From assembly GCA_016218685.1 (NCBI GenBank), contig JACRDD010000020.1, forward strand, positions 62,001 through 126,000: a DNA stretch of 64,000 nt. Direction: 5' to 3'. This DNA comes from Desulfobacterales bacterium (GTDB taxonomy: Bacteria > Desulfobacterota > Desulfobacteria > Desulfobacterales > Desulfosarcinaceae). The translations under genes were made by a program, and so were the position numbers. The notes beneath the pieces are model-generated. The model saw nothing but the letters and a program-made list of their open reading frames with translations, searched no databases and was not told the origin of the DNA. This document shows positions 1 to 64,000 of the stretch, piece by piece (within the stretch, counting starts at the first letter, position 1; every line of letters begins with the position of its first letter).

Positions 1-116
1 GGGGGCTGGGAGGCGTGCTGGAAGGGCCATCGGCCTACTTCTGCAAGCACCCGCCGCGGCAGTTCGATGACGATCAAGCCTATCGTTTGATTGAAGCCTT
101 TATCAGGGGCGAGTAG
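1..116 (+). CDS. 3' end of an unrecognised gene
   Basis: A reading frame is open from the window edge to a TAG stop at 114-116 and gives about 37 C-terminal residues, ending in a helical-looking stretch (QAYRLIEAFIRGE). GC usage fits the neighbouring genes. The stop lies 3 bases from the stop of the convergent cyclase gene, so the two genes end tail to tail. I do not recognise the family from so short a fragment. Confidence 0.55.
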   Translation, partial: GLGGVLEGPSAYFCKHPPRQFDDDQAYRLIEAFIRGE

Positions 117-119
117 AAT

Positions 120-1562
120 CTAGTTCGGTCGGCGGCCGATGGCATAGCTCACTTCCACCTTTTCCCGGCCGCCTTCGGCGATCTTCAGGGCTCTGGGTTG
201 CAGCGCCAACGCCACGCTTATCTGTCCCGAGGTTTTAAGATTCTCCAACGCAATTTTCTCGGTGTAGACGGTCTCGATGCGGTCCAGGATGCGTTGGGTC
301 CCCATCACCTTCACTTTGCCGGGGGTCACCGCGGCGCTCTCCAGGATCAAGCCCGAGGGCAAGGCGCCCACCCAATCCACCTGCACGGCCACCTCCTTGG
401 TCGCCGGCACATCCAGAGCGACCTTCACCTCCGAAGGTTCAATGCGGTTGAGGCGCAAGCCGGGCGGCAGAACGATGTTTTCGTTGGAAAGCATGTAGCT
501 GTTCTGGCCGCTGACAGCGCTGCTCAAATCCAGCTTGACCTTCACCTGGTCGAGGCGCAACGAGCCGATCAGGGCCGCGGAACCGCTCAGGTGCAGACGC
601 ACGGTATTGGCCGAAGTGGAGTGGATTTGGGTTTGCGGATCGCGGTTCAGGTACTCCAGGGGCACCTCGATGCTGGTCAGGGTTTCCATGCCTTTGGCGA
701 AGCTGAACCAGACGCCGGCCATGCACAGGACGCAGATCACGGCTGCGATGGTCAGCTCCTTGCTTTCGCGCCGCACGCTCAAGTGATCGTCCTGCGCCCT
801 TGCCGTGCCCAGGTGCTCGGCTAAAATTCTCTCCAACGCCACATTATCGCCGATGGGGGTGAAGATGCTGCCTTTGACCGCCATCACCGATCCCCGCTCT
901 TCGGAGACCACGATCACCAGGGCATCGGACTGTTCGGCCAGACCCGCGGCAGCGCGATGGCGCGTGCCGTAATATTTGGGCAGGTCGTCCCGCAGGCTCA
1001 GGGGCAAGATGCCGCCGACCCGGGTGACCCGGTTGCCCTGGATCAGCGCGGCGCCATCATGGGCCGGGTTACCGTTCCAGAAGACCGATACAAGCATCTC
1101 CTTGGAAACCAGGCCGCCCCATTGAAGTCCGCCCTGGATCATTTCATCCAGACCTTCTTTACCGGGAAACACCATCAGCGCGCCGATGCGTTGCCGGGCC
1201 AGCTCGTACACGCCCTGCACGATGGCCTCGATGGGCATCACTTCGCTTTTCTGGGGAAACTCCCACAACAGGGCGCGCAGATTTTTGGCCTGCAGCACGT
1301 TTCGGATTTCGTTTCGGAAAACGATGATGATGATCAACGTGGCACCGGCAATGATCCCCTGCATGGCCCAGCTCGTGACGATCAACCCCAGGGCCACCGC
1401 CATGCGCTGGAAGATCCACAACAAGGCGATGCCGGCCAGGACGCGGATGACGTTGGTCCCCCGGAAGAGCACATAAAGACGAAAAAGGATGTAACTGTTC
1501 AGCAGTACGTCGATGATGTCTTGCCAGCGGATTGAAAGAAGAAAGGCGAAAAAAGAGTTCAT
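120..1562 (-). CDS. cdaA: Diadenylate cyclase (CdaA type) fused to a YbbR domain
   Basis: Predicted membrane enzyme making cyclic di-AMP from two ATP. Residues 1-85 hold the three hydrophobic helices typical of CdaA. The DisA_N cyclase domain follows at about 95-255, with the catalytic DGA motif (169-171) and RHR (201-203) intact. A further membrane segment (about 272-290) leads to an extracytoplasmic C-terminal part (about 296-480) with the beta-rich pattern of YbbR/CdaR repeats. In Firmicutes CdaA and CdaR are separate neighbouring proteins; here they are one chain. I chose ATG at 1562 because GGGGA lies just upstream; a TTG at 1580 overlapping the previous stop is possible. It follows the DUF2914 gene closely, so the two probably share a transcript. 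Confidence 0.9.
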   Translation of the reverse strand: MNSFFAFLLSIRWQDIIDVLLNSYILFRLYVLFRGTNVIRVLAGIALLWIFQRMAVALGLIVTSWAMQGIIAGATLIIIIVFRNEIRNVLQAKNLRALLWEFPQKSEVMPIEAIVQGVYELARQRIGALMVFPGKEGLDEMIQGGLQWGGLVSKEMLVSVFWNGNPAHDGAALIQGNRVTRVGGILPLSLRDDLPKYYGTRHRAAAGLAEQSDALVIVVSEERGSVMAVKGSIFTPIGDNVALERILAEHLGTARAQDDHLSVRRESKELTIAAVICVLCMAGVWFSFAKGMETLTSIEVPLEYLNRDPQTQIHSTSANTVRLHLSGSAALIGSLRLDQVKVKLDLSSAVSGQNSYMLSNENIVLPPGLRLNRIEPSEVKVALDVPATKEVAVQVDWVGALPSGLILESAAVTPGKVKVMGTQRILDRIETVYTEKIALENLKTSGQISVALALQPRALKIAEGGREKVEVSYAIGRRPN

Positions 1563-1576
1563 GCTTCCCCAGAAGG

Positions 1577-2044
1577 TCAATCGATGACGCTAAAGCGCAG
1601 CGTTTTGATCAATCGGGATTGGGCGTTCCAGATCTCTACCCGCCAGGGGCCTTTGTCCTCTTCGCGCAGTTGGATGCTGCTGTAGGTGGCCCACTTGGGA
1701 GGCTTGATGGTCAACCGTTTGGTAGTGACCAGCTCATCCTGTCGGTACCACTTGTGGTCCACGACGGTGGTATCGGCCACATCGTCGAACAGGGTGTAAC
1801 ACGAGATCCGGCCGGCATTGATCGAGAAAGCCACGGCGATGTATTTGGGTTCATAACCATCGATGGATTCGCACATCACCGCGCGTACCAGCCGAATGGT
1901 CGCGTTACCGGGTTCCGGCGGCGCCTCGGCGGCATGGGCCGGGCCGCTTGCGCCCATGGTCATGCCGGAAAAGAGCAACATCAAGCCGGCCATTCGAGCG
2001 GCGCATTTCCAGCGGGCGGAGCGTTCGGGGATATTCGATGTCAT
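1577..2044 (-). CDS. DUF2914 periplasmic protein
   Basis: A 155-residue exported protein. Residues about 16-39 form a hydrophobic signal segment ending AHA, followed by a small beta-rich domain with the DUF2914 pattern (HKWYRQDELV, then PPKWATYSS, then GPWRVEIW). DUF2914 domains occur in proteobacterial envelope or regulatory proteins and have no known biochemical function. The stop lies 15 bases before the chosen start of the cyclase-YbbR gene, so co-expression and a shared envelope role are likely. Inference: it could help sense wall state together with the YbbR part, but nothing in the sequence proves that. Confidence 0.75.
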   Translation of the reverse strand: MTSNIPERSARWKCAARMAGLMLLFSGMTMGASGPAHAAEAPPEPGNATIRLVRAVMCESIDGYEPKYIAVAFSINAGRISCYTLFDDVADTTVVDHKWYRQDELVTTKRLTIKPPKWATYSSIQLREEDKGPWRVEIWNAQSRLIKTLRFSVID

Positions 2045-2146
2045 GAGCCCATTACTAACGAAAACACTCTTGTTTGCAAGGAAAAATATCGCCTTGGGTT
2101 CAATGAAAGTCCACTTTAAGATTTAAGCCTAACGGAAGGGATTTTT

Positions 2147-2169
2147 TCGGCGCGCGGGGGGTGCGCCGA
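2147..2169. other. GC-rich hairpin with adjacent T/A run
   Basis: TCGGCGC (2147-2153) pairs with GCGCCGA (2163-2169) across a 9-base loop. A run of T lies on its left side on the plus strand. Read along the minus strand the hairpin is followed by A rather than U, so it is not a standard intrinsic terminator for the small gene just upstream of it on that strand. It may still shape the 3' end of that transcript. Confidence 0.35.
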
Positions 2170-2186
2170 GGGAAGATGCAGACCGC

Positions 2187-2336
2187 CTAACCGGGTCTTC
2201 GCAACAGGTCGGCCAGCGTCTTTTCCACGATGATCTCCTTGTTGCTGCTGCGTTCGTGGATCGATTGAATAATGCTCTTGTCCACCACCCATCCGAATCC
2301 GAGTTCGTCGAAAAAGATGATCTCATTTTTCTGCAT
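2187..2336 (-). CDS. Small 49-residue protein, function unknown
   Basis: A short gene with ATG at 2334-2336, TAG stop at 2187-2189 and a strong AGGAGG site about 8 bases before the start. The product begins MQKNEIIFFDELGFGW and continues with a charged, helical C-terminal half ending LADLLRRPG. It has no signal sequence or membrane segment and no cysteine. I do not recognise a family. The perfect ribosome binding site and balanced amino-acid composition are the case for it being real. It stands alone between the DUF2914 gene and the divergent MFS gene. Confidence 0.55.
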   Translation of the reverse strand: MQKNEIIFFDELGFGWVVDKSIIQSIHERSSNKEIIVEKTLADLLRRPG

Positions 2337-2629
2337 GGGAAGTAACCTCCTGAGTGTGGTTGAGCCGATGGCGCAGAAAAATCCTCTCTCTGCCCCATGC
2401 CCCGCCGCAATGGCGCTTTGATCTTAATATCGCCTCCTGGCCCAAGATCTTTAGCCCGCCGCCATCCAAAAATGGCGGCCACCGTTCAACAAGTTCATTT
2501 GACATGCGTTCGGGCTAGACCTTAAAATAACTTTCGATTCACTGGTCTCGGCCGGACGACGGCCTTGCGCGCCTCGTGCCGATCAGCCCAGTTGCCCGCG
2601 AACGCCACCTCCAAGGAGAGATAAACAGA

Positions 2630-3985
2630 GTGGATTCAGATCGAACCGATTCACGCGCCCAACGGCGGACCATCTGGGGCTGGGCCTTGTATGACTGGGC
2701 CAATTCCGCCTTCGCCACAACGGTCATGGGGGTTTTCTATCCGGTTTTTTTCAAGCAGCAGTGGAGCCATGGCGTGGACCCCAACCTGAGCACCGCGCGC
2801 CTGGGGTTCGGGCATGCCGCGGCCAGCCTGCTGGTGGCGGTCATGGCCCCCATGCTGGGCGCCATGGCCGACCAGAGCGGTCGACGCAAAAGGTTCCTCA
2901 TGGGATTTACCTACATCGGTGTGGTCATGACCCTGGTCCTGGCTTTTATTCCCAAGGGCCATTGGATCATGGCGATGCTCGGATACGGCGGCGCCTACAT
3001 CGGATTTGCCGGCGCCATCATTTTCTATGACGCCCTGCTGCCCCAGGTGGCGCCACCGGACCGACTGGACCAGGTATCCAGCCTGGGATACTCGCTGGGG
3101 TACCTGGGCGGCGGCTTGCTTTTATTGCTCAACGTGGCCATGGCGCTCAAACCGGCGCTCTTCGGCATCGCCGACGCCGGTCAGGCCGTTCGGCTGTCGT
3201 TTATCAGCGTGGCCATCTGGTGGGGCCTTTTCGCCCTGCTGACCTTTGCCTGGCTGCCGCCCGACCCCGTGGGCCAACGCCCGCCGGTGGGCCGGCAGAT
3301 CGCCGCGGGCTGGGGCCAGCTCATGGGCACCTTTCGCAAGGTGCGCCGGCTCAAGACCGCCTTTCTCTTTTTGGCGGCCTACTGGTGCTATATCGACGGT
3401 GTGGATACCATCATCAAAATGGCCGTGGATTTCGGCATGTCCCTGGGATTCGATTTCAAGGATCTCATCGTGGCCTTTCTGATCGTGCAGTTCATTGCCT
3501 TTCCGGCCGCCTTGGGGTTCGGGCAGTTGGGACGCCACTGGGGCGTGCGCCGTTCCATCTACCTGGCCCTGGGCATCTACATCGGGGTTACGATCTGGGG
3601 GGCCAGCATGAGCCGGGTCTCGGAGTTTTACGTGCTGGCGGCGGTCATCGGCCTGGTGCAGGGCGGCATCCAAGCCCTGAGCCGCTCCTACTATGCCCGC
3701 TTCATTCCCCGCGAGCAGAGCGCCGAGTTTTTCGGCTTTTACAACATGCTGGGCAAATTCGCGGCCATCATGGGGCCGGCCCTCATGGGCCTGACCGGGC
3801 TGCTGGTCAAGCGCCTGCTGCTGCCGACCGCCCCCACGGCGGAACAGATCCGGTCGGTGGGCTTGCTGGCCACCCGTTCGAGCATTCTGGCGGTGCTGAT
3901 CCTGTTTTTCGTCGGCGCACTGCTGCTGCATTTCGTCGATGAAGAAAAGGGCAAGGCCGAAAAAGAAGGGATTTGCCATGAGTGA
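2630..3985 (+). CDS. MFS transporter, UMF1/Atg22-like
   Basis: A polytopic membrane protein of about 451 residues with roughly 12 hydrophobic helices. The N-terminal signature WALYDWANSAFATTVMG and a long loop before helix 3 are typical of the UMF1 branch of the major facilitator superfamily (related to vacuolar Atg22 permeases). Substrates in this branch are poorly known; amino acids or nucleosides are guesses. I chose GTG at 2630, 11 bases after AAGGAG, over a GTG at 2576 that lacks a site. Its stop overlaps the start of the next gene by 8 bases, so the two are translationally coupled. Confidence 0.8.
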   Translation: MDSDRTDSRAQRRTIWGWALYDWANSAFATTVMGVFYPVFFKQQWSHGVDPNLSTARLGFGHAAASLLVAVMAPMLGAMADQSGRRKRFLMGFTYIGVVMTLVLAFIPKGHWIMAMLGYGGAYIGFAGAIIFYDALLPQVAPPDRLDQVSSLGYSLGYLGGGLLLLLNVAMALKPALFGIADAGQAVRLSFISVAIWWGLFALLTFAWLPPDPVGQRPPVGRQIAAGWGQLMGTFRKVRRLKTAFLFLAAYWCYIDGVDTIIKMAVDFGMSLGFDFKDLIVAFLIVQFIAFPAALGFGQLGRHWGVRRSIYLALGIYIGVTIWGASMSRVSEFYVLAAVIGLVQGGIQALSRSYYARFIPREQSAEFFGFYNMLGKFAAIMGPALMGLTGLLVKRLLLPTAPTAEQIRSVGLLATRSSILAVLILFFVGALLLHFVDEEKGKAEKEGICHE

Positions 3986-6245
3986 AGAGAAGAACATCGA
4001 TCTGGACCCGGAAGCTCAGAAGCTTTTCGAGCAGTTCGGCGGCTTGCAGGCCTTCGATAAAACCAAGACCATGCCGGGCGCCGACCGGCTGGCCCAGAAG
4101 TTGTTGGATGAACAGAAGCGCTACGATGCCATCCGCATCCTCATGGTGCAGACCACCTGGCTGATCAGCCGGTACCTGCGCGACGACCGCTTCGGCGGTG
4201 CCGATGACCAGGAAGCCAAAGCCTTCGCCAACCTCACCACCGCCCTGGGCAAGTTGAGCAACCTTCCCGGCCACCTGGGGTGCATGCTGATCCGCTTCCG
4301 GGGCACGGCCGGCAATCCCGAACTGCCCGACAAATTCGATTATGAAATCGTCCTGGGGCACACGGCCGTGGACTTCACGATCATGCCCCGCATCGTCCGG
4401 CGCAACGGCGACAAATGGGCCAAGCTGCCCGATCAGATGCGCGAAGCCTTCACCATCCTGGCCGATTACGGCGTCAACAACATCTTCGTGCGCCTGCCCG
4501 GCGGTACACCCCAGGAGATGGCCGACATTCAGCTCTGTCTGAAGATTTTGTGCGGCTTCCGGGCCGCCCGCCAAAGCGGCGCCGCCATCACCGTGCACAT
4601 GGACGGAACGGCCCGCACGGTCCCCTTGATCAACGACGAAAACCAGTTTCCCGATCCCAACCTGACCCTGCTGGCCGGCCTGAACCGCCTGAGCGCCAAG
4701 GCCATGGAGGGATTGGTGGAAAAAGTCGATCGCTGGATGCGCCAGCATTCGGCCGCCGCCGTTACCGCCGAAAAGCGCTACACCGGCGTTTATAACGCGG
4801 CCATGGAACTGCCCAAGCTCCAGGCCCAGGTCAAGCGGCCGCCCGTGGAGCTGAACAACGTCAAGTGGCTGATGACCGAAGTCGAGACGGAAAAGCTCTC
4901 TCCGGAAAAGATGCGCCTGGCGCAACTGGCCATGGAGATCGGACAGGCCTCCCCCCAGCAGGTGGCCAAAATGATCCAGAGCGTGTACGGCGAAGATTAT
5001 GCCCGCATCAACAAAGCCCTGCTGGGCGAGCGGCTGCACCTGTCTTCCCACCTGCTCAATGCCGCCGAAAAACAGACCCAGGAGCCCCAGCTCGCCAAGG
5101 AGCTGCTGGGGAACCTGCAAAACCGCCTGGACATGGTCAAGGATCAGGTGATCGACGATATCCATGTGGTGGAAGACACCGGCGAAGAGCGACGGGCCGG
5201 CAAGCAGCCGCCGCTGGAAGCGGTCCACAGCCAGATCTACAACATGGTGAAGTTCTATAAGGGACGCTCGACCACGCGCAAGAAGATGGTGGGCATGGTC
5301 AACCATCCCATCAGTTTCACCGACCGGGACTACACCATCCTCTCCAAGGATTTCCGCATCTCCCTGGAAGATGCCAAGGCCCTGGTTCAGAAGCTCAAAA
5401 ACTGCTTCACCATGGAGGGCCGCTTCAAAAAGAGCGCCTTTGCCGAAGCCGTGGATCATTTCCGCCAATACGAGCAGAAGATCTTCCAATTCCTCTGGGA
5501 CCACATGAAAGACGTGGTCGTGGCCCAGGACCGCGCCGCCTTCCTCAACGCCCTGCAAGCCCTGACCACCCAGATGGACCAGCCCAAGAAGGCGGTCAAA
5601 ATCCTGCTGGAAGATCTGTGCGCCGATCCCAACGTGGTGCGCTATTCGGACAACAAGGCCATCATGCTGGCCAACCTCATCGTGCACCGCGAGAAGTCTT
5701 TGACCGACTACGATATCACCCCCGAAGACATCGTCCTGAACCGCCACAACATCGACAGCCAGGTAGCCCAGTACGCCACCTGGCGCATCGAAAAGGGGCA
5801 CGAGGATTTCTCCACCAAAGTCCAGACGATCCACCGCAAAATGACCGAAGCCCTGCAGCTCGGCCAGACCGGCGATCAGCAAATACCGGCCGCCGTTCTG
5901 ATCAACCTGGAACGGGAGCTTTATATCTTTCTTTCCCTAGTGGTCTGCGAGACCGGCAAGGCCATCTTGCAGTCGGCCGCCGGAGAGTACGGCGATCCGG
6001 CCGCCAGGATCTATCACCAGAAAGAGAGCGAAAACTGCCTGGGCGCCCTGCTGCAAAATTTACGCGTGGCCCTGCGGGGTGTGGGTAGCGTGGGCAGCGC
6101 CGGAGACATTCCGGCTATCGAACGCATCAAGGAGAACGAAGAGAGTTTCGGCCGCCTGAAAAACGACCGCAATTTCCGTGCCCAGGCCAGGATGATCGGC
6201 GAGTGGGTCACTGAGGCGGTCAAGCTAATCAAATTCCGCAGTTAG
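3978..6245 (+). CDS. Large soluble protein of unknown function (755 aa)
   Basis: Begins at the ATG at 3978 (AAGGGA just upstream), overlapping the MFS stop by 8 bases. The product is hydrophilic and mainly helical by composition, with no signal sequence, membrane helix, nucleotide-binding loop or cysteine cluster that I can see. Residues about 60-230 contain a mixed alpha/beta stretch (YEIVLGHTAVDFTIMPRIVR); the rest resembles long helical repeats with many QKLL/KLKN segments. I do not recognise a family. Coupling to the MFS gene suggests linked expression only; a role in transport is not shown. Confidence 0.75.
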   Translation: MSEEKNIDLDPEAQKLFEQFGGLQAFDKTKTMPGADRLAQKLLDEQKRYDAIRILMVQTTWLISRYLRDDRFGGADDQEAKAFANLTTALGKLSNLPGHLGCMLIRFRGTAGNPELPDKFDYEIVLGHTAVDFTIMPRIVRRNGDKWAKLPDQMREAFTILADYGVNNIFVRLPGGTPQEMADIQLCLKILCGFRAARQSGAAITVHMDGTARTVPLINDENQFPDPNLTLLAGLNRLSAKAMEGLVEKVDRWMRQHSAAAVTAEKRYTGVYNAAMELPKLQAQVKRPPVELNNVKWLMTEVETEKLSPEKMRLAQLAMEIGQASPQQVAKMIQSVYGEDYARINKALLGERLHLSSHLLNAAEKQTQEPQLAKELLGNLQNRLDMVKDQVIDDIHVVEDTGEERRAGKQPPLEAVHSQIYNMVKFYKGRSTTRKKMVGMVNHPISFTDRDYTILSKDFRISLEDAKALVQKLKNCFTMEGRFKKSAFAEAVDHFRQYEQKIFQFLWDHMKDVVVAQDRAAFLNALQALTTQMDQPKKAVKILLEDLCADPNVVRYSDNKAIMLANLIVHREKSLTDYDITPEDIVLNRHNIDSQVAQYATWRIEKGHEDFSTKVQTIHRKMTEALQLGQTGDQQIPAAVLINLERELYIFLSLVVCETGKAILQSAAGEYGDPAARIYHQKESENCLGALLQNLRVALRGVGSVGSAGDIPAIERIKENEESFGRLKNDRNFRAQARMIGEWVTEAVKLIKFRS

Positions 6246-6254
6246 ATGTGGTGT

Positions 6255-6351
6255 GTCCATCCAAAAACGGCATCTTGGGCGCCATATCGGTGTTGCCCGC
6301 AAAAACGAACCTGCCTTGATCTGGCGCCCGAGCTACCATTTCTGGATGGAC
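6255..6351. repeat. 97-bp imperfect palindrome between convergent genes
   Basis: Two nested pairs of perfect arms are spaced symmetrically. GTCCATCCA (6255-6263) pairs with TGGATGGAC (6343-6351), and GGGCGCCA (6277-6284) pairs with TGGCGCCC (6322-6329). The 13 bases between the pairs on each side also pair partly. The element fills the space between two converging stop codons, where it could form a bidirectional transcript-end hairpin. It has no T run. It could also be a decayed palindromic repeat element. Confidence 0.6.
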
Positions 6352-6357
6352 AAGGAG

Positions 6358-8334
6358 CTATGGGGGGCTTGGCTTGTTGGCCCGGGCTTTGGCGATTAGG
6401 GCCCGGCGCTCTGTTAAACGGGCCTGGAGCTTGGGGAACTGGTTGACTTCGGTGTGGGGCAGGAACAGGGCCGCGATGTAGTTGTCGTAGTAGGAAGGGG
6501 TTTCGGAGAGTTCGAAGTTGGTCATCATGTTGGTGACCCCCACCACCTGCTGGCGGATGCTGTTGGTCAGGGCGCTCATGCGCGCGCCCAGCAGCGAGCT
6601 GTTGCCCACGTAGATCACCTTTTCCGGTTCCACCTCGGGCAGCAGGCCGATGATCATGGCCCGCTCCAGATCCACGTAGCTGCCGAAGCCGCCGGCCAGG
6701 ATAATCTGCTCCACATTCTCCATGGACATGCCCACCTCCTTGAGCAGCGTCTTGCAGCCGCTGTAGATGGCCCCCTTGGCGCGGATCAGGTTATCGATGT
6801 CGATCTCGTTGATGGTGATGTCGCGGTCGATCTGGGTGGTCTCGCGATAGGCCAGCACATACTCGTAGACATTGTTGTTCTCGCGGATGCGGTCGGTCTT
6901 CAGGTCGCGGTCGAACTTGCCCTGGTTGTCGATCACGCCGGTTTCGAAGAGCGTAGCCACCATGGTAATCAGGCCCGAACCGCAGATGCCTTTGGGGCGC
7001 TGGTTGCCGATGGTCACGATCATGGGCTCCAGGGTCTCGGGGTCGATGGAAAAATCTTCGATGGCGCCCTTGGCGGCGCGCATGCCGAACTGGATGCCGC
7101 CACCCTCGAAGGCCGGCCCGGCACTGCACGCGGCGCAGGCCATCCAATCCTTGTTGCCCACCACCACCTCGGCATTGGTGCCGATGTCCATGAACAGGGT
7201 GAGCTTCTCGGTGCGGTACATGCCGCTGCCCATGACGCCGGCCACGATGTCGCCGCCCACATAGCTCGATACCTGGGGATAGACCAGGGCGGTCACGTGG
7301 GGGTCCAGATCCACCCCCAGATCGGTGGCCCGGAAGGGCGGATAGATCGTGGCCGTGGGCACGTAGGGCGAACGGCGGATGTAGCGCGGCTCCACGGCCA
7401 GCAGCAACTGGGTCATGGTGGTGTTGCCCGCGAAGGTGATCAGGGAGATGTTTTCCCGGCTCACCTTGGATTGCTTGAGCAGGTAACCGAGCACCTTGTT
7501 CACCGTGGCGATCACCACCTGCTGCATGGTCGCAAGCCCACCGGGTTTTTCGGCGAACATGATACGGCTGATAACGTCTTCGCCATAGCTGATCTGACCG
7601 TTGAATTCGCCGTGTTCGGCCAGGGCCTGGCCCGAGACCAGGTCCACCAGTTGGCCGAACACCGTGGTGGTACCGATGTCCATGGCCACGGCATAGTTCT
7701 GGGCCGTAGTATCCCCGGCCTGTACATGGATGATCTGGGTCTTGCCCGAGCTGCGCACCGGCCGGGCCAAGGTAACGGTCACCTTGAAATCCTGCTCCCG
7801 GAAGACGGTGGGGATCTTGCGGATCACCGGCAGCTCGACTTCCAGGCCATGCTCGTTGTGATGCAGGCGCAGGTGGTTGACCAGACGGGTCACATCGGGC
7901 AGATGATCCTGGGCATCGGGGGGCGTGAGTTCCACGTAGATCTTCTCCACGGCCGGCAAAAAGAGCCCCTGCTGCTTGATCTCTTCGAAACCGATTTGTT
8001 GCACGCTGGCGGTGCGCCGGGGTGCCTTGCGCTGCAGGGCCGAGGTGTCGATGGTGGACTCCACCGGCACGCGCACGGTGACATCCCCCTGGACCAAGGT
8101 CTTGCAGGCCAGGCAGTAACCTTTTTCACGATCCTCGGCACTGATGCGTTCTGAGGGCTCGCCCGCTACCTGGCCGCCCTCGACGATCACCCGGCATTTG
8201 CCGCACACGCCGTCACCGCCGCACGAGGCGTTGATGTGCACGCCGGCCGCCATGGCAGCGCGGATAATGCTTTCGCCTTGGGGCACTTCGATCGCTGTAT
8301 TGCTGGGCAGAAAGGTGACGGTGACGTTGCTCAT
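6358..8334 (-). CDS. Corrinoid-protein reductive activator (RACo/RamA-like, DUF4445)
   Basis: A 658-residue ASKHA ATPase of the type that uses ATP hydrolysis to drive electrons onto an inactive Co(II) corrinoid protein, as RACo does for the corrinoid iron-sulfur protein of the Wood-Ljungdahl pathway. The N-terminal domain is a plant-type [2Fe-2S] ferredoxin with C38, C43, C46 and C74/C77. A linker follows, then the actin-like ATPase core with phosphate-binding motifs MDIGTTTV and FMDIGTNAEV and the late GGFGSYVDLERA motif. ATG at 8334 has AAGGAGT 7 bases upstream; an earlier start would add ten residues without a site. It is transcribed away from a siroheme-type ferredoxin gene across a shared regulatory region. 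No corrinoid protein or methyltransferase lies in the window, so the partner is unknown. Confidence 0.88.
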   Translation of the reverse strand: MSNVTVTFLPSNTAIEVPQGESIIRAAMAAGVHINASCGGDGVCGKCRVIVEGGQVAGEPSERISAEDREKGYCLACKTLVQGDVTVRVPVESTIDTSALQRKAPRRTASVQQIGFEEIKQQGLFLPAVEKIYVELTPPDAQDHLPDVTRLVNHLRLHHNEHGLEVELPVIRKIPTVFREQDFKVTVTLARPVRSSGKTQIIHVQAGDTTAQNYAVAMDIGTTTVFGQLVDLVSGQALAEHGEFNGQISYGEDVISRIMFAEKPGGLATMQQVVIATVNKVLGYLLKQSKVSRENISLITFAGNTTMTQLLLAVEPRYIRRSPYVPTATIYPPFRATDLGVDLDPHVTALVYPQVSSYVGGDIVAGVMGSGMYRTEKLTLFMDIGTNAEVVVGNKDWMACAACSAGPAFEGGGIQFGMRAAKGAIEDFSIDPETLEPMIVTIGNQRPKGICGSGLITMVATLFETGVIDNQGKFDRDLKTDRIRENNNVYEYVLAYRETTQIDRDITINEIDIDNLIRAKGAIYSGCKTLLKEVGMSMENVEQIILAGGFGSYVDLERAMIIGLLPEVEPEKVIYVGNSSLLGARMSALTNSIRQQVVGVTNMMTNFELSETPSYYDNYIAALFLPHTEVNQFPKLQARLTERRALIAKARANKPSPP

Positions 8335-8430
8335 GGGGGAACTCCTTATGCCCGGCCCTTCCACATCGGCCGAGCGTTTTAGATCTATTCAAGCGCTCCG
8401 GGGCGCGGCGGCTACCATATCCAATTTTGT

Positions 8431-8450
8431 AAATGGTTTAAACCACATTT
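8431..8450. promoter_or_regulatory. Palindromic site centred on GGTTTAAACC
   Basis: AAATGGTTTAAACCACATTT is nearly symmetric around a perfect GGTTTAAACC core (8435-8444). It lies in the 258-base divergent gap between the RACo-like and sulfite-reductase-like genes, about 100 bases from the RACo-like start. Such a site suits a dimeric repressor or activator; the regulator is unknown. Confidence 0.4.
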
Positions 8451-8509
8451 TCGTGGACTTTCATTTCGCCACCGGTTTATTACTTTCCAAAAGGTTTCCA
8501 ACGATAGGT

Positions 8510-8534
8510 CGTTTGACGATTATTCCGTCAAACG
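8510..8534. promoter_or_regulatory. Perfect inverted repeat, likely operator
   Basis: CGTTTGACG (8510-8518) and CGTCAAACG (8526-8534) form perfect 9-bp arms around a 7-base spacer, centred about 70 bases before the sulfite-reductase-like start. The spacing suits a dimeric transcription factor covering two helical turns. Together with the AAATGG palindrome it makes this divergent gap the most obviously regulated one in the window. Confidence 0.5.
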
Positions 8535-8592
8535 TCATAAAGTAATCTGATTTCAACGCAAAGCGTATCCCTCCGGAAAAGGATGTTCCCGC

Positions 8593-9396
8593 ATGCAATG
8601 GACCCCGGAAGCCGAAGCGGCTCTGAGCAAGGTACCCTTCTTCGTTCGTCCGCGGGCGCGCGCCCGGATCGAGCAGGAGGCCGCCCAGGCCGGCAAAACC
8701 CTTGTGACCCTGGCCGATGTGCGCGCCGCGCGCCAACGCATGATCTCGGGCATGGCCGCCGAGGTCAAAGGCTACCAACTGGAGTTGTGCTTCGGCCCGG
8801 GCGGCTGCCCCAATACGATCATGGCCGCCACACCCCTTTCGGAACGCATCGAAAAAGTGCTTCGGGAGGCCGACCTGCTGGGATCTCTCAAATCCAAAGG
8901 CATCCGGGATCTGAAGCATCACCATGAATTCCGGGTGGCCATCGCCGAATGTCCCAACGCCTGCGCCCAGGTCCAGATCAAGGATGTCGGCATCATCGCC
9001 GCCCAGCAACCCATGGTCGGCAACGAAGCTTGCAGTGAATGCAATGGCTGTGTCACCGCCTGCCGGGAAGGGGCGATCCGCATCGACGACACCCCCAGGC
9101 CGGTGATCGATCGGAGCTGCTGCGTGGCCTGCGGCCAATGTATCCCGGCGTGTCCCACGGGCACCCTGGTCTCCGGCAGGCAAGGCTGGCGGGTTCAACT
9201 GGGGGGCAAGCTGGGCCGCCATCCCCAATTGGCTCGGGAGCTTCCCGGTATTTTTGATGAAGCCACCGTGATCCAAATTGTGGCCGCCTGCTTGGAATTT
9301 TATAAATCCAGGGATCGTGCTGGTGAACGCTTCGGGGCCGTATTGACCCCGGAGGCTTTTCAAACCCTGGCCGAACGTTTCCAGCCTTTAACTTGA
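8593..9396 (+). CDS. Small sulfite/nitrite-reductase-like protein with PCP-reductase and ferredoxin domains
   Basis: A 267-residue soluble redox protein. Residues about 1-50 match the PCP_red module (light-independent protochlorophyllide reductase C-terminal domain). A siroheme-reductase half domain follows: C66 and C72 (C-x5-C) and C120 and C124 (C-x3-C) have the layout of the siroheme-[4Fe-4S] ligands. A two-cluster ferredoxin is inserted (C147-C157 and C177-C187). It resembles the small Asr/Fsr-type siroheme proteins of anaerobes, so it may reduce sulfite, nitrite or a related substrate, or may have lost catalysis. It heads an operon with nhaA and the phosphofructokinase gene. Confidence 0.75.
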   Translation: MQWTPEAEAALSKVPFFVRPRARARIEQEAAQAGKTLVTLADVRAARQRMISGMAAEVKGYQLELCFGPGGCPNTIMAATPLSERIEKVLREADLLGSLKSKGIRDLKHHHEFRVAIAECPNACAQVQIKDVGIIAAQQPMVGNEACSECNGCVTACREGAIRIDDTPRPVIDRSCCVACGQCIPACPTGTLVSGRQGWRVQLGGKLGRHPQLARELPGIFDEATVIQIVAACLEFYKSRDRAGERFGAVLTPEAFQTLAERFQPLT

Positions 9397-9414
9397 GAGA
9401 GATATGGAGGAGCT

Positions 9415-10746
9415 ATGCCCCCATCCGATACGTCCTCGAATCGCTTTATCGATCTAAGTGCCTTCCAGCGCTTCTTCACGCATGAAGTAACCGGCAGTAT
9501 CCCCTTGTTTGCGGCCACGGCCGTGGCCCTGGTGTGGGCCAATTTCTCTCACGCCTCCTACGAGCATATCTGGCATGCCGAACTGAGTGTCGGCCTCGGC
9601 CCCTATGTCATCACCAAGAGCCTGGCCCACTGGATCGACGAAGCCCTGATGGCCATTTTCTTCTTCATGGTCGGACTGGAGATCAAATACGAGGTGCTGG
9701 TGGGCGAGTTGGCTTCGCTGCGCAAGGCCTCGCTGCCGGTAATCGCCGCAGCCGGCGGCATGCTGGTGCCGGCATCGATATATGCTCTTTTCAATCATGG
9801 CCAGCCCACAATGCATGGCTGGGGCATTCCCATGGCCACCGACATCGCGTTCGCCCTGGCCGTTCTGGCCTTATTCAGCCAGCGCATCCCCCTGGGGCTC
9901 AAAGTCTTTCTTTCGGCCCTGGCCATTGCCGACGACCTGGGGGCCGTGCTGGTCATCGCTCTGTTCTACACCCAACAGATCTCCCTGGGATATCTTGCCA
10001 TAGGAGCCCTGTTTCTCGCCCTGCTGGTGACCGCCAACCGGCTGTGGGTGCGCCACACGCTGGTCTATGCGATCCTGGGCATTGGGGTTTGGGTAGGCTT
10101 TTTGGGATCCGGGGTGCATGCCACCGTGGCCGGTGTACTGGTGGCCGCCTGCATTCCGGCCCGCGGCCGATATGCCACCGACGATTTCATTCAGCGCGTC
10201 CGCCACCACATGGGACGCTTCGAGTGCGAGCCGGGCAGTTGCGGCTTCTCGATCCTGCTCAACAGCCAACACCTGGAAGCGGTGCGGGCCGTGGAGGAGA
10301 GCTGCCACGACGTGGAGACCCCCTTGCAGCGCATGGAATACAGCTTGCACCCCTGGGTCACCTACCTGATCATCCCCCTCTTCGCCCTGGCCAATGCGGG
10401 GCTCTACCTGGGGGATTTGAACCCCTCCCAGGCCCTGGTCCACCCCGTTACCCTGGGGGTCGGCCTGGGATTGCTTCTGGGAAAACCGCTGGGTATCGCT
10501 CTGTTCACCCTGTCGGCCGCCCGTTGGCTGAAGATCGAATTGCCCACGGGGGTAACCCGCCGCCACATCATCGGCGCCGGCTGCCTGGGAGGCATCGGTT
10601 TTACCATGTCGCTATTCGTCTCCGGACTCTCATTTAACGATCCCGACATGATGTCTTTTGCCAAGTTGGGCATTCTCGGCGGCTCGTCGCTGGCCGCGGT
10701 AGCCGGTGCGACGGTATTGGCCACCGGCAAATCGTCCCGGACGTGA
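9415..10746 (+). CDS. nhaA: Na+/H+ antiporter NhaA
   Basis: A 443-residue inner-membrane antiporter that expels Na+ in exchange for protons. The family start (HEVTGSIPLF), the GLEIKYEVLVGEL segment and the ion-binding aspartate pair D173-D174 in IADDLGA are all present. A long cytoplasmic loop (about 255-310) before the last helices is usual in NhaA proteins outside the enterics. GGAGGAG lies directly upstream of the ATG, 18 bases after the stop of the preceding gene. Placement with a redox protein and a phosphofructokinase suggests a shared housekeeping transcript rather than one pathway. Confidence 0.95.
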   Translation: MPPSDTSSNRFIDLSAFQRFFTHEVTGSIPLFAATAVALVWANFSHASYEHIWHAELSVGLGPYVITKSLAHWIDEALMAIFFFMVGLEIKYEVLVGELASLRKASLPVIAAAGGMLVPASIYALFNHGQPTMHGWGIPMATDIAFALAVLALFSQRIPLGLKVFLSALAIADDLGAVLVIALFYTQQISLGYLAIGALFLALLVTANRLWVRHTLVYAILGIGVWVGFLGSGVHATVAGVLVAACIPARGRYATDDFIQRVRHHMGRFECEPGSCGFSILLNSQHLEAVRAVEESCHDVETPLQRMEYSLHPWVTYLIIPLFALANAGLYLGDLNPSQALVHPVTLGVGLGLLLGKPLGIALFTLSAARWLKIELPTGVTRRHIIGAGCLGGIGFTMSLFVSGLSFNDPDMMSFAKLGILGGSSLAAVAGATVLATGKSSRT

Positions 10747-10779
10747 ATACATATTAACACTCACGAAAGGAGGCGTCCC

Positions 10780-11946
10780 ATGAACACCAAGACCACACGC
10801 ACCATCGGCATTCTCACCGGGGGCGGCGATGTCCCGGGCCTCAATCCGTGCATCAAGCAACTGGTCGTGCGCGCCACGGAACTGGGGCTGAAGGTGGTGG
10901 GCATCCGCAAGGGCTGGGAGGGATTGCTGGCATTTTCACCCGACGATCCGTTCGCCGGCAATTACATCCAGCCCCTGGACGCGGCCGGCGTGCGCACCAT
11001 CGATCGCTCGGGCGGCACGATCCTGCACACCTCGCGCACAAACCCCAGCGCCGTCAAATTCAAGGACGCGCCTGCCTTTCTCAAGGGGAGCTACGCCGAT
11101 ACCGCCAAGAAGCAGGACTTTACCGCCCAGGTGCTGAAAAACATCTCCCAACTGGGCATCGACGTGCTCGTCCCCATCGGTGGAGACGACACCCTCTCGT
11201 TCGCCGCGCGCCTGCACCAGGAGGGCGTGCCGCTTGTGGCCATCCCCAAGACCATGGACAACGACGTGATGGGCACCGATTACTGCATCGGCTTTTCCAC
11301 CGCCGTGACCCGCAGCGTCAACTTCATCCACGCATTGCGCACCTCTTCGGGCTCCCACGAGCGCATCGCCGTGGTCGAGCTGTTCGGCCGCTATTGCGGC
11401 GAAACCTCGCTGGTCTCGGGTTATCTGGCCGGCGCCGACCGGGTGGTGATCTCCGAAGTGCCCTTCGACATTAATCGCCTGGCCGATTTCCTGGCGGCCG
11501 ACCGCCAGGCCAACCCCAGCCATTACGCCATGCTGACCATCAGCGAAGGGGCTGTCATGCAGGGCGGCGAGATGGTGCTTTCGGGCGAGGCCGACGCCTT
11601 CGGCCACCGCAAGTTGGGCGGCATCGGCGCCGTCACCGCCGAGGCCCTCAAGGAGATCACGGGCATCGACATGATCTTCCAGCCCTTGCTCTATTTGATG
11701 CGCAGCGGCGCGCCCGACTCGTTGGATTTGATGGTGGCCTTCAACTACGCCAACCTGGCCATGGAGCTGATCCGCCAGGGCCGCACCGGCCGCATGGTGG
11801 CGCTCTGCCAGGGCCGCTACACGGCGCTGGATCTTGGGGAGCTCAAGGGCGGGGCCAAGCGCGTGGATGTGGAAAATCTCTACGATACGCAAGCCTACCG
11901 TCCCAACGTCCGCAGCGTGGACGGCAAGCCCATGTTTCTCTATTAG
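10780..11946 (+). CDS. pfp: Phosphofructokinase, probably pyrophosphate-dependent
   Basis: Phosphorylates fructose 6-phosphate in glycolysis, or runs backwards in gluconeogenesis if pyrophosphate is used. Two positions separate donor classes in this family: ATP enzymes carry GGDG and PGTxDND, pyrophosphate enzymes GGDD and PKTxDND. This protein has GGDD (134-137) and PKTMDND (156-162), so the pyrophosphate type is favoured. The sugar-phosphate region [15 protein letters not shown] is typical. The 388-residue length fits bacterial enzymes. AAAGGAGG precedes the ATG. The donor assignment rests on motifs only. Confidence 0.88.
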
Positions 11947-11953
11947 CAGGCAT

Positions 11954-12799
11954 TCAGCGAGTGCTGCCCGGCTTGCGCCAACGGGTATCGAACCCCATGC
12001 GCTGGAGGATTTCGATGCCCTTGTCCAGGTGCAAGCCCACCTGGGCCACACCGTGGGAGTCGTCGCCCGGCACCACGGCGATGCCCAGATAGCGCGCCTG
12101 GACCAGAATGGGCTGGCACACGTAAGGTTCGGAGGCGCCCTTCTTCAGGGCCGCCACATTGAAGTCGAGAATCAGCCCGAAGTCGCGGATCGCCTCCAGA
12201 TTGCGCCGGATGCGGTTTTGCACCTGCTGGCGCATGATCTGGCGGCGATAGGTGCCGTCGAAGATGCGGATCAGATCGAAGTGCGCCACCACCTGGGGCT
12301 TCAAGGTTTCGATCATGTTCAACTGGCGGTCGAAGTAGGCGCAGTAGAGCCCCTCCAGCCCGCCGCAGGCTTCCGCAGCGCGCCGATATTCTTCAGGGCT
12401 ATAGTCGAAGGCAATGCTGTCGATGTGGTGCACCCCGCCCACGATGTAGTCCGGCGCGTAGGCGGCCATCAACTGCTGGGCCAGCGATAGGGAACCGGGT
12501 GTATCTTCGGTTTCGAATCCCACCAGAATTTCGATTTGGTCGGCATAGGCCGACTGCAAACGCCGGGCTTCGGTCATATAGCGGCCGAAACGTTCGGCCA
12601 TGGCGGCGGCGGTCAACCCCAGCGTGCGCTCTTCGGGGTAGAGATAGGCGTCATGCGAAGGCGGCATGTGATCGGTGAGGCCGACCCAGGCAAAGCCTTG
12701 GGCGATGTAGGCCTGGACCACCTCTTCCAGGGTGTCCTTGGCATGGCTGCAGAACTGGCCGCTGTGGCCGCCGTGAACCGAGACCCGTTGAATTTGCAT
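11954..12799 (-). CDS. PHP-family histidinol-phosphatase-like hydrolase
   Basis: A 281-residue metallo-phosphoesterase of the PHP family; the closest familiar group is the HisK/HisJ-type histidinol phosphatase that acts late in histidine synthesis. Metal-binding motifs appear in order: HGGHSGQFCSHA at the N-terminus, TDHMPPS, GFETED, GGVHHID, AHFDLIR, and GDDSHG near the C-terminus. No other histidine gene is nearby, so another phosphate monoester substrate is possible. The stop faces the phosphofructokinase stop with a 7-base gap and no obvious terminator. Confidence 0.8.
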   Translation of the reverse strand: MQIQRVSVHGGHSGQFCSHAKDTLEEVVQAYIAQGFAWVGLTDHMPPSHDAYLYPEERTLGLTAAAMAERFGRYMTEARRLQSAYADQIEILVGFETEDTPGSLSLAQQLMAAYAPDYIVGGVHHIDSIAFDYSPEEYRRAAEACGGLEGLYCAYFDRQLNMIETLKPQVVAHFDLIRIFDGTYRRQIMRQQVQNRIRRNLEAIRDFGLILDFNVAALKKGASEPYVCQPILVQARYLGIAVVPGDDSHGVAQVGLHLDKGIEILQRMGFDTRWRKPGSTR

Positions 12800-12837
12800 G
12801 TGTGTCTTGCCTTGTATGAGGAGGATGACGCTTGATT

Positions 12838-12865
12838 CCGTGCACGTTCACAGGAACGTGCACGG
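12838..12865 (-). terminator. Perfect 12-bp hairpin after motB
   Basis: CCGTGCACGTTC (12838-12849) and GAACGTGCACGG (12854-12865) pair perfectly around a 4-base loop, about 50 bases past the motB stop and about 40 bases before the PHP gene start. No T run follows on either strand, so it may act as a stem that stops processing or transcription rather than as a textbook intrinsic terminator. Confidence 0.55.
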
Positions 12866-12917
12866 TTAGCTCCATACCAGAAAGGCAGGATGTGTCAATG
12901 CGGCGGAAGCGGAGGGT

Positions 12918-13691
12918 TTATTTAAAAACCAATATGCTGATCCGGCGGTTGCGCGCATCCAATGGATTTTCCTCGATCAAGGGTTGGGTGGAAGCGAATC
13001 CCGAGACGCGCATCAGACGATGGGAGGGCAGCCCGGCTCTTTCCAGTTCCAATCGCGCGGCCGAGGCCCGCGCCGTGGAAAGCTCCCAGTTGCTGTAATT
13101 GGACGAAGCGAACACACGGGCATCGGTGTGGCCCTCCACGGCGATGGGGTGATCGTCGGTCTTGAGGGTCTGGGCGATGACCCCTATAATCTTACTGCCC
13201 CTTTCGGTCATCAGCGAACTGCTCAGGGGGAACATGGGCGAGCCGTCCTTGTCCACCACTTCGACCCGCACGCCGTTCTCGAAGGCGCGGATGATGATTT
13301 GGTCTTGGACGTCGGCCAGCTTGGCCGCGATCTCCTGCTTTAGGCTTTCCATGAAACGGGCCTGGAAGCCTTCACCTTCCTTATCGGTGTTATACTCGCT
13401 GGCTTCACCGGAATTTTGCATCCCGTCCTTGTTGGCAATCTGGATCTTGACCGGTTCCTCGTAGTCCATGATCGAGGCCCCGCTCTTTTCAAACAGGTTG
13501 TAGTGTTTGAAGTAATTGGACACCCGGGCCTTCTTGTCGGGCGACACCATGGAGATCAGCCACATCAGGAGAAAGAAGGCCATCATGGCAGTCACGAAAT
13601 CGGCGTAGGCTACCTTCCAACTGCCGCCATGCGCGCCGCCATGCGCAACCTTCTTAACCTTTTTAATGATTATTGGTCTTTGGTCCCCCAT
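12918..13691 (-). CDS. motB: Flagellar motor stator protein MotB
   Basis: A 257-residue inner-membrane stator subunit with a periplasmic peptidoglycan-binding domain. The N-terminus is basic, then a single membrane helix (about 29-48) carries the proton/sodium-binding aspartate D31 in AYADFVTAMMAFF. The OmpA-like domain follows with EGHTDARVF and the late RNRRISILV motif. The ATG at 13691 begins MGDQRPIIIKK; it overlaps the end of motA by 22 bases, so the two are translated together. Which ion drives the motor cannot be told from the sequence. Confidence 0.93.
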   Translation of the reverse strand: MGDQRPIIIKKVKKVAHGGAHGGSWKVAYADFVTAMMAFFLLMWLISMVSPDKKARVSNYFKHYNLFEKSGASIMDYEEPVKIQIANKDGMQNSGEASEYNTDKEGEGFQARFMESLKQEIAAKLADVQDQIIIRAFENGVRVEVVDKDGSPMFPLSSSLMTERGSKIIGVIAQTLKTDDHPIAVEGHTDARVFASSNYSNWELSTARASAARLELERAGLPSHRLMRVSGFASTQPLIEENPLDARNRRISILVFK

Positions 13692-14536
13692 TGTTTCAAT
13701 GCCTCGTCTAATTCTTGAATGGATGGCCGGGCCTCGCCCGGAATGGCCCGCCGGCCGTACTCCAGGGCCGCCAGGGGCGCGGCACCTTTGATGGTGGCGG
13801 CGATGGCGGTCCTGCTGATCGATAGCAACGCGGCGGAGTCTTTGGCCCGCAACTCCAGGTTGGTCCCCATGGGGCCGACAAAACCATAGCAAGCCAGCAC
13901 GCCGAGAAAAGTCCCCACCAGGGCCGCTCCGATGTGGTGCCCCAGCACCTCGGGCGGTTCGCTGATCTTGCCCATGGTGAGCACCACGCCCAGCACGGCC
14001 GCCACGATGCCCAGTCCGGGCAGCCCGTCGCCGATCATCTTGACCATGCTGCTGGGGATGGCCTCCTCGGAGTGGCGGGCCTCCATATCGAGCTCCATCA
14101 TATTATCCAGTTCGTTGGGATCGGCACCCGCAGAGATGGCCACCTTGAAATTGTCGCAGATGAACTCCACCACCTCGTGCATGCCCATGATGTGATGAAA
14201 TTCGTTGAAGCAGGTGCTGCTGGCCGGATCATTGACATCCTGCTCCAGGGCCAGCATGCCCTCCTGACGCGCCTTGCGGAACAGCCGATTGAGCAGCATC
14301 AACAGCTCGATGCAGATATCCTTTTCGAGGACACTGGGTTTGAGCAGCGAGGGGAACTGCTTGATCACCAGTTTGACGACCTTGGGCGGCGATGAAATCA
14401 AAAAGGCACCGATGGCGGCCCCGCCGATAATGATCAACTCGGCCGGTTGGAAAAGAACATGCAAATTGCCATGTCCCATCAAAAAACCTCCAATGACCGA
14501 CGCGAATACTAGCACTATGCCAACAATCACGAACAT
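13670..14536 (-). CDS. motA: Flagellar motor stator protein MotA
   Basis: A 288-residue four-helix inner-membrane stator subunit that pairs with MotB to turn ion flow into flagellar torque. It begins with a hydrophobic helix and has the family segment GDGLPGLGIVAAVLGVVLTMG, then the last helix GAALVGTFLGVLACYGFVGP. The cytoplasmic loop between helices 2 and 3 has the charged residues that contact the rotor. A sigma-54 type promoter lies about 80 bases upstream, in keeping with the sigma-54 control of flagellar genes known in many delta-proteobacteria. No other flagellar gene is in the window. Confidence 0.93.
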   Translation of the reverse strand: MFVIVGIVLVFASVIGGFLMGHGNLHVLFQPAELIIIGGAAIGAFLISSPPKVVKLVIKQFPSLLKPSVLEKDICIELLMLLNRLFRKARQEGMLALEQDVNDPASSTCFNEFHHIMGMHEVVEFICDNFKVAISAGADPNELDNMMELDMEARHSEEAIPSSMVKMIGDGLPGLGIVAAVLGVVLTMGKISEPPEVLGHHIGAALVGTFLGVLACYGFVGPMGTNLELRAKDSAALLSISRTAIAATIKGAAPLAALEYGRRAIPGEARPSIQELDEALKQWGTKDQ

Positions 14537-14597
14537 GGCTTTACCTTTCCTTCATTTGCCCGCTTGGCACCATAGACACCGGTCGCACCCCGCGCTT

Positions 14598-14633
14598 CCG
14601 GCTTGAGCCGGTATTTGCATTGGACGTGCCAAA
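14598..14633 (-). promoter_or_regulatory. Sigma-54 type promoter for motAB with start-site palindrome
   Basis: On the minus strand TTGGCACG-TCCA-ATGCA runs from 14632 to about 14616. The GG (14630-14629) and GC (14618-14617) are 12 bases apart, as required for -24/-12 elements, with one mismatch to the TTGCA half. A palindrome, CCGGCT-TG-AGCCGG (14598-14611), lies at or just after the expected transcription start. The motA ATG is about 70 bases further on. Confidence 0.65.
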
Positions 14634-14735
14634 AACAGACTGTCGTGAAATCTCCAGGGTTAACAAGGCGGGAGAGACGAATCGAACCCTGTACAGTTCG
14701 TTTCTGTCAAATAATTGACTGAACGACAGATCGGG

Positions 14736-15479
14736 TCACGCCGGGTCGTCGCTGTCCAGAAAGGCTTTGATGGTCTTCATGTGGTAAATGAGGAAACATA
14801 CGATCAGAATAGCCACGATGATGCCGCCCCAGGCTTTCACGGCATCTAGATTGACGTACTGTTCGATGGCGACGATGATCTGATTACCGGCCAGTGTGTA
14901 TATAATGATCGATGTGAGGGTCGCGCTGAAGACGATGAGAAAATTGTTGATCGGTTTGTAATTGAGCAAATACCCGATGATGGAACCGATCACCGGACCG
15001 GTCATGAAAAAGGGAAAGATCACAAAGAGCCAAAGGCCGATGCCGCCATACTTTTTGATCCTGGTTTTGTGGCCCTGGGCGGCTTGCTCCGCCTGCCTCA
15101 CGGTGTCGTTGATAAACCGGTGCTGAATGAAGTTGCGCAGCACCAAGACCGTTACCGCGTAGGTAATCAGTACGGATGCCAATTCAATATAGAAATTGAA
15201 AACAATCGTTTTCAGGATCGAAATGCCGCCCGACAAGCAAGTGACCACCCCCGCCCCTCGGCCCCCCATGATATTAATGGCCACCGTGGAGGAGAGAATT
15301 CCGTACATTTTGCGGTCAACGAAAAGCAGATAGAGAAGGTAAGCGCCTGCAAGAAGAGAAAGCGCCAAGCCGATGACCAGAATTTTTACTTCGACCAAAT
15401 CGAAGCGGTCCCGGATTAGCCGGGCGGTTTTTCTGGTGCCATTGTGCAGCAGGTTAAAGATCTTTATCCCGTATTTCAT
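14736..15479 (-). CDS. Putative small multidrug export family membrane protein
   Basis: A 247-residue integral membrane protein with about six hydrophobic helices. The pattern (helix, GGRGAG loop, then FVIFPFFMTGPVIGSIIGYLL and GNQIIVAIEQY) fits the Sm_multidrug_ex family (PF06695). That family name is historical and transport has rarely been tested. The N-terminal 35 residues are basic and cytoplasmic-looking. It stands alone between motA and the divergent proA, with about 190 bases to the proA start. Confidence 0.65.
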   Translation of the reverse strand: MKYGIKIFNLLHNGTRKTARLIRDRFDLVEVKILVIGLALSLLAGAYLLYLLFVDRKMYGILSSTVAINIMGGRGAGVVTCLSGGISILKTIVFNFYIELASVLITYAVTVLVLRNFIQHRFINDTVRQAEQAAQGHKTRIKKYGGIGLWLFVIFPFFMTGPVIGSIIGYLLNYKPINNFLIVFSATLTSIIIYTLAGNQIIVAIEQYVNLDAVKAWGGIIVAILIVCFLIYHMKTIKAFLDSDDPA

Positions 15480-15672
15480 GAAGCGGTAGTGCCTCTTGCG
15501 AACTAAAAATCGCCACCCTATCAGCGGCGTCCTTATAGAATCCCTTAAGACAAAATGTCAATGGTCCCTCGTTAATGCAAACCTCCGGCCATCTTTATCG
15601 GCCTTTGTTTTTTCAACCGTTTGGGTGTATGTAGGCCCCACCGGAGCAAGAATGGCAAGAAAGGGGAATCAT

Positions 15673-16971
15673 ATGGATATCCAACAGATTGCGCGCCAGG
15701 CGCAAAGCGCGGCGATTCAGATGGCTGCCTTGGCGGGCGAAATGAAAAATAAAGCCCTCACGCAAATCATGCGGGCTCTGGAAGCAGGTCAAACCGCCAT
15801 CCTCGCGGCCAACCAGGCCGACCTGGACCAGGCCCAAAAAGAGGGGTTGGCCGCGCCCTTGCTCAAGCGGCTGCGTTTCGACGAAGGCAAACTCAAGGAG
15901 GCCTGCGCCGGGCTGCTCAGCCTGATCCAGTTGCCCGATCCGGTGGGCGTGACCCTTAGCGCCACCGAACTGGACCGTGATCTGGAGCTGTTCAAGGTCA
16001 GTCGGCCCATCGGCGTGATCGGGGTCATCTTCGAATCGCGCCCGGATGCCCTGGTGCAGATCTCCTCCCTGTGCCTCAAAAGCGGCAACGCCGTACTGCT
16101 CAAGGGCGGCAGCGAGGCTACGCGCACCAACCGCATCCTGGCCGATACCATCACCTCCGCCGCGGCCAAGGCCGGCCTGCCCGACGGCTGGCTCGGCCTG
16201 CTGGAGACCCGGGCCGACGTCACCGAGATGCTGGCCCTGGACAAGCACATCGACCTGATCATCCCCCGGGGCAGCAATGAATTCGTGCGCCACATCATGG
16301 ACAACACCCACATCCCGGTGCTGGGCCATGCCGACGGCATCTGCCATGTCTATATAGACGCGCAAGCCGACCCGGCCATGGCGGTGCGGGTAAGCGTAGA
16401 CAGCAAGTGCCAGTACGTGGCGGTCTGCAACGCCGCCGAAACCATCCTGGTTCATGCGGATTGCGCACCCAAGATTTTGCCCGATCTGCAAAAGGCCCTG
16501 GAAGCCAAGGGGGTCGAGATCCGCGGCTGCGACGCCACCCGTAAGATCATCGACGTGCGGCCGGCGGTGGAAGCCGATTGGGCCACCGAATACCTGGACC
16601 TGATCGTCTCCATCAAAGTGGTCCCCGACCTTTCGGCGGCCGTGGATCACATCAACCGCTACGGCTCGGGCCACACCGATGTGATCGTCAGCGCCGACCG
16701 CAACCAGGCGATCCGCTTCATGGACGCCGTGGACTCGGCCGATCTCTTCTGGAACGCCAGCAGCCGTTTCAGCGACGGCTATCGCTTCGGCCTGGGCGCC
16801 GAAGTAGGCATCAGCACAAACAAGATCCACGCCCGGGGCCCGGTGGGCATGGAAGGATTGCTCATCTACCAGTGGCGCCTGATGGGCAAGGGGCACATCG
16901 TGGCGGACTACTCCGGAGAGAAAGCAAAACCCTTTACTCATAAGAAGCTGAATAAGATATTCAAACAGTGA
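15673..16971 (+). CDS. proA: Glutamate-5-semialdehyde dehydrogenase (gamma-glutamyl phosphate reductase)
   Basis: Second step of proline synthesis: NADPH reduces gamma-glutamyl phosphate to glutamate semialdehyde. The 432-residue protein has the ALDH-like fold motifs KSGNAVLLKGGSEA, the active-site region VDSKCQYVAVCNA with its cysteine, and the late region VGISTNKIHARGPVGMEGL. I start at the ATG at 15673 because AAGGGGA lies just before it; the upstream in-frame extension has no site and reads as leader. proB follows after 16 bases, the reverse of the common proB-proA order. Confidence 0.95.
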   Translation: MDIQQIARQAQSAAIQMAALAGEMKNKALTQIMRALEAGQTAILAANQADLDQAQKEGLAAPLLKRLRFDEGKLKEACAGLLSLIQLPDPVGVTLSATELDRDLELFKVSRPIGVIGVIFESRPDALVQISSLCLKSGNAVLLKGGSEATRTNRILADTITSAAAKAGLPDGWLGLLETRADVTEMLALDKHIDLIIPRGSNEFVRHIMDNTHIPVLGHADGICHVYIDAQADPAMAVRVSVDSKCQYVAVCNAAETILVHADCAPKILPDLQKALEAKGVEIRGCDATRKIIDVRPAVEADWATEYLDLIVSIKVVPDLSAAVDHINRYGSGHTDVIVSADRNQAIRFMDAVDSADLFWNASSRFSDGYRFGLGAEVGISTNKIHARGPVGMEGLLIYQWRLMGKGHIVADYSGEKAKPFTHKKLNKIFKQ

Positions 16972-16987
16972 GCCTGAAGATAATCCT

Positions 16988-18115
16988 ATGCTCAAAAACC
17001 GCCTTACATCCGCCAAACGCATCGTCGTCAAAGTCGGCAGCAACGTGCTCACCGCCGCCAACGGCCTGAATATGGAGGCCGTGGAGGCTCTCTCGGCCCA
17101 GATCAGCGAGCTCATCGACCAGGGCAAGCAGGTGCTCTTCGTCTCCTCCGGGGCCATGGCCTCGGGCCTGCGCAAGATGGGCTTTGCCAAACGCCCGGAT
17201 GAAATCCCCAAGCGCCAGGCCATCGCTGCCGTGGGCCAGAGCGGCCTGATGAATGCCTATGAGCAGGCCTTCGGCCGCCATGGCAAAAAGGTGGCCCAGA
17301 TTCTGCTCACCAGCGAGGATCTCAACAGCCGCAAGCGCTACCTCAACGCCCGCAACACCCTCAACACGCTGCTGGAATGGAAGGTGGTGCCGATCATCAA
17401 CGAGAACGACACGGTGATGGTCGAAGAGATCAAGCTGGGCGACAACGACAACCTGGCGGCCATGATCACCCTGCTCATGGATGCCGACCTGCTCATCAGC
17501 CTCACCGACATCGACGGCCTGTACACCAAGGACCCGCGCACTGCACCCGACGCCCAGTTGATTCCAAAAGTTGCGGCCTTCAAGAAAGAGATCGAAACCT
17601 TTGCCAGCAACATCCCCGGCGCCCTGGGCCGGGGCGGCATGTTGAGCAAGATTCGGGCGGCCAAAAAAGTCACCGCCGCCGGCGTCCCCATGATTATCGC
17701 CAAGGGCACCAACCCCACGATCCTGCGCCAACTTTTCGCCGGCCAAGCCCTGGGAACCTACTTCGCCCCCCAGGCCAAGAAACTGAACCGCCGCAAATGC
17801 TGGATCGCCTACACCCTGACCCCCAAGGGCAGCCTGACCCTGGATGCCGGCGCCGCCCAGGCCCTGCTGCACCGGGGCAAGAGCCTGCTGCCCAGCGGCA
17901 TCGTGGCCGTGGAGGGCGAATTCGGCGTGGGTGCGCCGGCCGCCATCAAGAACCAGGCCGGTGAGGAGCTCGGCATCGGCCTGGTCAACTACAGTGCCGA
18001 CGACATCCGCACCATCATGGGCCTGAAAACCAGCCAGATCAAAAACCGCCTGGGCGAAAAGCCCTACGACGAGGTGATCCACCGTGACAATCTGGTGGTG
18101 ACGGAGTGCATCTGA
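16988..18115 (+). CDS. proB: Glutamate 5-kinase
   Basis: First and regulated step of proline synthesis, phosphorylating glutamate. The 375-residue protein has the amino-acid kinase domain (about 1-260): KVGSNVLTA, the SSGAMASG glycine loop, the NENDTV substrate motif and the GRGGMLSK segment. A C-terminal PUA domain (about 280-360) follows. The full PUA-containing length suggests normal feedback control by proline. Its stop TGA overlaps the ATG of the DUF1186 gene. Confidence 0.95.
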   Translation: MLKNRLTSAKRIVVKVGSNVLTAANGLNMEAVEALSAQISELIDQGKQVLFVSSGAMASGLRKMGFAKRPDEIPKRQAIAAVGQSGLMNAYEQAFGRHGKKVAQILLTSEDLNSRKRYLNARNTLNTLLEWKVVPIINENDTVMVEEIKLGDNDNLAAMITLLMDADLLISLTDIDGLYTKDPRTAPDAQLIPKVAAFKKEIETFASNIPGALGRGGMLSKIRAAKKVTAAGVPMIIAKGTNPTILRQLFAGQALGTYFAPQAKKLNRRKCWIAYTLTPKGSLTLDAGAAQALLHRGKSLLPSGIVAVEGEFGVGAPAAIKNQAGEELGIGLVNYSADDIRTIMGLKTSQIKNRLGEKPYDEVIHRDNLVVTECI

Positions 18116-19035
18116 TGAACGAGCCCCAACCTGTTTCCATCGATGATATCATGGCCGCCTTCCGCATTTTCGACGGCACCTACCAGCGCGACATGGTGGA
18201 CGCCGCTCTCCAGCGCCGGGAGGAGATCGTGCCGCGCCTGATCGCCATCCTGGAAGAGATCATCGCCGACCCCGAAGGCTTCCTGGAACAGGAAGACCGC
18301 TTCGATCATATCTACGCCCTGATGCTCCTGGGTCATTTCAAAGCCGCGGCGGCCCATGCGGCCATCGTCCAGGTGTTCAGCCTGGAACCGAAAATCGTGG
18401 ACGATCTTTTCGGCGACCACATCACCGAAAGCCTGGCGGGCGTGCTGATGCGAACCTGCGGCGACGACCTGCGGCAAATGCGCATCATGGCGCTGGACCG
18501 TTCGATAGACCCTTACTGCCGATCGGCGGCCGTGCAAGCCATGGGCTTTGCCGTGGCGGCAGGCATTGCCGCGCGGGAAGAGGTGACGGCCTTCATCGCC
18601 GAACTCTTCGGCCAGGCCTCGGAAGAGGCGGACACGACCTTCCTCTCCTTAGCGGCCGTCACGCTCCTCCACCTTTATCCGGATGAGCACATGGCGCTGA
18701 TCCGGAAAGCCTTTGAGGAAGAGATCATCGATCACAGCGTCGTCAGCCTTGGCAGCTTCGAAAGAGTCCTGGCCGAAGGCCGGGAGGCCGCCTTGGCGCG
18801 ATCGAACGACACGTGGCGGCGGCGCTACGACTGGCAGGACATCCACGCGGCCATGTCCGGGTGGGCCTGCTTCAGCGAAAGCGACGATTTGGCCGCGGCC
18901 GCCGGCCCCCAGGATCTCATCGACTCCGGGCTCTACGGCAGACCCCAACCGAAGGTCGCCAAGAAAAACGACCAGGCCCGCCAAAAGAGCCGGCGCAAGC
19001 AGGCCAAGGTATCCAAACGCAAAAACCGGAAGTGA
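18115..19035 (+). CDS. DUF1186 protein with basic tail
   Basis: Start ATG at 18115 overlaps the proB stop (TGATG), so translation is coupled. The 306-residue product is helical and repetitive in the manner of DUF1186 proteins (HEAT-like alpha repeats; REEIVPRLIAILEEI near the start, SLAAVTLLHLYPDE midway). The last 30 residues are almost all Lys, Arg, Gln and Asn, which suggests nucleic-acid or ribosome contact. Many relatives end in a SEC-C zinc motif; here the basic tail takes that place and no zinc cysteines remain. Function is unknown. Confidence 0.7.
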   Translation: MNEPQPVSIDDIMAAFRIFDGTYQRDMVDAALQRREEIVPRLIAILEEIIADPEGFLEQEDRFDHIYALMLLGHFKAAAAHAAIVQVFSLEPKIVDDLFGDHITESLAGVLMRTCGDDLRQMRIMALDRSIDPYCRSAAVQAMGFAVAAGIAAREEVTAFIAELFGQASEEADTTFLSLAAVTLLHLYPDEHMALIRKAFEEEIIDHSVVSLGSFERVLAEGREAALARSNDTWRRRYDWQDIHAAMSGWACFSESDDLAAAAGPQDLIDSGLYGRPQPKVAKKNDQARQKSRRKQAKVSKRKNRK

Positions 19036-19337
19036 GCGACGCTTTTCCTGCCCCCATAACCGTCAAGATTTTTATCACCTTGTAAATCAAATCCTGCTTC
19101 CCTTTCCCAAAACAGGTCTTCTTCAGACCGCCCCCCCCTTCGGCCGGCGGAGGCCCTTAGCTTTCACAACCCATCGTCATCACGGAACAATAAGTTGTGC
19201 GGGAAGCGTATGGTACATGAATTGCACAAGAGTCATTAGAACTTCAGCCGGAGTTGCGCCAGTACATGGCCGGCTCGATTACTTCCGAAATATAGACTTT
19301 CGATCTAAAATTTTAACTTCTTTTATGGGAGGCGCCT
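19036..19337. other. Leader and promoter region of the hydrogenase operon
   Basis: 302 bases without a gene. The first half has a C-rich stretch and no recognisable terminator for the proA-proB-DUF1186 transcript. CACAAC (near 19167) and GTTGTG (near 19195) form a spaced inverted pair that could bind an activator. A sigma-54 type promoter follows at 19211-19226, then an AT-rich leader of about 100 bases. Confidence 0.5.
19211..19226 (+). promoter_or_regulatory. Sigma-54 type promoter of the hydrogenase operon
   Basis: TGGTACATGAATTGCA carries GG at 19212-19213 and GC at 19224-19225, exactly 12 bases apart, with a full TTGCA -12 half. It lies 112 bases before the GTG start of the first hydrogenase gene. 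An enhancer-binding activator would be needed; none is encoded nearby. Confidence 0.65.
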
Positions 19338-19829
19338 GTGGACCCTGAAAAAATCGGAGGCCAGGAGTTTACCCCGGAACAATTGGCGGCCGTGGATCGA
19401 ATCGTCGGCCACAACCGCACCAAGCCGGGCGCTTTGATCCCGGTGCTGGAGGAGGTGCAGGAAACCATTGGTTATCTTCCCAAGTCCATCCAAAAACGGA
19501 TCGCCCAGGGCATGAACGTCCCCCTCAAGGAGGTGCATGGCGTGGTGTCGTTCTACTCGTTCTTTACCATGGTGCCCCGGGGGCGCCACACCACCCGCTG
19601 CTGCCTGGGGACCGCCTGCTACGTGCGCGGCGGCAAGCACAACATGGAAAAGCTGAAAGAGGTGCTGCACATCGAGCCTGGCGACACCACCGAAGATCGC
19701 AAGTTTTCGCTGGAGACGGTTCGCTGTCTGGGCGCCTGCGGCCTGGCGCCGGTCATCACCGTGGATGAGGACACCTACCGTCAGGTCAAGCCGTCCAAGT
19801 TGCCCGAAATTTTGGAGCGTTACGAGTAG
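19338..19829 (+). CDS. hoxE: Diaphorase subunit E ([2Fe-2S], NuoE/HoxE type)
   Basis: A 163-residue thioredoxin-fold [2Fe-2S] protein that passes electrons within an NAD(P)-linked hydrogenase. The helical N-terminus (PGALIPVLEEVQETIGYLP) is the usual NuoE start. The cluster ligands are C89 and C94 (CLGTAC) and C130 and C134 (CLGAC). GTG at 19338 is set by GGGAGG six bases upstream. It is the first gene of a co-directional set running to the sensor kinase. Confidence 0.9.
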   Translation: MDPEKIGGQEFTPEQLAAVDRIVGHNRTKPGALIPVLEEVQETIGYLPKSIQKRIAQGMNVPLKEVHGVVSFYSFFTMVPRGRHTTRCCLGTACYVRGGKHNMEKLKEVLHIEPGDTTEDRKFSLETVRCLGACGLAPVITVDEDTYRQVKPSKLPEILERYE

Positions 19830-19870
19830 AACGCGGCGGATAACCTGGAAAATCAAAAAAGGAGCACGCC

Positions 19871-22800
19871 ATGTCCCGTCTGAAGGTAGAGGATCTTTAT
19901 CGCATCAAAGGCAATACCATTCGAGATATATTGCTCGATGCCGAGCGCAAAAGCATCCGCATTACCGTGCACATGGGCACCTGCGGCATCTCTTCGGGCG
20001 CCGAGAAAGTCCGCGCGCGGTTCGACCAGGCGCTCCGGCAGGCCCAACGCAAGGACATCGTCATCACCACCTCCGGCTGCGCCGGCATCTGCAACCGTGA
20101 ACCCATGGTGACCATCGAACGCTTCGGCGAAGAGCCGGTGCGCTATGCCGATGTGACCGAGGAGCTTGCCGGCACCATCTTCGACCGCCACGTGCTCAAG
20201 GGCGATGTCCCGGCCGAGTGGGTTTATGCCCGCGGCTGGGAGCAGTTCGAAAAGGACTTCGAAGGCCCGCCCATAGCAGTGGCCCAGAGCACGGCCCACA
20301 TCCGGCAACTGCCCTTTTTCGGCATGCAGAATCTGCGCGTCATGCGCAACCGCGGGTTGATCCAGGCCGAGAGCATCGAGGAGTACATCGCCCGGGACGG
20401 CTACTTCGGTGCGGCCAAGGCGATCTTCCAGCTCAAGCCCGAGGAGATCGTGGCCGAAGTCAAGACCTCGGGTTTGCGCGGCCGCGGCGGCGGCGGATTC
20501 CCCACAGGCCTCAAATGGGAATTCGCCGCCAAATCGCCGGGCGAGATCAAATACGTGCTGTGCAACGCCGACGAAGGCGATCCGGGCGCCTTCATGGACC
20601 GCTGCGTGCTGGAATCGGACCCCCATGCGGTGCTCGAAGGCATGGTGATCGCCGCCAAGGCCATCGGCTCCCACCAGGGCTACATCTATTGCCGCGCGGA
20701 ATATCCGCTGGCAGTCAAGATGCTCAACCATGCCATCGCCCAGGCCCGGGAATACGGGCTGCTGGGAACAAACATCCTGGGATCGGGCTTCGACTTCGAG
20801 GTGGAGGTCTACCGCGGGGCCGGCGCCTTCGTCTGCGGCGAGGAGACCGCCCTGATGACCTCCATCGAGGGCAAGCGCGGCACGCCCCGGCCCCGGCCGC
20901 CGTTCCCGGCCATCCAAGGGTTATGGAAGCGGCCCACGATCCTCAACAACGTGGAGAGTTTCGCCAACATCCCCCAGATCATCTACCAGGGGGGCAAATG
21001 GTACGCGGGTGTCGGCAGCGCCCGCAGCAAGGGAACCAAGGTCTTCGCCCTGACCGGCGACGTGAAGAACGTCGGCCTGGTGGAAGTGCCCATGGGCATC
21101 TCCCTGGGCAGCATCATCTTCGACGTGGGCGGCGGCATCCCCAAGGGCAAGAAATTCAAGGCCGTGCAGTTGGGCGGCCCCTCGGGCGGCTGCATTCCCA
21201 GCGCCCACCTCAATGCTTCTGTCGATTATGAAACCATCATCAAGCTGGGCGCCATCGTGGGTTCGGGTGGCATGATCGTCATGGATGAAGACAAATGCGT
21301 CGTGGACGTGGCCCGCTTCTTCATGGAGTTCTGCCGGGATGAATCCTGCGGCAAGTGCACCCCCTGCCGGGTGGGCACCGAGAAGATGCTCGAAATCCTC
21401 ACCCGCATCTGCGAGGGCCAGGGTCGGGCCGATGATATCCCCGCCCTGGAGCGCATGGCCGACTACATGAAGAACAACGCCTTGTGCGGACTTGGCCAAA
21501 CAGCGCCCAACCCGGTGCTCTCCACCCTGCGTTATTTCCGGGCGGAGTACGAGCAGCACATTCAAGAAAAGCGCTGCCCGGCAGTGGTATGCAACGCCTT
21601 CTTCAAGTCGCCGTGCCAGCATGCCTGCCCCATCGGCATGGACATTCCGGCGTATATCTCCCTGATCAAGGCCGAACGCCTGGAAGACGCCTACAAAGTC
21701 CTGCTGCGCACCAATCCCTTCCCCGGCATCTGCGGCCGGGTGTGCGACCACAAGTGCGAGCTCAAATGCCGGCGCGTCACCTTGGACGAACCGGTGCACA
21801 TCAAGTATTTGAAGCGCTACATCACCGACCAGGCCGCGGCCCCGGCGATCCAGCCGGCACCCATCACCCGCAAGGAGAAGATCGCCGTCATCGGCGCCGG
21901 CCCGGCCGGCTTGACGGCGGCCCGCGACCTGACGCTGCGGGGCTATGCCGTCACGGTCTATGAGGAGCTGCCCGAAGCCGGCGGCATGCTACGCTGGGGT
22001 ATCCCGGCCTACCGTCTGCCCAGGGATGTGTTGAAGCGTGAAATCCAGGACATCCTCGATCTGGGGATCACTTTACGCTGCAACGTCCGCGTGGGTCGGG
22101 ATATTTCCTGGGATACGTTGCGCGGCGCCTATGACGCCATCTTCGTGGCCATCGGCGCCCAACGCAGCATGCAGGCCGAACTGGAAGGCAAGGAGCACAA
22201 AGGCGTCACCGGCGCCGTGGAGTTCCTGCGCGAGCTGCACCTGGGAGGTCATCCCCAGGTGGGCCGGCAGGTGGCGGTCATCGGCGGCGGCAACTCGGCC
22301 ATCGATGCGGCCCAATGCGCCCTGCGCCTGGGCGCCGGCGACGTCACCATTTACTACCGCCGCACCCAGGCCGATATGCCGGCCCTCAAACAGGAAGTGG
22401 AAGCGGCCTTGAAGGAAGGCGTCAAGATCGTCGAACTGGTGGCGCCAATCCGCTTCATCGGCGAAGAGAATCATGTGCGTCAACTGGTGTTGCAGAAGAT
22501 GCGCCTGGGCGATTTCGATGCGGGCGGACGCAAGAAACCCGTACCCATCCTGGGCAGCGAATATGTGGTGCCGGCCGACCAGGTGATCCTGGCCATCGGC
22601 CAGGAGGTAGACGGCGCCTTCGATTTCAAGCGCACGGGCATCGGCCTGACCCCCAGCCGCCTGGTGCAGATCGCGGCCGGCAAGCGCACCCAGACCACGG
22701 CGCCCATGATCTTCGCCGGCGGTGATGTGGTCACCGGCCCCGACACGGTGGTGGCCGCCATTGCCGCCGGCCACAAGACCGCCGAAGAGATCGATACCGC

Positions 22801-23029
22801 CATCCGCGAGCGAAACCAGGAAGGCCCGTATGTGCCGGCGGCCCTGGACGATGTGCGCATCCCCCAGGAGATCGAGGCCGAGATTCACGAATTGGCCCGC
22901 ACCCCCATGCCCGAGGCCGATGCCGTTCAACGCATCGCGGATTTCCGGGAAGTGGAGTTGGGTTTCGATCGGCAGACGGCCCTGCGCGAGGCCGGACGGT
23001 GTCTGCGCTGTGATGTGGGGGCGGCCTGA
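19871..23029 (+). CDS. hoxF: Fused diaphorase subunit: NuoF/HoxF plus GltD-type flavoprotein
   Basis: A 1052-residue two-enzyme fusion. Residues 1-110: thioredoxin-like [2Fe-2S] domain with C38, C70 and C74. Residues about 150-565: NuoF-type FMN/NAD(H) module with GRGGGGFPTG (204-213), then the SLBB part and the [4Fe-4S] motif SCGKCTPC (492-499) plus C539. Residues about 575-1052: a glutamate-synthase small-subunit-like module with cysteines 582-633 for Fe-S clusters, FAD motif GAGPAG (675-680) and a second dinucleotide motif GGGNSAID. The protein thus has two NAD(P) sites and two flavins. Its place between HoxE- and HoxU-like genes puts it in the hydrogenase. Bifurcating or NAD/NADP transhydrogenating activity is inference. 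Confidence 0.88.
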   Translation: MSRLKVEDLYRIKGNTIRDILLDAERKSIRITVHMGTCGISSGAEKVRARFDQALRQAQRKDIVITTSGCAGICNREPMVTIERFGEEPVRYADVTEELAGTIFDRHVLKGDVPAEWVYARGWEQFEKDFEGPPIAVAQSTAHIRQLPFFGMQNLRVMRNRGLIQAESIEEYIARDGYFGAAKAIFQLKPEEIVAEVKTSGLRGRGGGGFPTGLKWEFAAKSPGEIKYVLCNADEGDPGAFMDRCVLESDPHAVLEGMVIAAKAIGSHQGYIYCRAEYPLAVKMLNHAIAQAREYGLLGTNILGSGFDFEVEVYRGAGAFVCGEETALMTSIEGKRGTPRPRPPFPAIQGLWKRPTILNNVESFANIPQIIYQGGKWYAGVGSARSKGTKVFALTGDVKNVGLVEVPMGISLGSIIFDVGGGIPKGKKFKAVQLGGPSGGCIPSAHLNASVDYETIIKLGAIVGSGGMIVMDEDKCVVDVARFFMEFCRDESCGKCTPCRVGTEKMLEILTRICEGQGRADDIPALERMADYMKNNALCGLGQTAPNPVLSTLRYFRAEYEQHIQEKRCPAVVCNAFFKSPCQHACPIGMDIPAYISLIKAERLEDAYKVLLRTNPFPGICGRVCDHKCELKCRRVTLDEPVHIKYLKRYITDQAAAPAIQPAPITRKEKIAVIGAGPAGLTAARDLTLRGYAVTVYEELPEAGGMLRWGIPAYRLPRDVLKREIQDILDLGITLRCNVRVGRDISWDTLRGAYDAIFVAIGAQRSMQAELEGKEHKGVTGAVEFLRELHLGGHPQVGRQVAVIGGGNSAIDAAQCALRLGAGDVTIYYRRTQADMPALKQEVEAALKEGVKIVELVAPIRFIGEENHVRQLVLQKMRLGDFDAGGRKKPVPILGSEYVVPADQVILAIGQEVDGAFDFKRTGIGLTPSRLVQIAAGKRTQTTAPMIFAGGDVVTGPDTVVAAIAAGHKTAEEIDTAIRERNQEGPYVPAALDDVRIPQEIEAEIHELARTPMPEADAVQRIADFREVELGFDRQTALREAGRCLRCDVGAA

Positions 23030-23133
23030 TCCAGCCGGTGTCAGGATTGAGGTTATACGTGAAGGAATGGGGTCGATTTGAATCGCCGGATTAACGTCCC
23101 GCTTCAAAAAGGGGCAAAGTACGGAGAGGCGCG

Positions 23134-25152
23134 ATGAAAGCAAACGCCAAGCAAGTGAAGCTGACCATCGACGGTCACGAGATCACCGTGGACGAGTCGT
23201 TGACGATTCTGGATGCAGCGCGGCAAAACGGGATCACCATTCCCACCCTGTGCCATCATCCGGCCCTGTCCAACTGGGGCGGCTGCCGCCTGTGCGTGGT
23301 GGAGGTGGATAAATCGCCCAAACTGGTGGCCAGTTGCGTCATGCCGGTGCGCGCCGGCATGGAGGTGGTCACCGACAACGCGGCCATCACGGCCAGCCGC
23401 CGCCTGACCCTTACGCTGCTCTTCGCCGAACGCAACCACAACTGCATGTTCTGTCCCCAGAGCGGCGACTGCGAGCTGCAACAGATGGCCTATGCCCTGC
23501 AAATGGATCACCTGACGGTCTCCCAGGCCTTCAAGGAGTTCCCCACCGACACCACCGGCGAGTACATGACGGTGGATCACAACCGCTGCATACTGTGCGG
23601 CCGCTGCGTGCGCGCCTGCCAGGAGATCGCCGGCTGCCATGTACTCGGTTTCCACAACAGAGGCCCAAAATCGATCATCGGTTTCGACCTGTTGGAGCAA
23701 CGCGAGGACTCCACCTGCGTCAACTGCGGCGCCTGTTTGCAGGTCTGTCCCACCGGCGCCATTACCAACCGCTACCGCACCCATTACAGCGTCAAGGGCC
23801 AGCCGGCGGAACGCGAAGTCATTGCTTCTCTGTGCGCCGGATGCGGCCTGCTGTGCCCGACCCAGTCCGTGGTGCGGGACAACCAGCTCATGGAGATCAA
23901 GGGTTTCCTGGAGAGCGGCAATGGCCGGCCGGACCATGGCCAGCTCTGCCACCTTGGACGTTTCGAAGTGCTCAAGACACCCGCGGATCGGCTGCTCCAT
24001 CCCATGATCAAGGACGGCAACGGCCGCTGGCACGCCCGCACCTGGCAGCAGTGCCTGGAACTCACCACTCAACGCTTTAAAGAGATCAAGCAGAAGCAAG
24101 GGGCCGGTGCGCTCTTCGGTTTTGCTTCCGCCAATATCTCCAATGAAGCCTTGCTGCTCTTTAAGGAGTTGATGGTCGATGGCTGGGGCGCCGGCAGGGT
24201 GGACACCCTGGACGGAGACCATTTCCGCGCCCTGAGTGCCGGCCATCAGGGCCTGCCGGCAGAAGTCTCCTGGAAGAAGATCACGGCCGCGGACATGGTG
24301 TTGCTGGTCGGGGCCGATCTGCATCAAAGCCATCCGATGCTGGTTTCGCTGCTGCGCCGGGCCTATATCGAAAAATCGCTGCCCGTGGCCGTCATCGGTG
24401 CCATGGAGGGTACCGCTGTGTTCGGCGCCCAATACCTGGCGGTGGAAGACGAGCGGTTGCCCGCCGTGCTCGGTGGCCTGGCCGCCAAGATCGCCGCGCG
24501 GGGACAGACGGCTTCGGCCCAGCCGGATACGCTCGACCCAATCGCCGCACGCTTTGTTGCCGCCAAAACCCCGCTCATCCTGGCCGGTCCGCAAGTAACC
24601 CATCCCCGGGCCGCCGCAGCCCTGGGGGATCTTCTCAAGATCGCCGGCCAGGGCGCTTCGATCGCCTTCCTCAAGCCCAGCGTCAACAGCGCGGCGGCCT
24701 GGCGCCTGGGCGTGGCGTCGCAACAACCCCAGGCCCAGGCAGCGGGCGGCGGCCTGCTGATCTTGGGTGAGGAAGGCAGCGGCGCCCTGCGGTCGTTGCT
24801 AAAAGGCGGCACCGCACCCGATTTTCTGGCGGCGATCACCCCTTATCGCACGCCGGCCCTGGCCGAGATCGCACATGTCCTGCTGCCCCGACCCCTGTGG
24901 CTGGAAGAAGACGGATCGTACACCAGCATGGAAGGCGGCGAAATCGTCTACAAACCCAGAGTGCTCGCGCCGCCGGCCGGGGTCAAGTCCACCTGGGAGA
25001 CGTTGCGGGAGTTTTTCAGATGTTTCGATTCCCCTTATGCCGACAGCCGCTGGGATGATGTCCGCGCCAAAGCCGACCGGATTCTGGCGGCCTGTCGTTT
25101 CGTGGAGACCGATCCACTCATGGACCCAGCAACCGATCAACGCCAAAAGTAA
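23134..25152 (+). CDS. hoxU: Fe-S electron transfer subunit (HoxU/NuoG type, long form)
   Basis: A 672-residue iron-sulfur protein. It carries a [2Fe-2S] domain (C40, C51, C54, C68), the histidine-ligated cluster segment NHNCMFCPQSGDC (102-113), a two-cluster ferredoxin (C152-C162 and C195-C205), and a further C-x2-C-x3-C set (C234, C237, C241) with C272 opening a degenerate molybdopterin-oxidoreductase-like domain. HoxU proteins usually stop after the ferredoxin part (about 240 aa), so this is a NuoG-like long form. There is no H-cluster domain, which rules out an FeFe hydrogenase. GGAGAGG precedes the ATG. Confidence 0.85.
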   Translation: MKANAKQVKLTIDGHEITVDESLTILDAARQNGITIPTLCHHPALSNWGGCRLCVVEVDKSPKLVASCVMPVRAGMEVVTDNAAITASRRLTLTLLFAERNHNCMFCPQSGDCELQQMAYALQMDHLTVSQAFKEFPTDTTGEYMTVDHNRCILCGRCVRACQEIAGCHVLGFHNRGPKSIIGFDLLEQREDSTCVNCGACLQVCPTGAITNRYRTHYSVKGQPAEREVIASLCAGCGLLCPTQSVVRDNQLMEIKGFLESGNGRPDHGQLCHLGRFEVLKTPADRLLHPMIKDGNGRWHARTWQQCLELTTQRFKEIKQKQGAGALFGFASANISNEALLLFKELMVDGWGAGRVDTLDGDHFRALSAGHQGLPAEVSWKKITAADMVLLVGADLHQSHPMLVSLLRRAYIEKSLPVAVIGAMEGTAVFGAQYLAVEDERLPAVLGGLAAKIAARGQTASAQPDTLDPIAARFVAAKTPLILAGPQVTHPRAAAALGDLLKIAGQGASIAFLKPSVNSAAAWRLGVASQQPQAQAAGGGLLILGEEGSGALRSLLKGGTAPDFLAAITPYRTPALAEIAHVLLPRPLWLEEDGSYTSMEGGEIVYKPRVLAPPAGVKSTWETLREFFRCFDSPYADSRWDDVRAKADRILAACRFVETDPLMDPATDQRQK

Positions 25153-25163
25153 ACGGGGGTAAT

Positions 25164-25706
25164 ATGGGCAAACCGAAAGTCGCTACCGTGTGGTTAGAAG
25201 GATGCGCCGGATGCCACATGTCGTTTCTGGATCTGGATGAAGCGCTGCTCGACGTGCTCTCCAAGATCGAGCTGACCGTGACACCCATCACCGATTTCAA
25301 GAATTATCGCTTTCCGGATTTGGACCTGGGCATCATCGAGGGCGGCGTGGGCAATGAAGAGCAACTGGAGATCGCCACCCACCTGCGCGCCAAAGCCAAG
25401 ATCATCATGGCCTGGGGGGATTGCGCCGTCTTCGGCGGCATCAATACTTTGCGCAACCAAACCCCTGTGGCCGATCTGCTGCGCTATGGCTATACCGAAA
25501 CCGCCAGCACCATCGACGGCATCATCCCGGTCCACCCCGAGCTGCCCAAGCTGCTGCCCAAGGTGCTGGCGGTGAATGCCGTCATACCGGTGGATTGCTA
25601 CATCCCCGGATGTCCGCCTTCGCCCCAGGCCATTGCCTACGGGTTGACCGAAATCCTGCGCGGCCGCATCCCGGTTCTGCCGCGTGAACTGATCCACTTC
25701 GATTGA
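25164..25706 (+). CDS. hoxY: NiFe hydrogenase small subunit
   Basis: A 180-residue soluble small subunit of the cytoplasmic (group 3) NiFe hydrogenase. It binds the proximal [4Fe-4S] cluster through C14 and C17 (GCAGCHMSFLD), the WGDCAVFGG cysteine and the PGCPPSP cysteine. The short length and lack of a Tat signal place it in the cytoplasm. It begins 11 bases after the HoxU-like gene and is followed by the large subunit after 12 bases. The ribosome site is weak (GGGGGT), so coupling probably helps its translation. Confidence 0.92.
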   Translation: MGKPKVATVWLEGCAGCHMSFLDLDEALLDVLSKIELTVTPITDFKNYRFPDLDLGIIEGGVGNEEQLEIATHLRAKAKIIMAWGDCAVFGGINTLRNQTPVADLLRYGYTETASTIDGIIPVHPELPKLLPKVLAVNAVIPVDCYIPGCPPSPQAIAYGLTEILRGRIPVLPRELIHFD

Positions 25707-25718
25707 GGAGACGCCAGC

Positions 25719-27149
25719 ATGACGACTGCCACCCAAATCACCATCAATCCCATCAGTCGGTTGGAAGGGCACGGGAAGGTCACGATCCATCTTTCCCCCA
25801 ACGGCGAAGTGGACGAGGCCTTCTTCCACATTACCCAGTTCCGGGGCTACGAACACTTTTGCCAGGGCCGCCCGCTGGAGGAGATGCCCATCATCACCCA
25901 GCGCATCTGCGGCATCTGCCCGGTAAGCCACCAATTGGCTTCGGCCAAGGCCTGCGACGCCATCTGCGGTGCGCCCATTCCCGAAACCGCGGCCATGCTG
26001 CGCGAACTACTGCACATGGGCCAGTACATCCAATCGCATGCCTTGCACTTCTTCCATCTGGCCAGCCCGGACCTGCTGCTCGGCTGGGACAGCGATCCGG
26101 CCCAACGCAATGTGGTCGGCGTGATCGCCGCGGCCCCGGATCTGGCCAAACGCGGCATCCGCCTGCGCAAGTTCGGGCAGGAGATCATCAGCGCCCTGGC
26201 CGGCAAGAAGATCCATCCGGCCTTTGCCGTGCCCGGCGGCGTGACCCATGCCCTGCCCCAGGCTGCGCGCCTCCAGATGCTGGCCGGCTTCCAGGAAGCC
26301 TTTGCCACGGCCGGCGCGGCGCTGGGCATCATCAAGGATTGGGCCGAGCAGCACATGGCCGAAGTGAACGTCTTCGCCAACTTTGCTTCGCATTACGCCT
26401 CGCTGGTGGATGACCGGGGCCGCTTGCAGCTTTACGACGGCCAATTACGCATCAAGGGCCACGACGGCGCCATCCTGGCCCAGTTCGACCCGGCGGATTA
26501 TCTCCAATTCATTGGCGAACATGTCGAGCCCTGGAGCTACATGAAGTTCCCCTTCTTCAAACCCCAGGGCTACCCCAACGGCGTCTACCGCGTCGGCCCC
26601 CTGGCCCGCCTCAATGCGGTCGATAGCATGGGCACGCCCCAGGCCGATGACGAGTTGCGCCAGTTCCGCAAGATCGCCACCGATGACCGCAAGGGCGCAT
26701 CCCTGCTCTACCACTACGCGCGCATGATCGAGTTGTGCTACGCCCTGGAAAGGGCCCAGGCCCTGTTGATGGACGAGCGCATCGTCGGCAAGCAGGTGCG
26801 GGCCACCGCGGCGCCGACCAACTCCCAAGGAGTGGGCATCATCGAGGCACCCCGGGGCACACTGATTCACCATTACGAGGTGGATCGTCACGGCACCATC
26901 CGTGATGCCAACCTCATCGTGGCCACCGGCCACAACAACCTCGGCATGAATCGCGCCGTCACCCTGGTGGCCAAGGAGTACATCCATCGCGGCGATGTCC
27001 GCGAGGGCATGCTCAACCGCGTGGAGGGGGCCATCCGCTGCTATGACCCATGCCTCTCCTGCGCCACGCACGCCCTGGGTCAGATGCAGATGACCATCCA
27101 GGTGCTGGACCACCGAAGAGAAATTATCGCGACCCTGGAAAGGAGATAG
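25719..27149 (+). CDS. hoxH: NiFe hydrogenase large subunit
   Basis: The 476-residue catalytic subunit that carries the Ni-Fe(CN)2CO centre. The N-terminal nickel ligands are C64 and C67 in RICGICP; the C-terminal pair is C445 and C448 in DPCLSCATHA. About 25 residues follow the final histidine (H451), the peptide normally removed by the maturation protease after nickel insertion. The subunit set E-F-U-Y-H points to group 3, NAD(P)-linked bidirectional enzymes (3d type or a close relative). Hyp maturation genes are not in the window. Confidence 0.95.
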   Translation: MTTATQITINPISRLEGHGKVTIHLSPNGEVDEAFFHITQFRGYEHFCQGRPLEEMPIITQRICGICPVSHQLASAKACDAICGAPIPETAAMLRELLHMGQYIQSHALHFFHLASPDLLLGWDSDPAQRNVVGVIAAAPDLAKRGIRLRKFGQEIISALAGKKIHPAFAVPGGVTHALPQAARLQMLAGFQEAFATAGAALGIIKDWAEQHMAEVNVFANFASHYASLVDDRGRLQLYDGQLRIKGHDGAILAQFDPADYLQFIGEHVEPWSYMKFPFFKPQGYPNGVYRVGPLARLNAVDSMGTPQADDELRQFRKIATDDRKGASLLYHYARMIELCYALERAQALLMDERIVGKQVRATAAPTNSQGVGIIEAPRGTLIHHYEVDRHGTIRDANLIVATGHNNLGMNRAVTLVAKEYIHRGDVREGMLNRVEGAIRCYDPCLSCATHALGQMQMTIQVLDHRREIIATLERR

Positions 27150-27152
27150 TGA

Positions 27153-27674
27153 ATGTCCGTGCCTGAAACAGCAGCCCCAACCTGTTGGATCATCGCCTTC
27201 GGCAATCCCCAGCGGGGCGATGACGGGGTCGGCCCCTATGTGGCCGGCCGCCTGCGGGACGCCATCCGGCAGATGAGCGGTGTGGCTCTGTACACGCTGC
27301 CCCAACTGGATATCGCCTTACTGGAAGACATCCACGGCGCCGACTATCTGATCTTCGTGGATGCCAGCGCGGAGGCGATCGACAACGGCCTGCGCTGGTC
27401 GCCGGTGACGCCGGAACTCAATGGATGGGCCATGGGCTCCCACCAATTGACGCCGACGGTGTTTCTGGGGCTGCTGCATCTGCTCTACCAAAGCCACCCC
27501 ACGGCCTGGGTGGTTTCGGTCCAAGGCCGTAGTTTCGATCTGGGTGAAGGACTTAGCGCCGAAGCGCGCCGTGACGCCGAGCGGGCCGCCGCGCAGATCG
27601 TGGACTGGTTATACATCCAGGGCATCGCTTTGGACGGACAAAAAAATCGGGGGAAAGGACGACATCATGGATAA
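27153..27674 (+). CDS. hoxW: Hydrogenase maturation protease
   Basis: A 173-residue endopeptidase of the HyaD/HoxW family that trims the C-terminal tail of the large subunit. The family start WIIAFGNPQRGDDGVG (nickel-sensing acidic residue in the GDDG motif), the QLDIALLEDI segment and FVDASAE are present, with the histidine in GSHQLTP. It starts 3 bases after hoxH, as expected for a dedicated protease, and its 3' end overlaps the receiver gene by 8 bases. Confidence 0.88.
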   Translation: MSVPETAAPTCWIIAFGNPQRGDDGVGPYVAGRLRDAIRQMSGVALYTLPQLDIALLEDIHGADYLIFVDASAEAIDNGLRWSPVTPELNGWAMGSHQLTPTVFLGLLHLLYQSHPTAWVVSVQGRSFDLGEGLSAEARRDAERAAAQIVDWLYIQGIALDGQKNRGKGRHHG

Positions 27675-28071
27675 GGCAAACGACATCCTGATCATCGACG
27701 ATGACCGCGACCTGGTTCACTCCATGCGCATCATTCTGGAAACCAAGCCGTACACCATCCGCACGGCCCACAACGGCAAGGAGGGGTACCACCGGGTCGA
27801 AGAGAAGATCCCGGACCTCATCATCCTGGACGTCATGATGGCCACCGATACCGAAGGCTTCGACCTGGCCTACCGCCTGCGCAACCAGGAGCGTTATCGG
27901 GATATCCCCATCCTGATGCTGACCTCCTTTACCCAGAAGATGGTCGAAACCGGCGCCGATAAATTCCAGCACATCATGGGCGAGGAGTGGCCCGTCAACA
28001 AATTCCTGGAAAAACCCATCGATCCGGATGTACTATTGAAAACAGTGGAAGAACTGCTCAGGGGAGAATAG
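27667..28071 (+). CDS. Single-domain response regulator
   Basis: A 134-residue CheY-like receiver: acidic pocket D11-D13, phosphorylation site D55 (ILDVMM), the T/S position in MLTSF and K116 in EKP. There is no output domain, so it acts by protein contact or as a phosphate relay. It overlaps hoxW by 8 bases and precedes the sensor kinase by 19 bases, so kinase and receiver are very likely a pair made together with the hydrogenase. Confidence 0.9.
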   Translation: MDKANDILIIDDDRDLVHSMRIILETKPYTIRTAHNGKEGYHRVEEKIPDLIILDVMMATDTEGFDLAYRLRNQERYRDIPILMLTSFTQKMVETGADKFQHIMGEEWPVNKFLEKPIDPDVLLKTVEELLRGE

Positions 28072-28090
28072 AAGACCGACCGATGTATTT

Positions 28091-29932
28091 ATGAACTCAG
28101 CCAAAGAACTGGTAACCCAGCAGCTTTTCTTTCGCCGGGAACTGAGTGAACGGGTCGGTTGGCTCGTCGGCGTCCGTTGGGTGGCCGTGGCAGCCGCCCT
28201 GATCAGCGCCTGGGTGCTGCGGCTATGGCGTTTCGATCTGCCCATAGCTCCGGTCGTGGGCGTCGTCGTCGCCATGACCGGATACAACCTTATGTTCGCC
28301 ATCGTTGTCCGCCGGTTGCGGCGCATCACCCCGGATCATCAAGTTCCTTTCCAGATCTGCGCCCATGCCCAGATTCTCTGCGACCTGGCCGCGCTGGCGG
28401 CCCTGATCTACCTTACCGGCGGTTTTTACAGTCCCCTGACCCTCTTCGTACTCTTTCACATCATTCTGGCCGGTATTCTGCTCGACCCTATTTATGCTTA
28501 TCTCTACGCCTGCATGGGCATCCTCGGGATCGGCTTGCTCGGTTACCTGCAGGCCGTCGGCGCCCTGGCCCCCCACACCCGCCTCTTCGAACACGCAATC
28601 TACCATGTCGGCCATAGCCCCCGCGAAAACGGGGTGCTCTTTATCATCCTGGCCACCGCCTATCTGATCACCGCCTACCTGGTGACCACCGTCAAGCTCA
28701 GCCTACGCGCCAAAGGCCGTACTTTGCTGCGCTTCGGCAAGGAACTGGACGCCGCCAATACCAAGCTGACCGCCCTCTACGACATGGTCAAGCAGATGGC
28801 CTTCTGCGCCGATTACCAGGAGTTGATGGATTCGGCCACCCAGAACACGGCGCGCATCATGGGCGTCAAGGCCTGCTCCATAAAACTGCTCGACGAGCAA
28901 CGCCAAACGCTGCGCTTTGCCTCCAACTACGGTCTGAGCCAGAACTACCTGGCCAAGGGCGACATCGACATCTCCAAAAGTCCCATCAACCAGCGCATCA
29001 TCCAAGGCGCCTTCTACACCATCGGCAATATCGAAGAGAAAGATTACTTTCAATACCCGGAAAATGTCCGCCAGGAGGGCTTCTCTTCCATGATTTGCCT
29101 GCCGCTCAAAGTGGAAAAGCGCGTCCTGGGCGTCTTTTGCGTCTACAGCCAGGCGCGCTTCAATTTCACTGATGCGGATGTGGATTTCTTCGCCCTGATC
29201 GCCGAACTCACGGCCCTGGCCATGCAGAACTTGAAGAGCGAGCTGAACAAGAGCTGGTTTTTACAAAAAGCGGCCCACCAGTTGCGCTCGCCGCTCAACG
29301 CCGTGGACAGCATGCTCAAGGTGCTGCGCAAAGCCTATGCCGGGCCGCTCAACGACCGGCAGGCCGAAATGCTGGCCCAGTGCGAACGGCGCATCGAGAG
29401 CCTCTCCCTGACCATCCAGGACCTGCTCAAGCTCGGCATCAAGCGGGCCGACACGGCGCCGGCCGAACTGCGCCAGATCTCCCTGGCGCCCCTGCTGGCC
29501 CAGCTCTCGGCCGTTTACCAGACCCAGGCCAAGGAAAAAGGGGTGCACCTTGCCATCTCCCTGGAAAGCGGTCTGCCGGCCATCATGGGAGAAGAAAAGC
29601 TGCTGGATGACCTCTACACCAACCTGCTATCCAACGCCATCAAGTACACGCCGGCCGGCCACCAGGTGCAGGTCACGCTCGCCAAGGAAGATCCCAAGCG
29701 CCTGTGCCTGCAAATCGCCGATACGGGCATCGGCATCCCCCAGGATCAGCTCCCTCGCCTCTTCACCGAATTCTTCCGCGCCGAAAACGCCAAAGCCCAC
29801 ACCGACCAGGGCACCGGCCTGGGCCTGGCCATCGCCAAAGAGGCCATGGACCGCCTGCGCGGCACGCTGCACATCGAAAGCCGCGAAGGCGAAGGCACCC
29901 GTGTCACCTGCTACTTCCCTATTGCGGCCTAG
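28091..29932 (+). CDS. Membrane sensor histidine kinase with GAF domain
   Basis: A 613-residue kinase. About six hydrophobic helices (28-205) form the membrane input region. A coiled linker leads to a GAF domain (about 235-385), then the HisKA dimerisation domain with H396 in [11 protein letters not shown]. The catalytic ATPase domain has the N box [14 protein letters not shown], then DTGIGIP and [11 protein letters not shown]. It lies directly after the receiver at the end of the hydrogenase operon. H2 or redox sensing through the GAF part is a guess; no PAS, haem or Fe-S motif is seen. Confidence 0.9.
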
Positions 29933-29947
29933 CTATCGTCCGGTTAC

Positions 29948-29993
29948 ATACTGAAAGCAGTATCAGCTTGACTTGCTTGTTGGTCCCTATTAT
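29948..29993 (+). promoter_or_regulatory. Possible promoter/operator of the Gdx gene
   Basis: ATACTG-AAAG-CAGTAT (29948-29963) is a perfect 6-bp inverted repeat, followed at 29988-29993 by TATTAT, a 5/6 match to a -10 box. The -35 region is poor and would lie against the repeat, as for an activator or repressor site. The Gdx start is about 80 bases further on. Confidence 0.3.
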
Positions 29994-30075
29994 CTCGCCA
30001 AAAGGGTTTCGCGCAAATTCCCTGCATGAGGATTCTGACGATATTCGAACGCGTCGGATAAAGAAAGGAAGGCAC

Positions 30076-30396
30076 ATGGCTTGGGTTGTGCTCTTACTCG
30101 CCGGGCTCTTTGAGGTCGGCTGGGCCATCGGGTTGAAATATACGGATGGCTTCACCCGTTTGTGGCCGACCCTTTGGACGCTGCTATCGATGATCGTCAG
30201 CCTTTGGCTGCTGGGCATTGCCATGAAGACGCTTCCGGTCGGCACGGCCTACAGCGTCTGGGTCGGCGTCGGATCGGTCGGCACCGTCATGCTCGGTATC
30301 ATGCTGCTGGGAGAACCGGTCAATGCGGCCCGCCTGGTCAGCGTTGGACTGATTGTGGCCGGCATCATCGGCCTCAAGCTTTCGGCACCCGCCTGA
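30076..30396 (+). CDS. gdx: SMR-family guanidinium exporter (Gdx/SugE)
   Basis: A 106-residue four-helix membrane protein that works as a dual-topology dimer. The first helix [19 protein letters not shown], with its membrane glutamate, and the segment [16 protein letters not shown] are the marks of the SugE/Gdx subtype, which exports guanidinium, rather than the EmrE multidrug subtype. ATG at 30076 follows AAGGAAGG. A hairpin GGCACCCGCC-TGA-GGCGGTGCC spans its stop codon. I see no guanidine riboswitch upstream. Confidence 0.88.
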
Positions 30397-30548
30397 GGCG
30401 GTGCCTGCAAGGTGGTTGACGACCTTCGGCCTTTATGCGTAAGAGGATTGGACGCTCCTGCGATGGCCACGCTTGCGGGAAAGATGTGGAAGTACAATCG
30501 CGTCGTCAAAAATTTCAAACGCATTAAAACGCTTCAGAGGAGGAGCCC

Positions 30549-31577
30549 ATGCCGATCATACCGTCTGGCCGCCGCCGGATTTTTATCCATGTGTGCTTTG
30601 TTTGGGCGTTGATCTGGATGCCCATGACCGCGCCCGCGGCCGATGAAACCGCCGCACCTCCCGATGCACCGGCTTGCAGTGAAATCGCGGATATCACCGA
30701 ACGCCTGGCGTGTTACGATCGTCTGGCCGAACGGGAAAAAGTCTATGCTGAACGAACTTTCATGGAAAGGCAGTGGGACTTGGTTCCCCACGAAGAAAAA
30801 CGGACCTTCGTGCTGCGTCCGCATCGCACCAACTACTTTCTGGTAGCCACTTATAACAGCTCGCCCAATGAGTATCTTCCCCTGGAAAACGAGGAGGAGG
30901 CCAAAGCCCAGGATACCGAAGCCAAATTTCAAATCAGCTTCAAGGCCAAGGCCTGGGAAAATCTGTTTCGTCTCCCCGTGGATTTTTGGCTGGCCTACAC
31001 CCAACTGAGCTTCTGGCAGTTATACAACTCCGCTTTCTCTTCGCCGTTCCGCGACACGAACTACGAGCCCGAGGCGCTGTTTAACTGGCGCACGCGCTAT
31101 GCCATTCCAGGACTCGGTGGGCTCAAGCTGCAATTTATCCAAGCCGGCTTAAACCACCAGTCCAACGGTCGCACCGAACCCATGTCACGCAGTTGGAACC
31201 GCCTGGTGGCCAACATCGGTCTGGAAAAAGGCAATTTCAACACGCTCCTGAAAACCTGGTACCGCATTCCCGAGGATGAAGATGATGACGACAATCCCGA
31301 CATCATCGACTACATGGGCTACGGCGAGCTTTGGATGGCCTATGTCTACCGAGACATGCGCCTGGCGGTGATGCTGCGTGAAAATTGGAATGAAGGCCAC
31401 GGCGCCGTTCAGATCGATCTGAGCGTGCCGCTGAAAAAGTTCTGGTCACCGTTGGGAGATAAATTCGCCTTCTATGTACAATACTTCAACGGCTACGGCG
31501 AATGCCTGCTGGATTATAACGACGGTTCCAATCGGATCGGGGCTGGCTTCGTGGTTGTAGATTGGCCTTTAAATTAG
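30549..31577 (+). CDS. pldA: Outer-membrane phospholipase A
   Basis: A 342-residue outer-membrane beta-barrel enzyme that hydrolyses misplaced phospholipids in the outer leaflet. A signal peptide ends near residue 30. The mature N-terminus has the frequent ACSEIADITERLACYD segment. The active site is H203 and S205 in NHQSNG, with N217 in SRSWNR completing the triad, and the barrel strands end with the usual hydrophobic C-terminal strand. AGGAGGAG precedes the ATG. No partner gene is evident. Confidence 0.9.
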   Translation: MPIIPSGRRRIFIHVCFVWALIWMPMTAPAADETAAPPDAPACSEIADITERLACYDRLAEREKVYAERTFMERQWDLVPHEEKRTFVLRPHRTNYFLVATYNSSPNEYLPLENEEEAKAQDTEAKFQISFKAKAWENLFRLPVDFWLAYTQLSFWQLYNSAFSSPFRDTNYEPEALFNWRTRYAIPGLGGLKLQFIQAGLNHQSNGRTEPMSRSWNRLVANIGLEKGNFNTLLKTWYRIPEDEDDDDNPDIIDYMGYGELWMAYVYRDMRLAVMLRENWNEGHGAVQIDLSVPLKKFWSPLGDKFAFYVQYFNGYGECLLDYNDGSNRIGAGFVVVDWPLN

Positions 31578-31598
31578 TCATCTTTGGATGGAGACCCC

Positions 31599-32084
31599 AT
31601 GACCCTTCAAATCCTCTACTGGCACTGGCTGGTGGTCGGCATGCTGCTGATCATCGCCGAGCTGTTCGTCCCCAGCTTCACCATCTTCTGGTTCGGCCTG
31701 GGTGCTATTCTGGTGGCCCTTTTCCTGCTGGTAGCACCGGGCCTCTCCCTGAGCTGGCAGCTCTTCACCTTCGCAATGGCCTCGTGCCTCTTTACCCTGC
31801 TGTGGTTCAAGCTGATCAAGCCACGCATGACCGACCGCACCAAGGCGGGCATGGCCAAGGAGGCGGTGCTGGGTGAAAGCGGCCAGGTCATCAAAGCGCC
31901 CAGCGAAACACGGCGCGGCGTCGTGCGCTTCACCACCCCGGTGCTGGGGGCCGACGAATGGTCTTTTATCTGCGCCGAACCCGTAGTGCCGGGCGACCGG
32001 GTCTTCATCAGAGAAATTTCAGGCAACACCTTGATCGTCACCAAAAGCGCGCCCATGACGGGTCAGGTCCAAGCGCAGAAATAA
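31599..32084 (+). CDS. NfeD-like membrane protein
   Basis: A 161-residue protein with two or three membrane helices (about 5-75) and a C-terminal OB-fold domain (about 95-150; GESGQVIKAPSE to GDRVFIREISG), the short NfeD type. NfeD proteins partner with SPFH/stomatin proteins in membrane organisation or quality control, and the stomatin-like gene follows after 13 bases. ATG at 31599 is supported by GGAG upstream; a TTG five codons earlier is less likely. Confidence 0.85.
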   Translation: MTLQILYWHWLVVGMLLIIAELFVPSFTIFWFGLGAILVALFLLVAPGLSLSWQLFTFAMASCLFTLLWFKLIKPRMTDRTKAGMAKEAVLGESGQVIKAPSETRRGVVRFTTPVLGADEWSFICAEPVVPGDRVFIREISGNTLIVTKSAPMTGQVQAQK

Positions 32085-32097
32085 ACAGGAGGCAACC

Positions 32098-32952
32098 ATG
32101 TCCGGCATCATCGTCGTATCCGTCTTCGTCGTCCTCGTCGTCATCACCATCGCCCTGGGGGTGCGCATCGTGCCCCAGGGTCACAAGTTCGTGGTCCAAC
32201 GCCTGGGAAAATTCCACAGCACGCTGGGCCCGGGTTTGAACATCATCGTGCCCTACATCGACATGGTGGCCCATAAGGTTACCACCAAGGACATCGTCCT
32301 GGACATTCCCTCCCAGGAGGTGATCACCAAGGACAACGCCGTGATCATCGCCAATGCCGTGGCCTACATCAACATCATCTCGCCGGAAAAAGCGGTCTAC
32401 GGCGTGGAAGATTTCACTTTGGCCATCCGCACCCTGGTGCAGACCTCACTGCGCGCCATCGTGGGCGAGATGGATCTGGACGACGCCCTCTCGTCCCGGG
32501 ACCAGATCAAGGCCAAGCTGAAGATCGCGATCTCCGACGACATTGCCGACTGGGGCATCACCCTCAAAACCGTGGAGATCCAGGACATCAACCCCTCGCC
32601 CACCATGCAAAAAGCCATGGAGGAGCAGGCCGCGGCCGAACGCCAGCGCCGGGCCACGGTCACCCGGGCCGAAGGCGAGAAAACGGCCGCCGTCCTCGAG
32701 GCCGAGGGCCGCCTGGAGGCATCCAAGCGCGACGCCCAGGCCAAGGTGTTGCTGGCCGAAGCCAGCCAGCGGGCCATCCAGAAGGTGAGCGAGGCCATCC
32801 AGAACAACGAGCTGCCGGTCGTGTACCTGCTGGGCGAACGCTACATCGAGGCCATGAACCATATCGCCGGCTCCGAAAACAGCAAGGTGGTGGTCCTGCC
32901 GGCGGACATTCCCAGTTCGGTGCGCGGAATCATGGGTGGGTTGGCCAAATAG
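32098..32952 (+). CDS. SPFH/stomatin-family membrane protein
   Basis: A 284-residue protein with an N-terminal membrane anchor (about 3-22), an SPFH/band 7 domain (about 23-185; VPQGHKFVVQRLGKFH, RTLVQTSLRAIVGEMDLDD) and a long charged coiled coil (about 180-235) rich in Ala, Glu and Arg. Such proteins form oligomeric rings at the inner membrane and regulate proteases or membrane domains. GGAGGC lies before the ATG. With the upstream NfeD gene it forms the classic two-gene unit. Confidence 0.92.
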   Translation: MSGIIVVSVFVVLVVITIALGVRIVPQGHKFVVQRLGKFHSTLGPGLNIIVPYIDMVAHKVTTKDIVLDIPSQEVITKDNAVIIANAVAYINIISPEKAVYGVEDFTLAIRTLVQTSLRAIVGEMDLDDALSSRDQIKAKLKIAISDDIADWGITLKTVEIQDINPSPTMQKAMEEQAAAERQRRATVTRAEGEKTAAVLEAEGRLEASKRDAQAKVLLAEASQRAIQKVSEAIQNNELPVVYLLGERYIEAMNHIAGSENSKVVVLPADIPSSVRGIMGGLAK

Positions 32953-33023
32953 AAACCGCGTGCGGGTGCAATTTTATACTCAAGAATAGCTAAACATCGG
33001 GCGATATAGGAGTCACGGACTAC

Positions 33024-33115
33024 GTCGGGTGCCGCCCATGGTGGATGCCGTGGCCGTCGAAGCCGTACGCCGACAGGCACCCGCCATTCGATGGGCTGAT
33101 GGCCCATAGGGCGGC
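33024..33115. other. Inverted-repeat-rich leader before the GGDEF gene
   Basis: The 217-base gap before the GGDEF gene holds several pairable segments: GGGTGCC (33027-33033) with GGCACCC (33076-33082), ATGGGC (33091-33096) with GCCCAT (33102-33107), and CCGCCC (33033-33037 region) with GGGCGG (33109-33114 region). The pairs are partly nested. This could be a structured 5' leader or chance pairing in GC-rich DNA. It does not match the c-di-GMP riboswitch sequences that I know. Confidence 0.3.
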
Positions 33116-33169
33116 GGGCGACTGACTGATGATGGACTCGCAACCCCTGGGACGGAATGGAAGGCGGCA

Positions 33170-34297
33170 ATGCCTGTAACAGCCAAAGAGGCGTGCGATC
33201 AGCCCGACGAAGCGCCTGAATCGAACGATCTGACCCTTTTGAACCGCGAGCAACTGCGGGCCTGTGTGGAGGTGAGCAAGGCCATCACGGCCGAGCTCGA
33301 TCCCGAAAAATTGATCCCCACCATCATGGCGCGCATCTCGCGGCTCCTGCCCTCGGAAACCTGGTCCCTCCTGCTCCTGGACGACGCCACCCAGACCCTC
33401 AAGTTCGAAATCAGCATGAATATCGACCCATCGACGGTCCGGGATTTCCGCTTGGCCCTGGGACAAGGGGTCGCCGGCCAGGCCGCCCTGCGGCAACGGT
33501 TGCTGGTGGTCGAGGATGTCTCGGGTTGCGATTTCTTCTTCGATCAGGTGGATGCCGCCACGGGCCGGCGCACCACGGGCCTGATTTGCGCGCCGATCCT
33601 CTATGCCGGCCGCACCCTGGGGGTGTTGGAGGTGGTCAATCCCAGTCACGTGGAGCCGTCCGGGCTGGCCATGATCCGGCTGCTGGCCGATTACCTGGCC
33701 ATTGCCATCGAAAACACGCGGCGTTACCAGCGCATGAAGACCAGTGCCGTGCACGACAGCCTCACCGGCTTATTCAACCAGCGCTATCTCTATATGAACC
33801 TGCAACGCCATCTGGATACCTGCCGCCGTGGCGATCGGCCCCTGTCTCTGATTTTCATGGATATGGACGATTTCAAACAGGTGGTGGACCTGCACGGCCA
33901 CCTCAACGGCAGCCGGGCCCTGAGCGAAGTGGCCCAGCGCCTGCAAGCCTGCCTGCCGCCACCGACCTTCGGCGTGGCCTACGGCGGCGACGAGTTCGTG
34001 ATCGTGCTGCCGGGCTTCGACCGCGCCCAGGCCGTGGCCCTGGCCACTCGCATCCGCCAGGCCGTCAAGGAGACCCCCTATCTCATCCAATGGGGCCCCC
34101 TGGTGGAATTGACCGCCAGTTTCGGAGTGGCCACCTTCCCCGAAGACGCCGACGACAGCACCTGCCTGCTGGCCCTGGCCGACCAGGCCATGTTCCATGT
34201 CAAGACCTCGGGCAAGGACCGGGTTAACGCCAACCTCAAAAAGAGACCCGCCTGCCGGAAGGTTCAGCGCTTGAAAATTGCAAAGACCGAGCGCTGA
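33170..34297 (+). CDS. GAF-GGDEF diguanylate cyclase
   Basis: A 375-residue cytoplasmic signalling enzyme. A GAF sensor domain (about 35-185) is followed by a GGDEF domain (about 190-350) whose active site is YGGDEF (271-276), intact for making cyclic di-GMP. The metal/guanine region has FMDMDDFKQVVDLHGH. No RxxD product-inhibition site is present five residues before GGDEF, so allosteric feedback is probably absent. The tail is basic. GGAAGG precedes the ATG. It converges on the RND gene with a 5-base gap. Confidence 0.9.
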   Translation: MPVTAKEACDQPDEAPESNDLTLLNREQLRACVEVSKAITAELDPEKLIPTIMARISRLLPSETWSLLLLDDATQTLKFEISMNIDPSTVRDFRLALGQGVAGQAALRQRLLVVEDVSGCDFFFDQVDAATGRRTTGLICAPILYAGRTLGVLEVVNPSHVEPSGLAMIRLLADYLAIAIENTRRYQRMKTSAVHDSLTGLFNQRYLYMNLQRHLDTCRRGDRPLSLIFMDMDDFKQVVDLHGHLNGSRALSEVAQRLQACLPPPTFGVAYGGDEFVIVLPGFDRAQAVALATRIRQAVKETPYLIQWGPLVELTASFGVATFPEDADDSTCLLALADQAMFHVKTSGKDRVNANLKKRPACRKVQRLKIAKTER

Positions 34298-34302
34298 AGG
34301 GG

Positions 34303-36795
34303 TTATTTAAACGGCTTGAACATCACGATCAGCTTGGGCAGCAACATCAGCGCCCCTGCCAGGGCGATCACCATGGCCAAGCTGGTGAAGGCGCCGAAGT
34401 AAATCGTGGGCCAGAAATTGGAAACCGTCAAAATCGAAAAGCCGATGACGATGGCCACCGAGGTATAGAACATGGCATTGCCGATGCTGCCGTGGCAGCG
34501 ATGCAGGGTCTGGATGTAGTCGCCGTCCTTCCGGATCTCGTCCCGGAAACGGCAGATGTAGTGAATGGTGTCGTCCACGGCGATGCCCAGGCTGATCGAA
34601 GCGATGGTGATGGTCATCATGTCCAGGGGAATATCCAGCCATCCCATGGCGGCCAGCACGGCCCCGGCCGAAAGCAGGTTGGGGAACAGGGCGATCAGGG
34701 AGATGCGCAAGGAGCGGAACAGGAGCAGGAACATGCCCAGCAGCGAAAGAGCCGTCACCCCCATGGTTTGGATCTGGGAAGAGAAGAGGCTTTGCAGCAT
34801 GTTGTTGTAGAGCACCATGGTGCCGGCCAGTTGGACGCGCTCGGGCGCCAATCCCAGTTTGGTGGTCAAATCGCTCTGGATCTGCTTGAGCAGGGCATCG
34901 CGATGCAATCCCTTCAAAGAGTCCTTGATGCGGAGCGAGAAACGCGCTTCGTTGCCTGTGATCGAGATATAAGGGTTCAGCACAAGGCTTCGATACTGGT
35001 CCGGCAGCTTGGTGTAGAGCACGGCCATCTCGATGCTGGTCAGGGACTTGTCGTTGTTTAACGATTTGCCGATCTTGAGCAGGGTCGCCAGGCTGAGCAC
35101 CTTGCCGGTTTCGGGCAGTCCTTCCAGATAGTCGTGCACCTTTTCGATGGTCTTCAAGCGTTCGTCGAAGAACCAGTATTTGTCGAAATCTTCCTGCATG
35201 CTATTCGCATAGGGATTGAGCAGCGGATCTTCTTCCTCGTCCGATTGGGCGAACTGCTTCAAATCGACGGCGTCGAAGCGCACGATCACGTCCAGGGGCG
35301 TTGTACCCCCAATCTTTTCGTCGATCAGCTTCATGCCCTGGTAGATCTCGGTGGATTGCTTGAAGTAGTCGATAAAACTGTTCTCTACCCGCAGCCGGCT
35401 GATCCCCACGACGGTCAGAACGCATAGCAGACCCGTGACCGCCAGAATCGCACTCCCGTGGTGTTCGGTGAAGCGTCCCAACACCACCGACAAACCCTCG
35501 CCCTTCCTGGTCCGTTGGGGCTTGAGGGCGCGTTTCTTCATCAGAACCACGGTGGCCGGATAGAGGATGAAAGTTAAAATAATGGACAACACCAGGCCGG
35601 CGCTCATCATCAAACCGAAGTTGATCACCGGTTTGATGTCGCAGAACACCAGGGAGCTGAAGCCGGCGATGGTGGTCAGCGTGGCGTAGAGGCAGGGAAT
35701 GAACATGGAGTGCACCGTGTCCTTCACCAGCGTGCGCTGGTCCAGGTTGGGATCGGCCCGGTGGTACTCGCGGTAGCGCACGATGAGGTGAATCACGATG
35801 GACATGGTGATGATCAGTTGCAGCGAAACAAAATTGGAGGAGATGACCGTCACCTCCCAGCCGAACAGGGTCAGGATACCCATCATGGCGATCACCGACA
35901 CGAAGCAGCAGAGCATGGGCAGCACGATCCAGAGCAGGCGCCGGAAGATCACCCCCATGACCAGCACCAGCAGGGCGAAGACGCCCACGCCGAACATCTT
36001 CAGATCGTTGTGCACAAAGGCGATCATGTCGTCCTGGACCATGCTGATGCCGCCCAGATGAAGGTCGGCCTCTGCGCGGAAACGATCCAGAACGGCGCGC
36101 ACGTCGATGACATTGCGGTGCTGCTCGGCGCCGAGCCGTTCCATCTCGCCCCGGATCTTCTCCTTGACGATTTCAAAATCCGCGGCCTCGGCCTCCGTAA
36201 GCCGGCCATCGTCCTTCTTAATCAGGTACTCGTTGCGCTCGCGGCTCAGGGCCTGATAGGCCGGATCGATCTTCAGATTCACGAGGATGGCCGTGGTGCG
36301 AAAATCCCGACTGACGATCAGGTCGCGGTAAAAGGGGCTCTCGCCTAGCTCCTTGCGGGCCAGGGCTTTGTCGGTCTCGGGCGAGGCAAGCGTGCGGATG
36401 CCTTCGTTCACCTCGGCATAGGAGATGGGCGGGCTGTCGAAAAGCGGCACGTCCAGCAACGTAACCACCGACGCCACCTGGGGCAGGGACGCCAGTTCAT
36501 CGCGCATCCGGCCGATGGCGGCCAACGTGCTTTCCGCCATCAGATCGCCTTCCTTGGGCGTATAGGCGATCAGCAGGAAATCGTTAACCCCGTAGCGATT
36601 GACGATCTCCCGGGAGTAACGCAGATCCTTGTCGTTCTCCAGCAACAGGGTTTCGGCCGAAGCATCGATGCGGAAATTGCGGGCGGTGTAGCCCAGGAAG
36701 GCAATCATCGCTCCCAATATCAGGATGACCAGCAGCGGATGATCCAGGACCAGCTTGGTGTACCAGCGAAGCGCGACATCGGTGACTTTTTTCAT
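34303..36795 (-). CDS. RND-superfamily exporter (MMPL/HpnN type)
   Basis: An 830-residue inner-membrane transporter with a duplicated layout: one helix, a large periplasmic domain, five helices, then the same again (helix near residue 440, periplasmic domain to about 640, helices to the end). The motif AVDDTIHYICRFRDE in the second half and VIHLIVRYREY in the first half are the sterol-sensing-like RND signatures. Relatives move lipids, hopanoids or hydrophobic molecules, driven by protons. ATG at 36795 has GGAG at a good distance. It has no adaptor or outer-membrane partner here. Confidence 0.88.
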   Translation of the reverse strand: MKKVTDVALRWYTKLVLDHPLLVILILGAMIAFLGYTARNFRIDASAETLLLENDKDLRYSREIVNRYGVNDFLLIAYTPKEGDLMAESTLAAIGRMRDELASLPQVASVVTLLDVPLFDSPPISYAEVNEGIRTLASPETDKALARKELGESPFYRDLIVSRDFRTTAILVNLKIDPAYQALSRERNEYLIKKDDGRLTEAEAADFEIVKEKIRGEMERLGAEQHRNVIDVRAVLDRFRAEADLHLGGISMVQDDMIAFVHNDLKMFGVGVFALLVLVMGVIFRRLLWIVLPMLCCFVSVIAMMGILTLFGWEVTVISSNFVSLQLIITMSIVIHLIVRYREYHRADPNLDQRTLVKDTVHSMFIPCLYATLTTIAGFSSLVFCDIKPVINFGLMMSAGLVLSIILTFILYPATVVLMKKRALKPQRTRKGEGLSVVLGRFTEHHGSAILAVTGLLCVLTVVGISRLRVENSFIDYFKQSTEIYQGMKLIDEKIGGTTPLDVIVRFDAVDLKQFAQSDEEEDPLLNPYANSMQEDFDKYWFFDERLKTIEKVHDYLEGLPETGKVLSLATLLKIGKSLNNDKSLTSIEMAVLYTKLPDQYRSLVLNPYISITGNEARFSLRIKDSLKGLHRDALLKQIQSDLTTKLGLAPERVQLAGTMVLYNNMLQSLFSSQIQTMGVTALSLLGMFLLLFRSLRISLIALFPNLLSAGAVLAAMGWLDIPLDMMTITIASISLGIAVDDTIHYICRFRDEIRKDGDYIQTLHRCHGSIGNAMFYTSVAIVIGFSILTVSNFWPTIYFGAFTSLAMVIALAGALMLLPKLIVMFKPFK

Positions 36796-36995
36796 GATGC
36801 TCCAATTGGCGTGGGTAGCCAGTCTGCCTTTCCCGGATTTGGGCACCTATCCAGAAAGGCTTGAAAATCATAGGGTTGCTTTGCTTATACCCATTCGGCC
36901 GCAGCGGGTCAAGCCGCTTGGACCACCAAGCGCGCCCTGCATACTCGCTTTGGCCCATCGATGAAAGCAAAAAATCATCCGGCGACACACGGAAC

Positions 36996-37033
36996 TTGAC
37001 GCCAAAGCAAGTTTACAGTATTTGCCGCTGTAA
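36996..37033 (+). promoter_or_regulatory. Possible promoter and operator
   Basis: In the divergent gap between the RND gene and the small gene at 37067, TTGACG (36996-37001) lies 17 bases before TATTTG (37019-37024), a good -35 and a weak -10. TTACAG (37013-37018) and CTGTAA (37028-37033) form a perfect 6-bp inverted repeat over the -10. Confidence 0.3.
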
Positions 37034-37066
37034 TTTTTCTGTCCCCCTTTCGGAAGCTGGTGCCCG

Positions 37067-37510
37067 ATGATCCGATCCTTTTTCGAGCGTTTGAAGTTCA
37101 AGTACTTGCTCTACGGTTTGTACCTGCTGATCCGCTACACCGGTTGGCGCTCCGACCGCTTGCGGGCCAAACTCGAGGAGCGGGATATCGCCGTCGTCCT
37201 GCGGTCCAAGGATGGGACCATCGCCCGGACCATCCGCTGCCGAAAGGGCAAGGTGCGCTCCCGGAAAGGCCATGCCGGAGACGTGATTTCCAATATTACC
37301 TGGAAGAGCCCCGCGGACGGCACGCGGGTCATCCTGCGCGTCGTCCAGGCAGACCCCAAAGCACTCGTCAAGGCCGTGATGGCCGGGGATCTGATCCCCG
37401 AAGGCGAGGCCACCGGCATCCGCTGGTTCCTCGATGTGGTGGGCATGCTGGGCCGCATCTACCAAAAGAAAAAAAAGCCCGCCGAGGGGAGCCGGCCAGC
37501 GACGCGCTAG
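37067..37510 (+). CDS. Small protein, possibly SCP2-like lipid-binding
   Basis: A 147-residue basic protein. The first 25 residues are amphipathic and could lie on the membrane (KYLLYGLYLLIRYTGW). The middle has short beta strands (DIAVVLRSKDG, TIARTIRCRKG) and a C-terminal helical part with AGDLIPEGEATGIRWFLDVVG, a pattern that recalls SCP2/sterol-carrier domains. That resemblance is weak and from memory. It is divergent from the RND exporter across 271 bases, so a shared role in lipid movement is possible but unproven. Confidence 0.55.
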   Translation: MIRSFFERLKFKYLLYGLYLLIRYTGWRSDRLRAKLEERDIAVVLRSKDGTIARTIRCRKGKVRSRKGHAGDVISNITWKSPADGTRVILRVVQADPKALVKAVMAGDLIPEGEATGIRWFLDVVGMLGRIYQKKKKPAEGSRPATR

Positions 37511-37590
37511 CCTGCCCATTCCCATCGACCGGTCCCACAACCAGAAATCTTGCTAATTCCATTTGCATCGGATGTTTCATTGTGTTACTG

Positions 37591-37608
37591 GAACTGACAC
37601 GCCAGTTC
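37591..37608. repeat. Inverted repeat GAACTG-N6-CAGTTC
   Basis: Perfect 6-bp arms at 37591-37596 and 37603-37608, 81 bases after the small gene stop and about 140 bases before the secreted-protein start. It could be an operator for the downstream gene set or part of a transcript end; TAAAAT follows directly. Confidence 0.3.
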
Positions 37609-37746
37609 TAAAATATTGAAGCCGGCGCCTCCCGCCTCACGGATCAGAACCAAGCGACAATAGGCGACAACCGCCGCAAAACCGATCTCGTTGCCTCAAC
37701 TACCGAGAGCAACTCGGGCTGGGCGTGAAAGGAGAGAGATGTCCAG

Positions 37747-39456
37747 ATGAAAAGCACAGGCCTCAGGTTGTCCATCATCGCCCTTTTGTTGAGTTTGGTC
37801 CCAAGTTGTTTTGCGATGGGCACCCAACCCCCGACAACTCCCGTTTATGAATCCCAGGTCCTCACCCGCGCCGAAATCGACGAATGCTACAGCACTCCCG
37901 GTCAATCTTTCGTTCCCGGCCCGAATTGCGGCATCGGTCAGAGGCCCAAAGCCAACCAATCCTATCTGTGGGGCCTGGCAAAGTCCGGCGACAATCTGTG
38001 GATCGGCACTGGGTCCAACATGCTGTGCGTGATGTATGCTTACGCCGCTTACAACCAGGGCATGACCGAGAAAGAGGCCACCCAGAACGACATGTGGGCC
38101 TGCGAATACTCAGCGGGCCGATACATAGAAGAACAATTGGGCATTCCCGCGCCGGCCCTGTTCAACGATTTTCGCCCGCCCAAAATTTACACGTACAATC
38201 TGGGCACCAAAACCTTGACGGACCAAACCGGCCAGATCACCAACCCCCTGGCGGTGGGCCTGCTCAAGAGCACATTCGGCCTGCGCTCGGCCGCGGCCTT
38301 CGGGAATGTGGTCTTTTTAGGCGGCCCCCTGGCCTTGGGCAAAGGCATCAATCTTTGCGCCTTCAACGCCACCACGGGGGCTTTTATCGGCGCCAGAAAC
38401 CTGGCCGCATATCAGAACGTCCGCCGTTGGCTGGTATATAACGGTGCCCTTTATGCGGCCGTGGCCAACGAGGCCGGTGGCGGCAGGGTCCTGCGCTGGA
38501 CCGGCAGCGACACCGCTCCCTTTGCCTTCGAAGAGGTGGGCGCAATGGATGCCGGCGCCGTGGAGATCGCAGCCCATAACGGCCGCCTCTATGTGGGCAC
38601 TTGGCCCGATCGCAATGCGGATAACCCTCCCCCGGCCGGCTTGTGGATGAGCCCGGCGGTGCCGGCGGGCGGTTTGACCGCGGCGAACCTCAATAGCTGG
38701 CAAAAGGTATGGAATGTGGGCAATTACGAGCCCGATCCCGTCATCAGAGGGCTCTACGGCATGGGCGCCATGGCCTCCTATGGCGGCTATCTCTACTGGG
38801 GCACCATGCACTCCCCGGCCGCGGCCTTCGGCGCCCTGGTTAAAAGATACAATATCAGCAGCCTGGGAATTGCCCCGGCCTTCTTCAACGGCTGGCGGGC
38901 TGCGGCCATCTTCAGGGCCGCCGATCCCGGCGCAACCGCCAAGGTCGAACTGCTCTATGGCGATGCCAATCTGCCGGTTTTCGTCTCCCCCGCCTTGGGC
39001 GGCATCTGGACCTACCGCCCCAACAACATGAGTGGCGCGGCCGGAAAGTACGGCACATCCGGTTTCGGCAACCTGTACAACAATTACACCTGGACCATGG
39101 CGGTTTATAAGGACCAGTTGTACGTGGGCACCATGGACAACTCCTATTTGTGGCTCGATTGGGACAATCTCTTTTTCGGTTGGCTCGAAGACCAGTATTT
39201 TTCCATTCCACCGCTCTGGACCCCGGATGAGGAAGAGTACGGCGCCGACCTGTGGCGCTTCCCGTCGGCCAGCCAGGCCGCCGTGCGCATGACCCGCAAC
39301 GGGTACGACAATTACTTCAACTACGGCTTCCGCACCATTCTGGCCGACGATGCCACCGGCCTCTACCTGGGAACGGCCAATCCGGCCAATATCGCCCGGG
39401 ATACGGACGGCACACTGCTTGGAGGGTGGGAACTGATTCGACTGATCCAGCGCTGA
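37747..39456 (+). CDS. Secreted protein with repeated beta (propeller-like) segments
   Basis: A 569-residue exported protein: signal segment 1-24 (LLLSLVPSCFAMG; the cysteine has a poor lipobox). The mature part has repeated blocks such as GDNLWIGTGSN, NGALYAAVANEAGG, NGRLYVGTWPD, GGYLYWGTMHS and KDQLYVGTMDN, each about 60-90 residues apart. They look like blades of a beta-propeller with YVGT/YWGT strands. No enzyme motif was recognised. The GMC flavoprotein gene follows after 40 bases, so the two may work together on one substrate. Confidence 0.7.
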   Translation: MKSTGLRLSIIALLLSLVPSCFAMGTQPPTTPVYESQVLTRAEIDECYSTPGQSFVPGPNCGIGQRPKANQSYLWGLAKSGDNLWIGTGSNMLCVMYAYAAYNQGMTEKEATQNDMWACEYSAGRYIEEQLGIPAPALFNDFRPPKIYTYNLGTKTLTDQTGQITNPLAVGLLKSTFGLRSAAAFGNVVFLGGPLALGKGINLCAFNATTGAFIGARNLAAYQNVRRWLVYNGALYAAVANEAGGGRVLRWTGSDTAPFAFEEVGAMDAGAVEIAAHNGRLYVGTWPDRNADNPPPAGLWMSPAVPAGGLTAANLNSWQKVWNVGNYEPDPVIRGLYGMGAMASYGGYLYWGTMHSPAAAFGALVKRYNISSLGIAPAFFNGWRAAAIFRAADPGATAKVELLYGDANLPVFVSPALGGIWTYRPNNMSGAAGKYGTSGFGNLYNNYTWTMAVYKDQLYVGTMDNSYLWLDWDNLFFGWLEDQYFSIPPLWTPDEEEYGADLWRFPSASQAAVRMTRNGYDNYFNYGFRTILADDATGLYLGTANPANIARDTDGTLLGGWELIRLIQR

Positions 39457-39496
39457 ACGCCCGACATCCGAATTGCAAACTCCATGGGAGCTTTCT

Positions 39497-40798
39497 ATGC
39501 GCGACGACATCTCGACGACTCATGACGCGATCATCGTAGGGTCCGGCCCCGGCGGTGCCTCGGTGGCCAAGGAACTGGCCGGCCAGGGCCGACGCATTTT
39601 AATGCTGGAGAGGGGCGACAACGCCCCCATCAAAGGCTCCCTGTTCCAGGTGGCCACCAACGCGGGCATCCCCGGCCAGAGCCTGCTCTTTACGAACCTT
39701 TCCCTTCTGGCCATGGTGCGGGGCCTGTGCACCGGCGGCAGCTCCATCTTCTACTGCGCCACGGCCTTCGACCCGCCCTATGCCATGCTCGAGGGCTACG
39801 GCATCGACCTGCGCCGGGAGGTCCAGGAACTCAAAGCGGAGATTCCCATCGCCCCGGCCGAAGAGCGCCTGATGGGGCCGGGCGCGCGTCTGATGATGCA
39901 AAGCGCCCGCCAACTGGGCTACCCCTGGCACAAGCTCAACAAGTTCATCTATCAGGACAAATGCCGGCCCGATTGCAGCCTGTGCAGCTACGGCTGCCCC
40001 CACGGCGCCAAATGGACGGCCCGCAACTATGTCGAACAGGCCGTGGATCAGGGCATGACCCTGGTCAACGGCGCCCGGGTCACGCGCATTCTCTTCGAAG
40101 GCGATAAAGCCGTGGGGGTGCGCTACCGCAAGAACCTGCAACGTCACGATGTCTTCGCCAAACGCATCGTGGTGGCGGCCGGCGGCGTGGGCTCGCCCAA
40201 GATTCTGCGCCGCAGCGGCTTGGACCGGGCGGGCTACGATTTCTTCTTCGACCCCCTGATCATGGTCTTCGGCACCGTGGACGGATTGCAAAGCAAGGGC
40301 GAAATCCAGATGTCGGCCGGCGTGCACATGCAATCCAGGGGCTACCTGATGGTGGACCTCAATTTCCCCACCCCCATCTACCTGGGCCAGAGCCTGCCCA
40401 AGCTGCGGCTGGACAAAGCCTTCTCCCAGTCCAATACCCTGATGATGATGATCAAAATCAAGGACGAGTTGGGCGGCCATACCACGGCCTGGGGCGGCGT
40501 GCGCAAAAGCCTGCGGGCCGAAGACCAGGCCAAGCTTAAAGACGGCTATACGCATGCCGCCCGCATCCTTAAAAACGCCGGCGCCAAAGGGATTTTCAGC
40601 GGCTGGACCGTGGCGGCCCACCCCGGCGGCACAGTCAAGATCAGAGAGATGCTCGACAGCAATCTCAAGACCGAGAAGCAAAATCTGTACGTCTGCGACT
40701 GCTCCGTGATCCCCGAAGCGTGGGGCCTGCCGCCCACCTTGACCCTGCTGGCCCTGGGGAAACGGTTGGGAAGACATCTATCCGGACAGATGCAATGA
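39497..40798 (+). CDS. GMC-type FAD oxidoreductase with four-cysteine cluster
   Basis: A 433-residue flavoprotein. The N-terminal FAD fingerprint is IIVGSGPGGASVAKEL (12-27). The C-terminal end has the GMC layout: a catalytic-type histidine in AAHPGGTVKI and the FAD-contact LYVCDCSVIPEAWGLPP. Between them, C156, C160, C163 and C167 (CRPDCSLCSYGC) form a compact set that probably binds an Fe-S cluster. Most GMC alcohol oxidases lack it; anaerobic dehydrogenases with such inserts pass electrons to a one-electron carrier. No signal peptide is present. It sits 38 bases before the helical gene that opens the reductase set. Confidence 0.8.
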   Translation: MRDDISTTHDAIIVGSGPGGASVAKELAGQGRRILMLERGDNAPIKGSLFQVATNAGIPGQSLLFTNLSLLAMVRGLCTGGSSIFYCATAFDPPYAMLEGYGIDLRREVQELKAEIPIAPAEERLMGPGARLMMQSARQLGYPWHKLNKFIYQDKCRPDCSLCSYGCPHGAKWTARNYVEQAVDQGMTLVNGARVTRILFEGDKAVGVRYRKNLQRHDVFAKRIVVAAGGVGSPKILRRSGLDRAGYDFFFDPLIMVFGTVDGLQSKGEIQMSAGVHMQSRGYLMVDLNFPTPIYLGQSLPKLRLDKAFSQSNTLMMMIKIKDELGGHTTAWGGVRKSLRAEDQAKLKDGYTHAARILKNAGAKGIFSGWTVAAHPGGTVKIREMLDSNLKTEKQNLYVCDCSVIPEAWGLPPTLTLLALGKRLGRHLSGQMQ

Positions 40799-40836
40799 CC
40801 TGGTCGCACGCCCGCGCGTGCGAAGAATAGCTGAAG

Positions 40837-42309
40837 ATGATGCGGAACCGGACCCTGCCCGAAACAGCCGAACAGCAACGCAGCGAGGCCCAGCTTGCCG
40901 CCCTCGTGGCGGATCTGCTCAACAGCGCCGAACTGCGAGGACTGGCGGCCGCCGTCGGCCGGCACTGGCTGGGCGATTGGAGCGACCACCATCGCCTGAA
41001 ACGCCTCCTGGCCAAGCCCGCGGCCTGGGCCTTGTCCAAAAGCCTCGCGCCTTCCGATGGAACCCCGCTGACCGAACGTTTCCAAAAGCCGGAATGCGTC
41101 GAAACCCTTTCGGCCCAATGGCCCCAAATGCGCCAGGGCCTGGGCACCCTGCTGCGTTCGCTGGTGGCCGCGGTGGAAAAGCTTCCCACCGAGCGCAAGC
41201 AAGCGCTGCTCGACCGGATGCTGGCCGGCCCGGAGGGTGTCGACGATGGCGCGGAGTATTCCCCGTTGGCCGGCCTGGCGCGCATTGCCGAAGATCTCTA
41301 CCGGCATGATCCGCTCTTCTTCTCGACGCGCCTTTCGCCGCTGCTCGACCGATGGCTCGGAAGCACCGATTTCGGCGAGCTGCATGCGCTGCTGGAGGCC
41401 GGCCGGGAGGATCTGCGCGCGTTGATCGGGCAGGCCATCGGCATGCTGTTCGAGTACCCGGCCAAGCTCGTGGCCCTGCTGTCCCTGGTGCCCGACGGCC
41501 TGAACCTCGCGCTCGGCGCGCTGCATGACCTGCTGGGACATGTCAACACCCTGCCGCCCGATATCTTCACCGACCTGCTGCTCTCCATCTACCGGCAAGT
41601 GGATGCCACCCTCATCGGTCAAAGCATCAACCGCGCCAATGAAGCCATCCGCCAGATCCACACCGGCAGCACGCTGATCGGCGAAATGGATGCGCCGCGC
41701 TTCTCCAGCGATCTGAGGGACAAACTGCGCGAAGTCGCGGCCCAGATCGACCCTGCGCTGGCCATCAAGGCCCGCGCCGCCCTGATCGACAGCCGCGAAG
41801 CCCTGATCCGCATCCTCATCGAGACGACCCAGGAGCACCCGGACCTTTTGAACCTCTGGCTCCAGCAGTTGGCCGTGGGCCGCAATGCCGAGATCCGCCT
41901 CTTCAAACGCAAAATCGAAGTGCTCGAAACCCTGCCCGCCGATGACGCTATCGAGGCGCTCTGCGCCGGTCTTTCCAGTTGGAACGCCTACGATCTGGCC
42001 GAAACGGTCAACAGCCTGGCCCGCCTGGCCAACCGCATCGGTCGGCTCACGCCCGGGGTGTTCAAATCTCTGGTCACCGAGTTTGTGAACACCCTGGATC
42101 TGGATGAACTGGAAGAGAGCCTGGCGGGGCTCGCCCCGGATCTGGCCCGCGCCGTCCGGCCGGTCTTCCGCCGGCTCGCGCCACCGCTGATCGGCGAGCT
42201 GTGCGCCCTCTTCGAGCCCGGCGCAGAAGATGACGGCTGCGACGAGACCATGCACGAGGCCCGCGAACGGCTGCGCCGTTTGCTGCGCGGCGAGGAGCAA
42301 AAGCGATGA
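40837..42309 (+). CDS. Helical protein of unknown function, first gene of the reductase set
   Basis: A 490-residue soluble protein rich in Leu, Ala and Arg, nearly all predicted helix, with no signal sequence, cofactor motif or cysteine cluster (only scattered Cys). Segments such as ALLDRMLAGPEG and LANRIGRLTPGVFKSLVTEF suggest repeated helical hairpins. Two ATG codons open the frame (40837 and 40840). Its end overlaps the next start by 4 bases (ATGA), so it is translated with the D-component gene. An assembly or scaffold role is a guess from position only. Confidence 0.7.
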   Translation: MMRNRTLPETAEQQRSEAQLAALVADLLNSAELRGLAAAVGRHWLGDWSDHHRLKRLLAKPAAWALSKSLAPSDGTPLTERFQKPECVETLSAQWPQMRQGLGTLLRSLVAAVEKLPTERKQALLDRMLAGPEGVDDGAEYSPLAGLARIAEDLYRHDPLFFSTRLSPLLDRWLGSTDFGELHALLEAGREDLRALIGQAIGMLFEYPAKLVALLSLVPDGLNLALGALHDLLGHVNTLPPDIFTDLLLSIYRQVDATLIGQSINRANEAIRQIHTGSTLIGEMDAPRFSSDLRDKLREVAAQIDPALAIKARAALIDSREALIRILIETTQEHPDLLNLWLQQLAVGRNAEIRLFKRKIEVLETLPADDAIEALCAGLSSWNAYDLAETVNSLARLANRIGRLTPGVFKSLVTEFVNTLDLDELEESLAGLAPDLARAVRPVFRRLAPPLIGELCALFEPGAEDDGCDETMHEARERLRRLLRGEEQKR

Positions 42310-43445
42310 CCGCACTGTTGAGCCAAGCGGCCCAAAGCATCGACCTGGAACCGCTGCGGGCCTTTAAGGCGGCCGGGGGCCGGCTGGTCGGCTACACCTG
42401 TACCTTCCTGCCGGTGGAAGTATTTCACGCGGCCGGCCTGGTACCGGTCCGGCTGCGCGGCATCGGCGCCGAGAGCCTCAACATCGCCGATGCCTATTAC
42501 GGACCGTTTGTCTGCACCTTTCCCAAGGCATTGCTCCAGCAGGTGGGCACGCACCACTATGCTTTCCTGGATGGCGCCGTGATTACCGGCGGCTGCGACG
42601 GCATGCGGCGCCTGAATGAATGCTGGCGCAAGCTGGGGGCCGACATCCCCGGCGTGCTGCCGCCCTGGTTCCATTACTTCGATGTGCCCCACAAGCCGGA
42701 GGGCGTGGCCCTTTCGTGGTATCAAGATCAGGTACGCAAGCTGATCGATGCCGTCCAAAACGCCTTTGGGGTGCGCATCGACGAAGAAGCCCTGGGCCGG
42801 GCCATCCGCCAACAGAACCGCGTGCGCCAAAAACTGTGGGATCTGGCCGAGCTGCGTTGCCGTCGGCCCGCGCCGATCTCGGGCAGCGAAGCCTTCGAAG
42901 CCCTCATCGCCCGCAATGTACTGCCGCCCGATCGCTACCTGGACGAACTGGACCGCCTGCTCGCAACGGTCCAAAACCGGGCCGTGCCTTCCTCGGATCG
43001 CCGCCGGCGACTCTTCGTCACCGGCAGCATTTGCGACGACCTGGCGCTGGTCCAACAGATCGAGGCCGCCGGCGCCGTGGTGGTGGGCGAGAGCGTCTGC
43101 TACGGCCTGCGCAACACCTGCGCCCTGGTGGATGAAAGCGGCGACCCGGTGGCGGCCCTGAGCGCCCACTACCTGTCCGGCTCGGTCTGCCCGCGCATGT
43201 TCGGCTACTACGCGGAGCGCCGGGCCACCATCACCGAACGCATCCGCCAGACCGGCGCCCAGGGGGTGGTCCTGCAGAACATTCGCTTTTGCGACCTGCA
43301 CGGCTCGGAAAACGGGTTGCTGGAACGGGACCTGGAGCAATTGGGCGTGCCGACCCTGCGCATCGAAAAAGAGTATGGCGCCCTGACCGAAACCGGACGG
43401 TTGCGCATGCGCATCGAGGCTTTTTTGGAGCAGTTGGAAGCATAA
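42306..43445 (+). CDS. Benzoyl-CoA reductase / 2-hydroxyacyl-CoA dehydratase family, C/D-type subunit
   Basis: A 379-residue protein of the BcrC/HgdB family. These proteins carry [4Fe-4S] (or double-cubane) centres and bind acyl-CoA or similar substrates that receive one electron at very low potential. The family pattern is visible: VGYTCTFLPVEVFHAAGLVPVR (split motif, C32), YGPFVCTFPKALL (C70), FLDGAVITGGCDGMRR (C97) and late NIRFCDLHGSE (C329). It is the first of two catalytic-type subunits, followed after 16 bases by the larger one. The natural substrate cannot be read from the sequence. Confidence 0.8.
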   Translation: MTALLSQAAQSIDLEPLRAFKAAGGRLVGYTCTFLPVEVFHAAGLVPVRLRGIGAESLNIADAYYGPFVCTFPKALLQQVGTHHYAFLDGAVITGGCDGMRRLNECWRKLGADIPGVLPPWFHYFDVPHKPEGVALSWYQDQVRKLIDAVQNAFGVRIDEEALGRAIRQQNRVRQKLWDLAELRCRRPAPISGSEAFEALIARNVLPPDRYLDELDRLLATVQNRAVPSSDRRRRLFVTGSICDDLALVQQIEAAGAVVVGESVCYGLRNTCALVDESGDPVAALSAHYLSGSVCPRMFGYYAERRATITERIRQTGAQGVVLQNIRFCDLHGSENGLLERDLEQLGVPTLRIEKEYGALTETGRLRMRIEAFLEQLEA

Positions 43446-43461
43446 CGTAAAGGAATTTGTC

Positions 43462-44862
43462 GTGCGCCCCGAATTGAAAGAATATCCCCTGGACCAGCTC
43501 TTTGCCCGCACCTTTCAGCTCGCCCGAAAGGCCGGCCGGGCCACGCCCAAGGAGCAGGCCCTGCTGCTCAAAAGCGTGCCCTACGTCAGCGGCCTGCTCG
43601 AACCCATGCTGGCCCTGGGGGCGCCGGCCATCACCTTTCTGGGCATGCTGGCCGACTACTACACCGACCTGATCCATGCGAAGGAGCAGGGCAAGAAGGT
43701 GGTGATGACCACCTTCTGCTTCGACCCCACCATCTTCTACGCCTTCGACAACCTCGTGCCCGTGACCCTGGAGGTGGGCACGGTGATCACCTCCATTCTC
43801 TGGAAACGCGGCGCCTACGACTTCATGGACTTTTGCACCGAGGTGGGTTTTTCCGAGACCGGCTGCTCGTCCCAGCGCGGCACCATGGGGGCCTATCTGG
43901 CCGGCGCAGGGGTCAATATCGACATGGTGGCCGTCAACATGGGCGGCATATGCGACACCAACTCCAACGCCTACAGCTTCGCGGCCCAGTATCTGGGCAA
44001 ACCCTTCTACGGGCTGGATTATCCCGCCGAACTGACCCCCGACGCGGTGCGCGACTACCACCATCAAGACTACCGCGCCCTGATCCGCTTCCTCGAAACG
44101 CACGGAGGGGGCCGCTTCGACATCGACCGCCTGCGGAGCCTGCTGGAAGAAAAGCAGATCCAGGACGAGCTGACCAACGAGATCGAAGAGTTGCAGCGCC
44201 TGGTGCCCAACCCGGTACCGGGCATCTACCACCTCTTGATGTACGCGGGGCGCTACACCTGTTCCGGCAGCCCGACCTTCACGCGCATGCTGCGCGAGAT
44301 GCTGGAGGTCGTTCGCGTCAATGCCCTGAGCGGCGCCGCCGGCCTGGGCCGGCCGGAAAAATGCCGGGCCTTTCTCTTCTACATCGACAACTTCTCGTTC
44401 AACGTGGGCATGTTCGACTGGCTGGCGCGCAACCAGGTCTCCCACATGGGCAGCATGCTCTCGCGCTTCTTCCCCGATAACGCGCCCTACCGCCGGGAGG
44501 TGCCGGGCACCTGCTACACCATCGACACCCGCGGCCTGGACAGCATGATCGACACCCTGGCCGACATCAACGCCCGCATGCCCATGACCCGCACCGTGCG
44601 CGGGCCCTACGACGCGCCCAACATGTGGCTGGAAGACTCCCTCTCCCTGGCCAAGATCTTTAACGCCGAGTGCTGCATCTACAACGGCACCCCCGGCTGC
44701 CGCAACACCTGGTCCAACGTCAAGCTGATCATGCGCGACCTGGAAAAGCACGGCTACCCCACCCACCTGGTGTACGCCGACGCCTTCGACGGCCGGGTGG
44801 AGAGCTGGGAGACCACGGCCATGCGCCTGGATGAATTTTTCAAGATCAGGGGGTTGCTATGA
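43462..44862 (+). CDS. Benzoyl-CoA reductase / 2-hydroxyacyl-CoA dehydratase family, B/A-type subunit
   Basis: A 466-residue partner of the preceding subunit, in the BcrB/HgdA position. It has cysteines at C86 (MTTFCFDP), C125 and C135 (DFCTEVGFSETGCSSQRG), with several later ones (NMGGICDTNSN, YTCSGSP, GTPGCRNTW). It is divergent enough from BcrB and HgdA that I cannot place it in a known substrate group. GTG at 43462 is supported by AAAGGAA. Its last bases overlap the first activator start (ATGA), so subunit and activator are made together. Confidence 0.75.
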   Translation: MRPELKEYPLDQLFARTFQLARKAGRATPKEQALLLKSVPYVSGLLEPMLALGAPAITFLGMLADYYTDLIHAKEQGKKVVMTTFCFDPTIFYAFDNLVPVTLEVGTVITSILWKRGAYDFMDFCTEVGFSETGCSSQRGTMGAYLAGAGVNIDMVAVNMGGICDTNSNAYSFAAQYLGKPFYGLDYPAELTPDAVRDYHHQDYRALIRFLETHGGGRFDIDRLRSLLEEKQIQDELTNEIEELQRLVPNPVPGIYHLLMYAGRYTCSGSPTFTRMLREMLEVVRVNALSGAAGLGRPEKCRAFLFYIDNFSFNVGMFDWLARNQVSHMGSMLSRFFPDNAPYRREVPGTCYTIDTRGLDSMIDTLADINARMPMTRTVRGPYDAPNMWLEDSLSLAKIFNAECCIYNGTPGCRNTWSNVKLIMRDLEKHGYPTHLVYADAFDGRVESWETTAMRLDEFFKIRGLL

Positions 44863-45668
44863 GCATCGTGGCCGGCTGCGACGTGGGTTCCCTGGCCACC
44901 AAGGCCGTCGTCATGGAACGGCGGCGGGTGCTGGCCGCGGTGGTCGTGCGCTCGGGTCCCAAGCCCGGCGCCTCGGCCCGCGACGCCCTGGACCAGGCCC
45001 TGGCCCAGTGCGGCCGGTCGGCCGGCGATGTCTCCTACTGCGTGGGCACCGGCTATGGCCGGGAGAAGATCGCCTTCGTGAACGAGACCCTTTCGGAGAT
45101 CTCCTGCCACGCCAAGGGCGCGCGCTTCCTGGTGCCCTCGGCGCGCAGCGTCATCGACATCGGCGGCCAGGACTGCAAGGTGATCAAGCTGGACGCCAAT
45201 GGCGGCCTGGTCAAATTCGTCACCAACGACAAATGCGCCTCGGGCACCGGCCGTTTCCTGGAAGTCATGGCCAAGGTGATGCACCTGCCCGTGGACCGCC
45301 TGGGAGAGCTGTCGCTCCAAGCGCGCGACCCGGTCACCCTGGCCTCCATGTGCACGGTCTGGGCCCAGGCCGATATCATCAAGCACATCAACGCCCGCCG
45401 GCCCGCGGAAGAGATCTGCGCCGGCATCAACACGGCCATGGCCAACCGCGTGGCCATGCTGGCCAATGCCCTGCGGCTGGAGAACGACATCTGCATGACC
45501 GGCGGCGTGGCCAAGAACAAGGGGGTGGTGCACGCCCTCGCCCGCATCCTGGGCCAGCGCATCAAAGAAGTAAAAACGCTGGACCCGCAACTGGTGGGGG
45601 CCCTGGGCGCCGCCCTGCTGGCTGCGGAGCAGGCGGGGAAAGTCAACCGGAAGGAGTTGCCGCCATGA
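44859..45668 (+). CDS. ASKHA ATPase activator (BcrD/HgdC type), first copy
   Basis: A 269-residue ATP-dependent electron activator. ASKHA phosphate motifs GCDVGSLATKAVV (6-18) and VIDIGGQDCKVIK (98-110) bind ATP; C126 (DKCASGTGR) and C165 (SMCTVWAQ) sit where two subunits hold one shared [4Fe-4S] cluster. ATP hydrolysis fires single low-potential electrons into the catalytic subunits. It overlaps its neighbours by 4 bases on both sides. The presence of two different activators is like BcrA plus BcrD of class I benzoyl-CoA reductases rather than the single HgdC of dehydratases. Confidence 0.85.
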   Translation: MSIVAGCDVGSLATKAVVMERRRVLAAVVVRSGPKPGASARDALDQALAQCGRSAGDVSYCVGTGYGREKIAFVNETLSEISCHAKGARFLVPSARSVIDIGGQDCKVIKLDANGGLVKFVTNDKCASGTGRFLEVMAKVMHLPVDRLGELSLQARDPVTLASMCTVWAQADIIKHINARRPAEEICAGINTAMANRVAMLANALRLENDICMTGGVAKNKGVVHALARILGQRIKEVKTLDPQLVGALGAALLAAEQAGKVNRKELPP

Positions 45669-46438
45669 TCACCGCCGGGGTCGATATCGGCTCCACTACG
45701 GCCAAGACCGTCATCCTCCAGGACCGCGCGATCCTGGCCGCCGCCGTGATCCCGGCCCGGCTCGACCCGGTGGCCTCGGCCCGGGAGGTCATGGATCTGG
45801 GCCTGCAAAAGGCCGGCGTGCGCCAGGCCGATCTGCAACGCATCGTGGGCACGGGCTACGGCCAGCAGCAGATTCCCTTTGCCGCCCGCCTGGAATCGGA
45901 GATCACCTGCCATGCCCGGGGCGCCTTTTTTCACCATCCGGCCGCTCGCACGCTCATCGACATCGGCGGCCAAGACGCCAAGGTCATTAAGATGGACGCC
46001 CGGGGCAAGGTGGTGCAGTACAGCTATAACGACAAATGCGCCTCGGGCACCGGCCGCTTCCTGGAGATCATGGCCGAGGCCCTGGGCGTGGGCCTGGAAC
46101 AGATGGGCGCGGCCGGCCGCACCTGCGTGGAGCGGCTCAGCATCTCCAACCAGTGCGTGATCTTCGCCGAAACCGAAGTGGTGTCGCTGATCAATGAGGA
46201 AAAAGCCGTGGGCGACATCCTCAATGCCCTCTTCCGGGCCATGGCCCACCGTGTGGCCTCCCAGGTCCGCAGCCTGACCGTCGAAGCCGACGTGCTGCTC
46301 ACCGGCGGCGTGGCCAAAAACATCGGTCTTTTCGAGGCCCTGGGCCAGAGCCTGGGCGTGACCCTGCAAACGCCGTCCGAGCTGGACCCCCAGCTCAACG
46401 GGGCTCTGGGCGCGGCCCTGCTGGGTCAGGAGGGCTGA
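45665..46438 (+). CDS. ASKHA ATPase activator (BcrA/HgdC type), second copy
   Basis: A 257-residue relative of the preceding protein. It keeps the ATP motifs GVDIGSTTAKTVIL (5-18) and LIDIGGQDAKVIK (97-109) and the cluster cysteines C125 (DKCASGTGR) and C164 (SNQCVIFAE). The CVIFAETEV segment is closer to textbook HgdC than the first copy's CTVWAQADI. A heterodimer holding one bridging cluster is therefore likely. Start ATG overlaps the upstream stop; the ACS-like gene begins 4 bases after its stop. Confidence 0.87.
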   Translation: MITAGVDIGSTTAKTVILQDRAILAAAVIPARLDPVASAREVMDLGLQKAGVRQADLQRIVGTGYGQQQIPFAARLESEITCHARGAFFHHPAARTLIDIGGQDAKVIKMDARGKVVQYSYNDKCASGTGRFLEIMAEALGVGLEQMGAAGRTCVERLSISNQCVIFAETEVVSLINEEKAVGDILNALFRAMAHRVASQVRSLTVEADVLLTGGVAKNIGLFEALGQSLGVTLQTPSELDPQLNGALGAALLGQEG

Positions 46439-46442
46439 GGCG

Positions 46443-47180
46443 ATGGCGCGCTTCGACGGACTCATCGCCGAGATCCGGGATTTCGTGCGGCAGCAAAAAG
46501 CCGAGGGCCACTGCCGGCAGTTCCCGGCCCTCTCGTCCGTGCCATGGCCCCCGGCCGGTCCCCGGGACATTGTCCTGGGGACCGATCTGGCGATAGAGCT
46601 GGGCCATCCCCAGCAAGCCTCCCTATGTTTCCTGGCCTGGAGCGAAGCGCCACAGGCGATCCGCGCCAATGCCATCACCCTGGTCGGCCCGGACATCCCC
46701 GAAGCCGCTTCCGGCCGCCTGCCGTTGGCCAAGGTCGTGCTGGCGGCCGTGGACCCGGCCGACGACGCGACGGCCTACGAGCGCTACCGGGCCATGGACC
46801 TGGCGCGCTTCGAACTCTCGCTCAAAGGCTACATGCTGCGGGCCACCTCCCAGTACCTGCGCGAGTGGAGCCGCATCAGCCGGGAAGCCGTCCAAAACGG
46901 CTTCTCGTTCCAGATCCTGGGGTCGGCCCTGATCGGCGCCCTCAAGGCCATCCCGGGCGTGCGGGCCGCCGAACTGCTCTTCGTCACCCGCTCGGCCGAG
47001 GCCGTCAACGCCTTGCTGCCCATGGGCACCACGGCCGGCCGCATGCTCCAGGCCCTGAACAAGATGCTGGCCGAACACGAGGCCGATTGCCCCAACTGCG
47101 AATTCCAGGATGTGTGCACCCAGGCTTCCGAAATGCAGGCCCTGGCCCAAACCCTGGCGGCCCGCAAGGCCAAGGGGTGA
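46443..47180 (+). CDS. Acetyl-CoA synthase-like middle-domain protein, truncated at the A-cluster
   Basis: A 245-residue protein resembling, by motif order from memory, the central domain of acetyl-CoA synthase (CdhC/AcsB): DLAIELGHP, then ITLVGPDIPEAASGRLPLA, then ELSLKGYMLRATSQYLREWS, then RISREAVQNGF and ELLFVTRSAEAVNALL. In true synthases a segment with C-x2-C-x8-C opens the nickel A-cluster domain. Here C216, C219 and C225 (CPNCEFQDVC, C-x2-C-x5-C) come at that place and the protein ends 20 residues later, so the nickel site is missing. It may bind metal, a partner or CoA as an assembly factor. The CooC-like gene follows after 5 bases. Confidence 0.55.
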   Translation: MARFDGLIAEIRDFVRQQKAEGHCRQFPALSSVPWPPAGPRDIVLGTDLAIELGHPQQASLCFLAWSEAPQAIRANAITLVGPDIPEAASGRLPLAKVVLAAVDPADDATAYERYRAMDLARFELSLKGYMLRATSQYLREWSRISREAVQNGFSFQILGSALIGALKAIPGVRAAELLFVTRSAEAVNALLPMGTTAGRMLQALNKMLAEHEADCPNCEFQDVCTQASEMQALAQTLAARKAKG

Positions 47181-47185
47181 GGCCC

Positions 47186-47950
47186 ATGGAACCCAGACCG
47201 GTCGTCATCGCAGTGTGCGGCAAGGGTGGGGTGGGCAAGACCAGCCTCAGCGCCCTGATCGTGCGCAGCCTGACCCGCGACCCGGCCCGGCGCGTGCTGG
47301 CCGTGGACGCCGACCCGGCCGTGGGGTTGGCCTACGCCCTGGGCATGCCGGTCGTCAAAACCGTGGACCAGATCCGCCAGGAGCTGATCCAAACCCTGGG
47401 TGAAGCGCCGTCCGCGGACAAGGAAGAGCTGCTGCGCCGCCTGGATTACGACCTCTTCGCGGCCCTCTCCGAACGCGACAACCTGGCCTTTCTGGCCATC
47501 GGCCGGCCCGAAGGCCACGGCTGCTTCTGCCAGGTCAACCAACTGCTGCGCCAACTGATCGGCGACCTGGCCGGCCGTTTCGATGCCGTGGTGATCGACG
47601 GCGAAGCCGGCCTGGAGCAGATCCAGCGCCGGGTCATGGATCTGGTGACCCACCTGCTCGTCGCCAGCGACGGCTCGCTCAAAAGCCGCCGCGTGGCCGC
47701 CACCCTGCACCATATGGCCCGGGAGCTGCCCGACCTGCAAGCCGCGGGCGTGCTCTTCAACAAACTCGCCCCCGTCGAGGAGACTGAGATCCTGGCCGCC
47801 AACCCCCTGCCCCTGATCCACGTGCTCCACGAAATCCCCGCCATCCGCGACTTCGACCGCCGGGGCCGCAGCTTCTTCGATCTGCCCTGGAGCGCCGAAA
47901 TGGCGAAACTGGAGGATGCCGTCTTGCGCTTTCTGAACCCAAGGCCCTGA
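47186..47950 (+). CDS. CooC/AcsF-like P-loop ATPase
   Basis: A 254-residue MinD-type ATPase. The deviant Walker A is GKGGVGKTS (12-20), followed by AVDADPAVGLAYALG. The C-x-C motif C113/C115 (HGCFCQVN) matches the metal-binding pair of CooC, which helps nickel enter CO dehydrogenase or acetyl-CoA synthase. The switch region AVVIDGEAGLEQIQRR is also typical of the family. No CO dehydrogenase is in the window. It ends the overlapped gene set, right after the ACS-like protein, so a maturation pair is likely. Confidence 0.82.
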   Translation: MEPRPVVIAVCGKGGVGKTSLSALIVRSLTRDPARRVLAVDADPAVGLAYALGMPVVKTVDQIRQELIQTLGEAPSADKEELLRRLDYDLFAALSERDNLAFLAIGRPEGHGCFCQVNQLLRQLIGDLAGRFDAVVIDGEAGLEQIQRRVMDLVTHLLVASDGSLKSRRVAATLHHMARELPDLQAAGVLFNKLAPVEETEILAANPLPLIHVLHEIPAIRDFDRRGRSFFDLPWSAEMAKLEDAVLRFLNPRP

Positions 47951-48101
47951 CTTTAGGCGTTGATTGTCCCGCGTTGTGTAAATCACTTCCCTTGTTATCG
48001 GCACATACATGGCATTTGTAAGAAGCGAACTACATAAAAACAGCCTCTGATTGTTGCGCACGGACTCCCTAAACAATTGTATCGCAACATATTTCACTTC
48101 A

Positions 48102-48117
48102 TGGCACGGCCAATGCA
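48102..48117 (+). promoter_or_regulatory. Sigma-54 type promoter of the small gene
   Basis: TGGCACG-GCCA-ATGCA has GG at 48103-48104 and GC at 48115-48116, 12 bases apart. It matches the motAB promoter in both halves, including the same A for T in the -12 half. The expected transcript start is about 55 bases before the small gene's ATG. Confidence 0.65.
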
Positions 48118-48141
48118 TTGTACCCATTCAAATTTAGGGAC

Positions 48142-48159
48142 GCGCCGAAAGGCGCTTTT
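48142..48159 (+). other. GNRA-type hairpin in the leader
   Basis: GCGCC (48142-48146) and GGCGC (48151-48155) close a GAAA tetraloop and are followed by TTTTA. It lies between the sigma-54 type promoter and the small gene's ribosome site, so it could work as a leader stabiliser or as a weak attenuator. Confidence 0.45.
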
Positions 48160-48182
48160 ATCGATTTAAAAGGAGACATACC

Positions 48183-48392
48183 ATGATCACGCTCAAACGC
48201 ATGAAGGACACCACCAAGGAAAAACTCATCGGGCTAGTCGATAATACGGAAGTGATTTCCCTCGAAAGAAGTGTGTTCGAACCCTTGTGGAAGGTTTCGC
48301 AGCAACTGAAATTGCCCAATCGCCTCACCATGGCCAAAGAGTACTCCAAGTGCATCAACGATATCTTTTTCGCGGCGGAAACCTCTCGCTAG
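48183..48392 (+). CDS. Small 69-residue protein of unknown function
   Basis: ATG at 48183 follows AAAGGAGA. The product is soluble, charged and helical (MKDTTKEKLIGLVDNTEV at the start, LTMAKEYSKCINDIFF near the end) with one cysteine, and shows no match I recognise. It has its own sigma-54 type promoter and a hairpin leader, so it is probably switched on by a dedicated signal. It is lower in GC than the genes on both sides. Confidence 0.75.
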   Translation: MITLKRMKDTTKEKLIGLVDNTEVISLERSVFEPLWKVSQQLKLPNRLTMAKEYSKCINDIFFAAETSR

Positions 48393-48411
48393 CATTATAG
48401 CGTCGCATTCA

Positions 48412-48449
48412 ACGCCCGGGTAGGCGGATTTCCGATGTTGCCCGGGCGT
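48412..48449 (+). terminator. Strong stem-loop after the small gene
   Basis: ACGCCCGGG (48412-48420) and CCCGGGCGT (48441-48449) form a perfect 9-bp stem with a 20-base loop, 20 bases after the small gene's stop. No T run follows. It probably marks the 3' end of the short sigma-54 transcript. Confidence 0.5.
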
Positions 48450-48553
48450 CGACAACAACTTGTCTGGCGTGCAAAAAAGGGCGTCTTGGTTGCCATGAAG
48501 GCCGAGATGATGTAGATCTTCGATCTGAAGCATTATGGATCGGAGACGAACCA

Positions 48554-49144
48554 ATGAAAATCATCGATGCCGCCATCGTCGCCAAGCTCAAATTCCTGAC
48601 CCTTTTCGCCGTCTCGTACCAGGATCGCAAAGGCGCTACCCGCCAATGGCACATGGTCAGCCGGGGTGCGTCGCCCAAATGCATCGGCGGCGATCGCACG
48701 CGCCCCGATGCGGCCATTATCGTCCCCTACCACCGCCGGGAAGACAAGCTGGTAGTGATCAAAGAGTTCCGCGTGCCCGTGGGCGACTACCAATACGGTT
48801 TTCCCGCCGGCCTGCTCGACCCCGGCGAATCCCTCGAAGCGACCGCCGGCCGGGAGCTGCGCGAAGAGACCGGCCTTGAGCTGGTGCGCGTCTTTCGCCA
48901 CAGCCCGGCCATCTTCTCTTCGGCCGGCCTTTCGGACGAATCCATTGCCATGGTCTTTGCCGAAGTAGACGGCATCCCCAGCCTCCGCCACACCAGCGAT
49001 TCGGAAGAAATCGAAGTATTTTTGCTGGATCGCCGGGAAGTGCAGACCCTGGTCCAGCGCGACGACATCGTCTTCGGCGCCCGGGCCTGGCTGGCCATGG
49101 ATGCCTTCGCGCGCATGGGCGCCGCCTATTTGACCGGTGTCTGA
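48554..49144 (+). CDS. Nudix hydrolase (ADP-ribose pyrophosphatase type)
   Basis: A 196-residue Nudix protein. The box GX5EX7REUXEEXGU is complete (G at GLLDPGE, then REL-REETG, residues about 95-117), preceded by YQYGFPAG as in NudF-type ADP-sugar pyrophosphatases. Usual substrates are ADP-ribose or nucleotide sugars. GGAG lies 8 bases upstream of the ATG. No partner gene indicates the substrate. Confidence 0.88.
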   Translation: MKIIDAAIVAKLKFLTLFAVSYQDRKGATRQWHMVSRGASPKCIGGDRTRPDAAIIVPYHRREDKLVVIKEFRVPVGDYQYGFPAGLLDPGESLEATAGRELREETGLELVRVFRHSPAIFSSAGLSDESIAMVFAEVDGIPSLRHTSDSEEIEVFLLDRREVQTLVQRDDIVFGARAWLAMDAFARMGAAYLTGV

Positions 49145-49245
49145 CACCCATTTTGCCGACCTGCGGCCACCAGGGGGTTGACGACCCCGGTCTTCGGTGC
49201 CAAGCTTTCCCAGGAGCGCGAAAGGCGGAAAGCGAAGGTGCCGGG

Positions 49246-52194
49246 ATGCGGCGTGAAAAAGATCGATTCGAGCCCACCTTTAAGATTTTCCATGAACTGA
49301 TGGCCCAACGGGTTCAGGAGATCCTGCTCGTCTCCAGCCCGTATGACGCCTACATCATGGAAGAGGACGGCCGCCTGGCCGGCCGCATCATCCACGAGTA
49401 CCGCGGCCTGAACCTGAGCCGGCCGCCGCGCATCACCTGGGCCTCCTCGGGGCGCGAAGCGCTCCAGACCCTGTCCGGTAAGCCGTTCGACCTGGTCATC
49501 ACCATGACCCGCCTGGACGATGTGGCCCCCGCGGCCCTGTGTGGGGCCATCAAGCGCGACCACGCGCACATGCCTATCTATTACCTTTCCCACGAAGCCT
49601 TGCCCGCGCCGGCCGGGTCGCCCGAGTCCGAGTGCGCCTGGATCGACCGCCGCTTCGTGTGGCTGGGCAACACCGATCTGCTGCTGGCACTGATCAAAAG
49701 CACCGAAGACCGCCTGAATGTGGCCTTCGACACCCAGGCGGCCGGCGTGCGCGTGATCCTGATCGTGGAGGACTCGCCCCTGTACCTCTCGGCCCTGCTG
49801 CCCTTCCTCTACAAGGAGATCGTGCGCCAGACCCAGGCGGCCATGGACGAGACGCTCAACGAAGAGCACCGCATCCTGCGCATGCGCGCGCGGCCCAAGA
49901 TTCTGGTGGCCGAGACGTTCGAAGAGGCCCGGGCCATCTACCGGCGCTACGCGCCGTTCCTGCTCACCGTGCTGTGCGATGCCCGCTTTCCACGCGACGG
50001 TCGCCTGGACCCGGAGGCGGGCCTGGCCCTGCTGGGCGAGATCCGCCAAAACCACCCGGAGCTGCCTTTGATGATGTTCAGCTCGGAGCCGGGCAACCGG
50101 ATGCGGGCCGAAGCCCTGGGCGCCCATTTCATCGACAAGCACGCGCCGGCCCCGCATGCCGAGATCCGCGCTTTTTTCGTGCGCAACCTGGGGTTCGAGG
50201 AGTTTGTCTTCCGCCTGCCCGACGGCCGGGAGGTGGGCCGGGCCGCCGACCTGCGCGCCATGACCCGGGTGTTGGGCACGATCCCGGATGCCGCCATCGA
50301 ATACCACGCCCGCCGCGAGCACTTCTCCACCTGGATGATGGCGCGCATGGAGCTGGAACTGGCCCACACGCTACGGGCGGCCAAGGTGGCCGACTTCGCC
50401 GGCATGGCCCAGTTGCGCGCCTATATCCTGGCGGCCATCGACCGCCAGCGCCGGGAACGCCAGCGGGGGGTGGTGGTGGATTTCAGCCAGGACGACTACG
50501 ACCCGGCGGCCGAATTCGTCAAGATCGGCACCGGCTCCCTGGGCGGCAAAGCCCGGGGCCTGGCCTTTCTCTCGGCCCTGCTCAAGGATGCCGAGGCTTT
50601 GGCGGCTGCCTATCCCAGCGTGGCCATCGGCATTCCGCGCACCCTGGTGGTCAGCACCGACGGTTTCGAGCAGTTCCTGAGTCAAAACCGGCTGCGACCG
50701 GATGCCGTGCAGGGGATGCCCGACAGCGCCATCGAGGCGCTTTTCCTGCGGGCCGCGATCCCCGAAGGCCTGCGGCGCAAGCTGGCCTCGTTTCTGGCCG
50801 CCGTGGCCGGCCCCCTGGCCGTGCGCTCCTCCAGCCTGCTGGAAGATACCCAGGCCCACCCCAGCGCCGGCCTCTATAAAACCTTCATGCTGGCCAACAA
50901 CCATCCCGATTTTGACGTCCGTTTGGCGCAGTTGCTGCGCGCCGTCCAGCGGGTGTATGCCTCCACCTATTTCGCGGCCCCCCGGGCCTTTGCGCGCCAA
51001 TCGCCCTTCGGCCTGGGGGAAGACCGCATGGCCGTGATCGTGCAGCCAGTGGTGGGCACGCGGGCCGGGCCGTACTTCTATCCGGCCATATCGGGCGTGG
51101 CCCAGTCGTTCAACTTCTACCCGGTGGCCTACATGCAGGCCGACCAAGGCGTGGTGCATGCAGCCCTGGGGTTGGGCCGCATCGTGGTCGAAGGCGGTGC
51201 CGCGCTGCACTTCTCACCGCGCCATCCGCGCCTGCTGCCCCAGATCGATACGCCGGCCAAGGCCCTGCGCAACGCCCAGCGAACCTTTTACGCCCTGGAC
51301 ATGGGCCGGGCCGACCAGACCCACATCGATCCGGAGCAGCTCACCGTCTCGCTTGCGGTGGAGGCCATGGCCGATCACCCGGCCGTGCAAACCCTGGCGA
51401 GTACCTATGTGGCCACGGACCAGCGCATCCGCGATACGGCCGCCGCCGAAGGCCGCAAGCTGATCACCTTCGCCTCGGTCCTGAAATACGATCTCTTCCC
51501 CCTGGCCGCCATCGTGACCGACCTGCTGGAGATGGGCCGGCGCGGCCTGGGCTGCCCGGTGGAGATAGAGTTCGCCGTGAACCTGCCCCGCGCTCCGGGC
51601 GAAAAGTACACCTTCGCCCTGCTGCAAGTCCGCCCCATGGGCAAACGCGAGCAGAGCATGTCCATCGCGGTGACGGCCGAAGACGAGCGCCGCGCCGTCT
51701 GCTTCTCCCGCCGGGCCCTTGGCAACGGCTTGCGCCAGGACATCCGCGACATCGTCTTCGTCAAACCCGACGTCTTCGATCCGGCCCATACCCCGGCCAT
51801 GGCCGCCGACATCGCCCGCCTGAACGAAGATCTTGAGCGCCGGGGGCGGCCCTACGTGCTCATCGGCCCGGGCCGCTGGGGATCGGCCGATCCCTGGCTG
51901 GGCATTCCCGTTACCTGGAAGGATATCCGCGGTGTGGCCGCCATCGTGGAGACCACGGCCGCCAACCTCAACGCCGAACCCTCCCAGGGCAGCCATTTCT
52001 TCCACAACCTCACGGCCCAGGGCATCGGCTATTTCACCGTGGCCGGCCCCGATACCGGATTCGTGGACTGGCCGTGGCTGGCCGGCCTGCCGCCCGAGGA
52101 CGAAACCGCCTTCGTGCGCCACGTGGCCCTGGATGAGCCCCTGCACGTCAAGCTCGACGGCAAGTCTTCGGTGGGGGTTATCGGCGACAAGTAA
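49246..52194 (+). CDS. Receiver-like domains fused to PEP synthase-type ATP-binding domain
   Basis: A 982-residue multidomain protein. Two receiver-like domains open it: about 15-150 (ILLVSSPYDAYIMEEDG) and about 165-330 (VILIVEDSPLYLSALLPFL, later LCDARFPRDGRL, MMFSSEPG). A PPDK_N-like ATP-grasp domain follows (about 425-860): IGTGSLGGKARGLAF, VRSSSLLEDTQ and the late LLQVRPM. The phospho-histidine and PEP-binding domains of true PEP synthases are absent. I chose ATG at 49246 (GAAGG upstream) over an earlier in-frame start. gdhA follows after 35 bases. What it phosphorylates is unknown. Confidence 0.75.
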   Translation: MRREKDRFEPTFKIFHELMAQRVQEILLVSSPYDAYIMEEDGRLAGRIIHEYRGLNLSRPPRITWASSGREALQTLSGKPFDLVITMTRLDDVAPAALCGAIKRDHAHMPIYYLSHEALPAPAGSPESECAWIDRRFVWLGNTDLLLALIKSTEDRLNVAFDTQAAGVRVILIVEDSPLYLSALLPFLYKEIVRQTQAAMDETLNEEHRILRMRARPKILVAETFEEARAIYRRYAPFLLTVLCDARFPRDGRLDPEAGLALLGEIRQNHPELPLMMFSSEPGNRMRAEALGAHFIDKHAPAPHAEIRAFFVRNLGFEEFVFRLPDGREVGRAADLRAMTRVLGTIPDAAIEYHARREHFSTWMMARMELELAHTLRAAKVADFAGMAQLRAYILAAIDRQRRERQRGVVVDFSQDDYDPAAEFVKIGTGSLGGKARGLAFLSALLKDAEALAAAYPSVAIGIPRTLVVSTDGFEQFLSQNRLRPDAVQGMPDSAIEALFLRAAIPEGLRRKLASFLAAVAGPLAVRSSSLLEDTQAHPSAGLYKTFMLANNHPDFDVRLAQLLRAVQRVYASTYFAAPRAFARQSPFGLGEDRMAVIVQPVVGTRAGPYFYPAISGVAQSFNFYPVAYMQADQGVVHAALGLGRIVVEGGAALHFSPRHPRLLPQIDTPAKALRNAQRTFYALDMGRADQTHIDPEQLTVSLAVEAMADHPAVQTLASTYVATDQRIRDTAAAEGRKLITFASVLKYDLFPLAAIVTDLLEMGRRGLGCPVEIEFAVNLPRAPGEKYTFALLQVRPMGKREQSMSIAVTAEDERRAVCFSRRALGNGLRQDIRDIVFVKPDVFDPAHTPAMAADIARLNEDLERRGRPYVLIGPGRWGSADPWLGIPVTWKDIRGVAAIVETTAANLNAEPSQGSHFFHNLTAQGIGYFTVAGPDTGFVDWPWLAGLPPEDETAFVRHVALDEPLHVKLDGKSSVGVIGDK

Positions 52195-52229
52195 AAGCAA
52201 TCCAACTACTTCTATAGAGGAGTGCTGCC

Positions 52230-53579
<1,350 letters not shown>

Positions 53580-53593
53580 GCCGTAAAATTCGC

Positions 53594-55102
53594 TTATTCT
53601 TCTTTTCCATTGATGGTCGCCATGATTTCCTTGAAGCTGACCACTGCCGCTTCGAGGTTTTCGATGATGTCGTTGGCCAAGAGATCCGGATCGGGCAGGT
53701 GGTCGAGGTCGGCCAGACTCTTGTCTTTGATCCAGGTGATATCGAGGCTGGTCTTGTCCCGGTTGACAATTTCTTCGTAGCTGAATTTGCGCCAGCGGCC
53801 CTCGGGGTTTTTCTCCGGATGCCAGCTCTCTTTGCGCTTGTTTCGGTTGGAGGGGTTATAACAGACAATGAACTCCTCAAGGTCTTCGAATTTCAGAGGC
53901 GACTTTTTCAGGGTGTGGCGGATGTTGGTGCGGTAATCGTAGATCCACACCGCTTGGGTCCAAGGGTCTTTGCCGGCCGGTTTGTTGTCGAAAAAAAGGA
54001 CATTGGCCTTGACCCCCTGGGCGTAGAAGATGCCGGTGGGCAGGCGCAGGATCGTGTGCAGATCGGTGCTCTCCATTAGCCGTTTGCGGACCGTTTCGCC
54101 GGCCCCGCCTTCGAAGAGCACGTTGTCGGGCACTACCACGGCCGCTTTGCCGGTGGTGTTGAGCATGGTGCGGATGTGCTGCACGAAATTCAACTGCTTG
54201 TTGCTGGTGGTGGCCCAAAAATCCTGACGGTTGTAAGTGAGCTCTTCTTTCTCCTGTTCGCCCGCTTCATTGGTGAAGGTCATGCTGCTCTTCTTGCCAA
54301 AGGGCGGGTTGGTGAGCACATAATCCACCCGCAAGCCGGAATCGGCCACGAGCGAATCGGTGGACAAAATGGAGGTGTCCGCATCGATATCGCCGATGTT
54401 GTGCAGGAACATATTCATGAGCGCCAGTCGGCGGGCGCTGGCCACGATCTCGTTGCCGTAAAAGGTTTTGTTCTTCAGGAAAACCTTTTGCTCCTTGGTA
54501 AGGGTGAAGTTCCTGGGGTTGGAGATAGCGTCGTAGGCGGCCAGGAAAAAGCCGCCGGTGCCGCAGGCCGGATCGGCGATGGTCTTCATGGGCTGGGGCT
54601 GGACACAGGCCACCATGGCCTTGATCAAAGCCCGCGGCGTAAAATACTGCCCCGCGCCGCTCTTGATATCCTCGGCGTTTTTCTCCAGCAGCCCCTCGTA
54701 TATCTTGCCCTTGACGTCCGCGCCCATCACGGCCCACTGTTCCTTGTCGATCATATCGATGAGCTTGAAGAGCTTGGCCGGGTCCTGGATCTTGTTCTGG
54801 CTTTTGGTGAAGATCTGTCCCAGGATACCCTTGGCCCGGGACAGCTCCCGCAGCAAGGTGGTGTAATGGCCTTCCAGGTCGGCTCCCCGCTTGGCGGTCA
54901 GGCTTTCCCATGTGTATGCTTTAGGGATGGCCAATTTTCGATTATAGGGCGGTTTGCTGAACTCATCGGCCATCTTCAGAAAAAGCAGATAGGTCAGTTG
55001 CTCCAAATAGTCGCCGTAACCGACGCCATCGTCGCGCAGGGTGTGGCAAAAGCTCCAGATCTTGCTGATGATGCCGGAGGTGGTGGTGGTTTCGTTGCTC
55101 AA
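53594..55102 (-). CDS. hsdM: Type I restriction-modification DNA methyltransferase
   Basis: N6-adenine methyltransferase subunit that works with HsdS, and with HsdR for cleavage. The N-terminal helical HsdM domain is followed by the SAM motif DPACGTGGF and the catalytic NPPFGKKSS. The frame opens upstream to 55132, but GAGGAA lies 9 bases before the TTG at 55102, giving about 502 residues; no ATG fits. It is the last gene of the island's minus-strand set, separated from the AlbA_2 gene by an AT-rich gap of about 135 bases, so it may have its own promoter. Confidence 0.92.
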   Translation of the reverse strand: MSNETTTTSGIISKIWSFCHTLRDDGVGYGDYLEQLTYLLFLKMADEFSKPPYNRKLAIPKAYTWESLTAKRGADLEGHYTTLLRELSRAKGILGQIFTKSQNKIQDPAKLFKLIDMIDKEQWAVMGADVKGKIYEGLLEKNAEDIKSGAGQYFTPRALIKAMVACVQPQPMKTIADPACGTGGFFLAAYDAISNPRNFTLTKEQKVFLKNKTFYGNEIVASARRLALMNMFLHNIGDIDADTSILSTDSLVADSGLRVDYVLTNPPFGKKSSMTFTNEAGEQEKEELTYNRQDFWATTSNKQLNFVQHIRTMLNTTGKAAVVVPDNVLFEGGAGETVRKRLMESTDLHTILRLPTGIFYAQGVKANVLFFDNKPAGKDPWTQAVWIYDYRTNIRHTLKKSPLKFEDLEEFIVCYNPSNRNKRKESWHPEKNPEGRWRKFSYEEIVNRDKTSLDITWIKDKSLADLDHLPDPDLLANDIIENLEAAVVSFKEIMATINGKEE

Positions 55103-55221
55103 GATGCTGTTCCTCGTATATTCGCCGCTCAATGCGAAGTTCGTTAGATATAGGGCTAATGCCCATCGATATTTAAATTATGAAATTTTACAGGTTGTTA
55201 TACAAAAGAGGGCTTTTTCGT

Positions 55222-55263
55222 TTTATCTAAAGTTTATCTAAAGTTTATCTAAAGTTTGTCTAG
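55222..55263. repeat. 11-bp tandem repeat at the AlbA_2 gene 3' end
   Basis: TTTATCTAAAG occurs three times without error (55222-55232, 55233-55243, 55244-55254), followed by a degenerate partial unit. The stop codon of the AlbA_2 gene (55238-55240) lies inside the array. As 11 is not a multiple of 3, a change in copy number could alter the end of that protein. Confidence 0.8.
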
Positions 55264-56929
55264 CACGCACCCACTTGGGGTAGCGGTTGCTGCCCTGATT
55301 CATAATGGTCTTGTCTTTTTTGGACATGGCGTGCACCAGATTGCGAATCTTGTTCTTTCTTTGATTTTCAGCCAAAACGCCCGGCAGAATATCCAGCAAC
55401 AGTTTATCGATATCTTCTCTGGAGGCTTGTTTGTATTTGTCCAGATACTCCAGAATCAGCTTCTTGAAATAATCATCTTTGAGTCCGCGGGTTCGAATAT
55501 ATTCGGCTTGCAGGTTCACTTTCTCGGCAACGTCAAAAGAGATGTGATAATTCGGCTTTCGGCCTTCGATGAGCCTTTTGGCTTTGAGCCGCTTGATCTC
55601 GGACTCCGTCAACGCTTTCTTTTTCTGGACCTTGTCGAGGGCAATGATATCGTCGAGATTCAAACCCCGCTTTTGGGCCAGCACCCTTGCGAAATCCAGG
55701 TCGAGCACTTTACCGATAATCGTGACCTTAACCCGTTCCCTGGAAAGCTCATACTCCGGCATGGGGAAAAAGCGGGCACGTTGATAGTTGAACATCTTGC
55801 GGATGCCGCCGCCGGCCGTATCCACCATCTTCAAATTGAACATGGCCGTTGCCAGGAATTTGTTCCGGTAGTGCTCTTCGGGGGCATCCTCCCGCACGAC
55901 CCGCTCCACCGACCCGGGAATGAAGCTGCCGAGATTGGTGAAGACCAACTGATCCTCCATCTCGACCACATTGATGCGGCCGCCCTTGGTGTAGTCCTGG
56001 TGGGCGATGCAGTTGTTGATGGCCTCGCGGATCACAAAGGGTTCGTATTGGTCCACTTCATCGGGGAAAAGGGTGCCGTCTTTCAGGTAACGATATTTCA
56101 GGTTGCGAATTTTGGAATAGATTTTATCGACGGCCAACAACAAGGGGCAGCTTTCAATGTGATAATCCTTGTCGTTACCTTTGGCGTCCTTGAGCACCCA
56201 CCGGATTTTGGCTTCGGCCGGGTTGATGAAATGTTCGGATTCGGTCCTGCCCAGCAACAGGATGGCCGCACGGGTTACTTTGCCTTTGATGGTCACTTTG
56301 GCTTTGTTGAGAAAGGTCAAATCATCCCATGCATCCAAATCCCTTGATTGCGCGGGGAATTTATCCTTGTAGTTCTGCCGTGCTTTTTCGATGGCCAGGG
56401 GATCGAGATCGCCGATGTCGGCGTTGCGCACGATGGCCGCACTCCAGTCTTCAGCCATGGCCTGGACCCGAATGCGTTCGATCTCTTCCAGGTTCAAGGG
56501 TGATAACTCTTCGCCGTCGCGGCCATAGTAGTGGCCTTCGAAGGCGATGGGTATTCCCTTGGGGGCGGCCGGTATCTGAAGCATGACGACCCGGCCGTCG
56601 GCCAGAAGCAATTCATGAATTTCGATGAAGGTGACCCGGTTGGTTGTCTTCTCGGCGATCTCCCCTTTGAGGCTATCGAGGTCTTTCCGGTGCGGACGAA
56701 ACTGGCTCCCCACAATGGTCCTGCCCCGATCCTTGATTCCGAAAATCAGCCAGGCGTGCGGCGCGCCCTTGAGATTGGCTTCATTGGCCAGCGCGGAAAA
56801 ATATTTGCCCAGCTTGCGGAAATCGTACCCGTTTTTCGCCTCCTTAAATTCAAACACCTCGGTCTCGGAGGGCAGGCCTCGCAGTTCGTTCAAGGTCTCT
56901 ATCAGCTCATCTTTTTTCATGCTGTTCAC
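55238..56929 (-). CDS. AlbA_2 (Schlafen-like) DNA-binding and ATPase domain protein
   Basis: A 563-residue protein embedded in the restriction-modification set. Residues about 15-130 form the AlbA_2 nucleic-acid-binding domain (FEFKEAKNGYDFRKLGKYFSA split around E and K). The middle carries a GHKL-type ATPase region (REAINNCIAHQDY; later DTAGGGIRKMF). The C-terminal third is winged-helix-like. Such proteins are called transcriptional regulators or RecG-like helicase relatives, and often occur inside type I systems. GTG at 56929 overlaps the hsdS stop and suits AAGGGA; ATG at 56920 is an alternative. It may control or assist the restriction genes. Confidence 0.82.
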   Translation of the reverse strand: MNSMKKDELIETLNELRGLPSETEVFEFKEAKNGYDFRKLGKYFSALANEANLKGAPHAWLIFGIKDRGRTIVGSQFRPHRKDLDSLKGEIAEKTTNRVTFIEIHELLLADGRVVMLQIPAAPKGIPIAFEGHYYGRDGEELSPLNLEEIERIRVQAMAEDWSAAIVRNADIGDLDPLAIEKARQNYKDKFPAQSRDLDAWDDLTFLNKAKVTIKGKVTRAAILLLGRTESEHFINPAEAKIRWVLKDAKGNDKDYHIESCPLLLAVDKIYSKIRNLKYRYLKDGTLFPDEVDQYEPFVIREAINNCIAHQDYTKGGRINVVEMEDQLVFTNLGSFIPGSVERVVREDAPEEHYRNKFLATAMFNLKMVDTAGGGIRKMFNYQRARFFPMPEYELSRERVKVTIIGKVLDLDFARVLAQKRGLNLDDIIALDKVQKKKALTESEIKRLKAKRLIEGRKPNYHISFDVAEKVNLQAEYIRTRGLKDDYFKKLILEYLDKYKQASREDIDKLLLDILPGVLAENQRKNKIRNLVHAMSKKDKTIMNQGSNRYPKWVRARQTLDKL

Positions 56930-58326
56930 TTATTTCCCTTGCAGCGGGTCTTTTTCGTTTTGGCGGCAGGGATTTCGGCCCTTTCCCGGCGAATCCGCTC
57001 CAACAGCACACCGGCCGGCTCATCGTTGGGGTCCTGGGGAACGAGCTTGCCCTCAAAGGCTTTCTTCAAGATGCTTTGACGCAAAGACTCGGCCTGCTTG
57101 AGGCTTTGCACTATGCTCTCTTCGATTTTGTCGCAGACGGAGAGGCGGGATTCGATTTCGGAGACGATGAGTTGTTGTTCTTTGATGGGTGGCAACTTAA
57201 TTAAAATTTGAACGAAACCCTTTTGAGTTAAATTTAAACCACTATCGCTTATGCCTGTTTTCATCCTTTCGATTTCATCGGAATAATCAGGTGAATTTAA
57301 AGCCATTGCCAGAAAATTTGGTATTATCTCATTAGCTTTTACTCTAATGCGATAAACTTTATCACTATTAATAAGTTTAGGCCTAACATGCTTAATCATG
57401 CAGCAAACCCCAACTCGCACCCGCGGGCCTGCGCGGGTTATTAATATATCTCCAGGTTGAAGTTCATGTTGTTTGCGCGGTTCAAGGTTGATTGGCAATA
57501 ATTTGTTTTCAGTCTCTAAAAAATAGCCCAATTGGATAGCAGTGGTTTTGATGACTGCCCATTCATTGTTATGGTGCGATGATTTATTCTCACACTTAGG
57601 GCTCCAACCTTGGTCTAATGTTTTGATCACGTCTGATATCTTTGTCCACTTCCAGCTCTTTGGTAATTCCCCGCCAACCGTATTCTTATTCGTCAGCTTA
57701 CCTTCGAACGCCCATTTTAAGACGGCCTGGCGATAGACTTTGAGTTGTTGCTGCGCGGTTTTGAGGCTTTCGATGCCTTTATCCAAACTGCTGAACAGCT
57801 CTTCTATTTTGGCGACGATGCGGTGCTGCTCGGGAAGATAAGCGAGTGGAATCTGACACAACTTCAATTGTGTTGTATTGATTCTTGGCCTTGTTGCACC
57901 GTGTATTTTGTTGATTAGCTGTTGATACATTTCTCTTGTTGAAAAGTAGTAAAATAGATATTTGTTGCAAATTTTACTTACACAGGGTCTTATTAAGAAG
58001 CAATCTGCTTTATTGATAGCCTTGTCGATAGAATCGGGAAGAATCACGGCTCTTATGTTTTCGGAAACAAATGATGAAAGTATAATATCCCCTTTCGCTA
58101 CAGTGTGCTTCTTAATTGTTTCGTATTTGCTTTCTGTAACGAATGATTGGAATTCATTTCTGAATTCCATATACCCGATATTCTCCAAACGAATTACTCT
58201 TACTCCTTTTTTGACATAATCAGCGGTTTTTAGATTTGAGCCAAAAGGTCCGTCAGAAACTTTATCAACAAGCTCCTTCAGGCCCACTCGTACCCACCCC
58301 TTCGGCAATTCACTATTCTCAATCAT
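56926..58326 (-). CDS. hsdS: Type I restriction-modification specificity subunit
   Basis: A 466-residue DNA recognition subunit with two target-recognition domains, each followed by a conserved coiled spacer: LPEQHRIVAKIEELFSSLDKG with QAVLKWAFEGKL, and IKEQQLIVSEIESRL with SILKKAFEGKLVPQD. Each half binds one part of a split recognition sequence. ATG at 58326 follows the hsdR stop by one base. The recognition domains are visibly AT-richer than the spacers and the flanking genes, as expected where recognition modules have been exchanged. Confidence 0.93.
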   Translation of the reverse strand: MIENSELPKGWVRVGLKELVDKVSDGPFGSNLKTADYVKKGVRVIRLENIGYMEFRNEFQSFVTESKYETIKKHTVAKGDIILSSFVSENIRAVILPDSIDKAINKADCFLIRPCVSKICNKYLFYYFSTREMYQQLINKIHGATRPRINTTQLKLCQIPLAYLPEQHRIVAKIEELFSSLDKGIESLKTAQQQLKVYRQAVLKWAFEGKLTNKNTVGGELPKSWKWTKISDVIKTLDQGWSPKCENKSSHHNNEWAVIKTTAIQLGYFLETENKLLPINLEPRKQHELQPGDILITRAGPRVRVGVCCMIKHVRPKLINSDKVYRIRVKANEIIPNFLAMALNSPDYSDEIERMKTGISDSGLNLTQKGFVQILIKLPPIKEQQLIVSEIESRLSVCDKIEESIVQSLKQAESLRQSILKKAFEGKLVPQDPNDEPAGVLLERIRRERAEIPAAKTKKTRCKGNK

Positions 58327-58327
58327 C

Positions 58328-61105
58328 CTACGCCGCCAAAACCTCATTCATTTCGTTGATAATGCTTTCCGATTCATTGCCAAAAAGCTGCCACATCTTC
58401 CCCCTGCCGCCGTCTTCGATAAAGGGCGTGTAGTCCAGGTCATCGACGCTGGCGGAAATTGACGCGGCGATGTGGTCTTTGAGCATGCGCAGCCACTGCA
58501 TCTGGGCTTCGGTGAACTTCAGGGTGCCGGCCTGTTTTTTGAAGACCCAGTTCTGGAAATTTCGGTCCACGGTTTTGTCGTAGGTGGTGAGGGTGGCATC
58601 GATGCCCGCCACCTTGCGGATGAGGGCGACGAGGGCCACCAGCTCATTCTTGGGCTGGCCGCTGACGCTCTCCAGCAGTTCATAGGCCCGCCAGACGCCC
58701 AAGGGGGCCAGGGCGGGCTTGTCGCTCACGATGGTCTCCACCAACTCCTTGATCATCGTAAAGGTCAGCTCGCGCCGGCGGTAGGGCTGCGCATAAAAGA
58801 TCTGCAGGGCCGTGATTTCGTCTTTGTGCTGGGCGATCCAGGCCGCGAAGTTTTTGATCAGCTCCCGGGCCTTGTCCTTGTTGTCCTTTTCCCAGCCCGC
58901 GGCCGTAACCGAGTCGATGTTGACGGTATCGATCAACTGTTCATGGGTCTTGCGCACATTCTCGATGAAATTGTTCAGCTCGCCGTTGAAGGTGGCGGCG
59001 GCCTGGCTCCGCAGCGCCGCCGTGAGGCTGCTCAGCTTTTCCGCTTTCTCGTCCGGCGCGGCATCGGGATTTTCCTGCTCCACCCGCAGGCCCAGATTTT
59101 CCAACGTGTCGGGATTGAAGGCGTGCAGCAACTCCCCTGCCACCTGGGCCATGCTCTTGCCCTGGGACTTGGTGGTAAAAATCGCTTTTTCCTTGGCGTT
59201 GAGCTGCTTTTCCAGGCGGATCAGGCGATTGGCCAGGGAAGTAAAGAGGTCTTCGTCCCGCGCGCCCACGGTGATGGCTTCCAGCAAATCCTTGAGCGCC
59301 ACGCCGGGCTTGCGCTCCAGGGGGCGGCTGTCGGTCTTGAGGCTGGTGGTGACGCCGACGGCATCGACAATCACATAGTGGTCTTTGGTGTGGCGGGCCG
59401 AGGGGGTCACCTTCTTGAGGTCGTCGAGCGTGATGGTACGCGTGCCCCGGCCTTTCATCTGCTCAAAGTAGTTGCGGCTCTTGACATCGCGCATGAAGAG
59501 CAGGCACTCCAGGGGCCGCACATCGGTACCGGTGGCGATCATGTCCACGGTCACGGCGATGCGCGGATAGTAGTCGTTGCGGAACCGGGCCAGGGTCCCT
59601 TTGGGGTCCTCGGCATTATAGGTAATCTTCGTGCAGAAACGATTCTCTTCGCCGAACTCTTCGCGCACGATTTGAATGATGTCGTCGGCGTGGCTGTCGG
59701 TTTTTGCGAAAACCAGGGTCTTGGGCACTTCGAACTCGCCCTTCTCATTGTCGCGGCCCGGGAACATCTCCGGCAGATGCTTTTTAAAGGCGCGAATGAC
59801 CGTGCGGATCTGGCTGGGATTGACCACCTCATCGTCGAGTTGTTTATTGGTATAGACCACATCTTCATCCAACTGTTCCCAGCGCTTTTTACGGGAGAGC
59901 TTTTCCCGGCGGTCCACATATTGGCCTTTCCAGACCTTGGCGCCTTTTTTGGTGATCCTGGTTTCGATGAGATAGACGTCGCTGCCCACATTGACGCCGT
60001 CGATCACCGCCTGCTCGTGGGTATATTCGCTGACCACGTTCTGATTAAAAAAGCCGAAGGTCCGATTGTCGGGCGTGGCGGTAAGGCCGATCAAGGAGGC
60101 GTCAAAGTAGTCCAGCACTTGCTTCCAGAGGTTGTAAATGCTGCGGTGGCATTCGTCGATGACGATGAAGTCGAAGAACTCAACCGGTACTTTGGGGTTA
60201 TAAACCACCGGCAATGGTTTGCGTTTCTCCCACTTGATTTCGCCGGGGTTGGTCTCCTCGGCCTTTTCATCCAGCTCTTCCCCTTTAAGGATTGCGTAGA
60301 GCCGCTGGATGGTGCTGATGTAGACCTGATTGTCGGTGGGCACGAAGCTGGATTTCAGGCGATGGACGCCGTACAGTTCGGAAAACTTGCGGTGGTCGTC
60401 ATTGGGAAGATAGGCCATGAATTCCTGCTCGGCCTGCTCGCCCAGATTTCTCGTATCCACCAGAAACAAGACCCGCCGGGCCTTGGCGTAGGTCAGCAGG
60501 CGATAGATGGCGGTAATGGCGGTGAAGGTTTTCCCTGAACCGGTGGCCATCTGGACAAGGGCCTTGCTCTGGTTGCGGCGGAAGGAGTCTTCCAGGTTTT
60601 TGATGGCGATGATCTGGCACTCCCGCAGCCCTTTGGGAACCAACGGCGGAATATCGAATACCGTGCGCCGCAAGGAGACGCCTTGCTTGAGCCAATCGCG
60701 AAAGGTTTCCGGCCGGTGAAAGGTGAAGAGGGCGCGGGAGCGCGGTTTGGGATCGCGGTAATCGGTAAAGCGGGTCAAAGCGCCGGTGCTTTCGAACACA
60801 AAGGGCAGCGGCGCGTTGTTGAGGTGTTTGAGTTTGCTGTCCGCATAGGCCTTGGACTGGGTTTCGGCCTGGATGAGCTGGAAGCCCTTGTCTTCGGCCT
60901 TGGCCTCGATGACGCCCACCGGCTGGCCCTCGACGAACAGGGCATAATCCAGCTCTTTGCCGTCCTGGGTGTTGTAATAGCGTATGGCCACGCCCAATGC
61001 GGCATTCAGGTTGATTTGCTTCTTATCCTGGATGGCCCAACCGCACTCTCTCAATTGCCGATCGATGTTGTCGCGCGCTCGCTGTTCCGGTTCTTGATTG
61101 GTCAT
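58328..61105 (-). CDS. hsdR: Type I restriction enzyme, translocase and nuclease subunit
   Basis: A 925-residue motor and endonuclease. The N-terminal nuclease motif is D53...E67-A-K69 (VGVIEAKA). The helicase core has Walker A MATGSGKT (186-193), IDECH box, SLIGLTATPD and the late QMKGRGTRT motif. The C-terminal helical domain binds the methyltransferase core. Complete motifs suggest an active enzyme. ATG at 61105 is 2 bases after the radC stop, so it is read from the radC side. Confidence 0.94.
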   Translation of the reverse strand: MTNQEPEQRARDNIDRQLRECGWAIQDKKQINLNAALGVAIRYYNTQDGKELDYALFVEGQPVGVIEAKAEDKGFQLIQAETQSKAYADSKLKHLNNAPLPFVFESTGALTRFTDYRDPKPRSRALFTFHRPETFRDWLKQGVSLRRTVFDIPPLVPKGLRECQIIAIKNLEDSFRRNQSKALVQMATGSGKTFTAITAIYRLLTYAKARRVLFLVDTRNLGEQAEQEFMAYLPNDDHRKFSELYGVHRLKSSFVPTDNQVYISTIQRLYAILKGEELDEKAEETNPGEIKWEKRKPLPVVYNPKVPVEFFDFIVIDECHRSIYNLWKQVLDYFDASLIGLTATPDNRTFGFFNQNVVSEYTHEQAVIDGVNVGSDVYLIETRITKKGAKVWKGQYVDRREKLSRKKRWEQLDEDVVYTNKQLDDEVVNPSQIRTVIRAFKKHLPEMFPGRDNEKGEFEVPKTLVFAKTDSHADDIIQIVREEFGEENRFCTKITYNAEDPKGTLARFRNDYYPRIAVTVDMIATGTDVRPLECLLFMRDVKSRNYFEQMKGRGTRTITLDDLKKVTPSARHTKDHYVIVDAVGVTTSLKTDSRPLERKPGVALKDLLEAITVGARDEDLFTSLANRLIRLEKQLNAKEKAIFTTKSQGKSMAQVAGELLHAFNPDTLENLGLRVEQENPDAAPDEKAEKLSSLTAALRSQAAATFNGELNNFIENVRKTHEQLIDTVNIDSVTAAGWEKDNKDKARELIKNFAAWIAQHKDEITALQIFYAQPYRRRELTFTMIKELVETIVSDKPALAPLGVWRAYELLESVSGQPKNELVALVALIRKVAGIDATLTTYDKTVDRNFQNWVFKKQAGTLKFTEAQMQWLRMLKDHIAASISASVDDLDYTPFIEDGGRGKMWQLFGNESESIINEMNEVLAA

Positions 61106-61107
61106 AC

Positions 61108-61809
61108 CTACTCCAGCATGCCGTCATTAGCGAAACTGTAAAATGTATCGCCGCCGACAATGATATGATCGAGCACCTTGATCCCCATGATTTTGCCCGC
61201 GGCGAACAATTCCCTGGTAAACGCCCGGTCTTCCAGGCTCGGGGTGGTGTTGCCGCTGGGGTGATTATGGATACAGATAATGGCGGCCGCATACTTTTGA
61301 AGCGCTGCGTGGAATATCTCACGGATAATGGGCTCGGCGTGATTGACGGTGCCCGCGGCGGCATCGCCGATGTCGATAATTCCGTTGTCGCTATTCAAAA
61401 AGGCGACCTTGGATACTTCCGTCTTGCGATCACGCAACTGAGGCAGGACGATCTCAACGAGATCTTGGGCCGATTCAATCTTGCGCCGGGCAATCAGCGC
61501 CTCATCCTCCCGGAATCGTCGGCCGATCTCGAGGGCGGCCATGACCTGGGCAATCTTAGCCGGTCCCAGCCCCTTGATCTCCTTCCATTCGCGCATGTCC
61601 GAATGGCTCATATTCCGAAAGCTGCCGAACTTTTCGACCATCTGGCGTCCCAGATCAATGGCGCTCATACCGGCCACGCCGGTACGCAAAAGAATTGCCA
61701 GCAGTTCCGAATTGGTCAGCGCGCCAGGACCTTTTCTAAGGAGTTTCTCCCTGGGACGGTCCTCCCCGGGCCAATTCCGGATGCCTGTTACCTTGCGCTT
61801 GTTAAGCAC
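61108..61809 (-). CDS. radC: RadC-family JAMM-domain protein
   Basis: A 233-residue protein: a helix-hairpin-helix part (about 30-100; IKGLGPAKIAQVMA) and the JAMM/MPN+ metalloprotease-like domain with metal ligands H181, H183 and D194 (HNHPSGNTTPSLED). RadC was once linked to recombination repair but its activity remains unclear, and copies are common on mobile elements and in defence islands. GTG at 61809 has AGAAGG upstream. It is the first gene of the island's main set. Confidence 0.9.
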   Translation of the reverse strand: MLNKRKVTGIRNWPGEDRPREKLLRKGPGALTNSELLAILLRTGVAGMSAIDLGRQMVEKFGSFRNMSHSDMREWKEIKGLGPAKIAQVMAALEIGRRFREDEALIARRKIESAQDLVEIVLPQLRDRKTEVSKVAFLNSDNGIIDIGDAAAGTVNHAEPIIREIFHAALQKYAAAIICIHNHPSGNTTPSLEDRAFTRELFAAGKIMGIKVLDHIIVGGDTFYSFANDGMLE

Positions 61810-62162
61810 GTCCGATTACCTTCTATGAAAATAAAATGATCGGGTCTAAAAATCTTATCTCTCTTTTTAACGGCGCTTTGCCCGGGCAGGGCCTACGTTG
61901 CCCTTGGTTAACTTCATTCCAGTCAAATTGCTCAAGAACCATTTAATAACAAACGGTTGGAATGCACCCAATAAACTTGAAACCGGCGGCAAAGTCAAGG
62001 AAGGAGGTTATGATTTGTATCCTTTGATACATTTATATCTTGCTGTAATAGCTTTAAAAAATATTCTTGTCGCTATTCCTGATACATTAATTCTTGATTA
62101 GCGTTGCGAATACAACAAGTTATCTTTACACGCGAAAAAATAATCTCGGCCCAGAATCGCCT
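61810..62162. other. AT-rich non-coding gap in the island
   Basis: 353 bases of markedly lower GC than the rest of the window, between the radC start and the receiver stop. It holds a perfect inverted repeat TGTATC-CTTT-GATACA (62016-62031), a perfect AGGAGG with a possible short peptide frame, and presumably the radC promoter. No integrase or excisionase remnant was recognised. Confidence 0.5.
62015..62101 (+). CDS. Possible 28-residue hydrophobic peptide
   Basis: AGGAGG (62002-62007) lies 7 bases before a TTG at 62015; the frame runs to TAG at 62099-62101. The peptide has a hydrophobic centre (LYLAVIALKNILVAIPDTLI) with one lysine, long enough to span a membrane. Small membrane peptides like this occur as type I toxins on mobile DNA, but no antisense RNA was identified and the start is TTG, so it may be chance. 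Confidence 0.25.
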   Translation: MYPLIHLYLAVIALKNILVAIPDTLILD

Positions 62163-62552
62163 TCACCCCTCCCCGATATAATGAACCCCCTTGCCCACCA
62201 CCAACTCCACGATTTCGGCGAGCCGCTCCAGTTTGAAGGGTTTGCGCAGGCAGGCCCGGGCGCCGCTTGCGATGGCTGCGCAGCGGCTTTCGCTGGAAAA
62301 CCAGCCGGTGAGAATGATCACCGGTGGGCCGTGGTGGCGGTGGACGAGCTGGGTCAGTTCCAGGCCGTTCAGGCCCGGGTGGTTGATGTCGGTGAGCATG
62401 ACGTCGAAGGGCCGGCGGCGAAGTTGCGCGAGGGCTTCTTCGGCGTCGCGGGCCTGGCAGGTCATGCAGTCGTGACATTGATCGAAGTATTGCTCCAGGG
62501 TCTCCCGAAGCGCCTGGTCATCATCGACGATTAGGATGCATTTGGGTTTCAT
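62163..62552 (-). CDS. Single-domain response regulator in the island
   Basis: A 129-residue receiver: acidic D10-D12, phosphorylation site D55 (LTDINHPG), T in ILTGW and lysine in CLRKPF. No output domain. The ATG at 62552 has AAAGGAGGCGG upstream; an in-frame earlier start lacks a site. No histidine kinase is nearby, so it is an orphan. Base usage is GC-rich like the host rather than like the AT-rich gap beside it, so it may be chromosomal DNA caught between the repeats or an older island part. Confidence 0.85.
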   Translation of the reverse strand: MKPKCILIVDDDQALRETLEQYFDQCHDCMTCQARDAEEALAQLRRRPFDVMLTDINHPGLNGLELTQLVHRHHGPPVIILTGWFSSESRCAAIASGARACLRKPFKLERLAEIVELVVGKGVHYIGEG

Positions 62553-62584
62553 GTCCGCCTCCTTTAGGCGGTTATAGCAGGCGG

Positions 62585-62605
62585 GTGTGACAGATACGGT
62601 CACAC
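62585..62605. promoter_or_regulatory. Perfect inverted repeat beside the attachment-site copy
   Basis: GTGTGAC (62585-62591) and GTCACAC (62599-62605) form perfect 7-bp arms around a 7-base spacer, 33 bases upstream of the receiver start and 18 bases from the gdhA-end copy. It could be an operator of the receiver gene or a recombinase arm site. Confidence 0.4.
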
Positions 62606-62622
62606 GGCGGGAGAAGGTTCGT

Positions 62623-62727
62623 GCCGCCGCCGAACGCTACGGCGCGCCGGGCAACTACCTGGTGGGCGCCAACATCGCCGGCTTCATCAAGGTGGTGGAT
62701 GCGATGTTGGATCAGGGGTTGGTGTGA
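62623..62727 (+). repeat. gdhA: Direct repeat copy 2 (orphan gdhA 3' end)
   Basis: A second copy of the last 105 bases of gdhA, encoding the same 34 C-terminal residues in the same phase with a TGA stop. It has no upstream gdhA sequence and so is a stranded 3' fragment. This fits the original chromosomal end displaced by an element that brought its own version. Confidence 0.85.
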
Positions 62728-62768
62728 TCGCCGCTATGCGGACACAACTCACATCCTTGACTAATGGG

Positions 62769-62798
62769 TGGATTTGAACCAATATTGGTTCAAATCCA
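62769..62798. promoter_or_regulatory. Perfect 30-bp palindrome, toxin-antitoxin operator
   Basis: TGGATTTGAACCAAT (62769-62783) is followed directly by its exact reverse complement (62784-62798). The palindrome ends 15 bases before the antitoxin ATG. Antitoxins of the Phd class bind such sites with the toxin to repress their own transcription. The right arm contains GGTTCAAATCC, which looks like a tRNA T-arm, but no tRNA is present. Confidence 0.7.
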
Positions 62799-62813
62799 TA
62801 AGGGGACAAAGCC

Positions 62814-63038
62814 ATGGAACAAATCAATATTCACACGGCCAAGGCACAACTCTCAAAGCTCATTGCAGATGGCAAAGAGGTTGTTATCGCGCGATATGGT
62901 CAGCCTGTGGCAAAATTAGTGCCTATTAAGCCCTTTCGGAAAGATCGCGTGCCGGGCACAGCCAAAGGAAAAATCAAAATAACGGATGATTTCTTTGCGC
63001 CATTGCCGGACAACATATTAGATGAATTCTATAAGTAG
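62814..63038 (+). CDS. Phd/YefM-type antitoxin
   Basis: A 74-residue antitoxin. The N-terminal half has the Phd fold pattern (INIHTAKAQLSKLIADG, then EVVIARYGQPVAKLVPI), which binds the operator DNA; the C-terminal half (ITDDFFAPLPDNILDEFYK) is flexible and acidic and wraps the toxin. AGGGGA lies about 10 bases before the ATG. The toxin gene begins 8 bases after its stop, the standard antitoxin-first order. Confidence 0.9.
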   Translation: MEQINIHTAKAQLSKLIADGKEVVIARYGQPVAKLVPIKPFRKDRVPGTAKGKIKITDDFFAPLPDNILDEFYK

Positions 63039-63046
63039 GCCCACCG

Positions 63047-63433
63047 ATGCAATACCTCCTGGACACGCATGTTCTGATCTGGTGGATCACCTCCGACAAT
63101 CGGCTCTCGGCGGCGGCCAAAGCCCTCATCCAATCCCGCCGCAACACATTGTATTGGAGCGCGGCAAGCTCTTGGGAAGTATCGATAAAGCACGCCTTGG
63201 GTCGGCTGGTGTTTGATGAAGCGCCCGAAAAGTTGTTTGGCGCGGAACTCGATAAAAATCATATTGAATCCTTGGCTATCACCAATGAGCATGCCTTCCT
63301 GTCCGGTCAGTTGCCAATGCATCATAAGGACCCTTTTGACCGGATGCTGGTGGCACAAGCACAGATCGAATCACTCGGCATCGTGACCAACGATCCGATC
63401 CTGCAACGATATGATGTGGATGTTGTCTGGTAA
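63047..63433 (+). CDS. vapC: PIN-domain toxin (VapC family)
   Basis: A 128-residue PIN ribonuclease. The acidic metal-binding residues D6 (LLDTHVLIWW), E44 (SSWEVSIKHALG) and D98 (HHKDPFDRMLVAQA), with N115-D116 (VTNDP), are all present, so it should be active. VapC toxins cut specific RNAs, often tRNAs, when the antitoxin is degraded. The target cannot be predicted. It lies just outside the island's right repeat. Confidence 0.92.
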   Translation: MQYLLDTHVLIWWITSDNRLSAAAKALIQSRRNTLYWSAASSWEVSIKHALGRLVFDEAPEKLFGAELDKNHIESLAITNEHAFLSGQLPMHHKDPFDRMLVAQAQIESLGIVTNDPILQRYDVDVVW

Positions 63434-63484
63434 GGCGTCGTTACGCTTTTACATCTGCCGGCGCGCAAAGCCCAGTGAATGCTT

Positions 63485-64000
63485 CTATTCCCGCAACGAA
63501 CGCCAAGTATGCTTCTCCAGGAAGCTGCCCGCCACGTTATTCTCCATTTCGCGGAACATCTTCCAGGGCATGGCGAACGATAGGTACTCGCTGCCCAACA
63601 GGGTACGCACATACTTGCGGGCCGAAATGTCCGTCAGCCCCACCACGGCCCTGGGCTTGGCCGATTTGGCCTCCCGATACGGAAGAATGCCGATGGTCTG
63701 GCACCCCGCGGCCCAGGGGATGATGGCGTTCTCCATGCCTTCGCGGCCGTAATTGGCGAGGATCACCAGGGCCGACAGCTGGTCCGCATCGGCCAGCAGG
63801 ACGACGGTCTCCGGCGTTTCGATCTCGGGTTGGATCTCCCCAAGGGGCTTGAAGAGCACATAGGTGGACTTTACTTGCGTGATCGGAAGTTCTTCCAGCC
63901 ACTGCTGCACCAGTTCAGGCGTTTGCACATAACCCTCGCCTTCCAGGAAATTTTCCGCGAACTCTTTGCCGGCCGTGCCTTCCAGGGCCTGGCCGACCTG
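63485..64000 (-). CDS. DUF169 family protein, 5' end beyond the window
   Basis: The C-terminal 171 codons of a minus-strand gene that stays open to the window edge. DUF169 hallmarks are visible: YVLFKPLGEI, VVLLADADQLSALVILANYG, PWAAGCQTIGILPYRE, RAVVGLTDISARKYVR and a late MPWKMFREMENNV. DUF169 proteins are common in anaerobes and archaea and have no settled function; the conserved cysteine in AAGCQTIG suggests cofactor or metal binding. An in-frame GTG at 63928 is internal and unlikely to be the start. Confidence 0.82.
   Translation of the reverse strand, partial: QVGQALEGTAGKEFAENFLEGEGYVQTPELVQQWLEELPITQVKSTYVLFKPLGEIQPEIETPETVVLLADADQLSALVILANYGREGMENAIIPWAAGCQTIGILPYREAKSAKPRAVVGLTDISARKYVRTLLGSEYLSFAMPWKMFREMENNVAGSFLEKHTWRSLRE

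Follow-up and report, generated by a model that had tools for sequence, protein, structure and literature searches.

A recurrent gene cluster in which a truncated acetyl-CoA synthase homologue and a CooC-like ATPase usually accompany an apparent benzoyl-CoA-reductase-like ATP-driven reductase

The ATP-driven reductases of the benzoyl-CoA reductase superfamily catalyse reductions that rank among the hardest in biology, and the substrates of only a few members are known. Class I benzoyl-CoA reductases of the Bzd, Bcr and Mbd types (BzdNO, structures 8s02, 8s1t and 8s2r; MbdNO, 9g87) consist of two unlike HGD-D subunits and two unlike ASKHA activators, with the six cysteines of a double cubane in one HGD-D subunit and the cysteines of an active-site [4Fe-4S] cluster in the other. 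Acetyl-CoA synthase (ACS; AcsB/CdhC) has a CooC-like ATPase, AcsF, as its partner; we know of no precedent in which electron pumping of the benzoyl-CoA reductase kind is joined to an ACS-type organometallic site. Another protein with this kind of cluster, the double-cubane cluster protein DCCP (6eno, 7yyl; NCBIfam NF040772), is built from two identical subunits that each carry a double cubane, according to PMC11971306. The isrA operon for isoprene reductase includes its own nickel-type chaperones, hypA and hypB, and next to isrA homologues hypA/hypB are often, and TetR genes sometimes, found (available portions of PMC10134865). This operon is a precedent for an anaerobic reductase encoded with nickel chaperones, although its reductase and chaperones are unrelated to those described here.

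The locus that we analyzed lies in a 64,000-nucleotide stretch of DNA (the window) from a Desulfobacterales bacterium. Seven genes, A to G, occupy 40837-47950 on the forward strand, overlapping or no more than 16 bases apart (the widest gap, between B and C), and four of the junctions are 4-base overlaps, provided that G starts at GTG. This tight packing had been pointed out in the initial annotation, which had also read B to G as two subunits of the benzoyl-CoA reductase superfamily, two different ASKHA activators with two cluster cysteines each, a truncated ACS-like protein and a CooC-like ATPase with a C-x-C pair. Pfam places the genes in just these families (HGD-D twice, BcrAD_BadFG twice, CdhC and CbiA/MinD-type ATPase), and the cysteines discussed below bear this out. 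The seven genes are real, but the gene before A had been overlooked: a GMC-family flavoprotein oxidoreductase with a cysteine-rich stretch (39500-40798, forward strand, alternative TTG start at 39473; Pfam GMC_oxred_N, 79 bits) ends 38 bases upstream of A. With it, the unit has eight genes in this lineage.

We did not find this gene set described among the papers listed by a limited search of the open literature, which covered few subscription papers or preprints, nor in the available portions of PMC11971306, PMC13056359, PMC12289521, PMC10418091, PMC11321310, PMC5298270, PMC6006190 and PMC10134865. The system is apparently undescribed, as well as conserved and patchily spread. It adds a protein family without a found relative (A), a stripped-down acetyl-CoA synthase (F) and a nickel-type ATPase (G).

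B (42306-43445, forward strand, 379 aa; Pfam HGD-D, 278 bits) is an HGD-D subunit of the double-cubane type. Its Cys32, 70, 97, 265, 295 and 329 correspond in the alignment to the [8Fe-9S] ligands of BzdN, also six in number (PMC11971306), and are kept in 51 of 52 alignment rows, the remaining row having a gap; alignment also indicates that Cys265, which B retains, is absent from HadC. The distal-cubane residues Arg53, Arg267 and His330 of BzdN correspond in the alignment to Arg49, Arg269 and His332 of B, and Gly292 takes the position of BzdN Arg290. C (43462-44862, forward strand, 466 aa, GTG start; Pfam HGD-D, 137 bits) is a divergent HGD-D subunit. Two active-site [4Fe-4S] ligands of BzdO, Cys95 and Cys128, align with Cys135 and Cys164 of C. 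Cys413 is probably the third ligand, judging by alignments with DCCP only, since the BzdO alignment ends before Cys380; its column holds Cys in 61 and His in 3 of 64 rows. The catalytic His131 of BzdO is replaced by Asn167, as it is by Asn in all 25 aligned type-1 C proteins, and Glu104 falls at the place of BzdO Glu65 by ungapped extension only. C does not preserve the acid/base pair that Glu65 and His131 form in BzdO. Because of the changes from His131 to Asn167 in C and from Arg290 to Gly292 in B, the chemistry may differ more than we assume.

The scores against NCBIfam equivalog models set these subunits apart from the characterized enzymes. B scored 118 bits against a BcrC cut-off of 421 and 117 against a cut-off of 454, and C scored 24 against a BcrB cut-off of 487; against equivalogs of HadBC-type dehydratases the scores were 88 bits (cut-off 700) and 33 bits (cut-off 750). 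The best NCBIfam score of B, 175.8 bits, was with the DCCP model NF040772 (C, 19.9), yet this is half the cut-off of 350 even though B has all six cysteines. The locus also differs from the DCCP homodimer in that its partner subunit C is a different protein without the full six cysteines. D (44859-45668, forward strand, 269 aa; Pfam BcrAD_BadFG, 199 bits) and E (45665-46438, forward strand, 257 aa; 177 bits) are two different ASKHA activators, with invariant cluster cysteines in D (Cys126/Cys165, 41 of 41 rows) and Cys125/Cys164 in 39 of 40 rows in E, the other row being a gap. Both passed the acyl-CoA dehydratase activase domain model TIGR00241 (245 and 232 bits; cut-off 125.4) and missed the benzoyl-CoA-reductase equivalogs (187 and 173 bits; cut-off 380 for each). 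No subunit reached the equivalog cut-off of a characterized reductase or dehydratase, an outcome that favours the initial annotation. Taken together, B and C with their activators D and E appear, from their sequences, to form an ATP-driven reductase like class I benzoyl-CoA reductase; the four-subunit make-up and the cysteine sets that match BzdNO count for this reading.

A (40837-42309, forward strand, 490 aa) gave no match above the cut-off, and nothing usable, in Pfam, NCBIfam, PHROGs or the solved structures. The absence of a family agrees with its earlier description as a helical protein of no known kind; the helical fold itself comes from a low-confidence model, by which A may be all-helical. 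A predicted structure of A (4 sequences) had a mean pLDDT of 34.4 and was discarded.

Of the 29 A-bearing loci that were mapped, 27 have the order A-B-C(-C)-D-E, and in 19 of these F-G come after it. This order turns up in several families of the phylum, which argues that the operon arrangement is not due to chance; a check across genomes was what the initial annotation had called for. Of 395 genomes, 21 have A, and exactly those 21 have the type-1 C subunit; lone type-1 C genes stand at two loci (L147, L148). The profile for C was made solely from genes adjoining A or F, so a more distant type of C without A would score under the 700-bit group. Beyond the phylum, genome contigs scanned with C as the only query gave three relatives of full length and a single short, weak match. 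A plasmid search with C gave one distant match, in Rhizobium (22.5% identity). The pairwise distances of A to E covary closely (r 0.77-0.93).

The GMC gene is part of the block in several families: it directly precedes A in the window and at seven other loci (L044, L043, L037, L042, L041, L105, L121), and at two more (L123, L135) one TetR-type gene separates the two. That no ring-opening or beta-oxidation gene is nearby, as had been claimed, is true beside the window locus, where we saw no acyl-CoA or ring-degradation genes, a difference from class I benzoyl-CoA reductase. The claim does not extend to the relatives, for two acyl-CoA dehydrogenases and TetR regulators precede A in f67/f69, and thiolase, CoA ligase and nitroreductase genes stand at a locus that has F-G without A (L136). 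From these gene neighbours we infer a link to acyl-CoA metabolism. At locus L111 the second acyl-CoA dehydrogenase has cyclohexane-1-carbonyl-CoA dehydrogenase as its nearest, though weak, match (98 bits against a cut-off of 650), and a PDB search with one acyl-CoA dehydrogenase returned general family members only. It could be argued that this is an ordinary operon for the degradation of aromatic or 2-hydroxyacyl-CoA compounds, with a benzoyl-CoA reductase or dehydratase to which F, G and A are incidental, given the shared superfamily, four-subunit make-up and cluster cysteines, the passing of TIGR00241 by D and E and the weak likeness at L111. We consider this distinctly improbable because B and C lie under the reductase and dehydratase cut-offs, Asn holds the His131 place in every aligned type-1 C and A is common to all 21 genomes with that subunit; A, GMC, F and G are likewise extra to the class I enzymes.

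Other genes around the system also deserve mention. GMC and other FAD enzymes stand near its genes, as does an acyltransferase gene at L040, and a 1,500-aa ORF with two ASKHA domains is found on the contig that carries A to G. Glycerol-lipid reductases, in which ASKHA and HGD-D domains stand in tandem, probably serve lipid or cofactor building and not breakdown, and the FAD enzymes, the acyltransferase and the two-ASKHA ORF would suit a system with a like role. Nonetheless, the patchy distribution within the genus, where 2 of 10 other genomes have a full-length C, and the TetR or GntR regulators fit catabolism better, and we hold a biosynthetic role to be distinctly improbable too.

F (46443-47180, forward strand, 245 aa) matched CdhC (PF03598) with 29.3 bits, over the gathering cut-off of 24, at profile positions 16-134 of 155. 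Of AcsB/CdhC it keeps the middle domain and, from the A-cluster domain, the beginning; its profile aligns with the genome's own ACS up to the A-cluster CTLC (65 bits; HMMER, MAFFT). Where the first A-cluster cysteines stand in that alignment, F has the motif C-x2-C-x5-C (Cys216, 219 and 225; 47088-47117, forward strand), which is invariant in 38 of 38 proteins. In contrast to AcsB/CdhC, F lacks the N-terminal domain and ends 20 residues past the third cysteine, with neither the fourth A-cluster cysteine nor the CGC dinickel motif, and it misses the ACS equivalog cut-offs. The full-length ACS gene of the same genome is on another contig, where its neighbours look like genes for CODH and for a corrinoid protein. 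A His-Cys3 cluster motif taken from a weak NADH-G match was rejected, as the histidine is not conserved, and a predicted structure of F (3 sequences; mean pLDDT 35.2) was discarded. G (47186, ATG, or 47177, GTG, to 47950, forward strand) is a CooC/AcsF-like ATPase of the CbiA/MinD type, whose best solved relative is CooC (3kje, E 1.1e-12). In its deviant Walker A motif, GKGGVGKT, the GKGG and GKT are kept in 31 of 31 proteins and the V between them in 29. The C-x-C pair (Cys113 and Cys115; 47522-47530, forward strand), also invariant in 31 of 31, aligns with the metal-binding pair of 3kje; Cys112/Cys114 of CooC bind metal according to the available text of PMC6006190.

We propose that the reductase is made of B to E, that A is its partner and that F is an ACS remnant on which G may load a metal, and we give this whole reading a probability of roughly one half. 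B to E would act as a very-low-potential reductase, driven by ATP and built like class I benzoyl-CoA reductase. Electrons from ferredoxin would enter the activator pair D-E, ATP hydrolysis would push them onto the putative [8Fe-9S] double cubane of B, and they would then reach C. The [4Fe-4S] cluster of C, held by three cysteines and with an open site, would reduce a substrate of the acyl-CoA type that is probably something other than benzoyl-CoA. A would serve as a dedicated partner or scaffold of the reductase, and a flavoprotein (GMC here, an acyl-CoA dehydrogenase pair in other lineages) may work in the same inducible pathway. F would hold an iron-sulfur cluster by its three cysteines. More speculatively, G could load or remodel a metal, for which nickel is the simplest candidate, either on F itself or by way of F on C. 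Counted against this reading are the missing fourth cysteine and CGC motif of F, the lone type-1 C genes, the replaced His131 and Arg290, the lack of acyl-CoA genes beside the window, the loose covariation of F-G with A to E, the five loci with A but an incomplete F-G pair, and the F genes without reductase subunits.

If F does bind a metal centre, it would show how the A-cluster domain came to be reused outside carbon fixation, and it would offer a compact experimental model for the way A-clusters are assembled. A bolder reading is that F is a mini acetyl-CoA synthase, whose A-cluster-derived centre is catalytic together with the ATP-driven double-cubane reductase; G would then load nickel or another metal, and cysteines of a partner, for example C, possibly complete the centre. 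We regard this as quite unlikely.

The distribution of F and G bears on what they do. F, G or both are missing in 5 of 29 A-bearing loci (L037, L040, L108, L135, L144), although at least 2.5 kb of sequence follows in each of the five; L040 has G without an adjoining F, and for L108, L135 and L144, the three that were looked up, F-G are present elsewhere in the same genome (at L107, L134 and L116). A helper acting in trans is thus possible for three of the five, which counts for a reading in which F-G are an iron-sulfur assembly pair that helps to build either B's double cubane or C's open cluster, without nickel. The three-cysteine site of F, the kinship of G with the MinD/CooC ATPases, among which there are iron-sulfur carriers too, and the usual place of F-G after or beside reductase genes are all consistent with such a pair. 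Even in that case the gene set would be a new reductase subtype in anaerobes that cycle carbon and sulfur. However, the occurrence of G without F at L040 and of F without HGD-D genes at L137, L138 and L149 speaks against it, as does the production in E. coli of BzdNO with its double cubane from a bzdNO plasmid, reported in the available text of PMC11971306, and we find the assembly role doubtful.

The distances of F and G covary with each other (r 0.86) and track those of A to E only loosely (0.47-0.76), and the pair may thus form a unit of its own. F-G also adjoin reductase genes of a second type, and at L137, L138 and L149 F adjoins acyl-CoA dehydrogenase and TRAP solute-binding genes with no reductase subunit. 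These observations would agree with a separate acyl-CoA or redox module, for example one that handles CoA thioesters by its ACS middle domain, linked to the reductase by no more than a tendency to shared regulation. We think this rather unlikely, because HGD-D genes lie on the same strand within 6 kb of 33 of 38 mapped F genes. The same count speaks against the possibility that the ACS-like and CooC-like genes mostly occur elsewhere, away from reductase subunits; G lies within 700 bases of F in 30 of the 38. The extra copies of C point the same way, one adjoining F in genome G216 (L141) and another standing one gene from F in G388 (L105).

Seven genes, A to G, lie on the forward strand at 40837-47950, and neighbouring genes overlap or are spaced by no more than 16 bases. 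Pfam assigned B and C to HGD-D, D and E to BcrAD_BadFG, F to CdhC (29.3 bits; cut-off 24), and G to the MinD/CbiA-type ATPases; no model in Pfam or the further profile collections reached its cut-off for A. The gene of a GMC-family flavoprotein (39500-40798), which ends 38 bases upstream of A, is a member of the same block in relatives. Directly upstream of it is an open reading frame of 569 aa (37747-39456) with no Pfam match; it likewise lacked a match in the nearest relative, L044. In a limited literature search, no description of the A-G gene set was found among the matches listed, and we rate the reductase engine as known and the combination of parts assembled around it as new.

For class I benzoyl-CoA reductase, the portion of PMC11971306 used here gives Cys36/73/100/263/293/327 as the [8Fe-9S] ligands of subunit BzdN, and for BzdO Cys95/128/380 as [4Fe-4S] ligands, with Glu65 and His131 as acid/base. 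Alignment placed Cys32/70/97/265/295/329 of B on the six BzdN ligands. Of 52 aligned rows (those above 50 bits, including B of the second, more distant reductase type), 51 have all six and the remaining one has a gap; the dehydratase subunit HadC has no equivalent of Cys265. Near the distal cubane, Arg53, Arg267 and His330 of BzdN are conserved in B and Arg290 is replaced by glycine. Cys135 and Cys164 of C correspond to Cys95 and Cys128 of BzdO. The BzdO alignment ends short of the third ligand, and alignments with the double-cubane cluster protein place Cys413 there (61 Cys and 3 His among 64 sequences). Asn167 of C replaces BzdO His131 and is invariant in 25 of 25 type-1 C proteins, the group scoring above 700 bits; C itself fell far under the cut-offs of every named subunit model that it matched. 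D and E, each with two invariant cluster cysteines, exceed the cut-off of the general activator model TIGR00241. The kept cluster cysteines in B and C and the activator features of D and E suggest a core that works like class I benzoyl-CoA reductase but need not be one.

We mapped the gene order in 48 sequences (the window, seven near-relative loci and 40 from the phylum) by means of local profile models; 29 of these loci bear A. The order A-B-C(-C)-D-E was found in 27 of these 29; the exceptions are L119, where the contig is cut after B and C-D-E-F-G of the same genome was found in L120, and L144, which is without E. F-G continue the block in 19 of the 29, with an extra C and an iron-sulfur gene inserted ahead of them in L105. 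Among the other ten, contig ends cut L039, L119, L124 and L140, and L123 has less than 1 kb left. Five lack a complete F-G despite at least 2.5 kb downstream: L040 carries only G of the pair, and both genes are absent from L037, L108, L135 and L144.

Upstream, GMC directly precedes A in the window, its near relatives, L105 (family f34) and L121 (f85), and a TetR-type gene stands between the two in L123 and L135 (f32). In families f67 and f69, A is preceded by TetR-type genes and usually also by two acyl-CoA dehydrogenase genes (L114 has only the former; L116 is cut); in L144, GMC, TetR and dehydrogenase genes are located downstream of D. A is split in L106, L108, L109, L111, L112, L113 and L115 into a shorter main gene and small reading frames matching other parts of A, a hint of internal repeats. 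A conserved protein of 76-85 aa (core RQRAIDALTLF ... LKERA.LY..RIK), weakly resembling HEAT repeats, lies beside B or C in L108, L112, L113, L115, L116, L118, L122, L139, L140 and L144; the window operon showed no such gene. In f67/f69 (L109, L111-L116 and L139), G is followed by another reductase set, of the second and more distant kind, made up of B-like and C-like genes and in several loci also of genes for an activator and an iron-sulfur protein. One gene separates this set from G in L109, L111, L112 and L113; in L111 that gene encodes flavodoxin plus 4Fe-4S (Pfam).

Among 60 genomes (own and relatives), full-length C was found at seven places well clear of all others: the window, G010, G007, G046 (twice), G042 and G053. 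Only two of ten other genomes of the window's genus have it, a patchiness typical for an accessory catabolic system. When alignments of F, A and C were searched against a single draw of 395 phylum genomes, A was present in 21. With the C profile, 34 places scored above 700 bits, all in exactly these 21 genomes, and the next-best place scored 309 bits; this profile was built from C genes adjoining A or F, which would leave a more distant C lacking A outside the group. For F, 38 places scoring over 58 bits were spread across 30 genomes, including 20 of the 21 with A; in the exception, G286, the contig stops right after E. The F matches listed at or below 47 bits are mostly frames longer than 700 aa, with a few shorter, and look like true acetyl-CoA synthase (ACS). 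In G095, G330 and G444, F is divergent and adjoins another reductase set. Lone type-1 C genes occur at L147:10065-11465 and L148:3408-4805, with the other A-G genes absent from the stretch fetched.

We also counted the neighbours of F at 34 of the 38 survey places and in four near relatives (G060:C302, G060:C234 and G100:C103 were unmapped). Of these 38 F genes, 33 have an HGD-D gene on their own strand no more than 6 kb away, and 30 have G within 700 bases. Contig ends account for L107 and L131, the latter retaining an activator, and in L110 activators are near and HGD-D is about 8 kb away. In L137 and L138 a divergent F adjoins acyl-CoA dehydrogenase and TRAP solute-binding genes and no reductase gene; L149, outside this count, resembles them. 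The second reductase type, without A, stands beside 12 F loci (L125-L130, L132-L134, L136, L142 and L143). Pairwise distances over 16 complete loci correlated at r 0.77-0.93 among A-E, 0.86 for F against G and 0.47-0.76 between the groups, all raised also by shared ancestry, as expected of two modules, A-E and F-G. L141 (G216:C300, 5065-11749), a second locus, holds acyl-CoA dehydrogenases, one C and one F and none of B, D, E and G, and C and F may be a working pair there.

Against PDB, F found ACS with E ~1e-8 by profile and 0.004 by single sequence. The profile of 38 F sequences matched the own-genome ACS at 65 bits, from profile position 63 to 219, with the C-x2-C of F falling on ACS CTLC at the end of the match, and in a MAFFT alignment the third cysteine of F coincides with the third one of the A-cluster. 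The own-genome ACS continues with GLCG and CGC, whereas F lacks both; in ACS, these motifs and the aligned cysteines supply the A-cluster ligands. According to the part of PMC5298270 consulted, the C-terminal domain of ACS binds the A-cluster; dinickel binding is described in the same part. Full-length ACS is encoded on another contig of the own genome, where its neighbours read like CODH and corrinoid protein, and the genome has two further G relatives (30 and 36% identity), suggesting that F-G are probably not its Wood-Ljungdahl equipment.

The nearest solved relative of G is CooC of Carboxydothermus, whose metal-binding cysteines are given as Cys112 and Cys114 in the section of PMC6006190 at hand; Cys113 and Cys115 of G align with them and are conserved in 31 of 31. 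That F and G form an iron-sulfur-assembly pair seems rather improbable to us, if slightly less so because three of the five A-bearing loci without F-G (L108, L135 and L144) have F-G elsewhere in their own genomes (L107, L134 and L116; these three genomes were looked at). BzdNO made in E. coli from a bzdNO plasmid does receive its double cubane, as the portion of PMC11971306 used here states, which makes a need for F-G in forming that cluster unlikely. The simplest role left to them would be a step that handles a metal on C or on F itself. A precedent for a reductase served by nickel chaperones of its own is the isoprene reductase operon with HypA/HypB, as excerpted from PMC10134865.

Neighbours of the A-bearing relatives include acyl-CoA dehydrogenase and TetR genes, a GntR gene (L041) and an aldehyde ferredoxin oxidoreductase (L144); thiolase, CoA ligase, nitroreductase and ferredoxin-type genes adjoin F-G without A in L136. 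No such CoA-thioester-pathway neighbour stands beside the block in the window itself, and the neighbours in relatives fit an inducible CoA-thioester pathway. About 6 kb upstream of the window, contig C3 of the own genome (G000) carries a reading frame (~51514-56019; L154:3514-8019) that encodes about 1,500 aa and includes two BcrAD_BadFG domains, resembling the large fused activator-dehydratase proteins that are linked to ether-lipid or plasmalogen formation.
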